Shown piece after piece: positions 1 to 64,000 of a stretch of DNA of 64,000 nucleotides. The notes below the pieces were generated by a model. That model saw only the letters and a list, made by a program, of their open reading frames with translations, made no database searches and was not told the DNA's origin. The DNA comes from Boletus sp. NGJ (lineage: Eukaryota; Basidiomycota; Agaricomycetes; Boletales; Boletaceae). The stretch is taken from NCBI GenBank assembly GCA_019096195.1, contig JAGTXK010000138.1, positions 1-64,000 on the forward strand, read 5' to 3'. The translations under genes were made by a program, and so were the position numbers. How positions within the stretch are numbered: position 1 is the stretch's first letter; each line of letters starts with the position of its first letter.

Positions 1-651
1 TATACAGTACAGTTAGAGAGGTATCAGCACCTCCATGCCACCTATCTTCCCTCTTTTAGCATTTGCTTTAATCATAGAGGAGTAGAACATCCCCCACTTA
101 GCCTTTTGGCTGAGATTTGTGAATTCCACTGATACTTACATTCCATCAAAACTAATAAAGATGTGATGAAGGATAATAAGGACTAGAATTGCCCAAGCCA
201 AGTCTCCACCACTCTGTCCTTTCTAACTACTGCCCTACCCATTCAACTGCCCAGAACTACTTGAAACAACCAAACTCTACCTGGGGTTTAGCACAATCAA
301 TAGGCAAGTAGAGATAATCTTATAGCTTTGTGGCTGGCCTAGTAGAGTATGAGAAGTGCCAGGAGGACAAGACTGAGGTCTTCTGGTGGCTCTTGGACCT
401 TAATATACTATCTAGGAGTTTACACTTGTGTACACTAGATCAAATGATATGCCATGCTACATGCATAATTGGTGAGGATAACATAAGGAGTACATGAGGA
501 GAGCAAGTCATAGATAAGGGCATGAGGTGAGCATGAGGTGATCTAGATCTAGGATGAGTCAGAGGGAATGCCATGAGGATGCCATAAGGTCCATGGGTCT
601 AGATCTATGAATGGACTTGAGCATTCAGGAGGACTAGTGCTTTCACCCAGG
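1..651. other. No gene recognised (repeat-like flank)
   Basis: AT-rich sequence without a convincing reading frame on either strand. It contains a short hairpin near position 101 (agccttttggct). The segment around 305-340 (agctttgtggctgg) also appears near 13,307, which suggests both belong to dispersed repeat material. Nothing else can be supported. Confidence 0.5.
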
Positions 652-805
652 CTGTTGTGCCTTTGGCACAATCATGCAATTTTTATTGAATAGAGTTTAT
701 TCATACTGTTGTGCCTTCAGAACAATTATATAAGTTTTGTTGGATAGAGTTCATTCATCCTATTGTACCTTCAGCACAATCTTGCAAGTTTGTTAAAAGT
801 TCTTT
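652..805. repeat. 54-bp tandem repeat, about 2.7 copies
   Basis: Units begin at 652, 706 and 760, each starting with ctgttgtgcc or a close variant and sharing a core near ttcagcacaat. The spacing is exactly 54 bp twice. No coding function is evident. Confidence 0.75.
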
Positions 806-1049
806 AATTTTGTTGAAATCTCAAAGTATATGTTTCCTTCTTCAAGTTAAACAGCAAAGTTGTTACATAGTATAGTACAAATCATATTTTCAAGTTTCTA
901 AATACTTCACTCCTTGTTCATACTGCTCTGCTGAGTGCTGGCTATATTCTCTTAAAGCCTGTGCAAGCAAGGCTTGAGAAAGCTGTTGCATCTGCTAAAC
1001 TGCTTAGTGCTCTTAATCCTCATGTTGCTCTTCTTGTTGCTGCTCCCGA

Positions 1050-1345
1050 AGAAGTCTCTGATGATAAAGCTCTTGTCTTTGTAATGCTTGTTGCTATGCC
1101 TCAGCCACTCTTTGATATTGAAGCTCCTATCTTAACAATGCATGTTTCTGCTCCTTGGCCACTCTTTGATGATGAAGCTTCTGTTTTAGCAATGCCTGTT
1201 GCTCCTCAACAACTCTTTAATGATGTAGTTCCTGTCTTAGTATTGCTTGTTGCTGCTCTTTAGCAACTCTCCGATGATCTAGTTCTTGTTGTTGCACTGT
1301 CTCTTGCTGCTCCTCAGCAACTCTTTGCCAATATAGCATTTGTTG
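1050..1345. repeat. 54-bp tandem repeat inside the Q-rich relic
   Basis: The motif ctcttt(g/a)at or a close variant recurs at about 1,107, 1,162, 1,213, 1,267 and 1,321, giving a 51-55 bp period, mostly 54 bp or 18 codons. On the minus strand this gives an 18-residue helical repeat. The nearby array at 652-805 has the same period but a different sequence. Confidence 0.7.
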
Positions 1346-1829
1346 TCTCAATTTCTCTCTTTGATGCTCCAAAAGCTGTTGACACTCTACTTCTTGTCTG
1401 AGGGACTGCTCATGCTGCAACTGCATTTGGTGATGTTGTTGCTGCTGCTGCTGCAGTTGTTGCAATCTCATAAAATGTTCTTGTTCCTGTTCCTGCTGAG
1501 CTCGCAAATATCTCTGATTTTCAGCCTCATGTTGAAAATTAATAACATGCTGGTGAATTTGTGGAATTTATGGAAATGGCTGATTAGAAGTAGGAATCCC
1601 AGGATTAAGATGAGAATAAATTCCGGAAGAACGATTTTGTCTTCTGTTGCATTGCCTGTCATGAGTATGATTGAACTCATCCAAAAGATGAGCACTGTAA
1701 TCCACCCAAGCATCCATTTGAGGAAAGTTTTGAGGCTATTGAGGGGGTGATATAAATGCTTGATAGAGTAGTTGCTAATTTGGTAGCATGGATGGTTGAG
1801 CAAAGAAATAGAGCATTGAAAGAGGAAAT

Positions 1830-1880
1830 TGTTGTTGTTGTGGTAGTGGTGGTGGTGGTGGTGGTGGTGGTGGTGGTGGT
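1830..1880. repeat. GTT/GTG microsatellite
   Basis: A run of GTT followed by GTG triplets, about 17 units. Read on the minus strand it gives CAC/CCA/ACC codons, which accounts for histidine- or proline-only stretches in naive translations. Confidence 0.9.
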
Positions 1881-2010
1881 GATGTCCAGTACATACGTTG
1901 CATATTATGATGTGCAATCTGATGACAGGGTATTCCATGATATTGCTGAACAGGAACAGGAGGATGAATCTAGAAATCATATTTGGCCTTTGAATATTTA
2001 TAATAGATGA

Positions 2011-3280
2011 AAAGAAACTTACCACCAAAGCAGTAGGAATTGATGGTATGACAGCATGAGGTTGACGACAGGATGGAGAAGAACCAAGCTGACGTTGATC
2101 ACGTTCAGCCTGGCAAGCAGCACATTGGGCACATTGGGAAGAGGTGGAAGGAGAAGACCTAATATGAATTTCATATGAAATATCAACAAAGAATCTGAAA
2201 ATACATACATTCTAAAACAAATACTTCAACTTCAAAATCCAAGAAAGGAAAATCCAGTTCCAGAAAGGAGATCCAAGTCCAGAAGATAGGTCCAAGTCCA
2301 AAGTCCAGGTCCAAGGGAAAAGATCCAGGTCCAAGAGAAAGGGTCCAGGTATGGCCAGTCTTCAGAAAGGTAGTCAAGGATGCACACCAATCACTCTGTT
2401 TTACACAGCAGTGCCAAGAGTTCACTAAAAGGCAACCAGGACAGAAGTATGACAGAGATAAAGGCAAAATGCCTAAGACAAAGTGAAAGGTAACAGCAAG
2501 AAAGAAAAGACAGATCAAAGACCAGTCAGTCTCCTTGGCAGCCTCCAATCAAGTCTCTGCTCTGTAGTGCTATCAGAGGTCTCAGGACAACCAGCAAACA
2601 CACAGAGTTGAATCTGTGAAGCCAGGTAGTAGAGACTTGATCACACTTCTTCCTAATCAACTGGTTTTCACACTTGGCACACTATAGTGAAGCAGAGATC
2701 AAGTGCCTAATCCAAAGACTTACACTTTCACTCTTGAAAAGTCCTTATCAACTGTTAGATCTGTTATCAGATGACAGCCAGAACATCAATCAGATGATAT
2801 TAAACTTACAAAGAACACTCAGAGACTTCAGATATGGGCAGGTGTAGCAAAGGTGTGGATGAATTGTGTCAATTGTGTAGACACAGTGTAGAATGTGAGG
2901 AATTGCAGTAGTAGTTGGGTTGTTGCACAGTTGAGCAACTCCAATGCAGTTGGGCATTCCACATATGGAAAGCGGCTGTGCTACCACCCTAGTACTGAAC
3001 AGACAACAGATTCGCTGCAAGCAAGCCACATGGTTTTAATGCACAAAAAAGGAAATACATGTGGGACAGCCGCCATAGACGAAACACCCGAAATATGCGA
3101 AATAGCTGAAATACATGAGAAAAGTGTCAGATAAGTGTTGTCACAAAGAGGTTCACATGCATCGTCTGCTAACTTTTAGATTGGGTTATAGGAGCTAATT
3201 ATAGGAGCTAAATGTGAAAGTTATTGTATAAAATCAAGAAAAATAGTAGAAATAAAGGGAAAAATAATACAGTTCATAAC
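2011..3280. other. No gene recognised; contains short degenerate repeats
   Basis: No coding region is supported. Positions 2,240-2,352 hold an irregular tandem repeat of the words gtccaagtcca and gtccaggtcc. The right edge (tcataaca ending at 3,281) looks like an LTR terminus of the minus-strand Gypsy piece that follows, so part of this stretch is probably its 3' LTR. Its far end could not be placed. Confidence 0.45.
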
Positions 3281-4393
3281 ACTATCCTCTCACTATGAAT
3301 CAACTTCCAGGCAATTGAAAGGTAATTTTAATGAAGGGATTTCTTGTGAAGGAAATCTGTAGTCTGTAAGGCTTGAGAAGAAATCTATTTATGTAAGGCA
3401 GATATGTCAAGGAGCATTAGTATGTTTCTTATGGAACTCTTGTATTGCTTTCTGAGCACCATCAAGATTGCTTAGAGGTTCCCATGTATGATCTTCATCC
3501 ATATATCTTTACCAATACACAAGATATTCTAGGCAATTTCTTTTGAATCAGATATCAATGGTGTAATCAACCTCATACTCAATTTCTCAATCTTCAGTGA
3601 CATTCACTAGACCAGGATGGAAGGTTGTTTGTCCTTCTAGATGATCTTTGTAGGGATGAACACAAGATATATTGACAACTGGATGTATACACATCAAGCA
3701 TAATAGTCTCAGTTCTAGTGCATTATCTTCTACAAGTTTCATGATTTCATATGATTCTAATGATTGTTCTGTAAGCTTCTTAGTTGCATGGGTTAACTTT
3801 AGATTCTCAGTTAAAAGCCAAACTTTATTGCCAATCTGATATTTAGGAGCTTCAGATCTATGCTTGTCTACTTGGACTTTCATTTGTTGTTGTGCTTTCT
3901 TAAGATTAGCTTTCATTTGGACTAATGTATCCTACATGGTGGTAGTGAATTCTTCTACTGCAGGTGCTTTGATAACTTTCTGTTCAAAGCCAATTCAAGG
4001 AACATGTGATTATGTCACTTCAATGGGTGCCTTTTGTGTAGAAGCCTGCTTCTTTGCATTATAGGAGGATTGTGCGAGAGGTAACCAGTTAACCCAATCT
4101 TCTTGCTTTTCAGCAGTGAAGAGTCTGAGATATTGTGGAAGATCTCAGTTCATTCTTTGTCTGTCCATCTGTTTATGGGTGGAAAGCAATAGATAGCTTT
4201 GGTTATATACTGAGTCTTTTGCATAAGTCTTTTATGACTTGATGATGCATACTGTGGTCCTCTATCTGACACAATACTTTGAGACAGTCTGTGGTTTTTC
4301 CAAACATTATGAAGATACTGTCAAACTATATCCAGTGCAGTGGCTATTTTACTGTAACTCCGATGTAACTTCAAAGGACCAGAGTTGCTAGAG
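3281..4393 (-). mobile_element. Partial Gypsy LTR retrotransposon (integrase end), broken
   Basis: Minus-strand fossil. Recognisable parts are an integrase core (about 4,330-4,030), an integrase C-terminal region (about 3,916-3,620) with the usual VWL-type beta-barrel motif, a chromodomain-like tail (about 3,600-3,480), and a purine-rich tract next to an LTR terminus starting TGTTATGAACTG at 3,281. The sequence just left of 4,394 resembles the leader that adjoins the LTR of the Gypsy copy at 27.4-31.5 kb. It therefore seems to be a partial relative of that family, split by the Gypsy element inserted at 4,399. It is heavily decayed, with many breaks, and looks old. Confidence 0.65.
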
Positions 4394-4398
4394 GTTAT

Positions 4399-4891
4399 TG
4401 TTATGATTTCTTCCTTTCATTCTTCATCATTCTTCATTTCACTTCTTATCATACAGCGGAACTCCATACAACTACACTTACATGTACTTCTAGCACTGCT
4501 TACATAAGAACCCCTTCACCTTCTACTTTGTTCCATAGAGTTCATCATGAATATGGCTTACCTATTCATTTCCCATACTCAGTATATATATAAATCTTGG
4601 GTAGCATTCTGTCTTTGCAATTCACACCTACTTGGTGAACTTCCACATTGTCTCCTCTGGACCTCTATAAGTTGTTGTTCCACTTATGAGTAAACACTTC
4701 TTCTTCTTCATGCCCTCATCTACATAGACAAGTCCACAACCATAACAAGGAAGACTCTTGTCATCATACCTTTGATCCTATCTAGGGAACCTTCATCTCA
4801 TAGCCTAGCCGCTACCTCCTCAAACACCAGTAGCTAGTTGCCACTTGATCAACCAAGTCTATGCCTATCTCTACCCAAGGTAGTCATAACA
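4399..4891 (+). repeat. 5' LTR of Gypsy element A
   Basis: About 493 bp, TGTTATG at the start and CATAACA at the end, aligning along its whole length with 12,407-12,870. A TATA-like stretch (tatatataaatc) lies near 4,584. Confidence 0.8.
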
Positions 4892-7800
4892 AAAGATGTA
4901 AATTCTCCTCAACAAGGCTATCTCTGTTATAGTTCTCCACCTCCATTGCTTGCCAATACCTAACCCTAAACTATGACTGGTGGTCCACTTGTGCACATGC
5001 TGAGACACCCTCCACCAACAAAGAGAATACCAAGAATGACAGTAGTTCTTCAGACACTGACCTTGACCTCTTGCATCAACTCTCTGACCAACTATGCCTA
5101 TCCAGGACTCTGTCCCCACAGTCACCTATACCATTAACTGCAGTGCCTTCATTCTTTCTACCACCATCACTGTTGTCCAATATGTCTTCTTCGACTAAAC
5201 CTACTGAACTTCACATTGATACTCCCAAAGCGTATGATGGCTCCTTCAACACCTCCATATTGTGGCTGAACACTGTTCAGTTCTACCTCCATGTCAACAA
5301 GAGAGTCTATGATGACAATGACAAGCGAATCACTTTTGCTCTATTATATATGACCAAAGGATCTGCCCTCATCTGGGCCACCACCTATCAGCAAAATGCC
5401 ATCAACAGTACCACCATCACCCTTGGTACCTTCTCCAACTTCATCACAGCCTTTGAAAAGGCCTTCAAGCACTACAACACCATCAGTATCACCATTGCTT
5501 GGCTATCCATCAAGTATATGACTAAGAAACAAGATAACTCATACTCCCTGACCCTTACTCAGTATACATCTGAGTTCCAAAATCATGCTTCACTTGTCAA
5601 GATCACTGACCCGAATATCCTCATCAGATATTACTTGGCTGGAATCCCCTCCAGACTCATGTGACAGGTTATGTCCATGAACACCATTCTGACCACCATT
5701 AAAGAGTGGTATTCCAATGCCATTCACTTCCAGACATAGTGGAAGAGGGCTGATGAAATCGCCCAACATTACAACAAACTCTCCACCCAAACATATCACT
5801 TGTTTATCAACTCTACCTCCATAAAGACCTGTAATCCTGATGCCATGGACATTGATGCCATTAACATCCTGAAACTTACTCCTGAAGAAAGCAAACATTG
5901 CTTTAAACAAAAACCCTGCTTCCACTATCAACAACCCAGTCATATCACCACCACCTGCACCATCTTCTCCTCCACTACAAAGAAGACAAAAGGACCTATC
6001 ATTAGGAAAGTCAAAGTGGTCGAGAAAGAAGAAGAGATGTCCAACAGAGAGACAGTCAGACAAGTTTCCTTGGGTTTTTGAAACATTCTTGATGCATGTT
6101 CTCCCTTCTCTTAGTTGTGCTGCTGTAACTATACAATTGAAATTGGAAGGCATTCACATCCCAGTTCAACTTCTTATTCCTGCACATGCTAAGCAAGCTG
6201 TCAATACCTGAGCCCCAGTTGATAGTGGAGCAGAAATCTCCTGCCTCAACAACCAGTTTATGTAAAAGCATAAGCTTCCCACCACCTGTCTCCTTGAACC
6301 CATCTGCATATGCAATGCCAACAAGTCACAGAACAAGAACAGGGACATCAAGTTCATCTGTGACCTCTTCATTAACATCAAGGGTGTCCTTCTCAAAACC
6401 ACACTCCATATCATCTTTTGTGGACAAGAAGAGAACATCAGCCTTGGCCAACCCTGACTTTGCACCCATAATTCCATCATCAACTGGAAGCCAACACCCT
6501 CACTCTTGACAAAACCCTTAACCAATCAGTCAACCCTTACCACACTAAAATGAAACCACCCCCAGTTGACAAATCCCTATTCTGTTCTGGTCACATCAAT
6601 GTGAACCTCACCACTTGCCACCATCTTTTCAGCTTCCTTCAGAAAGAGACTGAGAAGGGATAGTACCTCAAGATTGTAAACAAAAACCATGTCTTCCATT
6701 GGATCATCAAGGGGCAATATGAGTACGTTGCCACTACAACTGTGGCTAAGATTACCTTGGCCACTGAACTTGCTGAAGCGGCTAAAAAGGTGAAACCCAA
6801 GCCAACTCTACTGGTGACCTATACAGATTACACCTCAGTCTTTTTGAAAGAAGTGACCAACCATGTACCTTTATCATACCCATATAACTATGAAATCCAA
6901 TGTCAAGGAGATGTTCATCCCAAAGATTGGGAAGATCTACCCCCTTTTCCCCCATGAGCAGAAAGTCACTGATGACTTCTTAGACAAACACCTCAAGACA
7001 GGGAAAATTTGCCCATCCAACTCCCCCCAAGCATCCCCCTTCTTTGTTGTCAAAAAGAAGAATGGAGATCTCCATTCCTGCCAAGACTATCAATATATCA
7101 GCAAACATACCATTCATGATGCCTACCCCCTCCCTCTCATATCCAACCTCATTGACAAGCTAAAGGATGCCAAAACCTTTACAAAGTTTAATGTCTGCTT
7201 GGAATATAACAATGTCCATATCAAAAACAGCCATCAGTGAAAGGCTGCCTTTGTCATCCACAGAGGTCTCTATAGATCCACTGTCATATTCTTCGACCTC
7301 TGCAACTTCCCAGCAACCTTCCAGCATTTCATAAATGACTCCTTCTATGACATGATCACCAAAGGGTGGCTTATTATCTATATGGATGATCTCCTCATCT
7401 TCTTTCCAGATGATGCAACCCACACTAAATGAACCAAGTGCATCCTACAACACATGACCAAGTTAGATCTCCATCTAAAACTTGAGAAGTGCATCTTTGC
7501 TGTAGACAAGGTTGAATACCTAGGGATGATCATCCATCCCAACCAACTTGCCATGGACTCTGTTAAACTCGATGGCATCACCAAGTGGCCTACCTCTACC
7601 AAAGTCACAGGAGTACACTCCTTCCTTGGCTTTGCCAACTTCTATTGTCAATTCATCCCAGACTACTCAATAATTGCTTGACCTCTAATTGACCTCACAA
7701 AGCTGAACATGCCATGGGCTTGGATGCCCAAATGTCAGGAGGCTTTTAACCACCTCAAACACCTCTTTCTGTCTCAGCCAGTCTTCACCTCCCTGATTTC

Positions 7801-8634
7801 TCAGCTCCATTCACTATTGTGATGGACATTTCCAAACATGCCTCTGATGTGATCCTCCTTCAAACTGATATCAACAGGAACTGGCACCTTGCTCCTACCT
7901 CTCTTAGTCCTTCTTCTCTATGGAGCACAAGTATGACATCTATGATTACAAGCTTCTTGCCATCATCCATGCCCTCAAGTTGTGGTGCCACTACCCCCAT
8001 GGCTCCTCCTTCCCTGTCCAGGTCTTCACAGACCATAAAAACCTCCTCTGCTTCTGCTCCCCACAAAACCTTAACCATAGACAAGCTCATTGACTCCTTG
8101 ACCTTGCTGACTTCAATCTAAAGATCATCCACATCCCTGGCCATCTTCTCACCAGTCTGGATGCACTGTCTCAATGATCAGACCTCATTTCCCCCATTGA
8201 TGGTGATAACACCAATGTCACCCTTCTACCCCCATCCCTGTTCATCAATCTAATTGACACCTTGCTGGCCTCCACTATCTGCACATTATCCACCATGGAC
8301 CCTCTCATCCTACAACATCTTCAGGCTACTGACAGCTCTGCACCTGCCTTCCTATATGCCTATCTCTCCAACTGGTCACATACTGACAGTATCCTCACCT
8401 ATTGTGACTAGGTGTACAGTATATCCCATCCAACAACTCCCTCTGCCATTCAATACTCTGCTGTTGTCATGACCATGAGTCTGCCAGCCATTCTGGCTTT
8501 CTTAAAACCTGCCAGCTAGTCTCCACTGACTTCTGATGGCCTGGTCTTGCCTCTTATGTCTGTGCATACATTGAAGGCTGTCCACTCTGCTAGTGGAACA
8601 AAGTGAACATGCACTCCACAGTACTCCCCTTCAT

Positions 8635-9835
8635 CAGTAAAAATAGAACTAACTGTCCAGTGCTGGACAGTACTGGACAGTAACATAGTGCTCATAGTGA
8701 GGGTCCAACTGGATAGTGGTTTGATAGTACTATGACAGTGTCTCATAGTGTGGCCATAGTCTGTCATAGTATTCTTATAGTGTCTCATAGTATTCTCATA
8801 GTATCTCATAGTATCTCATAGTGTCTCACAGTATTCTCATAGTACTTCCATAGTGGTCATAGTGATGCCATAGTATACATAGTGCTTCCATAGTGGCTTA
8901 GCAATCCTAATCCTAATCCTAATCCTAATCCAATTTCAAGCCAATTCTAATTTCAAATTTAATCAAATATTGATTCTATTAATCCTAATTCTAATTCTAA
9001 TTCTAATTCTAATTCTAATCCCAGTCCCAATCCCAATCCCAATCCCAATCCTAATCCCAGTCCCAATCCCAGTCCTAATCCTAATCCTAATCCTAATCCA
9101 AATTCTGATCCTAGTCCCAGTCCCAGTCCCAATCCTAATCCCAATCCTAATGATTTACAAAGTGAAGTGTTGACTTCATGTAATGAGTAGAGAAGAATAA
9201 AATTCAAAAACAAGAGGGTGCTGGAAAGTTTTTGAAGTCTGGCTTGTTTATATAAGAATGGTGGCACAAATATTGGCAAACAATGTCTGCTTTTTGAACA
9301 CTGAGTGTCAGAAAATGGACTTGGATATTTTTTTTGAGTGTAGGTCTACACTTTTGGTACACTTTGTGACTACACTTTTACTACACTTTGGTGCACATTT
9401 TTGGTACACTTTTGATACACTTGTTTGCTACACTGTACTACACTCTGCTACACTTTTGTTTGCTTTTTTTTTTACCACACTTTGTTTGCTACACTTTTGC
9501 TACATTTGGTGCACATTTTAACTACACTGTACTACACTCTTTGCTACACTTTTTGTACAACATTTGACTACACATTTGACTACACATTTTGTATACTTTT
9601 GATTTAGAATTAGGGTTAGGATTAGTTTAAAATTACTACTATGACTATGACTACTATGAACACTGTGAACATTATAAAATGCTATGATACTATGATACTA
9701 TGAACACTATGAATATACTATGGATATTATGAATACACTTTCAATACTATGACACCATGAACACTATGAATACTATGAGTTATCTATGAAACTACTATGG
9801 CACTATGAGCACTATGATGAAATTCTTATTTACTG
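8635..9835. mobile_element. 1.2-kb TIR insert made almost wholly of simple repeats
   Basis: This block splits the integrase region of Gypsy element A. Its left end reads CAGTAAAAATAG and its right end is the near-exact inverse (cttatttactg). The dinucleotide AT flanks both ends (8,633-8,634 and 9,836-9,837). Removing the block restores contiguous Gypsy homology, so the borders are well placed. Inside are cagtactgga-type palindromes, catagt repeats (about 8,690-8,895), cctaat and ccaatcc repeats (about 8,900-9,150), ctacactttt repeats (about 9,340-9,600) and ctatga repeats (about 9,640-9,820). It encodes nothing. It looks like a non-autonomous DNA transposon (MITE-like). The superfamily is unknown. 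Confidence 0.7.
8905..9150. repeat. TTAGGA-type (CCTAAT) repeat tract
   Basis: Runs of aatcct grade into aatccc and aattct variants. The opposite strand reads TTAGGA/TTGGGA, resembling but not equal to the TTAGGG telomere repeat. A ttagggttagga fragment also sits at about 9,610. It lies inside the 1.2-kb TIR insert. Confidence 0.8.
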
Positions 9836-11399
9836 ATGTTAATTCCCATCCATTCCACCATCTCACTCCCTTTCTAGCAGATCTCTTGTGATCTCATCAC
9901 CAATCTGCCCCCATTCTTCAGCTTTGACAGCCTGTTGATTATGGTCAATCACAGGCTTGCGAAGGGGGTAATTCTCTGCCCCACCAAGAAATTGATCACC
10001 ATAGAAGGGATTGCCACCCTCTTTTTCCACAAAATCTGCCTTTGCTTCAGCCTCTACAATAAAATAATCTCAGACAGAGAACCTCAGTTTACCTCCACAT
10101 CTGCCAAATAACTCAGGAAACTACTGAAGTATAATCTTTTCCTTTCCACCACATACCACCCTCAGTCCAACAGTAAAACTGAATAAGTCAACCAGGAGAT
10201 TGAGACCTACCTCCAGATCTTCTGTGAAAAAGAATCCACTACCTGGGCTGAGAAAATTTCACATGCTGAGTTCACACACAACCACCATCCTCACTCTGTC
10301 ACTAGGAAATCCCTCTTCTTCCTCCTTATGGGATATGAATCTTGTCCTCTACCCTTAGTGACATCCAAATCCTCCATCCTTGCTCTAGAAGAGCACATGA
10401 AAACTCTCTACTGCTAGAGATGAAGCCCTGGCAGCCCACAAACTCACCTGCCAAGTCATGACATCCCATACTCATTGCAGGTTCACCCCCTTCCAGAAAG
10501 GAGATCACATCTGGCTAGAAGCCAAAAACCTAAAATGTTCCATCTCAGATCTAAAGTTCTTGGCAAAGAGAGAAGGCCCCTTCACCATCACAGAGGTTAT
10601 CTCCTCCATTATTTACAAACTCCATCTCCCTGCCATGTGGAAGATCCACTCCATGTTCCATGTCTTACTTCCTACCCCTTGCCACAAGAACACCACATAT
10701 GGCAAGCACTTTATACAATCCCCACCTGATCTTATTGCCAGCAAGAAGAATACAAATTGGAAAAGATCCTGTGCCACTGCAGCTCCCCATCTCACTGTTC
10801 CTTCCTGATCCAATGGAAGGGATACTCCACAGAAAAAGACTCATGGGTTTCCGAGCAGAATCTCAAACATGCCAAATCTGCTCTTAAAGAATATACAGTA
10901 AGAAGCAATGTCCAAAGGCATTTCTCCTCATGCCTTCCTTCTCAAAACAATGATGATGAACTCTTCTTCTATCAACAACAACAACATCCATGCCTCCATC
11001 TCTACCTCCCTGTCCTATTCCACCTCTGACCTTCTATCATCATTACCTACTCTTCATTCTGAATCTCTTACTTTGTCCTCTCCTTCATCACACCCCCATC
11101 CTTCAACATTCTTACAACAACAACTCTTGCCCTAATTCTCATTTTATACTTGCTCGCACAGCCCACCTGGCCTGGCTCATCCACCAACCCTGATCTCACT
11201 AGCATCGACCCCACAACCTATAGTGGTGGTTAATGTACCCATCTATGCCTCTTGTCTTTGCAATGACTTCCCTGACCTCTTTGAGGTCACCCATCTTACC
11301 ACCAACCTTGAGAGCCCATGTATGATCCTAGCTCTAGGAACCCATCTTGACTATGCCTCCCCACTTCATTCTTTACAAGGCATACCTTCAATGTGCCTC

Positions 11400-11995
11400 C
11401 CTCAAAGTCATTGTGAACTTGTCATATCCTGTGTAACTCAACAAGTCCAACTCCAGCACTCTGTCCATAACTCCAGGGCATTCTCCCCCAGAGCATGCTC
11501 TTATACCCTCAGACTTGTGACTCCCTCTATGTAGTATTCATACTTCTTCATCCATACATAAACCTATGCTTTCTCATCCATCCTAGCTCCACTTCATAGC
11601 TGTCTCCAAACCAGTGTCTGTCTTGCTTAGGAGCACTGCTCCAGCCAGGTCCCATCTCTGTTCTCTTTACTCAGCTATTTACTCATTATACCTTATGAAC
11701 TCCATTAGTAATCTCAATTCTAATCATATGTAAACCCTCAGTACTCCTCCTGTAGAAATATCAACTCTGAACATCACACCTGTCCTCTGTCCAAGTCTTG
11801 ACAACTCACTCTGATCTCTGCTTAACTTGACATTTGACCATATTGAGTCCATACCTCTGATCCTCCTATGTTTTTGAAATTCAGGACATCAGACTCAAGC
11901 AAGGGCACATTATATAAGATGAATCCAAGTCCTGACACCCTCAAGTAATTCTGGTTCATCAGAGTTGAGTTGGAGTTGTCTATTCATAACAGAAC
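11400..11995 (+). mobile_element. LTR plus leader fragment of the 27-31 kb Gypsy family, inside element A
   Basis: This stretch aligns, in opposite orientation, with the LTR and adjoining leader at about 30,945-31,560. The LTR edge falls near 11,937 and the leader homology runs on to about 11,995 (gttgtctattc against gttgtccgttc). It marks another insertion into Gypsy element A, or an LTR captured by it. Its outer limits are uncertain. Broken fossil. Confidence 0.55.
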
Positions 11996-12406
11996 TGTAC
12001 CACCACCAACACTCACCTCTCCCTTATGCAGCTATGCCTATGTGGCATCTGCAGTGAACTAAAAGCTGTGTTATGCAATAACCTCCATCAGCTTGGCATG
12101 GTGGAACTCCTTGATGACTTAGACCACTATATGCAAGAACTGGCAAATTGTCACACAGTTCACCCTCTTCCCACCACTATCTCCACTCCATCCACATTAT
12201 CTTCCTCTTGCTCCATCAGACACATACTGCCACTGTGACCCCTCCATCACTCCTCCCCAAGCCATAACTTGAGGGAACCAGATCTTTATAAAAACATCAA
12301 CATCTTCAACAGCACCACCATGAGCAACATGTACAGGTCGCCCTGCAATTTCTACAGAGATTTGGACTAGTTGCTCAGTGGGACTTCACACATAGCTGGG
12401 AGATAA

Positions 12407-12870
12407 TGTTACAATTTCTTCCTTTCATTCTTTATTGTTTTTCACTTCACTCCTCATTGTACAGTGGGACTCCATATGACTATGCTTATATGTACTTCTA
12501 GCGCTGATTACATAAGAACCCCTTCACCTTCTATGTTGTTCCATAGGGTTCATCATGAACACAGCTTACCTATCCATTTCCCATGCTCAGTACATATATA
12601 AACCTCAAGTAGCATTCTGTCTCCACAATTCACACCTACTTTGTGAACTTTCACATTGTCTCCTCTGGACCTCTATAAGTCATTGTTCCACTTATGAGTG
12701 AATGCTTCTTCTTCATCGTGCCCTCATCTACATAGACAAGTCCACAACCATGACAAGAAAGACTCTTGTCATCATACCCTTGACCCTATCTAGGAAACCT
12801 TTGTCTCATAGCCTAGTTGCTACTCAACCAACCAAGTCTACACCTATCTCTACCCAAAGTAATCATAATA
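12407..12870 (+). repeat. 3' LTR of Gypsy element A
   Basis: About 464 bp, TGTTACA at the start, ending cataata at 12,870. It is the partner of the LTR at 4,399-4,891, and the two are clearly related but diverged. Confidence 0.8.
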
Positions 12871-12872
12871 GT

Positions 12873-13165
12873 TGTTGGGACTTGGCTCCACCATATATAG
12901 TGCACCCTTGCTCAAGTTCATTGTTCCAGATTTTGAGGACATTGGGGATTCAGAGGTTAAGACTCAACTTGGTCAAATGTCAAGTTGAGCAGAAAATCAG
13001 AGTAGTTGTCAAGACTCAAACAAAAATCAGGAGTAGTGTCAAAGTTGATATTCAAACTGAACTATATAGGAGTTGTACCAAAGGTTTATATATAATTGGA
13101 ATGATAATATTAGTAATGGAGTTCATGATATATAATGAGTAATGAGCTAAGTATCAGAACTCTGG
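12873..13165 (-). mobile_element. LTR fragment of the 27-31 kb Gypsy family
   Basis: It aligns in the same orientation with the LTR starting at 31,006 (both begin tgttgg-acttggct) over roughly 290 bp, including a TATA-like tttatatata segment. Element A inserted exactly at the junction between this LTR and its leader, which lies just left of 4,394. Homology fades after about 13,165. Fossil. Confidence 0.65.
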
Positions 13166-14849
13166 TTAGTAAGGTGTTGGTGGTATAACAAGTGTAAACA
13201 ATAGTAAACACATCTAAATATATGCTAGTCAACACTACTAGATTGCTAGGCTTTGTTAGAATAAATTCTAAGGTCAAATGGATCAATTCCTATAAAAGGC
13301 AATAACTTTGTGGCTGGTAATCTGCAGATATGCTGGATTGTTAAGATGTTGAGATGTTCCAGAATAAAGCTGGAATGGGTTCACACTTCACTTAATTCAC
13401 TCAGAAAGGTTACAGCAACACAATTTTATTGTTTGCTAAGAAAAATGTGTTTCAGGGCTGTATTTGGGTATACTGTCACTTATTCCTTTAGTGGGAAGTC
13501 AGCAGAGTAGTAGGGTTACTTAGGTTCTAGTAGAATTAGAGTGTTGGGGATCTATTCCCTTTTGTTGCTCTATTTAGGGTTTTCTCCCAAATGGTGGCCT
13601 ATTTTTCTTGTGCACTATTGGCTACAAGTCTTTACTCTTAACAGTCTAACTAGCTATCTAAACAATGGAGATTGTCCTCCTCAAGGTCCTCTATGGAATG
13701 TCTGTGAGAGGTACTCCAATGGTAGTGAGAATTGTTCTTCTTGAGAGAACTTTTCTGTGAGGGTAAAACCTGCTCCTTTGGTGGCCTGAAGGGCACTCCT
13801 TTTATAGATAAATACATTGGCTTGGCTAGCACAGGCCTGTCAATACTATCACTTTCAACCCCCTAGTGAGTTGTCCAAAATTGGGGATGATGAAGAATAA
13901 GGAAGGCCCAAGCTGCTGACCTCAAAGGGAAAGTGAAAGGTAACTGGACAAAACTCTAAGGGGGGTGCCTGCAAGCATAGGAGTGGCCACAAGAAGGCTG
14001 GAGATAATGTGTAGGTGAGTACATATGCTTGTCATTATCTTATTTGCTTGAGTGAATGTGGCAGTTAGGTCAACATTCTCAATATCACATATTGTGTGCA
14101 AGTCTTCATGCTCATGTCTTTGCTTTTACTCTCATCACTGCAATAGTGTTCACATTTATAGTATGTCTGCAAGTTGGTGTCTGAATTTCTCTATATACCA
14201 TCTTATCATCCATTTGTTGTAACTCATGGAATACATTGTCATATCAGAAGAAAAATCCATATTCTGACCTGTATACACTTCTCTTGTAAGAATTGAATAT
14301 AATCCATTATCAGGAGATATCAGAAAGAGAGCATTTGTGTGAAAAACCTGCCTCCAGGTCAGAAAAGCAGCTAATTGAAATAGTGGAACATGGGTGTATG
14401 AAGTCTAATATATCAAACTGGTCTGTAGCATGTGATAATAGAAAATGTTACCAACTATGCATTGTAATCTCAGAGTTTGCAATGTTTGTACTGTTGCTAC
14501 AGGTACATCTGGGGTCCTTCCTGGCCATTGCCAAGAGTGATCTTTGGTTTTGCATTTTTCTGCATTCAGTTGAGAACCATTGTAGTACTACCAGTGACCT
14601 CAGATGGACCTCAGACATTCAGATTAATGGGATATAGACTTAGTGATACTTGACCAATAATTGGTCAAATGGCCATATGTGGCTCTATTGAGACATGTTT
14701 GGCACCATATATGGGACACACAAGGAATTGTCAGAATGTGTGCAGTAAATGCCTCATTGATTTGGCCATATACAGTAGAAATCAACTCATGCAATTGGAG
14801 TACTGTCAAGCATTTTTCAAATTGCTATAACTATACGGTACATCATTAG
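13166..14849. other. No gene recognised
   Basis: No supported coding region. A perfect 19-bp palindrome (TTGACCAATAATTGGTCAA) occupies 14,650-14,668. The rest is AT-rich sequence of the same texture as the repeat island. The 3' untranslated region of the citrate synthase gene must lie at its right edge. Confidence 0.5.
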
Positions 14850-14854
14850 TCCTT

Positions 14855-16732
14855 CTACTCCTGCTCCTTGAATATTTTCTCTATAGCTGTACTTGAGTAA
14901 GACTTAGGACGCTCAAGTGCTGAGCAAGCAAAGTGATGAGCAGCTTCCAGAAAACAGAAGAACAAGTACTTACGTGCACCAAGAGCCCTGTCCCAAATGA
15001 GCTGTGCCGCCACTCCAAAAGCCCTTGACACTCCAAACAGCACCGTGTAGAACTGCATCTGAGTTAAACCATAGTGAGTAAGTAGCACACCCGAGTGGGC
15101 ATCGACATTCGGCCATGGGTTCTTAGCTTTACCAGCCTGTGAAGACAGTCCATTAGAACATAGTTGGCGGAATAAGGTTAATTACAAACCTGTAGAAGGA
15201 TGTTGGGGACAATGTTATAAACCTGCCCAACCAATCTAAAGAGGGGATCATGTGGTAAATGTTTCAAAGCGAATTCACGCTGTGCGGTGTAGCGAGGATC
15301 CGTCTTGCGCAATACAGCGTGGCCATAACCCGGCACAACTTGACCACCTTTCAGCGTGGACCACACATATTCTGTCACAGCCTCATCACTAGCATTCTCG
15401 CCAATCTTCTCTTGCATCTTCTGTAACCATATCAACACTTCCTGGTTGGCAAGACCATGTAAAGGTCCGGCGAGACCATTGAGGGAAGCACCAAATGCTA
15501 GGAATGGATCTGAAAGAGCAGAACCAACCAACTTCCCAGTATGCGCAGAGACGTTACCACCCTCATGATCACTACACAAAGTACTCAGAAAGGCAACACA
15601 CCTGGAACCTAAACCTTACCTATGGATAGTAATATAGAGCCGAAGGAGTTCCACAAAAGCCTCGTTTTCACCAAGGTCGAGAAGTGTGGCAAGGTTATGT
15701 GAGTAGTCTTTATGAAGATCGATGGCAGGGAGCTTGCCATCACCAAAGACATTGCGATAAATCCGACCCGCGATACTGGGAAGCTTGGCGATACTGAAAT
15801 AGAAAATGAGAATGGAAAAACAAGATGGGTATGAACAACACACAGATCCATCGCATCCTCGAAGGTGGGTCCCCAATACTCCTTTTTGGAAATACCATCT
15901 TGGTAAGCTTTAGCAAAGGCCGAATCATGATTGAGCTGAAAAACTCTTGAGATTCAGTTTCAGGCGAAAAGAGGACAACATACCGCAGTGACAGCTAGAC
16001 TAAACTGGCTCATGGGGTGCAGTGTAGGAGGGCATCGATCGAGGATCTCTTCAACGAACTCGGGGATAGCAGCACGGGCTGCCCAGTCTCGGGATAGGCT
16101 AGCGACCTGCTCCTGTGTTGGGATTTCACCAGTGACAAGAAGCCAGAAGAGGGCTTCAGGTAATGGCTCAGAGCCACCTAGCGCTTTGGGGAGAAGTTCC
16201 TGGCACTCGGGAATAGACTTTCCGCGAAAGCGAATTCCTTCCTCTATTACGCACTCTATTAATGGGGACATTTGATATTCTCGGACGGCATGGCTTACCT
16301 GCGTCAAGGACAGACCCGTCCCAAATCAATGCAGGTAGCCCACGCATGCCTCTGTAAAAGGACACGTTAAATGATTGCAGACCGAGGAGAGCGCTGAGAC
16401 ATGCCCATAAAGCTGATCTACCAGGACAGGACCAAATGCCTTTTTGCCATGCTGAGCACGTATTTGCTTGACCTACGGCTAATTTAGACGGGAAGACACC
16501 ATCAAAGAAAATATACCTTTTCTATTTCTGCAGGAATTAACTCAGCAAGTCGTTCTTTCAGCGTCGACTGTTTTGGAGCCGTTGAAAAGAACCGAGCCGA
16601 AGCAATGCCCGCGCGTACAAATGGAGAACGTGACTGACGATACGGAATGACTCGTTAATTTTGACTGACAACAACGGAATTGGAATGGGAATGACATACA
16701 ACCTGAACGATAGAGCGAAGGGGTGCAGCCAT
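14855..16732 (-). CDS. CIT1: Citrate synthase, mitochondrial
   Basis: Condenses oxaloacetate and acetyl-CoA to citrate, the first step of the tricarboxylic acid cycle, in the mitochondrial matrix. The gene runs on the minus strand over several short introns. The N-terminus is basic and Ser/Arg-rich with an ARFFSTAP presequence-like segment. The body shows the family signatures: GSVLDA and [10 protein letters not shown] near the N-terminus, [10 protein letters not shown] (first active-site His), [14 protein letters not shown] (second His, substrate-binding Arg) and NVDAHSG (catalytic Asp), ending KIFKEQE. The start at 16,732 gives a targeting peptide ([10 protein letters not shown]) and an intron directly after it. 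It is divergent from TRM8 with 178 bp between start codons, so the two may share a promoter. The left edge is next to the repeat island. Function is very secure; exact exon borders are inferred. Confidence 0.95.
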
Positions 16733-16910
16733 AGCGGGAGGGAGTTTCGTCGATGAGGGGTCAGGACAACTTAACGGAAGCCGGTAGAAAAAAGTGTCGA
16801 GGGAAATACCGGAACAATAATAGTGATGTAAAGAGCACGTGGGAAGCCGGAATGGGCAATTGTTGAATCACTCTTCTAGTGAGCTAGTTCGACCTTGATC
16901 TCATTTGAAC

Positions 16911-17806
<896 letters not shown>

Positions 17807-17828
17807 TTGCCATCGTAGAGGAATCACG

Positions 17829-18745
17829 TCACTGTAACTCTTCCATCTCAACCTCTTTCATGAAGTCCGTCTTTTCTCCACTACCGATTGCAGCAACCAG
17901 GGATTGTGTCCTCTTCACCAGTGCAGCTCTCATTTCGTCATGAAGAACTATGCTAGCATCAACAACCAATCGGAAGATTTCTTCGAATCGATCAAGGTGT
18001 AACCTAGTGTCCATTGTCACGAGTGTTACACGGCCTGTGCGAGGCATGACGGCAACAGAGATGTGCGGTACGTCGTTTTCTTCCAGCGTGTTTAGATCTA
18101 ATAACGGGGAAGCTGAGTGCACTCCCCCAGAGATGGCACAAACGAAGTCGAACATCGCTACACCCGCGGTTGCAAGGGCCAAGGTAGTTCCGTTGAGACA
18201 AGCCGGAAGTAAGCCTCCATCTTGTTGGATGACCTGAATAAAGATGTCGATCTGGGACCTCGGGTAGATATGTGTTTGCACGACGGGCTCGAATGTGGAC
18301 TTTACGACTGACGCGAGTTCGAGCATTCGCCTTATCCAGGTAATGGTCAGCATACGAGCATCCCGTATGCAGAGTAGAGGTCATGCCAATCAAACAACTA
18401 CTTACTTGTCCCCCCTAGTACGTTTTCTGCGTTCGCCAGTACTGAAGGCCGCGATGTGTACTTCAACATTGATGTTGGCACGATCGTGGATAGTCTGGGA
18501 TCGCATTTTTGCCTCTCGTGGACCAAGTACAGAAACCAGTACTTCAGTTAGGCCATGACGCATGGTGACGGACGCGTCGGCGGAGCCTTGTAATGAGAAG
18601 TCGATATCAATCTCTCTCAGCTCGTATTGTTTTCGTCCATCTGATCTGAGACCGCCGTCGTTGAGGATTTCTATCCTTGAAGCCTGAAAATATATGTGGT
18701 ATATGTAAGCTTGCATTTCAGAAACACGGTGAACCTTTTTACCAT
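17829..18745 (-). CDS. RRP41: Exosome complex component RRP41 (RNase PH-like)
   Basis: A core-ring subunit of the RNA exosome, which processes and degrades RNA 3' to 5' in nucleus and cytoplasm. Three coding parts are seen on the minus strand. The main exon begins GLRSDGRKQYELREI, carries SVLGPREAKMRSQ, then after an intron RMLELASVV, IDIFIQVIQQDGG and ACLNGTTLALATAGVAM, all typical of the RNase PH fold. Start choice: ATG at 18,743-18,745 followed directly by a GT donor, spliced to GCTTCAAGG, gives MASRIEILN, like the N-termini of yeast and animal homologues. This makes the first coding exon a single codon. An unspliced ATG at 18,716 is the alternative. It is divergent from NPT1 (223 bp between starts). 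Confidence 0.93.
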
Positions 18746-18968
18746 CAAAAATACGGATGGATGGATGGTGCCAGCTGTGGGAGAATTAGAATGATATCTG
18801 TTCGCTCGAATTGGTACTAGTACGTAATGCTGAATCCTTCCAAGCCACTGGCAGATCTAACTGACAGGGTAGTACGACCAGCAGGGTTGATTGTATCCCG
18901 ACTCCATCTTTCAACTCGTGGCTCCCGTGGCTCCCGATTGACTCGACCCCAACCTTGTACATACCATC

Positions 18969-20701
18969 ATGGAGAGAGATAATGAAGAATTAGTATACAC
19001 CCCTCAGTCACTTCTGGACACTGATCTGTACAAGGTAAATGTTCGTCCTCATATTTTGGGCTGCATCAGTTAAGCACCAGGTACGCAGTTCGCGATGCAG
19101 CAAGCTATTGTGCAACATTTTCCAGAGACACAAGCACTTTACAGATTCACCCACCGGGACCCTGATGTATTATTCCCTCGCAGATGCACCGATCTGCTTC
19201 ACAAGTCCATTCAACGTATGTCCCCGCGTCTTATTGGTTCGGGAGTTATGAAAATCCACCAGGATTTCGGGATCTGCGTCTGACAACTGAGGAAAAGAAC
19301 TGGTTGGCGAATACATGCCCTTATTTCTCCGAAGGATACCTTGAGTATCTTTCGACATTTCAATTCGATCCCGCGCAAATATCAATCAGGTTTATGCCAG
19401 TCTCTGACGATGGGGAACTTGAAGTAGGCAGAATCGAGATAGAAGCCAGCGGGTTATGGAGAGAGTCCATACTCTGGGAAGTCCCCGTAATGGCTTGTTT
19501 AAGCGAGCTCTACTTCCTGGTGGGCGCAACTGACTGGAGCTATGAAGGCCAGAAAGGTGAACACCATGCTCTGTATTTATCTTCATGGGCAGAATTTGCT
19601 TCGCAGAGAGTGCGTCCGCGAAGGCGCAGACATTGTTGCAAGCAGAATGTTCCTTCAGCGAATTTGGGACTCGAAGAAGGCGGTCATTCCACGTCCAGGA
19701 TCTCGTCATTGCAACTCTGAAACAAGAAGCTGACCGATCCTCAGGACGAGGTGCCTTTTTTGGAACAAGCAATGTCTGTATCCACGCTCTTTCATTGTTT
19801 TTTTTGCTAATTTTCAATCCACGAAGGCCTACTTTGCAAAGAAATACGGCATCCATCCGGTTGGAACCATCGCGCAGTATGTCCTTCGTCTACTCGATGA
19901 TCTGGTGTGCTTATGAACATGGTAGTGAATGGTTCATGGGGGTAAGCACTATGCGATATTGATATTGCACCCGCGAGAGAGGGTGATACTCTTTACCCAG
20001 GTTGCAGCACTGAAAGGTTATGAAGGTGCAAACGCGAAAGCCTTGGTGCTTTGGGAGGAAACCTACTCGAACAACTTGTTCGTCGCGCTCACCGACACCT
20101 TCTCCACGAAAGTCTTTTTCCAGGTATGTCTCCCTGTTTTCGGTCTGTTCTCCAAGCCTTAAGGAACCGGACCAAAAACAGGAATTTGCAAACGATCCAG
20201 CTCGTGCTCAGAAATGGACAGGTCTCAGACAAGACTCGGGCAGCCCCTTTGAATTTGCACCAGCAGCCAAGGCAATGTATGAGAGTATGGGGATTGATAT
20301 CCGCACGAAGACCATCGTCTATTCTGACGCTCTGACCTTGGACAAGGTGCTTCAATTGAAGAAGCAGTGTGATGACATCGGATTTAGGTGTGAGTGAGTT
20401 TTGATTGAGAACCATCAGTTGGTTCTCATGTCGTGTTTCAGGTTCTTTTGGAATTGGAACATTCCTGACAAATGATTTCAAGACGAAGAGTAGCGGCTAT
20501 ACAGAGAAAAGTAGGGCTCTCAACATGGTAATCAAACTTGCCAAGGTTGATGACAGAGATTGTGTCAAAATTAGCGATGACCTGACTAAGGTGCAGTACA
20601 CGGGTGGTTCCCCCACACAATCTTGACATTTTCACCCTCAGAACACAGGAGACAAAGCATCGGTAGAGTTTGTGAAGAAGTTATATGGGCTACCCAACTA
20701 A
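18969..20701 (+). CDS. NPT1: Nicotinate phosphoribosyltransferase
   Basis: Converts nicotinate and phosphoribosyl pyrophosphate to nicotinate mononucleotide in the NAD salvage (Preiss-Handler) pathway. Several short introns split the gene. Segments seen in order: [56 protein letters not shown] and [19 protein letters not shown] (catalytic His), [56 protein letters not shown], ending KKLYGLPN. All active-site blocks are present, so the gene looks functional. Its stop codon lies 90 bp left of the terminal inverted repeat of the large transposon, so the transposon probably sits in or beside its 3' untranslated region. Confidence 0.95.
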
Positions 20702-20791
20702 GTTGTGTAAGGAACGGAGACGAACTTTCTATTGAAATGGAAAGTATGCAACTATATTGAATGTCACACCTTCGACTATATATTATAGGCA

Positions 20792-20914
20792 CCTATTACT
20801 CCCGATGGGTCAGCCTTTTTAGCCATGGTCCAAAAATGTACCATAAACTATAATAAGGCTGCTTACCTCACCTTTGCCAACACCAGCAATAGATCCCACC
20901 CCAAATATGAAGGT
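20792..20914 (+). repeat. Left terminal inverted repeat (123 bp)
   Basis: It starts cctattactccc and ends aatatgaaggt, and matches the inverse of 39,266-39,388 with about seven mismatches and no gaps. It begins 90 bp after the NPT1 stop codon. Confidence 0.92.
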
Positions 20915-21179
20915 TCTGCATGTTGTTGCAGTGCTCAGATCAGATGAGAAGAGAGTGGATATGTGGTGAACTAGTTACATGAGCAGGAAAGTCTATGCAA
21001 CAATTGTAGCAAAGCTAGCCATGTTGTGAGCAGTCAGGTGAAACCCATAGGGTTTCCAGCCCAAGGCAAGACCCTGATCTGTGAGTGGGCCATGGTGAGC
21101 TGTGATCCCGATTTCTAGGAGTCCTTGGTGACACATGCAGTGAAGTGAAAGGCCCACTGACTAGGAGCTGGAAGGGTTA

Positions 21180-22330
21180 CTCACTGTTAGTGGTTAGTGT
21201 ACTGGTGGCATAGCTACTTGATTGAATTTGTTGAGGAGTTGTTGGTTGGCTTGCAAAAAGGGCACCAGTATTAGTGTGTGGTGTCATAGATAGATAAATG
21301 GTAAAGGAGTCACCTGCCCATCTCCCCATTACTTTTACCACGTCAAATGGTACACCCTTGAGTAAATAGAACAGGGTTCTGCCTATGCATAGATTGTGCC
21401 ATTGGAGATTCACGAGACCACATTGTTTGGCAATGGTTGTAATGTGGGTTGTGAACTGGGTTTTAGAAAGGGGGTGCAAACTGTACTTTTGGTGTGTCCA
21501 AGCAAAAAGATGCACATTGCTGGATCCAGGGTTAATGTATAGGTGATTCTATAGTGCAGCTTCTGGGTCTGTTGTGCAACTGGATTGCAGGGCACATTGT
21601 GTTGTTTCACCTTTTTCGAGTTCACATTTGGTGGCTAGCAAGGCAAATTGTAGTACTGGGAGATTGTTGGGATCTTGTAGGAGCATGACGTCTCTGTGTG
21701 TAATGTGTTCTCTTTATGGTTTTGACTGTCAATTTGCCTAGTCTAGCTACGGAGTAGAATACAGTTACCATGCATGCAAAGATGGTGGCATCGCATGGAT
21801 CATTTAGGTCGAGCTGGGCTCATATGATTTTCAAGTTTTCTACTGTCATAGGTGGGTGCTTGGCTTTCTTGGAGTCAGGTGGGGCAAGTCTTGAGGCCCC
21901 TTGTAGCATGTGGTGAAGTTCATCTGAGTCTATTGACCATGGATGGCCGTGCAACAGATGCCAGGCTCGTACTTCTGCTGAGTAGTTGGCTATTGCTGTA
22001 CCTAAGTATGTGCTAGCACAGCTAGAGAGGAAGGAAAGGAGTAAATTATGTGAGACTGGGCACCATTTGGTTTCCAAGAGAGCCCATGTGGTGACATTCA
22101 GCCATAGCATACAGTAAGCCTGCTTGCAAAATGCCCGACATATACGGCTAATCCTACAGTGGGCCTGTGATATATGAGATCCATGAGCCACGGTTGGGCC
22201 CAGCTGAGATGGACATATGTATGTAGGATATGGAAGAGCATGGAAAGGGTAACTAAATGAAGTGTCGATATAAATGACAGGGCCTCAAGCAGGATGAGTG
22301 TAGCCAACATCAAGGGATACAAGTGGTATT
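21180..22330 (-). pseudogene. Tyrosine recombinase-like gene, decayed
   Basis: Minus strand. The C-terminal catalytic part (about 21,620-21,180) reads MHLFAWTHQKYSLHPLSKT, then LVNLQWHNLCIGRTLFYLL and GVPFDVVKVMGRWAGDSF, ending in a Tyr (TIYLS) at the expected nucleophile position. This is the pattern of fungal tyrosine recombinases, where the H-x-x-R box usually reads HGIRIG. Here the Arg position is Cys, so the active site looks lost. Upstream (about 22,190-21,820) lies a helical segment (AWHLLHGHPWSIDSDE) like the N-terminal SAM-like domain. Frames shift between the parts, so it is a pseudogene. It lies 265 bp inside the left terminal inverted repeat, which suggests it is an original part of the transposon rather than a later insertion. 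Confidence 0.75.
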
Positions 22331-23560
22331 GAACGGGGTGGGCATTACTGAGTGCTGATGAATATGAAGGGACTGCATGGGGTAGGCATTAGGTACCTCG
22401 ATTCATATGAGGGGACTGGACAGGGTGGGTGTGATGGAATGCTGTGGCATATGAGGGCCCTGCACAGGGTAGGAATCACTCACCTCGATGGATATGAAGG
22501 AGGTGAGTAGTGTGAATGTGAGTAACTGCCGATGCATATGAGTACACTGAGAAGGATGGGTATCATGTACCTCGATATAAATGTGGGAACTGGACAGGGT
22601 GGGTGTGATCTACTGCCAATGCATATGAGGGCACCAGACAGGGTAGGCATGGTCTAACTCAATGTATATGGGGGGATCAAGAAGTGTGAGTGTGACTGAC
22701 TGCTGATGCATACGAGGGCACCAAGCAGGGTGGGTATCCCTTACCTCGATATCTACAGGGGGACCAGGAAGTGTGAGTGTGACCGAGTGCTGATGCATAC
22801 AAGGCACTGGAGAGGGTAGGCATGGTCTCACTCGATGTATATGGGGGACCAGGAAGTGGGAGTGGGATCAACTGCCGATGCATACAAATACACTGAGCAG
22901 GGGGGGTAACCCTTGCCTCAATGTATATGGAGGGACCATGCAGGATGGGTATCCCTTATCTCAATGTATACAGGGGGACTGAGCAGGGTGAGTATGATCA
23001 ACTGCTGATGCATACGGGTACACCGAGTGGGGTGGGTATCCCTTACCTTGATGTAGATGGGGAGACCAAGCAGGGTGAGTGTGACCGACTACCAATGCAT
23101 ACAAGTATACCAAGCAGGGTGGGTATTCCTTGCCTCAATGTATACAGAGGGACCATGCAGGGTGGGTGTGACCAACTGCTGATGCATACGAGTACACCGA
23201 GCAGGGTTGATATCACTTCCTTCGATGTATTCAAGGGACTGTGCAGGGAGGGTGGGACTGACTGCTGAAATATATGATGGGACCAAACAGGGTGAGTGTG
23301 ATTGAATGCTGATGCATATACAGGGACCAGACTGGGTGGTGGTTACCAAATGCCCAAGCATGGGAGGGCGCTGGAGAGGGTAGGCAACACTTGCCTTGAT
23401 GTATATGAGGGAACCATGCTGGGCAGCTGTGGCTATGTGGGAATGCATGGGATGGGGCTGGACAGGGTGAATGTCACTAGCCTTTGTGATGCACCTTGCA
23501 TGCGAAGGGGCTGAGTGGGGTATGTGATCCTAAGTGTGATGTATATGTCTCTGGCCCAGA
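22325..23560. repeat. 87-bp minisatellite of two ~43-bp half units
   Basis: About 14 degenerate copies. The word (c/t)gatgcata recurs at about 22,704, 22,791, 22,876, 23,006 (1.5 units on), 23,094 and 23,180, mostly 86-88 bp apart. Each unit carries two gcagggtgggt-like words that alternate with a ttacctcgatgtata or a gaccgactgctgatg context. One frame stays open over several units and would encode 29-residue repeats, but this seems to follow from 87 being a multiple of three. The array sits between the divergent recombinase and dioxygenase relics. Confidence 0.85.
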
Positions 23561-23599
23561 TGAAGTTGGATCGGGCTATTCCCATCGGCCGAAATTAGG

Positions 23600-24920
23600 T
23601 AAGATGTGAAACATGTGTTTCCATGGGAACATGGAAACCTACAGTATATCTACAGGGAATCATGAATTCACCAACTTTCTTGCATCTTCTTTTGTCTACT
23701 CCATGAACTCCCCTGAAATCCCTGATGAGTGGGCCATATCCTACACTGATCAATTGGCCACTTATATGGTGTCCAGATTTCAGGAAGCCTTGCAGACCAC
23801 CAATGACACTATGCAGAAAAGTGTACCCCACCCACAAATTCCAATGCAGACAGTTTGTGAGGCAGACAGGATGATCGGTATAATTGCAAGGGCATACCAA
23901 AACAAGGATATGCCTTTCCCAATTTGATAATTTTCCACTAATGCCCTCCTAGTGACAATTGACAATATCGACATCATTCGGCTCGGTGAATGGATGAAAC
24001 GAAGGGGAAATGTAATGCAGCTATTGGATGCTGATGTTCAGAGTTATGGACAGCTCACCAAGCCTGCTGTCATCACCGATTGTTCCAGCTATGTCTTACT
24101 TTGGTATTTACCTGGCGCAATGAGTGAGCCTAATCAAGTGAATCTGTGAGTCAGAAAGTGACTCTTTCTTTTCACTTATGGATCAAACCAGCAATATATT
24201 TGGGAACAGCTGCCACTTTTGTCTAGACCACTGTCCTATAGCTTGACAGGGAGCTCTCCTCAGGCATGGCAAACCTCCCTGGCAAACTTTCACCCCAGGG
24301 CTGAGCTGTGGGGGGCAATCAACCTATCTCCTGCTTGGTTTCAGTAGAATAGAAATGTTGGTATTTTTTGATTTGCCCTCCTTCACTGATCAGACCTTGG
24401 CCAATAGGGGGTGAGCAGGCACCTAAGGTCTTGGCACTACTAAAGGGTACCTGGGGTGAACAGGATACCTGGCAGTGGTTGCTCTCCATACAAGAACATT
24501 CAGCCCTCTTAGCAGCATCAGTTGCTATCCTACATCCCAAAATGTACGAGAAGGGTCAGGAGGTGATGGTTAGGTTCGGCGACTGGGCAGCCATGCAGGA
24601 GAACCCTGATTTGGGGGAGGTTTTCCAATTGTGGTCATCTATCTATAGTGTTGTGTCTGTCATGGCAAACTGAGCAAGTCCATTTCACACTGACACAAAC
24701 AGTAGGCCTCAGTGGTTGGACATTCTCATTTCAGTCAGCAGCTACACTGGGTTGGATTTCATAATCCCAACCATCATGCATTGGCTTCAATATAAACCAG
24801 GAATAGTGATCGCACTCTTAGAGCAAATGCTAGAGCATGGAGTTGGTCAGATAGAGGGGGAGCAGGCAGTGCTCACTTACTATATGTATGCAGAATAATG
24901 TCCATGAATACATGGATGTT
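23600..24920 (+). pseudogene. TET/JBP-family 2-oxoglutarate/Fe(II) dioxygenase, decayed
   Basis: Family members oxidise 5-methylcytosine or thymine in DNA. Coding blocks in order: 23,613-23,927 (EWAISYTDQLATYMVSRF), 23,952-24,149 (VITDCSSYVLLWYLPGAMS), 24,368-24,673 (LWSSIYSVVSVMA) and 24,680-24,898 (FHTDTNSRPQWLDILISVS, YKPGIVIALLEQMLEHGVG, LTYYMYA). HTD fits the HxD iron motif and LEHGV the distal iron His. The position where relatives have the 2-oxoglutarate-binding Arg (G-x-R before the A/TYYM strand) reads Gln. A TGA falls just before the HTD block (position of an Arg in relatives) and the first two blocks are separated by stops or an intron. So it looks inactive. It lies in the transposon, divergent from the recombinase relic. 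The fungal family call rests on remembered motif order, not a search. Confidence 0.7.
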
Positions 24921-25411
24921 CCCCAATGTAATTTTATGCATCATTCAATTTGGGGATGACAATAAAAAGGAATAGTCAGTAAAACATGTACTACAAACTG
25001 TAAATATGTAAAAAGTACTATGGTGTCTTGCTATCACCAGGTAAGCACAAGTCATCAACCTTCTGACACAACTTCTGGAACCAAACCATATCGACCCAAG
25101 ACTCCATCATGGCAGCCTTGGTCTGCACAAGCTCAGTCAGATTTTGCTAAAGCTTGGCCACAATGCTGGCCTCCAGAGAGTCCAGCCAAGCATTGTGAGT
25201 CTTGTCCAAAGGAGAATCATCGGCTGGCCAACAATCCTTGTGACCTATGAGCTGAGGATGTTGATGCCATTGATGTGCATATCTCAAAGAAGTTCTCCAC
25301 CCTCTCAAATGATTCCAAAATGAGAAACTGCAATGCCTGCTCATGATAGGTTGGCATGTCATCCACCCACCATGGATGTTCAAATCTGAAGGTGGGCATA
25401 TGCATGGCAGG
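24921..25411 (-). other. Unassigned minus-strand coding-like segment, left of solo LTR
   Basis: A minus-strand frame (about 25,405-25,217) reads FRFEHPWWVDDMPTYHEQ then FLILESFERVENFFEICTS, protein-like in composition. A second minus-strand frame continues right of the solo LTR at about 26,593-26,354 (LYAPVQTVPPPTPSCAQ). Both may belong to one decayed transposon gene split by the LTR. I do not recognise the family. The 24,921-25,020 stretch between it and the dioxygenase shows nothing. Confidence 0.35.
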
Positions 25412-25416
25412 CTGCC

Positions 25417-26350
25417 TATTACAGTTACCAAAGGGGGTACATCTTTTCCCCTTCCCTCACCTCCAGTAGGACTGTGGGACGATCTATTCTTCAACTCGGA
25501 CCAGGGATTCCCCTGCAACACTGACTCAGGCATTGCCCCATCCGGAACCTCCTTTCTAGGAAGTTACTCATAACTCCCTTTCCAGGAAACTATCTGTTTG
25601 GTCTGGACACTGCCTCCCCTATTTTATTGATATATGCCTTCTTCCTTCTTGATCCGATCATAGACATTACCTCCCTGGCTATGCTCTCTCGTACACAGCC
25701 CAGTGTTCCTATCCCCTCCACTTTGACTTATGCCTTGATCCTCTTATAGTAATCTTTCGTCTGTGACTTACAATTACTATATTCGATACGAAGCCTGCCC
25801 TAGATGGGTGAGGCCTATAAATAGGGATGTGGGCCCTTCATGTAACTCTAACCTAGATCTACACTCCTTCCTGTGTAATCTAACAGCTTCTCCCACTACC
25901 AGTTCCACTTCACCTCAGAAGCCTTGCTCCCGCTCTGAAGGTGATCGCCCTTGTGCTTGTGATCATCCTTCTTATCACTGTGCACTTGTGTGGCCTCATT
26001 GCTGTTACCCGCTTCTAAAGCTTCAGCAACCCCAATGACCAACAGAGGTTGGTCCATGTAAGCCCAGGACTCCGCCACTGGCACTAGGCTATGTAAGCCC
26101 AGAGATCTAGTCTCTGGCCTCCACATCCGGTCTGCCCTTCCTTCTTGAAGGATTATGCCATCATTGGTAAATCCAAGACTCTGCCATTGGTCGTAGAGGA
26201 AATGACAGGACTCTACATAAAGCTAGCAGCGGTCCCTAGTCAGAGGAATCATTGGGCCTCTGAAGGTATTTTCCCCTCAAGTCCTGCTAGTCCTATAATC
26301 AAACAGGGTTGATTATACAGGAATGTGTCACATTGTTACCCAGTGTAACA
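25417..26350 (+). mobile_element. Solo LTR, older copy
   Basis: 934 bp, homologous over its full length to the LTR at 33,896-34,849. It is flanked by ctgcc (25,412-25,416) and ctgtc (26,351-26,355), a 5-bp target duplication with one change. A TATA box (TATAAATA) lies at 25,816. It is more diverged and poorer in CpG than its sister, so it is the older insertion. No internal retrotransposon part is present. Fossil. Confidence 0.85.
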
Positions 26351-26940
26351 CTGTCAGTTTGGCAGGAGCTCCAGGGTTTGCATGATGCCATTGAAGTTGA
26401 TACCCTCAATGCCATGGATGATGTCCAATTGCAGATCCTTGGGGCTGGTGCTGACTTTGATGATTTGGGCACATGATGGGGTCGGCGGGGGTACTGTCTG
26501 CACAGGTGCATATAGTGCTAAGAATAAGCTCAAGATGTTCTGCAATTTATTATGGTCAGAATGCCCGTCGGTCATGTTTAATGAGGGAGGCATACTGACT
26601 CCATGGACAGGTTATCATACCATGTTGCAGGCCATTTCTCTGCTGGAAGTTGGGCAAGATGGGCCACAGCCACTTCAATCTGGCACTTCTGATACATAGC
26701 ATCATGTGGAGTGAAGAGATGGGTGTGTTGTCAGGAAATGTCTCCATGGCAGGAGTGATGAGGGAGGGGGTTTAAGATGAATCTCAGCATGTGGAGGGTG
26801 TGTGGTTACATGTATTCTGTGGCCCACATAGTGCCCAGAATAGGCCAAACAATGGCTAACACTTTTGGACAGGCTGTATACATTTGTCATCACATAACAT
26901 TGGCTTATGAAATGGGGCTACTATCAAATATCTCTATGCA
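26351..26940. other. Decayed transposon interior, no gene called
   Basis: Short frames on both strands without a recognisable domain, apart from the minus-strand piece at 26,593-26,354 mentioned for the left side of the solo LTR. Probably the tail of the KDZ transposase gene or a neighbouring transposon gene. Confidence 0.4.
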
Positions 26941-27440
26941 TCATGAGGCTCAGCAGTTCTCCCAATCTGCCCGACACTGCTCCCAAAGCCAAGCATAGAT
27001 GGCCTGCTAGTGGAAAGAATAGCAGATTTGTCCTCGGTCATTCTTTTGCCAACCATGCACTGCCTACCCTTTCTATTGATGAAATTTGTGGTTAAAGTAA
27101 TTGATGGTCCATTTGAACTTGGCCATCAGTAGCTCTTCCTCCTTTTTCCACTAATACATCATGGCTTTTGCATGCAACCAATGGACTTGGTAAACTGTGG
27201 ATGTCATAATTTTGGCAGGAGTTTTTCACCTGAATGTGGAACTTACATTTAAACATCCAATTGTTCATCTCGGTGTCTCCTGGTGTATCCATTGACCAGA
27301 ACCAGGCTAACTTGTTTTGACAATGGTTGTGGGAGTTAAGCTTAGTAACTGCAGTGCTGACTTTAAGATCTTTATTCTTCAATAACTGATATCTAGACAT
27401 CATGCCATCATCTGCCAAAAGATGCAGCATGGCAGATTTG
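26940..27440 (-). pseudogene. KDZ transposase, C-terminal part, decayed
   Basis: Minus strand. The segments YQLLKNKDLKVSTAV and KLAWFWSMDTPGDTEMNNWM match the conserved C-terminal blocks of Kyakuja-Dileera-Zisupton transposases from mushrooms (usual form: KDLKVSTA, then LPWFWSMDV-GD). A shifted frame downstream gives YQVHWLHAKAM and KWTINYFNHK, matching the following family block (YRVHWLRAKA, then WTVNFF). Frames change and stops occur, so the copy is dead. The N-terminal and catalytic parts should lie to the right but are displaced or lost where the Gypsy element sits. It identifies the host element of the inverted repeats as KDZ-type. Confidence 0.75.
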
Positions 27441-27444
27441 CATC

Positions 27445-30400
27445 TCCGATATATGGCAACAGATGTCCCAGCATCTAGTAAGGGCATTAGGTTTCACACC
27501 AAGTCATCCAGGGCGAAAGCGGATGATCATGTGGAATTGGGAGAGGAACTCTGACCACCAGGCTTGCCGGCAGGTCAGGAGTTTCAAGGTGGCAAAGTAT
27601 TCCAGGTTCTTGTAGTTGGTGACAACATTGATCGGGGTGCTTGAGCCTTCAAGATAGTGCTGCCAAGCCCTGAAAGACTTGTGGATGGCAAGGAGCTCCT
27701 TATCATGAGTGTTGTAGTTGAGCTCCAGAGCGGTGAGCATCCATGAAAAGAAGGCAATGGGCCAGAGCTCTTCATCTGGACAACAGATGGAAAGAATTCC
27801 AGCGATGGTGTAGTTGGAGGCATTGGTTTCTATGATTATTGGAGCATCAGGAGCCCAATGGGTGAGGATGGAAGTGGTAGTGAAGGCTTCCTTTAGCAAA
27901 AGGAAGGATCAGCAGTCATCTCCGAAGACCCAAGGAATACCCTTGCGGGTCAACCGGGTTAGCGGAATGATGATGTTGGAGTAATTGGCAATGAAACGCT
28001 GGTAGAAGTTGGCAAATCTGAGAAAGGATTGGATGTCCTTAACTTTATGAGGTTCTGGCCAGTTCTGCACAGCTTTGACTTTGTCCAAAGACATCGTAAG
28101 GCCAGAGGGTGTGATGATGTAGCTGAGGTACTCTGTAGTGTCGGTGGACCATTCACATTTCTCAGGTTTTGCATATAGGCCATGTTTGCAGAGTCATCAG
28201 AGGACTTCCCAGACATGTTCTCTGTGAGTGGTTTTATCTGCAGAGAAGATCAGGATGTCATCCAGGTAGACGATCACGCTAACATCAAGAAGATCTGCGA
28301 AAACAGTGTTGACAAACCGTTGGAAAGCCGCAGGGGCATTGATGAGGCTGAAAGGCATTACCAGCCACTCATAAAAGCTGTAGTGCATTCGGAAAGACGT
28401 TTTCCATTTGTCTCCATCAGCAATGCAAACCAAATGATAGGCATGCCAGAGATCAATCTTGGTGTAAATCTTTGCATGGCTCAGAGCATCTAGGAGGTCG
28501 GAGATATGGAGGAGTGGGTAGTGGTCTTTCTTTGTGATCTTATTGAGCTCTCAGAAGTCAATGCAAAGGTGGAGTGAACCATCCTTCTCGCAGACGAAGA
28601 GGACTGGGGTGGTATGGGTGGAGGAAGAGGGTCTGATGAAGCCCATGGCTAGGTGCTCATCAAGGAAAGCACAAAGAGAGCTGAGTTCAGAGGTGGAAAG
28701 GGAGTAGGTAGTTCCCAAGAGAGGAGAGGCTCCATCCTCCAGGTTGATCTTTAGATCATGTTCCTGGTGCAGAGCAAGCCGGGAGGCTTTGCTCTTGCTA
28801 AAGACATTGGGGAAATCGTGGTATTCCGGAGGAACACCAGAAAGGTCGACTGGTTCTGGGGGAGTGATGGAAGCAGAGTGGAGATCACTCTCCTGGGGAC
28901 AGAGTTGCAAGCTGAATTGAACAAAGCCTTCAAGGCAACAGGCTAGTGCAAATGCTGGTGCATTAACGAGCGCTATGGGCGGAGCTTTGCAGTCAGAGAA
29001 ACGTGGTGAATCAGGTGGGGTGTCAGCCGGAGGAAGGGATTCTGGAGGCTGTGGAGGGGAGCTTGAGGTTGCTGGCAAATGCTGCTTGGATGAACAGAAC
29101 ATGATACTGCTCATGACCCAATCAATCAATGGATTGTGGTGGGTGAGCCAGTTGTGTCCTAGGACAATAGAGCAGGCAGAATCCAGCAGAGTGACATAGA
29201 AAGTCGTTGGGGTGATGTCACTGGTTGCAAAATGGACTGAGAGGTTGATGGCTCGGGTGATCGTGCTATTGGTAGTTCTGTTGAAGAGACAGAGTTGGAG
29301 CAGAGGGATAGGGTAGATTGAAAGTTCATTTTTATTTACGAAAGAAGTATCTATGAAACAATCGGAGGAGCCTGAATCTACAAGCACAGAGAAGGGCAGA
29401 ATTGAGTAGAAGACTAAGGAGATAGAGGGCATGAGGGATTTGAGGTTGGAAAGAGCAGACATATTGAGGCAAATCTCCTTAGCTGCACATGTGGGTTCAA
29501 CACAACCTCCAGTCTGTGTGGAGTCATGGAGGTTGCAGGTTATTTTTTTGCCTCTGAGGTGGAGACCTCTGGTTTGGTTTCCGGAGTTGTGGTCATGGCG
29601 CAACCCTTGGATGTGCTGGAGGTCGACTTCAGACAGTCCTTTGCCATGTGACCAGCTTGGCCACAGAACATGCAGAGCTTGTTGTCGAACCTGCACTTTC
29701 TCTCATCCACGGTGAGCTTGCCATCTTTCCCTAATTTGTATGACAAGTCCAGCTTTGGATGGGCGGAGGTGGTAGCTCCTTTGCCTTTGAACTCCTTGGA
29801 GTTCTTGGTGCTACTGGAGGGGTGCAAAGAGGATGATGTGGTGGGGTGGATGGTTTTGGAGCGGAGAATGGGGTCGACACTTTAGTCTGCCTGCTGACTT
29901 CCAACTTATGCTCCCAATAGCACGTGTCGATAGCATGTGTGAGGCTTCGGAGTTCGGAGAGTGTCAGGGGTTTCCCAACCTGTGATATCTCATCCTTGAT
30001 GTGGTCTAGCAGACCATTGTAGAAGTGGTGTCAGAGGGCACCTTCTCTGTAACCATGGACTTGCAAAGCGATCTGGTTGAACTCGACCACATACTTGTTG
30101 ATGTGTTGAGTATCCTTCATCGACAAGTGGTCGAGCTGGTGCTCTGCATCTTTAATGGGGTCATGCGGACTGAAGTTGATCTGGAGTTCTAGAATGAACT
30201 CTTTGAAGTCATCCATCCAGAGCAAACAGAAAGTGGGATCTTCCATCTGGAGGAGGTCCAGTTCAAACCACTCCAGAGCCATGCCCTTTAGATATGACTG
30301 CACAAAGGTGACTTTGGTGCGGTCCATCCTGAAAGCCTTCAGGCAGTCTTAGAAGTTGAGTTCGCACTGAACCAGGAAGACCTGGAGTTTGCAGGGCTCA

Positions 30401-31560
30401 GTCCCATCAAACTGGTCCAGTTCCTAGACCTTAGTACATGAAGTGTGGTCAGAGGGACAACATATAGAGCGAGCAAGGCCTTTGATGGCATTGGCAAGCA
30501 GTGCGAGAGTATCTTGCAGGACATGCTCACTGTTGGAGTCAGAGGGAATGTTGTCATTGGAGAAGTCAGAATCATCATCTGACAGGTCATCTCTGGGGAA
30601 GTCCAGGATGTTGTCATTTAGAAAGAGGGCAGCCTGCACTCTTTGATTCGAGTGCCGGCTTGAGAGCCAGGGGGTGGTGGAGTTATCATTGGTAGGTAGC
30701 TTGATGATGTGTGCTCCTGTAGTATACTCCAGAAGAGATCGCAACTGTGAGGCGGAGGTGGGGGTTCATTGAGCGGAGAAGCTTTGGAACTGGTCGATGA
30801 GTTCTGGGCCTCACCAACTGCTACCAAATGCACTCAACAGGTTGTAACATGGGGATGCAGAGGGGTTTATGCCAATGGCACAAGTCTGGGATCTAGTGGT
30901 GCATGTAGCCATAATGTAAAAGACTCATTACAAGTGGGAGTTCAAATATACTGTTAAGAACGGACAACTCCAATGCAACTCTGAAGGACTGGAGTTACTT
31001 GAGGGTGTTGGAACTTGGCTTCACCTTATGTGGTGTGCCCTTGCTTGAGTCCAATATCCCAGATTTCAAGAATGTAGTAAGTTCAGAGGTTTAGACTCGA
31101 TGCGGTCAAATGTCAAGTCAAGCAGAGGATCAGAGTGAGTCGTCAAGACTCAGACGGAGGACGGGAGTGGTGTTCAGAGTTGATATTCGAACTAACTTTC
31201 ACAAGAGTAGTAGCAAAGGTTTATATACAATCAGAAACAAGATTACTAACAGAGTTCGTAAGGTGTAATGAGTAAGTAGTAGCTGAGTAATTAGGAATGG
31301 AGATGGGACCTCGCCGGAGTGGTGCTTTAAGCGAGACAGACACTGGATCAGAGACAGCTATGAAGCGGGACTAAGACAGATGAGTAGGACATAGCTTTAT
31401 GTATGAATGAGGAAGTAGGAATACTATGTGGGGTGAGTGACAAGTCTGAGGGTATGAGAGTGTACTCCAAGGGGGAACACACCGGAGTTATGGACGGAGG
31501 TCTGGAGTTGAACTTGTCGAGTTGCACGGAATATGACAGATCCAAGAACTCATCGCATTC
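27445..31560 (-). mobile_element. Partial Gypsy LTR retrotransposon (element B), broken
   Basis: Minus-strand fossil inserted in the KDZ element. An LTR lies at its right (5') end, its inner border at 31,006 (tgttggaacttgg); the outer border, about 31,560, is uncertain. Then a leader, gag (about 30,840-29,990), a CCHC zinc knuckle (about 29,650), aspartic protease (DSGSSD motif, about 29,375), reverse transcriptase (about 28,800-27,950) and RNase H (about 27,900-27,500). No integrase or second LTR is recognised, so it is a partial copy. It has only a modest number of breaks, perhaps six to ten, and long frames remain, so it is younger than element A. Related LTR pieces lie at 11,400 and 12,873. 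Confidence 0.8.
31006..31560 (-). repeat. LTR of Gypsy element B
   Basis: The inner border is at 31,006, and it aligns with the pieces at 11,400-11,937 (opposite orientation) and 12,873-13,165 (same orientation). Minus-strand TATA-like sequence (tatataaacc) occurs near 31,225. Outer border approximate. Confidence 0.65.
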
Positions 31561-31739
31561 ATCATCAGTCTCATAATCAGAGTCTGGGCTTGTGTATGGT
31601 ATAGGTTCATCATAGTGAATGTCCATTCCTTGGTCCTCAAACATCTGATCCACAACATCTCAATCCTTATGAGACAATGCTTGAATGTTTGCATTAATAT
31701 ACTGGTATTGATGGTAGACTAAAAATACTTACCTTGAAA

Positions 31740-32383
31740 CTCCATAATATGTTGATCATTGATGACATGCAGGCGATCTGCTTGCCATCCTGCGTGTAGC
31801 ATCTGTTTGTACTGAACACTGCCTCTGAATCCATGAATAGTTACCAACTTGGAAAGTCCTTGATACCTTTTTGAGATGCGGTGAAGCATGTTAGACAGCA
31901 GACAAACAACAACATGGCAGACATAAAGCAAGGGAAAAACAGCATAGAACAGGCAGGAAGTGTCGAAGCGATAGGTAAGATAGCTGGGAACATCCCCAAC
32001 AGCAAGCACAGTGTCAAGACAGTAGTAGTCAATGCCAATGACAATAGAGGATGAAAGCAAGAGCAAAAGTGGCATGAGGCAGCATTAAGAATGCCAAGCC
32101 TGAGGTAGGGAAAAACAGCATAGAACAAAGAGGAGGTGTCAAAGCAATAGGCAAGGTAGCTGGAAACATCCCCAATAGTGAGCATGGTGTTGAGATGGCA
32201 GCAGACAACATTGATGACAGAGAATGAAAGTAAGAAGGAAAAAGGTAGCACAAGGCAGCATTGCAAATGCTGTAGAGTGAGCAAATGATGTCAAAAAGAG
32301 AGTGGGGGGGCAGGGACACTGCCAACAGCAAGCACAGTGTTGAGATGGCAGCAGATGATATTGACAATAGAGGACAAAAGTGA
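31740..32383. repeat. Subterminal tandem repeats of the KDZ element, left of Copia
   Basis: Degenerate units of about 155-177 bp. The word agggaaaaacagcatagaac occurs near 31,930 and 32,107, and caaggcagcattg near 32,256. A minus-strand block at about 31,880-31,740 (LVTIHGFRGSVQYKQM) ending at a good GT donor looks protein-coding, but no family is recognised. The array resumes on the far side of the Copia element at 38,948. Confidence 0.7.
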
Positions 32384-32388
32384 GAAGT

Positions 32389-32914
32389 GACAGAATCTAA
32401 AAAAGGACAGGAATGCCCAAGACTCAGCCACTGCCTAAGAGGGCAGAAATGTCTGGATTATTCACCTAGAAAAGGGCAGGAATGCCCAAGACTACAGTAC
32501 ATTAGCTACAGGTAAATGATAAGTAAAAAGAGACTCACTTCAACCGCTGCCTAAGAGGGCGGAAACAACTAAGGTGTGTGTCAGTGAGTGAAGACTATAT
32601 ATACTATGGGTGAAGGTATACTCATATTATGTTATGTGTAACGTTGTGTGAACGGGTCCAAAAGAAGCATGTAATATATGTAAGTATCAGCTAAGAAATA
32701 ATGAAAGTCTAACCATAATAAAAGCTCATTCCGAGTTCAGAATGAGTGTGGGAAAGTTCTAGAAGCAGTTCCGGAACTGCTTCGGGATGATAATCTCGGA
32801 ACCTACGGAAGGGCATGGGAAAATGTTGGAAGCACCTTCAGAACCAGTAGTTCCGGAATGTGGTTCTGGGATGACACTTCCGGGTTTGGAACTTGATCGT
32901 GGATGAATATTGTC
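32389..32914 (-). repeat. 3' LTR of the Copia element
   Basis: 526 bp, TGACAGAATCTA to GAATATTGTCA on the plus strand. It contains a short internal duplication (gcaggaatgcccaagact occurs twice, near 32,408 and 32,477) that the other LTR lacks. Confidence 0.88.
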
Positions 32915-33895
32915 ACTCCCACTCAAGTATAACCATAGTCCCATAGCTTTAATGAACTTCCAGTGTTGATCTCTTACAAGTGGTTTTGTAAGTATATCTG
33001 CCACCATGTCTCCAGTTGGAACATAGCGAACAATTGCTTCTTCCTTTCCGATGAGGTCATCTCTGATGAAATGGTACTTCTGTTGGATGTGCTTGGTTCG
33101 TGCTCAGAACTGTGGATCACAGGATAGGATTATAGCCACTTGATTGTCACAGAATATCTCAGTTGGACCCTTTTGTGTATGTCCAATTTCATCAAAGAAG
33201 GTCCGAAGCCATGCAAGATGCTGTCCAGTGTTACTAAGTCCAATGTATTCCAACTCAGTAGTGGAGAGTGCAATCATGCTTTGTTGTTTACTGGACCAGG
33301 AGATAGCCCCATGATTGCTCATGAAAAGAAAACCAGAAGTGGATCGGGAGTTGTCAGGATTCTGAGACCACCCAGCGTCGGTGTATCCATGGAAGTCCAA
33401 GTTCATTGAGATTTCAGTTCCATCAAACCTGAGTTCCATGTCCTTTGTGGCTTGAATATATCTGAGTGCTCACTTTGCTGCTTCCTAATGAACCAGTTTG
33501 GGTTTTGCACTAAACTGACTCAGTGTCCCAACTGTACATGCAATATCTGGACGTGTTCTGAGCATGAGATACATCAAGGACCCAATGATGGTGAGGTAAG
33601 AGACTTGATGTCCTTCAATGACCATTTCTGGAATGGTATGGTTGTCCTCTGGATCAGTTGCAGAGAGGTGGGAATTGTGTGCCATTGGAGTCCATACAGG
33701 CTTACAGTTTGACATTCCGGTATGGTCCAGGACTGTCCAGGAATACTGTGATTGGGATAGAGAAATGGTTCAAAGCTCATGATTGCACTTGATTTCAATT
33801 CCCAAGATGTACTTGGCTTCTCCAAGCTTCCGCATCTTGAAACTGGAAGAAAGTTCCTTTTTGACAGAATCCATGAACTTCCAGGAGCTGGCAGC

Positions 33896-34849
33896 TGTTA
33901 CGGTTACCGAAGGGGGTACATCTTTTCCCCTTCCCTCTCCCCCCGTAGGCCTGTGGGACGACCTCTTCTTCGACTCTGACCAGGGATTCCCCCGTAACCC
34001 CAACTCAGGCATCGCCCCATTCGGACCTACCTTTCTAGGAAGTTACCTGTAACTCCCTTTTTAGGAACCTACCCGTTTGGTATGGACATCGCCTTCTATT
34101 TCACTGATATATGCTTTCCTCCGCTTTGACCCGATCATAGACATTGCCTCCACGGCTGTGTTCTCTTATACACAGCCCAGTATTCCTACCTTCCCATTCC
34201 ATCCTATGCCTTGATCCATTTATAGTAATCTCTTGTCTGCGACTAGATATTACTATACTTGTCACGAAGCCTGCCCTAGAGGGGCAAGGCCTATAAATAG
34301 GGACGCGGGCCCTTCATGTAACTCTAACCTAGATCTACACATCTTCCCGTGTAATCTAACAAGCCCGCTCCTCCTGCTTAAAGGTTCCACTTCACCTCAG
34401 AAGCCTTCCCTTATGCTCTGGAGGTGATTGTCCTCGTGCTAGCGATCATCCTTCTTATCGCTTCGCACTTGTGCGCCGTCGCTGCCGTACCCAGCCTCTA
34501 GCGCTTCGGCAGCTCCAACGACCAACAGGTGTTGGTCGTCGTTGGTCAGGACTCCGCCACTGACCCAGTAAGACCGGGACTCCGCCACTGGCAATCCAGC
34601 AAGACCGGGACTCCGCCACCGGCACAGTAGACCGGGAAACCAAGACACCGGCACCACAAGACCGAGACTTCGCCATCGGCCGTAGAGGGATAACAAAGCG
34701 CCCTTACGTAAAGCTAGCAGTGGTCCCCAGTCTGAGGGTATTTGGGCCTCAGAGGGTTAAGTAATCTCTTCCCTAAGCCTGCTAGTCCGGTAATCCAACA
34801 GGTGTTGGGATTATACGGGAACGTGTCACCATTGTTACCCGGCGTAACA
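33896..34849 (+). mobile_element. Solo LTR, younger copy, inside the Copia element
   Basis: 954 bp, TGTTACGG at the left and GGCGTAACA at the right, with a perfect target duplication gcagc at 33,891-33,895 and 34,850-34,854. TATA box TATAAATA at 34,292. It keeps many CpG sites that the sister at 25,417 has lost. It lies in the reverse transcriptase part of Copia, so it is the youngest layer of a three-deep nest. The parent family is not otherwise present in the window. Confidence 0.93.
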
Positions 34850-37800
34850 GCAGCTAGGAGTAGGTCATTGACATAGACCACCAGGAAGCAGACCTGTTTG
34901 TCCTTTTGGTAGACATAGAGGCATGTCTCTGCATCCAAACAAGTGAAGCCAAGTTCTCCAAGCTTTCGATCTAGTGTTTTGTTCCAAGTTCGTCCAGCCT
35001 GTTTGAGCCCATACAGGGAATGTTGGAGCTTCCAGCAATATCTGGGTTGGATAGGAACACCATCTGGAGATAGCATGTATAAATCTTCCTCAAGTTCTCC
35101 ATTCAGGTATGCTGTGGAGACATTCATCTGATCCAACTCTAGGTTGTGTTTTGCAGCCAGGGCAATCAGAGTACAGACTGAATCAAGATTTGCTACTGGG
35201 GCAAAAACCTCCTGGTAATCAACTCCCTCCTTTTGGGTGAATCCCTGTGCAACTATCTGGACCTTGTATCATTCCACTTTTCCACTTTGGTCTTGTTTGA
35301 TGTGGAAGACAGGTTTGGAAGTGATAGGGGTGACCCCCTCTGGAATGAGAACAGTTTCATAAATGTGATTGGAATTGAGGCTTTGAAGCTCTTCTTCCAC
35401 TGCCGATTTCCAGAGCTCTGTATGTACTCCAGAGTAAGCCTCCTTGAGTGTTCTAGAAAGGGGTTCATTTGAGTTTGAGTTTGCAGAACCAGCAAATATA
35501 AAGTCCTCCATGTTTTCTCTGGATGCTGAAAATGCTCCTGGGATATTGGGTTCATCTTCCACATGTTCTGGTGATTCCAGACATTCCAGTGATGGTTCCA
35601 GTGGTTCTGAGTGTTCTGCTTGTTTCTGTTGTCGATGGGCTTGTCTTGTAGCCTCTTCATCCAAAGTACGCTGATATTCTCTGTTCTTGTTTGCTGGTTA
35701 TTGTGGTCAATTACTTTTATGTACATCAGCTGCTTGTTGAGCAGGAGGATGAGCTGGAACAGGTGCAGGAATAGGAGGGGCTGGAGCAGCTGGGGGAACT
35801 AGAACAGCTGGAAGGACCAGAACAGCCAGAACAGCTGGAATAGCTGGAATAGCTGGAGGAGCTGGGAGATGCAGTGTATCCAGATGAAGTTGTTCAAATT
35901 GATCTGCAAGCTCTGCTATGGCAGGACTTGCTGGTTGTTCAGAAATATCTGCTCGAACTGCATCTTCTTCCACTGGCCTGGAATTAGGTGGACAATGGTC
36001 ATCATCATCTCCACTGTTATCCTCTGGTTGACAAAGATGCTCTGGAATTAGGCCCTCCCACTGTCCCTCAACAGTGGGACCATTCCATGGAGCTAACTTG
36101 GTTCTGGAGATGGTTCCGGTTTCATCAAAAATAACATGTTGGCTGGAGATGATGGTTTGATGTTCTATGTCCAGAAGCTTATAGGCTTATTGTCCATATG
36201 TGTATCCAATCATAATGCATTTCTTTCCATGTGATTGGAATTTTTCTCCTCATTGTTCCTTTGGCATGTAGGCATATGCTGGACATCCAAAGGGCCAGAA
36301 GAAGGAGGGATCAACTTGTCAATTGAAGAAGACTTGATAGGGTACCTTTCCATCAAGTCCGGAAGTTGGGCTGCATGCAGCAACATAAGCAGTGGTGGCC
36401 ATTGCATCAGCCCAGAAAGACTTTGGAAGTTTGGATTCTTCCAGCATGGTGTTTGCAAGAGTACATAGGATTTGGTTCATCCATTCCACTAATTCATTTT
36501 GTTCCAGAGTATATGGAGCTGAGGTCTCATGAAGTGTTCCATCAGTTCAGAACTGACTTCAGAATGCCTTGTTGATGTACTCGGTTCCTCCATCACTTCT
36601 GACAAACTTGACATAGGATTCTGAGAAGTCCTCTTATCCTATCTCAGTGCGAAGGAGTGTTTGGACATCTGTTTTCCACCGGTTGTAGATTCCAAGTGCT
36701 TCATTTTTGTGTTTCATGAAGTAGACCCAAGGGAAATAAGTAAAGTTATCTATGATAACAATTCAAAATCTGTAGCCTTCCCGGGACCTTGGAGTTATTA
36801 GGCCTCCAACATCTGTGTGGATCATTTCAAGTGGGTGAATGGTGCAAGGTCCATCTTGGAGTTCAAAAGGCAGTTTCTTCATCTTTCCAAGGACACATGC
36901 TTCACAAAATGTCAGTGAGCCGCTAAGTGTGTCTATCCCTTGGAGTTGTCCAGATTTCACCATCTGTTGAATACGGTGATCAGAGATATGGCCCATGCGT
37001 CAGTGTAGAAGATTTATGTCCACTATGGCATGTGCTGCTTCCTTCTGATCATTCAGATTAATCCTTGCATGGTATAGTCCATTTTTTTGTGTGGTGACAA
37101 GTATGGTGTTCTAGTGCTTCCAAACATAGCACATGTTGGAACTGGCTGGAAAGGTAGTGGAAAGGCCAGTGGAAGCAAGTCAGTTCACAGAAATGAGGGA
37201 GATTCGGAACTTGGAAATCAGGAGAACATTAGATAGGATTATCTCATAGGTGGTTCTAGACACTTGTGAGATGAGTGGTACTGTTCCAATTCCTATGGCC
37301 ATAGTGTTGGAATCATCTCCAAGTGTTACAGAACGAGGAGGGTATAGTGGTCGGTATGTTTGAAATCAAGAGCGGTAAGGGACAATGTGTGAAGATGCTC
37401 CAGAATCGATGATTAGTGTGTTGCTCCCACTGCTTTTTGGTTCAGATGACAAATAGGCATGAACACGTTGCATTGTGGAGCGAAATACATGTTCTCTAGC
37501 TATGTTCGCCATATCTGAAGGATCCAGGGTTTTCTCCACTACATTCGCCTTATCCTTTCCTTTCTCTGACTTTCTAGACCCTCCTTTTCTCAGCTCAGAG
37601 ACCCACTTTTTGTAGGTGTTGCAGTCGGACGAGTTATGTGTCAAGGAAAGGTGGTGCTCACACCAGGAAGAGGTGTTTGAGGGGCAAGTAGATGGTTTGG
37701 AATGACCAGAAGCTTTCATAGCTGACTTGGAATGACCAGAAGGGTATAGTCGTGCATCTTCTGTGGTGATCCAGATTTCAATGGCGTTGAAGGTGAGTTT

Positions 37801-38463
37801 GCTATCTTCCACCATGTTGATGACAGAAGATTTGAACATTTTCCATTTCAGAGTTTTTGGAAGGGAGTTTAGGAGGATGAATGAGAGGACTTTGTCATCC
37901 ACTGAGAACTTCATTCCAGCGAGACGAGCTTTCACTGTTCAGAGTGTGGAAATGTGTTCGGCAATGGCAGAGGTCCCATTCCATGTACTGCTGAAGAGTT
38001 GTTGGAAAAGGTAAAAGGCAGAGGAGATGTTTGGGCTTTCATGGAGTTTCATGAGAGCATCAAAGAGTTCTTTGGTGCTGGAGCAGGCACAAGTCTTCAT
38101 CAGGAGGGCATTGGAGATGCGTTGCTAAATGATGCCATGAGCCTTCTCATCATGTTGCTGCCATTCACAAACATTGGAAGCAGTAGTGATGCTTAATGAG
38201 CCAACAATGGGCTTTATGTCTGTTCCAGCAATAACACCAAAAACTTTTTCAGCGCGAAATTTTGCCGAGATGTGAACCTTCCAGATTTCGTAATTGTTTG
38301 GTCCAGTAAGGGTTTCCTCTGGATGAACGGTGTCTGAGGGAGACATGGTGAAAGGTGTGGAAGTGAGTTCGTGATGAACTAAGGTGCACTGAGGGATGTG
38401 TGAGGTGGAGTTGAGTCATCACTGAGTGTTGCTGTTTAGCTTGTGCCAACAGGGCTCATAACC

Positions 38464-38947
38464 TGACAGAATCTAGAAAAGAGCAGGAATGCCCAAGACT
38501 ACAGTACATTAGCTACAGGTAAATGATAAGTAAAAAGAGACTCACTTCAGCTGCTGCCTAAGAGGGTGGAAACGACTGAGGTGTGTGTCAGTGAGTGAAA
38601 ACTATATATACTATTGGTGAAGGTATACTCATATTATGTTATGTGTAACGTTGTGTGAACAGGTCTGAAAGAAGCATGTAATATATGTAAGTATCAGCTA
38701 AGAAATAATGAAAGTCTAACCGTAATAAAAGCTCATTCCGAGTTCAGAATGAGCATGGGAAAGTTCTAGAAGCAGTTCTGGAACTGCTTCAGGATGATAA
38801 TCTTGGAACCTATGGAAGGGTGTGGGAAAATGTTGGAAGCACCTTCGGAACCAATAGTTCCGGGATGTGGTTCTGGGATGGCACTTCCAAGTTCAGAAGT
38901 GACAGAACTGGAATGGTTCAGAACTTGATCATGGATAAATATTGTCA
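38464..38947 (-). repeat. 5' LTR of the Copia element
   Basis: 484 bp, TGACAGAATCTA to AAATATTGTCA on the plus strand, paired with 32,389-32,914. It is poorer in CpG than its partner. Confidence 0.88.
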
Positions 38948-39265
38948 AGAAGGAAAAAGGTGGCACAAGGCAGCATTGCGAACACCATAGAGTGAGCAAA
39001 TGATGTTGAAAATAGAATGGGGGGCCAGGGATGCCACCAACAGTGAGCACAATGCCAGGGCAGTGTTGGGTGATGATGACAATGATGAGGGAGTGGAGGA
39101 AAGGGCATGAGAAGGTAGTGGTGGGCTGTGGTGGCAATATGAGCCACAGCAGGAGGCACCAGAAGAGTGCAAATATGATAGCCAACTAGCTGTAATGGTC
39201 CCGACTACCATGCCAAACCATGCCAAGCTGCATCCCCACCTATTAGCAATACCTCAGTACCAAGT
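38948..39265. repeat. Subterminal repeats of the KDZ element, right of Copia
   Basis: Continues the array seen at 31,740-32,383: aaggcagcattgcgaac and agagtgagcaaatgatgtt repeat words found near 32,256 and 32,275. The Copia target duplication marks the exact break between the two halves. The last ~150 bp before the inverted repeat hold nothing recognisable. Confidence 0.7.
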
Positions 39266-39388
39266 ACCTTCATATTTGGGGCTGGATTTATTGCTGGTGT
39301 TGGCAAAGGTGAGGTAAGCAGCCTTATTATAGTTTACAGTACATTTTTGGACCATGGCTAAAAAGGCTGACTCATTGGGAGTAATAGG
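39266..39388 (-). repeat. Right terminal inverted repeat (123 bp)
   Basis: It starts accttcatattt and ends gggagtaatagg, the inverse of 20,792-20,914 with about seven mismatches. Confidence 0.92.
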
Positions 39389-39854
39389 CTATGTGAAAGG
39401 CAGTGAAGGCATCAAGCTTCTCACACCAAGTATGTTACATGACAATATTAATCCTCATCTCATCTTAACAGACACCCTCAGTGCTGAGGTGTAGGTGCTT
39501 GTATTGACCTGTGACACAATCACAATCCTTTACTAGCTAAGGTAGACGATGGCAGTCCAACTAAACCTGTGGGTGGTATTTTTAATTCATGCAGATCAGC
39601 GAGGAGAAAAAAAGCATGAGAATGGCAAACATTACTAGCTAAGTCCAATTCAAACTCCGATAATTTACTTTATCTCTAGTCGGACTGCGGCATAAAATAT
39701 AGCCCAGCGCACTCGTCGCCTGATGAGTGTTTTACCATCCTTCCGCGATTCTATGACGAAAATCACCACAATGCGATTTAGAAGTGAGTCTTGAAGCATT
39801 AGCAGAAATCCTATTAATAATGGCTTACTTGTAATATTTTCACGCTCCGCCAAG
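39389..39854. other. Intergenic, between transposon and ZNF830-like gene
   Basis: No supported gene. A minus-strand frame at 39,853-39,665 has no ATG start. The stretch should hold the promoter of the ZNF830-like gene. Confidence 0.5.
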
Positions 39855-40730
39855 ATGGCAATCTCGGCAGAAAAGTCGGTCCAAGTGTATCAAACAACTC
39901 CACGGCATCACCCCAGAATGTCGGATGTTCGAACACTCCTCAAGGCAAAACGACAAGAGATACGGATCAACCATCCCTTAGCATCTTACACGTCTAATGG
40001 ACAGTTACGTTGTGTCGCTTGCGAGACGAATATCAAACATCCATTTGCGTGGGACGGTCATCTGGGGAGCAAAGCACATCGCACAAATGCAGCCCGCCTC
40101 AAGGAGGAGGAGAGGGGGCGGAAGGAGCTGGAGCTGGAAGAGGAAGCCAAACGTGCCAAGCGAAAACTAGCTGAGGACGATACAAACGGGAACACCAGAA
40201 GTGCCGCCAAAAAGCCAAGAGCCACAACGGGACTTCAGTCGTCGACGTCCAACTTGCCTTCGGATTTTTTCTCTGATCCGTCACAGGTGCCTCTTGCTTT
40301 GTTCAATGACTCGGACGACGAAGAGGAAACGGGAGAGGCGGCGACTTTTACCAAACCGACAGGCGGAGGTGGAGACTTGCCACTCGACCAAGAGTGGATA
40401 CAATTCCAACAATCTGTCGTCAACGCTCCCGACGCAGTCGCCACCTACGACCGTGCCACGATTTTTGCAGAGCCTGAGCTTGTCTCAGATCCATCCGAGG
40501 GTTTCCCTATTCATGAAAGTGTTGCCCAGCCCGTGACCAGAGTTGACGAGTACGAGAGGCGACAACAAAAAGAACGGGAAGAACGAGAATTAATCATGGA
40601 CCGCCTTGTGGCCGAGGAGCGCGCACAGGAGGAAGCAGATATGAAAGTTGCTATTATGAAAAACAAGTTAGAGGCCCTGCGGAAGAGACGAGAAGCATCT
40701 CATTCCATCAAGTCAAACGTAGGAGTTTGA
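39855..40730 (+). CDS. ZNF830/CCDC16-like zinc-finger splicing protein
   Basis: Single-exon gene of 291 residues. After MSDVRTLLKAKRQEIRIN it carries a C2H2 finger of the matrin/U1 type: LRCVACETNIKH, then WDGHLGSKAHR (about residues 52-77). This is followed by a charged coiled coil (KEEERGRKELELEEEAKR), an acidic DSDDEEETGE patch and a long C-terminal helix rich in Glu, Arg and Lys (ERRQQKEREERELIMDRL). Animal ZNF830 is a nuclear protein of the spliceosome linked to genome stability, and the domain order and length match. The ATG at 39,855 is the first in frame. Its stop is only 11 bp before the ATG of the next open frame on the same strand. Confidence 0.85.
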   Translation: MAISAEKSVQVYQTTPRHHPRMSDVRTLLKAKRQEIRINHPLASYTSNGQLRCVACETNIKHPFAWDGHLGSKAHRTNAARLKEEERGRKELELEEEAKRAKRKLAEDDTNGNTRSAAKKPRATTGLQSSTSNLPSDFFSDPSQVPLALFNDSDDEEETGEAATFTKPTGGGGDLPLDQEWIQFQQSVVNAPDAVATYDRATIFAEPELVSDPSEGFPIHESVAQPVTRVDEYERRQQKEREERELIMDRLVAEERAQEEADMKVAIMKNKLEALRKRREASHSIKSNVGV

Positions 40731-40741
40731 GAGGATTTCCA

Positions 40742-41108
40742 ATGCTGGTGGTACTCGCCTCTCCTCGCGACGAGAACCAAGAACGCCTTTACCTGGATAT
40801 TCTGCTTGTGAGTATATCATATCACCTTTAATGATTGTCCACAATTTGGTGACCCTCATCTCCCGGGGCAGCAGGATGCAGTCGTTAAGTACTGTCGTAT
40901 CTCGGTGTCGCGTGATGGTGTGAGCTTTAGGAAAATTGTCCTTGACAACTACATAAAACAGAGCCCAATTGATGAGTTCTTCAATTCAGAACAGCCTTGG
41001 ATCAGTAACAAGATTGGTGGTCCATATCGTGTTTTGAGCGGAGGCACGACACATGCCACGAGTGCATTCGATATATCGGCAGTACCCTATCCTCGTAAAA
41101 TCCGATAG
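40742..41108 (+). CDS. Small conserved-looking hypothetical protein (99 aa)
   Basis: Two exons: 40,742-40,807 (MLVVLASPRDENQERLYLD) and, after an intron with a GTGAGT donor, 40,875-41,108 (VVKYCRISVSRDGVSFRKIV, then FFNSEQPWISNKIGG and SAVPYPRKIR). The clean splice junction and protein-like composition argue that it is real. I recognise no family. It begins 11 bp after the ZNF830-like stop codon with no room for an ordinary promoter, so either both frames share one transcript or its promoter lies within the upstream gene. Its stop lies 41 bp from the stop of convergent COX10. Confidence 0.6.
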
Positions 41109-41149
41109 AACGAATGATAAATTAGATTCTAAGCAGTAATGATTGTTAG

Positions 41150-42412
41150 TTATGCAAGCTTGCGTTGGCTTCCTTCACCGCTGATCTTCGACGTTCCATC
41201 ACCTCCCTTACTTGTGCCCCAATCAGTCCAATCCACTCCCTGCTTGTGTACCATCATCAACGCAAGCATAAGCGGTAGGTACCACAAGCTGGTGTGAAAC
41301 AATGATTTGGCTTGTTTCTCCCCATACGAGCGCCAAAGTGCCGCGGCAGATCTGACCCAAAAGCAATTGGGTAAAAGCGAGGTCAAAGCAAATGTCCACG
41401 TTGTGAGGCCAGAGAGTGGGAATAGTATCGAACATATCGGTACCAAAAGTAACGTGTGTCGCAGGCTGACCAGTGCGTTTTTTTGAGGAGAGAGGACGGA
41501 GAGCATTTTATAACCAGCTTGTGCGTAAGATGCTCGTAGGAGATGCGACAAGGAGTTGAAGTGCGGAAATTGCCAACTGTAAAGCAGCATAAACAGCGAA
41601 AAAGCGCCAAGAGGATTGTCGATCATGGATATGTCGGGAGGTATGTCTGTAAGGAATGGTGGAAGGAAGAATTTGACCGGATAGTCCGACACCGGAAGCA
41701 GTTTCCCGCCACAGGCTGTCCAACCCATCAAAGGAGGTAGTCCACCAACTACCGCACCAACCCACGTGTTCAGAGTGGTCTTGCGTTTTAGATAAGTGTA
41801 TAGGCCCGCATACAGACAAATATTTGCCGCTCCAATAACAGCCGTCAAAGGAGTCGTCATGGTCCACAAGAGTGCAGGCCCAGTGATGCCAGTCGCAATG
41901 GCGAAACAAGTTGCATGTAGGGGACTGATTGCGTGCCGCACTAGCGGACGTTGGCGAGTGCGAACCATTTGCGCATCGTAAGGTACTTCTTGGAGTTGAT
42001 TCAGCGTGTTTGCTGACGCTGAGCACAACGCAGTGCCGAGAGCAGTGGATAGTAATACCGGCAGAGTGGTAGGCAATGGAGAGAGTGCGACTCCAGATGT
42101 AGCTGTAAGCATAACCAATACGGTGAGTCGCGTCTTGGCGAGCTGGGCGTAGATACCAAAGAGGCGTTTGGGTGTAAGGACGGCACTCTCTCGGAATGTC
42201 GGAAGGGGCTCCACTGGTTTGTACGCTAAGCGGGTGAATTGTCGAGCATCCCAGTTATCGTTGTGAAAGAAATAAGAGGCGAAATCCTTTCGGGTAGGGG
42301 CGGTCGGACATGGTTGCTGGCGGATGCTATGACGGTGAAAGAACGATTGGGTGGCGACGAGACGAGGAAGTGTTGAACGACTACATGACCCAAGGACCAG
42401 TAAACTCCTCAT
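41150..42412 (-). CDS. COX10: Protoheme IX farnesyltransferase, mitochondrial
   Basis: Adds a farnesyl group to heme B to make heme O, on the way to heme A of cytochrome c oxidase, in the inner mitochondrial membrane. Single exon, 420 residues. The N-terminus is basic and lacks acids (RSLLVLGSCSRSTLPRLVAT), as in a mitochondrial presequence. The UbiA-type polyprenyl-binding motif is intact: NTLNQLQEVPYDAQMVRTRQ (N-x3-E-x3-D-x2-M-x-RT), followed by RPL. A second conserved loop reads YTYLKRKTTLNTWVGAVVGG. Several hydrophobic helices follow. The ATG at 42,412 fits the targeting peptide. It is divergent from the U1-70K gene, with 198 bp between the chosen starts. Confidence 0.96.
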   Translation of the reverse strand: MRSLLVLGSCSRSTLPRLVATQSFFHRHSIRQQPCPTAPTRKDFASYFFHNDNWDARQFTRLAYKPVEPLPTFRESAVLTPKRLFGIYAQLAKTRLTVLVMLTATSGVALSPLPTTLPVLLSTALGTALCSASANTLNQLQEVPYDAQMVRTRQRPLVRHAISPLHATCFAIATGITGPALLWTMTTPLTAVIGAANICLYAGLYTYLKRKTTLNTWVGAVVGGLPPLMGWTACGGKLLPVSDYPVKFFLPPFLTDIPPDISMIDNPLGAFSLFMLLYSWQFPHFNSLSHLLRASYAQAGYKMLSVLSPQKNALVSLRHTLLLVPICSILFPLSGLTTWTFALTSLLPNCFWVRSAAALWRSYGEKQAKSLFHTSLWYLPLMLALMMVHKQGVDWTDWGTSKGGDGTSKISGEGSQRKLA

Positions 42413-42610
42413 TGTAGCCTACAGATAGTCAGCATCAGCATGTGAGATACAGTACAGGATTGCACTGAACCTACTGGGCGTGGAGCGATGAGCGGCACGA
42501 GTCACCAAATGGAGTCCTTGAAGGGTACTTATGAGAGTCGGAGTTTGAACAAACTCTTCCGGGACTCTCAAGACCAACTCGCGTTTTCTCTTTCGGCCTG
42601 CGCTGACAAT

Positions 42611-43881
42611 ATGCCTGGTACCCATCTGTTGCCCCCGAACCTTCTCAAACTTTTCGCACCTCGCCCACCACTACCATATCAGAGGCCAGTGGGAAGAGAC
42701 ATTGATCGTGTGCGACTCAAACATGTCTCCGGGGTAGCAGACATTCTCGAACGCCTCAAGGAACAGTCGACCGCGACATTGCTCAGCGGTGAAGGCGATA
42801 CAATGGAAGAAGGCGAAGAACCTACTTTTACTCTTGCAGAAGAGACAAAACGGCAAATCAGGCGGGAGGAACGCAAGAAGAAAAAAACAGAAGAGTTTAA
42901 AATTGCAAAAGAAACATGTCAGTGTCCTGTCTGGTGACAGTCCGTTTGCACACTTATCCCACCGCTCTAGACAAGCCGGCAGACGATCCAGAAGCTATTG
43001 GCGATCCATATAAAACTCTCTTCGTCTCCCGCTTAGTAAGTGTATCTTCGATGTATCGCTACTCTGTTCTGATTTCTCAAGCGTAGCACAAAAACGGGAC
43101 TGAGAACGATCTACGACGCGAGTTTGAGACCTTTGGTACTATTGAACGGGTAAGAATCGTTCGAGACAAGAAAAACCGCAGTAGGGGTTATGCCTTCATT
43201 GTGTATGAGCGTGAGAGGGATATGAAGGGTACATTTGTTCTAATTTTTGGTTTCGAAAACCCTGCTCATACTCCTTCAGCCGCCTACAAGGAGTCTGATG
43301 GTCTCCATATAATGGGCAAGCGTATACTCGTGGATGTTGAGCGCGGACGAACGGTGCGGGGTTGGAAGCCGCGACGACTAGGAGGTGGTCTCGGCGGCAG
43401 ACCCAAGGCAGTCGAAGCTGCTCCCATTGTGGCCCCCAAGAGTAGCAGGGGCGGATTTGGAGGACGTGGGTTTGGAGACCGTGGCGGCTTTCGTGGCGGG
43501 AGAGGGGGTGGTTTCAGGGGGGGTGGTTTCGGCGATCGTGGAGGCTTTCGTGGAGGTGGGGGAGGATTCCGTGGCGGTCGTGATGACGGTTACAGGTAAT
43601 GGATGTTTGTCTTGTTTCATGGACATTTACTGACCTTACTTAGGGGTGGTCGTGGCGGAGGCGTTGGCTATCAGGGAGGTGGATTTGGTGACGGTCATGC
43701 TAATGGATATGGTCCTGCAGGTGGAGGGCCTGGTGGGCCGGGCGGGTATGGTCCTCCTAGTCAAGGTTATGGACCGCCCGGTGGTGGGTATGGTCCCGGG
43801 GGAGGCAGTTACAGGGGAGATCTCAAACGAGAAGGACCCGGTGGGTATGACGACAGAGATGCCAAACGACCGCGATACTAG
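42611..43881 (+). CDS. SNP1: U1 small nuclear ribonucleoprotein 70 kDa
   Basis: RNA-binding core protein of the U1 snRNP, which recognises 5' splice sites. The N-terminal U1-70K motif reads [18 protein letters not shown]. The RRM follows over short introns: RNP2 TLFVSRL and RNP1 SRGYAFIVY. Then comes the family-specific [20 protein letters not shown] and RRLGGGLGG, and a Gly/Arg-rich tail that ends in AKRPRY. The start MPGTHLLPP at 42,611 matches the usual N-terminus of homologues. An in-frame ATG at 42,488 would add 41 residues that relatives lack. Its tail is longer and more glycine-rich than in yeast, with repeated GGFRGG and YGPPGGGYG units. Intron positions inferred from the reading frame. 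Confidence 0.95.
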
Positions 43882-44726
43882 ATGCGGTTGGGTGAGATAT
43901 ATTTCTTTCGTCTTGTTTTCATCGCATTCCTGCTCGCTTTGGATTCGCGGCCTCAAGTTCCAACCCTGCGCTAGGCGGGGTGTGTAAGTACCGTTTACCT
44001 CTCGTGTTGCTCTGCTGCCACCAGCGTAAGTATATCAGTATTTTATTCGTCACGGACTTCTAGTTGCCTGCGTATTAGTGTGGTGCTGGAGCTAGATTTT
44101 GGTACGATCAGGTTACATCCCGAACCGATCTTTTTGTTTTTCCGCCCATCAGGCGGGCTGTGATTTGTACCCGACGTTTTCCGGAACAGCTGCCTACAGT
44201 TTCCTATGATTGCCTCAGACAAAAGATGGGATCTCGCATCAAGTACGTTCGGCTACATGTCAAAAAAAAAAAAAAAAAAAAAAGCGCCACGTCAGGAACG
44301 ACATAATGTCGCCAGTCGTTAAAGCATGGTCGAAACTCTGTACGTAGCCAATATCATTACGATCCTCAACTGGTTGGCATAGGTGCTTTGCGGCGCTGTG
44401 GATGGCCGCCAAGCGCATTCGCTCAAGGAAGGCGGAAGAGCCTGGGCCTGAGTTGTGTGCGGCTCCCCTTCGCCTTGCGTCCCTATCTGGGCTTGAATAT
44501 TTAATACTCCGTCAGGTCCTCTCCGGGAGTTGCTATGCGGCCTCGGAACAAACGTTAAACATTTGGGGACTGACCAGGCTAACCTTTTTCGTTCCATGTC
44601 AGCGGCGTCAGGTCAAGCACCAGCAGGCCACATATGTCTGTGGTCTGTGACGCGGTACCCTCGAGCGGTAAGTACCGCCATCTTGCTTTCTAAACCCTCC
44701 CACCAGTTGCAGAACTTCATCGAGTC
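43882..44726. other. Intergenic with an A22 homopolymer
   Basis: No gene supported. A run of 22 A residues occupies 44,262-44,283. A GC-rich hairpin, cgcccatcaggcgggc, lies near 44,141. The downstream part should hold the promoter of the homeodomain gene. No tRNA or snRNA was recognised. Confidence 0.55.
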
Positions 44727-46294
44727 ATGGCAGAATCTCCTTCTGGTCCCCAACGCTCGCGGCCCGCGAGTGTGACAGTCGGGAAGGCCGTGAAAGAAAA
44801 GCGGAAACGTTCACGTGTCACACCAGAACAACTTGTACATCTGGAACGTTTCTTTGCCGTGGACCGCAGCCCTACTGCCCCCCGCAGAAAGGAGATCAGC
44901 GACATGCTTGGAATGCAGGAACGTCAGACACAAATTTGGTTCCAGAACCGGTTAGTACCCACTTTTTCTGCAATGCTATACCTAACCTTTTTGCAGACGG
45001 GCCAAAGCTAAACTACAAGATGGCAATAAGGGCCGAGGTAGCAGTACAGAAACGCCACCGGATGCGCCACCAGAGTTAGTCACTGGGTATGAAGCAGAGT
45101 TACACAACCTTCTACACGAAGACGAGCGTGAGTGATTAATACTGATCGTAAATATCTGGTGACGATTGGGATTTATTGCCAGCCGTTACCATTATTCCTT
45201 GTACCGACCTTTCTGTTGGCACTTGGCGTCGAGTCGCGACCACCCTCAGAAAGCATGACCTTCTGGCGTATCTATGTGATACCAAACGCTGTCTCACCTG
45301 GTTTATCTATTCCTCCGGATATGGGTTTAAAATGGAAATCCCTTTCGATATCATCGTTGATACCGAATTCACAAATGCTGCTCCAGGATCAGGTCTCGCC
45401 TCTTTCATTCTCTCTCGACCACCAACGTTTTACCTGGAATCGTTTTCGCCCCCCAGTCCTGGTCGAGGTACCGAACCAATTCGCCATTGGAAAAAGTGTG
45501 CAGACTGGACCGAAGACCAGCAAGCTACTAAGGTCTTGAGACACAATCTCGTAGGATCTGCTGTCCAACTTGCTCATGTACTTCGACACCTAAACGCCCA
45601 TACATCTGGATCAGATATTCGGCTTCTTTCGCCAAGCTACCACTCCCAAGAACCGTCTACAGCTGTCTTAGAAATACAGCCACCGCCACTGGCCGCCTTT
45701 GATGGGACTGGATATCGCTATCACCCACAGGATAACGTTGATCTTCGTCAACCAGACCACTCAACCCTCGCCCATAAACGATCTTTCCCGCCCGTTTCTG
45801 GTCGACAGCTCATTCTACACGATGAGTCTGTACACCTTCCCATTGCACGGCCCCCCTCAGGCTCCGAACCTGAACCTTCCATGTATCCCGAATATCCTCG
45901 ACACCCCGCTATTGAAGTCAGTCAATCAATTTCGTATTCGAACTATCCAGAAACCGCTCTCCCGCACCATATCTCCCATTCATTGCTCTCTGCTGATTGT
46001 GGTTCTTCCCGATCTTTCTCTCCTCGCAGTTCACACCAGCGACCGTATTCTGCTGGCTCAGTTCAATCGCTTCCCTACGAAGATGATAGTAGGATTCTCT
46101 CGTTCCCTGATAGTTTTCAACCACCTGCGAGTGCTACGCCCACCCCATTTGGGACGCCATCCCCACCACTGTTGATCACTCCGTTCTACCCAGCTGGATC
46201 AGCACCTAACACGTGCATAGTAAGAACTTACGATTCAGCAATACCTGTCGTTTCGGGCATGCCTGGCATGTCCAACTCGGACACCAACTCCTAA
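44727..46294 (+). CDS. Homeodomain transcription factor
   Basis: About 470 residues over three exons. The homeodomain (about residues 25-85) starts KRKRSRVTPEQLVHLERFF and ends in recognition helix QTQIWFQNRRAKAKL, with the invariant W, F, N and R; the first intron splits the codon of the second Arg of NRR. A conserved region then follows (CTDLSVGTWRR, then CLTWFIYSSGYGFKMEIPFD, then NAAPGSGLASFILS), seen in fungal homeodomain regulators of the Phx1/Hom type. The C-terminal half is Ser/Pro-rich and looks disordered. It is expected to act in the nucleus; mushroom relatives influence fruiting, but that cannot be read from the sequence. Convergent with TIM13. Confidence 0.88.
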
Positions 46295-46656
46295 TACCTA
46301 ACTACATTAGTGATTCCTTATCCCACAGCATGCACATCTGAACACTAAACGCTGCGATTTCCATAGTACATATTCGCAGCTTCTTCCGTTTTCCGCGCAC
46401 CATTCGTTGCAACTCAACTCGTTGTAATCGGGCATATCAACTCACATCGCCAGCTTGCATACATACCTTTTATAGCTCTCTAGTTGTACCCACATCTCAC
46501 TAAACTTTCGAATTAGTTCAACAATAAACACTGGATTATTGCCACTACGATGTTGACACAGAATGTTCGACAAATGCTGTATCTTCTCTAGATGTGTGAA
46601 GCAAAGAAAGGTAATAATATGAACCAAAACTTGCAAAGTGTGTAGGTTTCCTAAGG
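46295..46656. other. Intergenic (convergent 3' regions)
   Basis: Lies between the stop codons of the homeodomain gene and TIM13. No gene, RNA or repeat is supported. Confidence 0.6.
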
Positions 46657-47181
46657 CTATAATGTACTTTCCCTGCCATGCTGGCCGGCTCTGTTTGTAA
46701 GCGTCCGACTCACGATGTTGACTACAAATGAAGGACATGGATCAATCAAACTTGGGGTCGACCTCCAATAAGTCGATACTTACATGCCTCTAAGTAGCGA
46801 TCCATGCATCGTGTCAAGCACGTCTGGAGGAGGCAACTCATTGAGCCACGACCAAGAGCATCCCAAAATGACACACCGGAACGTACCTCTTCTGAGCTTG
46901 TTAATGAGACCCCCGGCTTCGGAACGCACTTTGCAAAGCATTTCTCAGAAGTTTTCTAAGTCATGGACATGAGATATATCGTCCAATGCATCACAAAATA
47001 CGTACAGTAATGAGCTCTTGCGCTGTAGCAAGATTTATTTCTGCCCGAATGGCGTTCACGACGGCCTCTTTCTGGGCAGCCATGTCTGTGTAGGACCCTT
47101 TAGATTCCCGAAGTTCACCGGAAAAGGCGAAGGTATACCTGTCTTATTGCTGGACGATGACCTAAAGAAGGAGTTAGACAT
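46657..47181 (-). CDS. TIM13: Mitochondrial intermembrane-space chaperone Tim13
   Basis: A small Tim protein that, with Tim8, escorts hydrophobic precursors across the mitochondrial intermembrane space. The gene is easily missed because five tiny exons make it up. In order: MSNSFFRSSSSNKT (47,181 start), then DMAAQKEAVVNAIRAEI and ATAQELIT, KTSEKCFAKCVPKPGVSLTS, then CLTRCMDRYLEA, and FNIVSRTLTNRAGQHGREST to a TAG at 46,657. The twin CX3C motifs (CFAKC and CLTRC, 15 residues apart, counting between them) are intact, and the KPG-SL and CMDRY blocks are closer to Tim13 than to Tim8, 9 or 10. All introns have GT-AG ends. An alternative start at 47,083 (MAAQKE) would shorten the N-terminus. Divergent from JJJ1, 256 bp apart. 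Confidence 0.9.
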
Positions 47182-47437
47182 GCTCCAAATGTTTAACCGT
47201 GACCGCGGTTGATAATAGATTCGAGAGTGGAAGGAGTGGACAACGTCCAGGAATTATGTTAGCTTCCGCTTGCTGAACTTTACTTCCCTTTTTAGAAACT
47301 CAATCACATTGGAGTGAGGACCCGGACTCAATGGATCTGTTACCACTTCCGAGTCAGGCTGGCTGAGCCTGTAAGGGACAAACATCCAATACTCCCATCA
47401 TCCCAGGGGCCTTGCTAGCGACTTCGTGCTGTAGAAT

Positions 47438-49425
47438 ATGGGCGCTCGGGAGTCCGCCGCAAGGAATAGCGAAGCTCCAGACACCGCTATACCTGATTAT
47501 TATGAACTTCTTGGTGTTGAAGAATCTGCAACAACTGATGAGATCAAGGCACGTCCCACTCTTCAACTCACTCGCAAATTTCTCAGCACTATCGTAGAAA
47601 GCGTTTAGGAAGCTCGCCCTCGTCCACCATCCCGACAAAAACAAGGATGATGTCGAGGGTGCTACGCAACGCTTCGCGTCGATTCAGCAGGCATATGAGG
47701 TGAGTTATCGAACATGACCTCAGCGAAATGCATCTTTCGCTCACGTATCCTTGATGGACGATTGCTGTAGGTTCTTAGTGACGAGCAGGTATGCCGAAAT
47801 ATGTGAATGCACCCATTCACATCAAAGCCTGATGTCATGAGTCCAAGTAGGAACGGGCTTGGTATGACTCCCACAAATCATCGCTAGCACCAGAGCCAGA
47901 TGTAGAGACTGTGTTCGAGGACATCCGAAAGGGTGCTCCACCTCCCCGCGCCCGCGATCGCGGTTTGACAGTGCGGCATGTGTCTCAATTCTTCGATGCC
48001 AGTATATGGTCTGGATTTGATGACAGCCAGAATGTATGTGTCGCTCTACTCTCGCGTTACTGAGACACTTCCGAGACGTCCTCTTTTCTTTCTTCTCCAG
48101 GGATTCTTCACCCTTTATCGTAACTTGTTCTCCAGGCTTGCGCAAGAGGAGACTATGCTATCTGATATCGAATACCCGCAGTTTGGTTACTCGACGTGGT
48201 TCTGGACGTCTGCAATGACACCATCTGAGGCTGTTAAGAATTTCTACAATGCATGGTTGAACTTTTCTACATTGAAAGAGTTCATGTGGATGGATCACTA
48301 CAATACAGCAGACGCGCCCGATCGCAGAATACGAAGGTCTGTCTTCCAATCGCATGATTATCTGAGAACCCCTCTGATTCGTGTATAGGATAATGGAGAA
48401 AGAAAATAAGAAAGCACGGGATGACGCACGAAAGGAGTACAACGAAACCGTAAGGGTGTGTACTAATCCCAGGGACTCTACATATGCAGGTCAGCTCTAA
48501 GCTTGAATTTGGCAGTCCCTGGCAATGTTCGTCCGAAAACGTGACCCACGATACAAGAGTCACCTTGTCCACCAATCACGACTTAATCAGACGAAGACCA
48601 GTGACTCCTTAGCGCCATCCGGCTCCAAGTCCATGCCCCGAAAGGTACCAATCAACAATATCCCCTACGTCGAGCAAGAATGGCAAAAGGTTGCTAAAGA
48701 CCACCAGCACGACGACCTCGAATGGGCAGCTGCAGAAGGAGAGGATCCAGAAGAATGGCAATGTGTAGCGTGTGGGAAGTGCTTTAAAAGTGAAGCCGCC
48801 TGGGATAGTCATGAACGGAGCAAGAAGCATATGAAAGAGGTCGAGAGATTGAAAAGAGAGATTATGAAAGAAAACGAGGAACTTGGGCTATCGGGCGAAG
48901 GTTGGAATGATAATGACGAGCGACGCTATGTTGAAGTCGACGGACATGTGGATCCTCAACCGCCGCCAACACCGCCTAGCCAGGCTCAAAGCGACGATTC
49001 AGACAGTGTTTCCGTGCGCCTGCCCAAAACTATCGACGTCCTGGAAGATGAGTTTGTGTCAGAAGAGTCGTCAAAAGATACGGAACGACTTCAAGTTGGC
49101 CAAACAGCTGCAGATGACGACGAAGGATTGGATGCGCAGCCCCCGCAGATATCAGCTCCGCGAGAATTGTCCAAGAGAGAAAAGCGAAAACTGCGAGAGG
49201 CACGCAAGGTACAAGCGGTGGGAATCACGGGGAGCACAACGCAGGTCAGTGACTTGGTTTGTTGCAAGCTGTTTTCTAATCGTCGATTAGGTCTGCAATG
49301 TCTGCAAGAAATCGTTCGACAGCCGAACTAAATTGTTTAACCATATCCAAGAAACAGGACATGCACTCGCTCATCCCGATGACAGAGCATCGCAGACTAG
49401 AAAGAGTAAGAAAGGGAAGAGATAA
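47438..49425 (+). CDS. JJJ1: J-domain and zinc-finger ribosome-biogenesis cofactor Jjj1 (DNAJC21)
   Basis: Cytosolic Hsp70 co-chaperone needed to recycle factors of the 60S ribosomal subunit (with Rei1 and Arx1 in yeast). It starts at 47,438 (MGARESAAR). The J domain reads [18 protein letters not shown], then [17 protein letters not shown], with the HPD triad intact. The family-specific middle follows ([10 protein letters not shown], then [17 protein letters not shown] and [17 protein letters not shown]). Two C2H2 fingers are seen: [18 protein letters not shown] and [18 protein letters not shown]. The tail is basic (SKKGKR). The intron inside the J domain (47,549-47,597) must use a GC donor (AAG|GCACGT) to keep the frame. 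All other introns appear GT-AG. Confidence 0.95.
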
Positions 49426-49477
49426 CACACTGGACTAGTACTAGATAGAGGACATACAAACGGCTGTAACCTTGGAT

Positions 49478-50788
49478 CTATCCCATCAACTGTGAGACAT
49501 CATCTGGCGGGTACTTTGTCTGTGAAAACGTCAAAAGCCTGCAAGGTGATCAGTCACGGTTCAGGGGCATATAAAGCTAAGGGTACCGTTTCAGGCTCTG
49601 AATGTACTTCCGACTGACTTCGTCATTGAGTACATGTGCAACTTGATCGGTAGAGATTTTTTCTCGTGCTGAACGTTCATGGATACTGGAAAAGGTATAT
49701 AAGTGGCAATTCTACCAATAACTTTAGAGGAAGACATACCCAACCATGGTCACACCTATGGGCCATGGCGCGTTGCCTATTGACAATCTGAGATATGCAT
49801 CATTGGCCTTCTGGTATTGTCGCTTCTGCATGTAATGGACAATCTCAGCCATGCGAGCCAGCATGTCTGAAGGTAGCGACTATTATTGACTGAGTGTCGA
49901 AGCGAAATCAATTCGCAACCAACCGACGTACTCTGGAACGCAATGCCTTGAAGAGCGGCTTGAGATATTCCGCAGATTGAACTTGGGTTGCGGCTGCTGT
50001 CTTTCCTTGCGTAGTCCGTTTTACATATTCTGTGAGAGGAGGTAAGCTTGATGAAACAAAGAGGACGTTTCTCCCGACCTGGTCTGTCGTCCATGGCTTC
50101 CTCCCATTCTTTGAGAGTGCGCTTCAACGCATAATAAATAAGCGGATATAGCCTGTCTGAGTCGGTTTTGATCAAGGCTAGGTCCAGAACACCGGTGCTC
50201 GGCTCTTCAGCGTCATCCTTCCTTTTCCCTTTGCTCTTATTCCTGAGCTCTCGCTCTACGTTTTCGACGTCTTCCAACGCCTTCTTGAAATCATTCTGAC
50301 CACTTTGACGGTCGTCCCCTTTTTCCTCGATCAGCTCTAACGCGCGTAGGCGTAGCCTCCGGTCTCTATCCGACTCGGCAAATAGCCGGATAGGTTGCCC
50401 TTTGGCACGCAGCCTGCGGATAGTCTCCTCGTTTGAAATATTGAAAGATGATTCGGGGATTGGTGAGCTTGAATCCCGAGGTTCAACAACAGGCGTGAGG
50501 GAATCCGACTGAGATGGCTTCCGCTTTGCATTCACATGCAAATAATATATGGGTACAGCGAGGGAGGATACTCACATTTTCATCTGGCATTGCCTGCTCG
50601 GTAGCAACAACTTCAGCCTTATTTCGAGTGTCTTCCTGCACAACTCGTGCTCGCTCCTGCTTAGCCTTTTGCTCCTCTTGCTTCATCCTCTCGATATCTC
50701 CTCGTCGCATGTACTTCGTTGACCGAGGGCCGACGTCATTCTCCACAGTTTTGCGCTTCAACGCAATTTCAGCTTTGAGGGCGTCCAT
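49478..50788 (-). CDS. PRP18: Pre-mRNA splicing factor 18
   Basis: Second-step splicing factor that acts with Slu7 and the U5 snRNP in 3' splice-site choice. Minus strand, several introns. The start [17 protein letters not shown] at 50,788 matches the conserved N-terminus of the family; an in-frame extension to 50,935 is untranslated leader in this reading. A PRP4/SFM-like motif follows ([20 protein letters not shown], then [17 protein letters not shown]). The C-terminal Prp18 domain is clear: [80 protein letters not shown], ending QLMG. Divergent from COX12, 152 bp apart. Confidence 0.94.
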
Positions 50789-50940
50789 GCAATAGTACGG
50801 GGATAGTGGTATTGGCCCTTCTGGTGGGGATAGCCAAATGGCAGGTCGAGTGAATACTAAGCGGTGGCTTATATAATCCGACACAGAGTCCGTTGTACTC
50901 CGAGTTGACCGTCTGTCCTCAACGTCTGCAAGCAACCGAA

Positions 50941-51453
50941 ATGTCTGACTCCGACTTATCCAGGTGATTCACTTTCTCCCTGTTCAAGCGACTGGAATTT
51001 CATTTTTTTTTCCAGCAAATATGTTCTCCAGACTGCGGGCTTCGACGGTGAGTTGTGACTCCCCGTTGAATTGCTTCTGCCTAACCGCCGTGTCAGCCCG
51101 CTTCCCCAACACCAACCAAACGAGGCATTGGTATGATTGAGTCTTGTGGTACATGTGGCCTTACGTGCTCATGCGCGGGCATAGCTTCCAAAACTACACC
51201 GATTACTTCAAGTGTGTCACTGCCAAAGGGGAAGATTATGCACCCTGCAAACAGTTCAAGAGGGCGTACAACTCTCTCTGTCCAAGTAAGTGCTTTGGGC
51301 CGCTTTGTAGTGTCTCGTTTCCTCATTTCTTTGTAGATGAATGGGTATGATGCAAACCCTGCAATACTATTCCACCCTGAGTCTCTTCCGCAGATAGCCA
51401 GATTCGACGAGCAGAGAGAGAATGGGACGTTCCCTGCCTCCTTGGAGCCTTGA
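50941..51453 (+). CDS. COX12: Cytochrome c oxidase subunit VIb
   Basis: A small intermembrane-space subunit of complex IV that clamps the dimer. Six short exons join to about 85 residues: MSDSDLSSKYVLQTAGFD, ARFPNTNQTRHC, FQNYTDYFKCVTAKGED, YAPCKQFKRAYNSLCP, NEW, IARFDEQRENGTFPASLEP. The four Cys of the CX9C/CX10C hairpin (RHC, FKC, PCK, LCP) are all present. One internal exon is only eight bases long, and removing any of the introns keeps the frame. Intron density, five in about 85 codons, is extreme but usual for Agaricomycetes. Shares a 152-bp divergent promoter region with PRP18. Confidence 0.94.
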
Positions 51454-51691
51454 TAGACACATAACTCGTCTTGCTGCCGTTAAATAGTAGAGTGTTGTCG
51501 GGAAATATTATTTGTCGTGAGGATTGTTCTTGAAGCGCGACGCCGCGTCTGGCAATTCGACGGATTTGGAACAGACAAGAACGACCGACTGGGAGTGACA
51601 ATTCATGAATCATACAAGTTCACAACGAACTCGTAGCTCGGTCACTCTTCGTGCATCTCGTCGGCTATTCCTGCACTAGACTCAACCCACA

Positions 51692-54480
51692 ATGGACAAC
51701 GTCAATCTCAATGCCTTTACTGAAAATGCAGCGAGACTTGGTATGCGCATTCAAGAGACCTTCAGCGAGCACACCCGTGATCTCTCCATAACACGCGGTG
51801 GGGCATCCATCTTCGACATGCCAGATGACAAGGTGAAGAACATTGGCAAACAGCTCGACTCGAGCAGCGACAGGGAAAAGCTTGACGCCATGAAACGACT
51901 CATAGCCGTAAGTGCACACCTAGAGGAACGCCATCCAGAGTCCAGACCAACAGCACATTGTGCAATAGCTCATTTCCAAAGGTCGTAATGTCTCAAATTA
52001 CTTCCCCCAAGTCGTCAAGAACGTCGCCTCGCAGAACCTCGAGATCAGAAAGCTTGTCTATATCTACCTCCTGCGTTATGCCGAACACGAACCCGATCTT
52101 GCCCTGCTCTCAATCAACACCTTTCAAAAGGACCTGGCTGACTCCAGCCCACTTATTCGCGCCATGGCGCTACGTGTCTTGAGTGGCATCAAAGTTCCAA
52201 TGATATGCGGTCTGGTAGTTCTTGCGATCAAAAAATGTGCAGCAGATCTCAGTCCATACGTTCGTAAGGCAGCCGCTCTCGCAATACCAAAGGTCTTCCA
52301 GTACGCATCATAATCGTTTGTTTTCTCTAGACCAGTCCATGAATATCTATTAGATTAGATGCCACACAACAACCTGCTCTGATACCCGTCATAACTACTC
52401 TTCTCCGCGACCGATCCCCCCTCTCAATAGGCAGCGCAGTCATTGCATTTGAGTCCGTCTGCCCAACGCGACTAGATCTCCTGCATCAGCAATATAGACG
52501 TCTGTGCAAGATTCTCATAGATGTGGATGAGTGGGGACAAGTCTATCTCCTCAATCTTCTGCTCAGATATACGCGCACGATGCTACCTAAACCAACCGTC
52601 TCGCCAGACGGCGAGCCCACGGAGGAAGAAGTCGATGCTGACCTTCAGCTCCTCCTTGCATCATCAGAGCCCCTTTTCCAGTCCAAGAACCCGGCAGTGC
52701 GTCTTCCATTTATCCCCGCTGCCGTATCTCTGGTTCACATATCCTTAGGTAGTGCTTGCTGTTGTGCGCGTCTTTTACTATACAGGTCCCCTATCATCTA
52801 CCAGCAAAATTGTGAACCCCCTACTTCGCATTATGCACGTATCGCGAGAAGTCGAACGCGTGGTCCTTGCGTATTTATTGATTATCACACTTGCGCATCC
52901 GGTGAGTATGGATGTTTGACGTTGGGGCATAACTCATTATTGCTTGATAGCAACTGTTCTCAACGAAATACCTGCGTTTTTTAGTGCGCACGGATGATCC
53001 TTTGCAAGTGAAAAGAGACAAGATCAAAGTAATGCTGAACCTCTGCGACGTAGATAACCACCAAGCGCTCCTTCGCGAGTTTATCGTGTGTTCCGGTTCC
53101 CAAATGCTGCCTTCCTTAATCAGTGTCTAATCCGGAGTCATTTTTAGGATTGTGCTGAAGATGTGGATGATGTTGTGGTGGGAGATGCAATTCACGCCGT
53201 TGGTCGATGCGCAAGAGTAGTTCCGTCATGTACGCCACAATGTCTCTCAGCCCTCATGATTATGATCAAGAGCAGACATGGTATGTCTTTGTGATCTGTC
53301 GCACTCTGATCTTTACCAAGCAGGCATCAGATATTGTCGTCAGCAATGCAGTTTTAGTCTTGAAGGCTCTCATCCAGAACCAACTTCTTATTGGTCCTTC
53401 TGCACTCGCATCATCGCAGTCGCCACTCACCATAATATCGCTTCTTGCCCGACGAATAGATGACATTAAGCACCCCCAAGCGCGTGCTTGTGTTCTCTGG
53501 CTGGTAGGCCAGTACAGCGCAGCGCCAGGAATAAACTCCGTAATAGAAGGTGTCGCCGACTGGGCACCGGACGTCTTGCGGAGATCTTCCAAGTCTTTCA
53601 ACACAGAGGTATTTGCAATTCTTCGCATCTCCTGTCAGTACTCATAAACGTCCCCAATAGGGACTGCTTGTGAAGCTTCAAACTCTTACTCTCGCTGCCA
53701 AACTTTTTCTGCTGTGTCCAGCGGACCAGAGACTGGGTCTGCTTTGTCGCCACGTGTTATCTCTCGGTAAATATGACCTAAACTACGACGTCCGGGACCG
53801 AACCCGTATGCTTAGTTCGCTTCTCGTTGGCGTATTGCCAACGATTGACGGCGGAGTGACGGAAGAACAAGGTGGTGTCATACTACGACGAGAACAAGTA
53901 ATGAAGGTTTTGTTCGATGGGAAGGCTGGCGTCGTCGAAGAGAGTGAGGAGACCCTAGGTGCGTTGCTGGTGGGAGCTCATACATAATTCTAACGTTTAA
54001 TGGTCAGGCTACCACCGCCTACCGATTGGCTCCCTTGGCATTGTCACAGGGAAGATTACACTTGGCGATAGCATCCTCCCAGAATGGCTAGAAGGAGGAA
54101 TTGACCCTTCGCTCCGACAGAACGAAGAGGACGCTCTCCCGGTGGGACCCCCTCCTCAAGCATTCGGTTCGGCAAGTTCTACAGCACCAAAGACACTGGG
54201 ATCGGCGGGTGTCACACCTGTCGTACTCACTCCTACAGGCAACTCAACGCCAGTACACGAAGCGAAGGAAACCTGGAGGGATTTGGATAAATTTTATGCG
54301 AGTGACAAGGACAAGAAAGATTCCGAAAGCAGTTCTGAAGAGGAGAGCGATGGGAACTGGGAGGAAGACAATGGTGTACACGACAGCGAAGAGACTCAAG
54401 ATGATGCTGCGGACTACGAGAGTAGCGAGGAGGATGGGCAGGAGGGAACAGACGGGAGCAGTGCAAAGATGCTTCAATGA
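51692..54480 (+). CDS. APL6: AP-3 adaptor complex subunit beta
   Basis: Large subunit of the AP-3 coat that sorts cargo from the Golgi or endosomes to the vacuole. It starts [20 protein letters not shown] at 51,692. The adaptin N-terminal solenoid is recognisable: [70 protein letters not shown], then later [37 protein letters not shown] and [10 protein letters not shown]. The C-terminal end is a Ser/Asp/Glu-rich acidic tract ([19 protein letters not shown]), like the phosphorylated hinge of AP-3 beta subunits; no ear domain follows, as is common in fungi. At least eight introns. The acidic tail is a distinguishing mark from AP-1 and AP-2 beta. Confidence 0.93.
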
Positions 54481-54677
54481 CACCGTTTATCGTATAGCAA
54501 GACTATCCTACAGCACGGCGTCATCAGGAAGTTGATAATATAGTGGCTAGAAAAGAGTTCATTGTGCATTTGACAGAATTGATGGCATTGTGTACGCACG
54601 GTGTTGAATACATGGTAGTAGTGGCCATTTACGCCCCCTGCATGCTCATTGCCATAGTATTCCATCGGGAACCACTT

Positions 54678-57600
54678 TCAAGTGGTAAGTGGAGTGTACG
54701 ATACGAGGCAAGGAAGACATACATGATATTCCGGAATATCCTCCTTCCATGAACGTAGAAGACGCGATTGCTCCGTCTGATTAGTAAGGACAAAGCCGTG
54801 TTTTGGGAGGACAAATTGTCCAATCTGGAGCTCGGTGTCTGTGACGATACCACGGGATACCCTCACATAGGCAGTGCGATACAAGCCCCGGTATAGGATA
54901 TATTCGCACCTGTGACAGGGTGCCTCAGTTGGCGACTTCTAGTGAGCAACGAGTCTACGTACCACCTGTCCAAATCTTGTGGATCAATATCATACACAAG
55001 CCCATCGTTCACGAGGATGTCATATGGAGCGGCTTTGTCGCCTTTCAGCCTCCAGTCGAAGACTAGTTAACAAAATATACATACGTCTGGGCGCCAGAGG
55101 TTTGCTGACTACGTATCCCAAGAACACCACTGGTCGAGGGTATGACGCAGCCATAATGCGTGCCAACTCTTTGCTTTGTAATTCTCTATCCAGGGGGTCT
55201 TCCTCTGGAAATACAAGAAAATGGTGAGCTTCTCGACGGAACCTGGATGCTATGTGGCGTAGACACACCCTGACCATTATGTGACACAACTACAGTGATC
55301 TCCGTGCCATGTACGTCGAGAACAGCTTCAATGGCCGGAGCAAGCTCACCATGAGGTGACGGAAGCAGATAGTGATACGAATGTATAATGGGGAACTGAG
55401 AGCGTCTGGGTCAACCCTCCAGTCGCGCCCTTCGAGTACGGGGACCTACTTTGGATAATAAGGCTGCTCCCCATGTATGCATGTTGGGACCTGGACCTAG
55501 GTCAACATACTAGGAAAGGTATTGAGGTAATCGTCGCCAAAATAAGTATCGAACTCACATAACCCAACTCCTCAACAGCAACACGAGTCCTGGTCGACGC
55601 GTCACTTTTGGGATCCGTTCAACTGATAAACTTCATAACTCACAGGTCGCGATTCCCATACACCGTCCGCTAATCCGCACATATTTCAGTTGTACTCACA
55701 AAATGACAACATCAACACTCACATGCAGATCTGTCTCCAGCAAGCCGACGACATCAACCTGCATATCCCTGTCAACGTCCAAATCAGAGTCGTCACACAT
55801 GATCTGATTCCTCTGAAAACAAGACTAGCAACACACCTGATTACATCTCGTATGCGACGCTGACTGTCATGTCCCACGTTGTCAATCCCGAAATGAATGG
55901 TCCAGATACCGGCATTGAAGATCCTTGTCCCAGGTTTGAACGGTCTCGGACCCATAGCGGGCCAACGGAGGAGTGTGACCAGAACAGAAGCGAGGGATAA
56001 AAGACATAAGATCGCGGGAATTTGGATACGTGTTGAACTCGGGATACGAAGAAGGGGGTTGGGCCTGGCCGATGCTCCGAACGGTGAGCAAAATGCGAGC
56101 GAGATAGCAGCCAGCTGTGCGGCGAGAACTCTGGCGAACAGTGTTGGACACGAGACAATAAGATGCAAGAGGTACGTACAAGTCAGTTCTCTCCCGCAAG
56201 TAGGAGCCCCCAGGAACAAAGGCATACGCAACGGTCCACATATTTGCGAGATAGAACAGGATAGCGACAAAGAACGTGACAAAGTGCCTCCTACCCATTT
56301 TATCACCTTTCCACGCGGAAGATTGTGACAAGACCGTAGGGAGAATTGACATGCAGAAGATTGCAAAGTTCAGTCCACCTAGAAAACCTGTCCAATCCCG
56401 GAAGCGGTACATCACAAATGCGCTTGCACAACCGTACGCAAACCACAAAGGATGGCTGAGTAATGCAGAAGAAGTTGAAGTTGGAAGGACGGCCGGGATG
56501 AATAGACCGAGGGATTGCGCAAATAAAGTGATGGACCCATGTAAATGTGGCAGGGGTCCTCTGGGCTGTCCATCTTGGTATCCGGTCCATGACCAAGCGA
56601 TAATAGTGCTAGAGTCAGTGAACATACAATGCAATGTGAAAAACAGCGATCCCAGTGCAATTGACGAAGCTATCCAATCCTGTGGGGTGTCCCTTGCAAT
56701 GCTCGACGCATCCTTCGGTCCACCTAATTTTGTTTCCTTGATAGGAGGGCTACACGGACGGGTGGCTAGTTCGAGGATAGCACAGACAGCAATTACCATG
56801 CCGGTCGTGTTGTAACCACCAGTCTCATTGTTCAACATCGGCCAGACTGCAACGCACAAATCAAACCACGTGAGTTGTGAGACCCGTTTGTCCTCATATA
56901 CATACCTGGATTGTTCGAGTGGTTGACGTGCTTGGACAGGGACGATAGTATCAACCCTAAGCCCAAGACTGGATATCGATTTGAACATTGCGCTTTCGTC
57001 ATGACAACAAATCAATAAATAAAACGTACGGAATCCCTGGTATTCATCATCTCCTACAGTCCAATCTGCTGCCTGACTCAGAAGAACAGCTATGTTGGCC
57101 CCGATGACGGCCCAGAGTCGCTCCAAGGGACCATCGATCTTATATGCCGCCAGCCCTGTCAGGGAAAACACCCTTAATGTCACTCTGCCCCATCTTGTCA
57201 CTGCCCAGTTGCGGAGAGGCGTTATCCCAAGGAAAGTCGGGGTGAGATAGGTGAACAACGCTGCTTCTGCGCCAGAGAGACCGAGTTCCCAGACAGAGAA
57301 GTAAAACAGCGTCGTAAGCAGAGAGGTTACGATAGACCAAAATAGGTACGCTAATCGTATTCAAGGGTTTGAAGTACACAGATTGACAGCGCAGAATCGG
57401 AATTCAGATTATTATTCCAAGGAGAGATGAACCTCACTACTCACACAAGTAAACATCAGCCGCGAAGCTCAGCCACGGTCTTGACGCGAGGTCCATCAAG
57501 AAAGTCGGCTGTCTCCAGCCTTTAGAAGTAAGTCCTCCAACCCGAGTATCAGATTTAGATTTATCTGAGGCAAGCGTTGCTTGACTCTTGACATCGACAG

Positions 57601-58754
57601 CCGTTGATAGGGCTTTGTGATTCAGCTTGGGTGTGTCATCACGAACAGACATCGGTTTATTGTCATGGGGAGGAGGCAGGGGTCTATTTATATGGCAACG
57701 TCAGATTGAAATTAGACAAGGTGACGCAGTTAATTATACATGTTTTTATGCTCGGTACTGGAGTCAAGTGATACTCCTACAGCAATCTACAAAGGGGTAA
57801 GCGCAAATAGGAAAGGTAGGATTCAAATTTCCTTGCCTGCAAGTTACAATGTTTGAAGTCCGCTGCCAAAATTGAGTCATAGAATACGTCCAAGAGGATG
57901 AGCCCCCATTCGAAGAAAGCGTATCTTGTATATGCTATGAGAGAGTGAGTTTAGTCAAATGACAGAGAAATAGAGCCGTACCTCCAGGTATTCTCTGTAC
58001 TTTATGTTGGATGAAGAAGTACACCAAAGGGATGATTGTCGTAAAGAAACTTGATTGAATGTCAGCGACATTCCACGCTGATTCGCGAGAATATTTACGC
58101 TATTGCGACGAATTGCCTGCAAGTGTGGAATCAAAATGGGCTGACAGGAGGTGAATAGCGACACTGACCGTTTTTGCCTCACTTGGACATGGTTAGTAGA
58201 GGTATTCATGATTCCTCCTAGCATCCATGGCACATTGCACACAATATACAACACCATAAGCACATCATGGGCATCGTGGTCATCATTTGACGTGATATAC
58301 ACCCATCCTCCGCATGCGAGTGTGCGCACGATACCGGCAAGGAAAACCCAGCGCGGTAAGGTAGAATGAGACGTGCGGGTGATGAAGTACTGTAGAAATA
58401 CAAGAGCAAAACGGGGACCGCTTGTTATTGCGATGAGGATTTGGAAGACATTACGCTCTGGGTACCAGTCTCCGATACTACAGAGACGCACATGAGCGAA
58501 ACATTGTATGTCGAGAGCTGATAAAAATCCACTGACGTCGCAGATACGGAAGGAAACCATTCTTCAGGATATCCCGCGAAGCTATTCTTCACGATTTTCT
58601 TGTAGTGAAATGCACAACCGAGGAGGAGGGCGGTGGCAAATGCAGAGAACGCGAGGTACGTGTGGGCAGCAGCGACCTGAGACGCGCCGATGAGGAGAGG
58701 GCCGGCTTTTCGGTTGACAGTGGTCGGCGTCGAGTGTTTAGTGCGACCCGACAT
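54678..58754 (-). CDS. CWH43: Cwh43, GPI-anchor ceramide remodelling protein
   Basis: Multi-pass ER membrane protein that swaps diacylglycerol for ceramide on GPI anchors. The gene spans about 4 kb on the minus strand with many introns. The N-terminal part (58,754-57,900) is a Frag1/DRAM/Sfk1 (PGAP2-like) domain: [40 protein letters not shown], then [10 protein letters not shown]. The middle (57,660-55,850) holds many hydrophobic helices ([59 protein letters not shown]). The C-terminal part (55,850-54,678) is an endonuclease/exonuclease/phosphatase-fold domain: [61 protein letters not shown]. This is the yeast-type fusion of PGAP2-like and PGAP2IP-like parts. Start: first ATG in frame at 58,754. 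Confidence 0.88.
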
Positions 58755-58893
58755 CGCCAACTTGGTGCTCAGCTCGTTCTTGCCGTTGTGGTGTTGGCGT
58801 GTGTATTTACATAGTCATGAGCGCCTATCGTTGTTACATACCTAATTCGTAGCGCCAACTTGAAGGTAGGCGGCTATCGGGCATCTACTAATC

Positions 58894-60224
58894 ATGCCAG
58901 GGCAGAAGATACCCTACATACCCATCACTGTTTTCACTGGATTTCTGGGAGCGGGAAAAACATCCATCATCCTCTCTTTACTTCCCAAATTTCCCAAAGA
59001 CTACAAGGTCGTGCTTCTGAAGAACGAGTTTGGAGACATCGAAGGTGGGAGTCCACCACACCGCCAGCAAGATCATCATCCTCATTATCGTAAGCAGTTG
59101 ACAGTCAGCTTGCAAAGCAGTCCAGTTTGGCAGCTGTCAGCGAAATCCTCAATGGTTGCATGTGCGTATTGTAATCCTCGCCTGGATTACGCTGCGTTAA
59201 TGACCAGCGCCCAGGTGCTGTGTTCTTGTGGGTCAGATGAAGATCGCCCTCTTGGAGATCAGAGGTGGGCACCGATGTCATGCCAGGGAAGAGCTAAGAT
59301 CATCCCCGTGTCTATCCCAGATAAATTTCGTCCGGACCGCATCATCATAGAGTGCAGGTAGCGATAAGTTGGATTGAAAGTTTCGCCCTCGCTGACCGCA
59401 CCAGTGGTTCTGCTTTCCCCGCCACCCTTGCGTTCCAGATCCGTGAATTAGAGCGCGAAACAAACGATGACATCAAACTAGATGCGATCGTTACCGTCAT
59501 AGACGCGGAGAACTTTTCCGGCTACGAAGATACATCACCTACAGCCAAGATGCAAGCGAGCTACTCGGACATCATACTCATTGTGAGTGCCTTGTCGACG
59601 ATGCGGATTCGATGACCTTTTCGGGACTGCTAGAATAAATGGGAGTACGTTGACGACAGGGCACTCGACCTCCTGCTTGATCACCTCCATACTCTGAATG
59701 ATCCGACACCGAAGATTAGATGTAATGGACGGGACGGCGTGGATCCCAATCTGCTCTTTGGGGTCGATACCAAACTCTTTCTGGGCTCGCAACATGAGAC
59801 GAGTATTCCTGGAGAAGCTATTCACCATGATGAAGTCCAGAGTGTCATGCTTTCCAGGAGCTCTGAAACAACACGAGTTGCAGGTCATCTCTGCCACGAA
59901 CCGACCTGCAACGATAGCCATCTACTCAATGCTGCCGCGTGTGGGGGCGAAGAAAGAGCCAGCGCCATCGATGAAGGACTACTACGGGACGCGCTTCGGG
60001 CGGTATCGAAAGAGACGGTGTGGAGAATCAAAGGATTCGTGCGCCTAGAAGACGGGGTCTACATCCTGAATTGGGCCTTTGGAAGGTATGAGCTGACGCC
60101 GTGTGGCAGGGACGAGGATCCCGCCCGGGGTTATGCTGTCCGCCTGACGGTGATGGGTGAGCGAGGTGAGGTGAAACGCTCGATAAGAAAGTTTAGTAGT
60201 ATATTGGGGGCGGAGACCTCCTAG
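58894..60224 (+). CDS. CobW/COG0523-family GTPase (putative metallochaperone)
   Basis: The start at 58,894 reads MPGQKIPYIPITVFTGFLGA with Walker A GFLGAGKTS and the following VVLLKNEFGDIE. The metal-binding motif GCMCC is rebuilt by splicing (GTGCGT donor near 59,161), giving NGCMCCVLVGQM. Next come RPDRIIIECSGSAFPATLAF (Walker B-like region), IVTVIDAENF, ILINKWEYVDD (NKxD guanine specificity) and HHDEVQSVML of the C-terminal domain, ending FSSILGAETS. The family moves zinc or other metals to client enzymes. The N-terminus lacks the CPELVPI-type motif that binds methionine aminopeptidase in Zng1, so its client is unknown. Six or so introns. Divergent from CWH43, 139 bp apart. Confidence 0.85.
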
Positions 60225-60300
60225 CCATGTTTGAGATAAGATAAGGAAAGTGACATGTCATATACCTAATTGATCTACTGCGCTTTTCTCCAATGTCTCC

Positions 60301-61505
60301 ATGATGTTTTCCTACCTCTTCAGTCCAGGTATGCAGCCCGTCCTTGTTCGATCTTTAGTGTTCTCTCATCACGTTTCCCTACACAGCGTCCTCATACCGC
60401 AGCTTCCCCATTTCCGCCGCCGTAAAGGATCGTGAGCGCGCACTGACCATCTCGTCGGAATGCGTAGATTGGCTGCCACGGTTGCGTTCACCAGATCCGT
60501 TTGAACCACTACCCTTGGGACAGAACCAGGAAAACATTCGTTCACGAGAGATATGCGAGGTGCTCTCCACCAACGACCTCTACCACATCCTCGGCGTCCC
60601 CCGTTCTCCGACCATCGACAGACTGACCCTCAGACGGGCTTATCTCTCGCGTAGCAAAGCGTGCCACCCAGAGTTTGTTTCCTTTCTTCTTTTTGTTCTT
60701 TTTCTCGGTTCTTAACATACGTACAGCAAGTGCCCCGGAAACCCAGACGCAACGCACGCGTTCCAAAAACTCTCCATAGCCTACGGCGTGCTCTCGGACC
60801 CTTCTCTAAAACGAATGTACGATGCCCGTCCGAGCGACGACCAATCCGATTTCCTGCATTCACATCCTTACGGGAACGCAGACGAAACCCTCAAAGGCGT
60901 TCTCCTCAGCATCATCAGCGACTACCTGGACGGTAACCTCGAAGTGATACACACGTTGCTTCGTAAGTACACAGACGCTGGCCCCTCCATCGACTTCACC
61001 TCTGACCTCCGCCTTCCGTCTCCCAGAAGCCGTCAGCGACCTCAGCCCGTCCCTCAAGCTTAGCGACGACGGCATCAATTCAGTTCTTTCGGTCCTCCAA
61101 AACATACGCGGTCGTGTCCTCAGTAAGTCCCCGCTGCTTCTAACACCCCAACTCGGATCTGACCATGCCGACCGACAAGCTTGTCGTGCCTGCATCCTCG
61201 CCCTGCACTCTGAACTCATCCGCGTCCTCGAACTCCAGTACGCCTTCCGCCAACTTCCCTACCTCGACATCACGAGCCGCTCCCGATTAACCATCCAACT
61301 TACTCGCATTACCCTTTCACTCCCCGTTACTCTGGAAAAAGCCATTCAAGACGCCCAAGAGGATGTGTTTGCCGATGGTCGGAGGAACACGACAGACGGC
61401 AAGGACAGCGAGCGCGACAAGGCGGCACTGTTGCCAAGGCATGTGGTACTCCTTATCAGGGGCATCGACGTGATCCTGGACAAGATGGAACGCATTTTGG
61501 GATAG
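60301..61505 (+). CDS. J-domain protein of unknown role
   Basis: A small first exon MMFSYLFSP at 60,301 is followed by ASSYRSFPISAAVKDRERA. The J domain sits about residues 85-150: DLYHILGVPRSPTIDRLTLR, RRAYLSRSKACHPDKCPGN with the HPD triad formed across a splice junction, then FQKLSIAYGVLSDPSLKRMY. The C-terminal half has no zinc fingers or substrate-binding domain that I recognise: ETLKGVLLSIISDYLDGN, LKLSDDGINSVLSVLQ, ILALHSELIRVLELQYAFRQ, ending ILDKMERILG. It therefore resembles class C J proteins (Caj1-like). It should stimulate an Hsp70, but partner and compartment are unknown. At least four introns. It starts 76 bp after the CobW gene on the same strand. Confidence 0.8.
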
Positions 61506-62033
61506 GCTGTGGCCATTGCATCCTTGCTCCACACCCGTTCATTAACCTTTTAGTTTTCCTTCATGTCATTCGGATCTCCCACTGTATTCCATAGCCATAG
61601 ACACGACGCTCTAGTTCTCTATTACACCGATGCATTTGTTTCATGTCCAGGAACATTGCTGATCTTCTCACGCGGACGTTGGAATGTAATATGGCTCGAG
61701 TTACATCCTAAGAATGGGTCCAGGTTACATGATTAATCAAGCAGTCTCGTTAAAAGAATCATAGGCTATGGTCTGCAAGTTGACGTTGAAGATCAGGGTG
61801 CGATGAAGAAAGCAGAGATAGCACACGAACAAACATGGTAAAGGAATCGAGATTGGCAACGTATAAAGAGAAATAAGAAACGACGAAGAAGGGCCTGTTG
61901 CAGAACGTACTGTACAAGGACTGTCCGCGGCGGATCGAGAAAGGAGATCAGAAAACTCGAACACCAAAACTAGCGAGGAAGAGAACAAAACCAAGAAAAC
62001 TCGGGAAGGAGTAACGACAACATTCAGACTCTG
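61506..62033. other. Intergenic (convergent 3' regions)
   Basis: Between the J-domain gene and the transcription factor. No further gene or repeat is supported. Confidence 0.55.
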
Positions 62034-62094
62034 TTAATACTGCGTATTCCTCTGATTCTACAAAACACGGGGGGAAATGCCGCAAACCGGTGCA

Positions 62095-64000
62095 TCAGCG
62101 AAGACGAGATAATCTCTGCGAAGTACTCACAACGTTCATCCAGATCGCACCCGTATGGCCGTTGGCCGGAACGCTTGCTGGCACGATTTCCTCCAGCATG
62201 TAAGAGTCTTGTGATGGCTGACACCCATAAGACCCATTCGACCCGTTAGGTTGTGCAGCGGCGGCTGCCAACAATTGGGTGTAGTCTCCACCACTACTTT
62301 CACTGCTTACGTTCCCACCTTCGTTCGGCATAGGCCCTTGCGGGTTATTTATGGAACCCATCGGGTTCTCGGGATAAAAGGGGTAGAACAAGCCAGTTGG
62401 GATCTCCGCGAGCTTATCTCCACCAGCCCTGGGTGAGACCTGCGGACCGACGTTCTTCACAGGCGTGGTGCTTTGGGAACCCGTCCGTGATCCGTAAACC
62501 ACAGTGCCACTAACGTTCGCCTCGGACTGGTACGATGGATGAGCCAGGGTTGGCGTCTTTTGTTGTTGCTGTTGTTGTAAGTGTAACTGCCGGGGAGACG
62601 GCATTGAAGGAGAGCCCAAGATAACATTTTCGGTGTCCCACTCAAGTTCAGAGAGTAAAACAGGGTCTTTGGGAGGGCCAACGGAATGAAGGTCTACATT
62701 GAGAACCTTTTCGGCAAGCTTGGAAATGAGAGGGTGACCACCATTCAAATCTTTCCGTTCCCAGCGCCACCGGAATCGAGGTAACATGTCGAGAGCCATC
62801 CAAACGTCTTCAATCATGACTTGTCGTGACAACCGTTCACAATGTGACATGTGACCATATAGAATGACCATGGCTGCAATGTGGAGTGGGATCGGAGAGA
62901 CAAAGAACGCAATGTCAGGGAACCGAATGAGCTGATTGTGTACGATGATGATGTTGTGCGAGGTGACGATGGCTGGCCAGGGATGAGTGTTTTGGAAAGG
63001 AGCAGAAAATTGTTGCTTACCATCAACGAGCGCCCTCGAGCGATGCAAGTAATCGAGCTCCTTCAAGCTAAATAGTGCTCTCAACAGCAATATTCTTGAT
63101 ATTCCAATCTTGAGTAGGGTGAGCCCCTGGTCCTCCGTAATACCTCGAACTAGCTCTTGTCTCTTTTCCAATGGCCAATCTTCAGTCCCGCCAAAGTAGT
63201 ACTTGTAACTCTCTGGCAATTGTCTTCGGAACTCCATCATACTCTTGATAATCCGAGTTGCATGTCGCATCACGGCATCTACGCTCTTGTTTGAAGGTGC
63301 ATAAAGGGAGTTGATGATGTCAGCCTGGATCTCGGCAATAGGATGGGATAGCAAAAAGTGCTCGGAGTAATCCACATGCTGGCCTGTTAGAGGTCGAGAA
63401 GGGTGCGGCGTATTTGAATCAGAGGGGGCAATAGCGAGCGGTCTGCCGAGGAGGATGGACGTCCCGCGATCATGGACCATGACAATACCCCACAATCGAA
63501 TCCGTAGCTGTGCTTCCTCCTCTGTAAAAATGTTGCTCTGCGACATGGGATCGTGGTGAAGACCTAACTCGATGGACAACCGAACGAGACTGCCAACAAG
63601 ACGCCATAGAGAACGACCTTGTCGCTGCATAGGTGTCCTCAGGATGCTACGAATATTCTGTGGATGCGAAGTGCTCACCTCTGTGTACAGATACCATTGC
63701 AATAATATCAGCGCCTGGAGGCTCGAAATGGTAACACGGAGATGAGGCTTGACGGCTAGGGCGCGCTCAAAGAATTCGTAGTGTTCGGGCCATTCATTTG
63801 GCAAGAGTTTCTTGGTAGAAATTGGGGTATCGCCGGGGGACTTGACACCATTGTCGACGAGGGTGGCCTTATGATTGAGGTCGCTCAAGGTACCAAGAGC
63901 GAGGATGAGATACATGCTACAAACATAGCCCGGATCATGTTGGATGTTTTGCATATCGTAGAGTGAGTTGAGCCGGCTTTCAAAATCAGAACGGAAAAAG
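62095..64000 (-). CDS. Fungal-specific transcription factor (Zn2Cys6 type), 3' part
   Basis: The coding frame stays open to the window edge, so the 5' end, including any Zn2Cys6 cluster, lies outside. The visible part is a fungal_trans (MHR) domain: FFERALAVKPHLRVTISSLQ, LQALILLQWYLYTE, GRSLWRLVGSLVRLSIELGL, HHDP, RIRLWGIVMVHDRGTSILLG, RPLAIAPSDSN. The C-terminal third is a disordered Gln-, Ser- and Pro-rich activation-like region (QLHLQQQQQQKTPTLAHPSY; SSESSGGDYTQLLAAAAAQP). A GTGAGT donor after WMNV and an acceptor near 62,050 would instead end the protein at 62,034 (NQRNTQY). Both ends are possible. The target genes are unknown. Confidence 0.85.
   Translation of the reverse strand, partial: FFRSDFESRLNSLYDMQNIQHDPGYVCSMYLILALGTLSDLNHKATLVDNGVKSPGDTPISTKKLLPNEWPEHYEFFERALAVKPHLRVTISSLQALILLQWYLYTEVSTSHPQNIRSILRTPMQRQGRSLWRLVGSLVRLSIELGLHHDPMSQSNIFTEEEAQLRIRLWGIVMVHDRGTSILLGRPLAIAPSDSNTPHPSRPLTGQHVDYSEHFLLSHPIAEIQADIINSLYAPSNKSVDAVMRHATRIIKSMMEFRRQLPESYKYYFGGTEDWPLEKRQELVRGITEDQGLTLLKIGISRILLLRALFSLKELDYLHRSRALVDGKQQFSAPFQNTHPWPAIVTSHNIIIVHNQLIRFPDIAFFVSPIPLHIAAMVILYGHMSHCERLSRQVMIEDVWMALDMLPRFRWRWERKDLNGGHPLISKLAEKVLNVDLHSVGPPKDPVLLSELEWDTENVILGSPSMPSPRQLHLQQQQQQKTPTLAHPSYQSEANVSGTVVYGSRTGSQSTTPVKNVGPQVSPRAGGDKLAEIPTGLFYPFYPENPMGSINNPQGPMPNEGGNVSSESSGGDYTQLLAAAAAQPNGSNGSYGCQPSQDSYMLEEIVPASVPANGHTGAIWMNVVSTSQRLSRLR

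What the first reader, a model, noticed from the sequence alone, without database searches (positions are those of the whole stretch)
20792..39388. An 18.6-kb inverted-repeat transposon that carries both a KDZ transposase and a DNA-base dioxygenase relic
The two ends share a 123-bp inverted repeat with about seven mismatches (seen directly). Inside are the C-terminal blocks of a KDZ transposase and a TET/JBP-like dioxygenase. Linkage of TET/JBP genes to KDZ transposons is established for Agaricomycetes, so this copy is a natural test object: an element that may have edited 5-methylcytosine to escape silencing. After removing three later insertions the core is only about 7 kb, which may be a compact form.
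Basis: partly seen in the sequence, partly recalled or inferred. Interest (0 to 1): 0.85.

Follow-up and report, generated by a model that had tools for sequence, protein, structure and literature searches.

The report
Nested, decayed transposons in a mushroom
What looked like one 18.6-kb transposon is a pile of different dead mobile elements: part of a mushroom transposon that carries a DNA-demethylase relic sits inside another element, and the outer inverted repeats are not that transposon's own ends.

Summary
The inverted repeat is real: 126 nt, 94%. So is the TET/JBP relic, over Pfam's cut-off. Of KDZ only a tail downstream of the KDZ domain remains; PF18758 matches 88 places in the genome, none in the window.

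But it is not one KDZ transposon. The TET-bearing KDZ family of this genome has its own ends: in five paired copies, 7-bp target duplications (7, 7, 6, 6 and 4 of 7 bases alike) and long inverted repeats, 230-438 nt measured, 76-95%. One such end lies in the window at 22080, 1.3 kb inside the 126-bp arm; its partner is gone. It sits in a broken tyrosine-recombinase gene. LTR elements came later, and a deletion is inferred. The 126-bp repeat has one other relic in the genome, away from any KDZ or TET hit.

The family combines 7-bp duplications (Kyakuja) with inverted repeats, which Kojima 2025 says his Laccaria Kyakuja lack: perhaps a new variant.

Side result: TET-bearing copies decay at CpG as much as TET-less repeats, 59% against 61% of differences.

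The parts
20792..20917 (+). left arm of the 126-bp inverted repeat; probably the terminus of an outer element of unknown kind
   Evidence: the genome search lists only the two arms and one 77% relic at C22
39263..39388 (-). right arm of the same inverted repeat
21200..22074 (-). broken tyrosine-recombinase gene, residues 66-358 of a 359-aa open frame at C103; two frameshifts, three stops; Arg of the GHSLRIGG motif is Cys
   Evidence: tblastn 48% and 51% aa identity, E 2e-33; several relatives of the C103 protein are named Tyr recombinase domain proteins by UniRef; Pfam gives no match to the fragment
22080..22320 (+). end and start of the inverted repeat of a TET-bearing KDZ transposon (terminus GAGCCCATGTGGTGACATTCA); only one in the window
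   Evidence: same terminus as the KDZ-side ends of five delimited copies; no second copy in the 64-kb window
22080..25416 (+). TET-side part of the KDZ transposon; includes an 87-bp tandem repeat at about 22290-23420
   Evidence: 71-77% DNA identity over the TET part to L045-L048; tandem copies
24464..24880 (+). TET/JBP dioxygenase relic; HTD motif kept, one TGA, then frameshift
   Evidence: PF12851 35.4 bits, cut-off 34.9; aligned with 19 other relics
25417..26350 (.). solo-LTR-like insert (TATTAC..GTAACA), duplication CTGCC/CTGTC; a related copy at 33896-34849 inside Copia with GCAGC/GCAGC
   Evidence: the uninterrupted site is seen in L046
26351..27460 (-). tail of the KDZ gene, downstream of the KDZ domain, cut off at 27460
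   Evidence: 72-78% DNA identity to four copies; 65% aa over 85 residues to a 430-aa open frame of L047; no PF18758 match in the window
27461..30951 (-). Gypsy-type retrotransposon fragment (protease, RT, RNase H; no integrase match)
   Evidence: RVP_2, RVT_1, RT_RNaseH
30952..31538 (.). LTR (TGTTAAG..ATGACA), possibly the 5' LTR of the Gypsy fragment; flanks TATAC and GATCC do not match, while a solo copy in L045 has GGTGG on both sides
   Evidence: the link to the Gypsy fragment is inferred
31539..32387 (.). right-hand low-copy arm with short tandem repeats, inner part
   Evidence: apart from matches to the adjoining LTR start, only the window itself matches
32388..38947 (-). Copia-type retrotransposon, LTRs 94-95% alike, duplication AGAAG on both sides
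   Evidence: (RVT_2)
38948..39262 (.). right-hand low-copy arm, outer part next to the inverted repeat

Best explanation
A nest of dead transposons between two host genes. Shown: one end of a TET-bearing KDZ transposon lies at 22080, directly beside (within 6 bp of) the homology of a broken tyrosine-recombinase gene of an Ngaro-like element; an LTR insert and a Copia element came later, each with 5-bp duplications. Inferred: a deletion with its joint near 27460 removed the KDZ domain, the transposon's other end, the recombinase element's remaining genes and the integrase side of the Gypsy element, since all of these stop or are missing there. The 126-bp inverted repeat bounds the whole nest and is most likely the terminal repeat of an older element of unidentified kind into which the rest was inserted. 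Intact relatives of the KDZ element, about 16 kb, presumably move by the KDZ transposase acting on their own long inverted repeats with 7-bp duplications, while the TET enzyme oxidises 5-methylcytosine; nothing seen in the window can still do either.
For: A search with one end of the KDZ-TET family gave, besides itself and one flank-only hit, 38 hits (40 of 66 candidates scored): 21 begin at query base 106-109, 14 at 114, 3 further in, none outside (the window's end is not in that list). Hits of the two kinds pair up facing inward at C33, C97, C68, C73 and C3; all five pairs enclose a TET hit, four a KDZ hit. The two ends of a pair are alike over 438 nt (89%), 230 (89%), 340 (95%), 383 (92%) and 385 (76%); the 7 bases outside match 7, 7, 6, 6 and 4 of 7, mispaired at most 4. 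The window holds the KDZ-side form of the terminus letter for letter over 21 bases at 22080 and no second one. Recombinase homology runs to 22074; in relatives RT/RNase-H-like frames precede the recombinase (by eye), and none of these or gag is found in the window at E<0.1. LTR and Copia duplications. The 126-bp arm is at no KDZ or TET locus.
Against: No target duplication is recognisable beside the 126-bp arms (read). In the window the KDZ-side form of the terminus stands on the TET side; this needs an inversion or exchange between the inverted repeats, or a subfamily, and was not explained. Only 5 pairs were delimited, and the C3 pair matches 4 of 7 bases. RT/RNase H frames of the recombinase relatives gave no Pfam match, so 'Ngaro-like' rests on gene order, reading by eye and the literature.
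Confidence: 0.87

Rival explanations
1. One 18.6-kb KDZ transposon whose own terminal repeats are the 126-bp arms.
For: TET and KDZ tail lie between the arms; the family does have inverted repeats and a similar size, about 16 kb.
Against: The family's own, different end is at 22080, inside the arm; a recombinase gene of another element lies between; no 7- or 8-bp duplication at the arms; the arm sequence is at no other KDZ or TET locus.
Confidence: 0.03
2. The 126-bp arms are inverted terminal repeats of the tyrosine-recombinase element itself (DIRS-type), later invaded by the KDZ-TET element and the rest.
For: Recombinase C-terminus lies about 280 bp from the left arm; no target duplication, as expected of recombinase elements (expectation recalled).
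Against: No internal complementary region to the outer arm ends was found; relatives show no such inverted repeats in 8 kb at C79 and 12 kb at C103, though their ends were not delimited; DIRS are recorded in early-branching fungi and Ngaro, with A-B-A-B repeats, in Agaricomycotina (Muszewska 2013, passages).
Confidence: 0.08
3. The inverted repeat is not a transposon end but two stray copies of a short dispersed repeat, or a local inverted duplication, on either side of the nest.
For: Only three copies are listed in the genome, one of them solitary; no target duplication; no transposase gene assigned to it.
Against: With lax scoring the outer edge of the C22 copy falls at that of the left arm (against the right arm the match stops 20 bases short); sequence inside the right arm matches the C22 locus weakly but better than 200 of 200 shuffles.
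Confidence: 0.2

Closest known systems
TET+ Kyakuja transposons of Agaricomycetes (Kojima 2025, PMC12730594; abstract, sections 3.2 and 4.2, figure legends and passages read)
   Same: TET/JBP gene plus KDZ transposase gene; 7-bp target duplications; one end begins CA; Boletales listed there with TET+ Kyakuja only
   Different: relatives here have long inverted terminal repeats and the other end finishes ..GGGCTC, whereas two Laccaria Kyakuja are said to have CA..TG and no TIRs; the window copy is truncated and dead
Zisupton (KDZ with TIRs and 8-bp TSD; passage of Kojima's introduction read)
   Same: KDZ with inverted terminal repeats
   Different: duplications here are 7 bp; lineage of the transposase was not tested
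Ngaro retrotransposons (Muszewska 2013, PMC3783388, passages read)
   Same: tyrosine recombinase preceded, in relatives, by RT/RNase-H-like frames; known in Agaricomycotina
   Different: only the recombinase remains; split direct repeats not seen

Membership tests
TET+ Kyakuja (KDZ) | TET/JBP dioxygenase gene | tested here: met
   PF12851 over cut-off, relic
TET+ Kyakuja (KDZ) | KDZ transposase gene | tested here: inconclusive
   window: only a tail downstream of PF18758; relatives: KDZ hit in 4 of 5 delimited copies
TET+ Kyakuja (KDZ) | 7-bp target duplication | tested here: met
   relatives: 7, 7, 6, 6, 4 of 7 bases in five pairs; not testable in the window, other end gone
TET+ Kyakuja (KDZ) | no TIRs (said of two Laccaria families) | tested here: not met
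   five of five delimited relatives have inverted ends alike over 230-438 nt, so I do not file it as Kyakuja proper
TET+ Kyakuja (KDZ) | 5'-CA..TG-3' termini | tested here: not met
   TET-side end begins CA in four of five delimited copies (TA at C97); KDZ-side end finishes GGGCTC
Zisupton | terminal inverted repeats | tested here: met
   in relatives; the 126-bp arms are not these
Zisupton | 8-bp target duplication | tested here: not met
   7 bp; an eighth base would match at C33 but not at C97 or C68 (read)
Kyakuja or Zisupton | place of the transposase in the KDZ tree | not tested
   no reference sequences at hand
Ngaro | tyrosine recombinase | tested here: met
   names
Ngaro | RT and RNase H upstream | tested here: not met
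   not found in the window; RT/RNase-H-like frames in relatives by eye, no Pfam match
Ngaro | A-B-A-B split direct repeats | tested here: inconclusive
   no long direct repeats around relatives; ends not delimited
DIRS | inverted terminal repeats plus internal complementary region | tested here: not met
   no internal match to the outer arm ends beyond short chance words

The most novel reading that the evidence does not exclude
The genome's TET-bearing KDZ family is a lineage or variant apart from the described Kyakuja: about 16 kb, 7-bp duplications, and long inverted terminal repeats that run into an 87-bp tandem array, which may serve as repeated transposase-binding sites.
Probability: 0.45. 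Interest if true: 0.45.

Novelty: new variant of a known kind. Interest (0 to 1): 0.32.

Why it matters
It corrects a tempting misreading: an inverted repeat around KDZ and TET genes need not be that transposon's end, even where the family has inverted repeats of its own. It delimits, with target duplications, a TET-bearing KDZ family whose ends differ from the published description of Kyakuja. It also offers a test of the idea that transposon TET enzymes shield their carriers: here the TET-bearing family has lost CpG to about the same degree as repeats without TET, so any benefit is not long-run protection of its DNA from CpG mutation.

Tried and rejected
Tried without result: Pfam on the recombinase fragment, on the C103 relative and on its RT/RNase H frames (of two homologues tried one gave Phage_integrase at E 0.09, below cut-off); PDB sequence search (none); Rfam on the window at gathering scores (none); a DIRS internal complementary region; a second haplotype of the left flank (only the window itself). 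The two C79 recombinase copies could not delimit the element, being 100% identical over 7 kb in inverted orientation and so one duplication. Empty sites in related strains: no fungal strain collection is at hand.

Rejected on recheck: my first reading that the KDZ-TET family has no inverted repeats. It rested, but none of the three stretches searched there reaches both ends; the paired hits, followed, show the contrary. The place of the family's end in the window and the verdict on the 126-bp arms stand, on better evidence; I raised the confidence from 0.85 to 0.87 and changed novelty and the most novel reading for that reason. Also rejected: that a boundary between two C133 copies is the KDZ-side end; that the 7-kb core is a compact form; that the LTR at 30952-31538 is a fresh solo LTR.
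Full report
The inverted repeat at 20792-20917 and 39263-39388 is 126 nt long and 94% complementary, 7 mismatches over 123 nt. The TET relic passes Pfam's cut-off (PF12851, 35.4 against 34.9 bits, 24464-24880 +). It keeps the HTD motif (HxD and a downstream H are the conserved residues according to Kojima, passage) but has one TGA and then a frameshift. For KDZ, PF18758 matches 88 places in the genome and none in the window. The stretch 26351-27460 (-) matches at 72-78% DNA identity the part downstream of the KDZ domain in all four fetched copies L045-L048, and 85 residues of it match at 65% a 430-aa open frame of L047 that adjoins the domain. That frame matches no Pfam family.

The genome (32.8 Mb, 141 contigs) is a fungus; named homologues of the C103 recombinase among the 120 listed of 456 include Boletus, Suillus, Paxillus and Pisolithus, so the host is probably a bolete. 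TET and KDZ are linked: 16 of 23 TET hits have a KDZ hit within 10 kb, 15 within 5 kb, all 16 convergent; the window's TET is among the 7 without.

The family has its own ends, and they are not the 126-bp arms. In four copies the sequence outside a shared point differs. A genome search with that end and 107 bases of flank gave 40 scored hits of 66 candidates: itself; one at C119 holding only the flank, bases 1-105; and 38 others, of which 21 begin at base 106-109, 14 at 114, 2 at 129 and 1 at 142; none extends outward. The window's end is not in that list. Hits of the first and second kind face each other at C33 (16.1 kb apart), C97 (16.2), C68 (17.6), C73 (13.7) and C3 (22.6); all five pairs enclose a TET hit, and all but C73 a KDZ hit. 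Reading these ends: TET-side termini begin CACATRATGCAGTCA (TACATG at C97), KDZ-side termini GAGCCCATGTGGT; about 20-30 bases in, the two ends become alike, over 438, 230, 340, 383 and 385 nt at 89, 89, 95, 92 and 76%, in several cases to the end of what was fetched. The 7 bases outside agree in 7, 7, 6, 6 and 4 of 7 positions in the order above; mispaired ends agree in at most 4. So this is a TET-bearing KDZ family with 7-bp duplications and long inverted terminal repeats.

In the window the KDZ-side terminus stands at 22080, identical over 21 bases to the pattern taken from those copies, and it is the only family end in the 64 kb (one other site within five mismatches, at 14414, is a chance-like match). 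It is 1.3 kb inside the left 126-bp arm. That it stands on the TET side here is unexplained; exchange or inversion between the inverted repeats would do it.

Between arm and end lies a broken tyrosine-recombinase gene: residues 66-358 of the 359-aa frame at C103, 48% and 51% identical in the two main pieces, with two frameshifts and three stops; the Arg of the conserved GHSLRIGG is Cys (that this Arg is catalytic is recalled). The homology stops at 22074, so the KDZ element sits in or directly beside this gene. In relatives the recombinase follows frames that look like RT and RNase H (by eye, Pfam gave nothing). Muszewska et al. (PMC3783388, passages) report Ngaro, not DIRS, in Agaricomycotina. 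None of the RT, RNase H or gag frames tried is found in the window at E<0.1.

The arms hit only one other place, C22:2406921-2407016, 77%, with no KDZ hit within about 130 kb and no TET hit on that contig. No target duplication is seen beside them.

Later insertions: a solo-LTR-like piece 25417-26350 (CTGCC/CTGTC; L046 shows the uninterrupted site), a related copy inside Copia (GCAGC/GCAGC), Copia 32388-38947 (AGAAG/AGAAG), and a Gypsy fragment 27461-30951 with protease, RT and RNase H, followed by an LTR at 30952-31538. KDZ homology stops at 27460-27461 in L045, L046, L048 and L049; for L047 at 27460 or, with laxer scoring, 27483, as for L050. The Gypsy fragment begins there without its integrase side. 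One deletion would explain this, the missing KDZ domain and the missing rest of the recombinase element; that is inference.

CpG decay. CpG observed/expected is 0.77 and 0.94 in flanking gene stretches, 0.14 in both KDZ-TET parts, 0.17 in the recombinase stretch, 0.32 in Gypsy, 0.35 in Copia, 0.58 in the LTR at 30952, and 0.07 in window 1-13000. Among TET relics the same Arg codons turn to stop, Gln or Trp again and again. In four KDZ-TET comparisons 536 of 916 differences (59%) are CpG-type transitions; in five comparisons of repeats without TET, 165 of 272 (61%), Fisher p 0.57. Pairs share sequences and are not independent. Five of the 14 comparisons were left out of this sum: four more divergent pairs (two window/L046, the two window copies of the solo-LTR-like piece, window LTR/L045; 21-36% CpG-type) and the arms themselves (3 of 8). 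CpG-biased mutation in an Agaricomycete has been reported for Rhizoctonia solani (PMC4014442, passages); Kojima cites that hypermutation was not detected in Agaricomycotina.

Conclusion: a truncated, dead copy of a TET-bearing KDZ transposon in a nest of other elements, misread as one transposon because the nest is bounded by an inverted repeat. By the tests here I file it under KDZ with TET, not under Kyakuja proper, since two features given for Kyakuja (no TIRs, CA..TG) are not met in its relatives. What the 126-bp repeat belongs to is open; an older unidentified element is most likely.

Noticed in passing
L024-L043, window 23600-27460: TET-bearing KDZ copies show strong CpG-to-TpG/CpA decay, no weaker than repeats without TET in the same genome.
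   Followed up: partly
C33:16955-33059 (L045, L062, L064) and C97 (L048, L061, L065): Two KDZ-TET copies of about 16 kb with exact 7-bp duplications and inverted ends; the middle part of each was not read in full.
   Followed up: partly
window 22290-23420 and L045-L048: An 87-bp tandem repeat sits just inside the TET-side end in the window and the four fetched copies; at C33 the inverted repeat runs into it.
   Followed up: partly
window 1-13000: CpG observed/expected only 0.07, far below the rest of the window; shares repeats with L044 and L045.
   Followed up: no
L055 and L059 (C79:13001-20000 and about 45814-52813): 7,000 bases 100% identical in inverted orientation about 26 kb apart: a very recent inverted duplication or an assembly artefact.
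   Followed up: no
L047 with L063 and L050 with L057 (C133): Two KDZ-TET copies in opposite orientation, 95.9% over 11 kb counting gaps but without one substitution at C or G in a 3-kb part.
   Followed up: no
L044 (C22:2399501-2409500): Two 737-bp direct repeats, 91% alike, hold the LTR of the window's 30952-31538 plus about 144 bases, with the third copy of the 126-bp repeat between them.
   Followed up: partly
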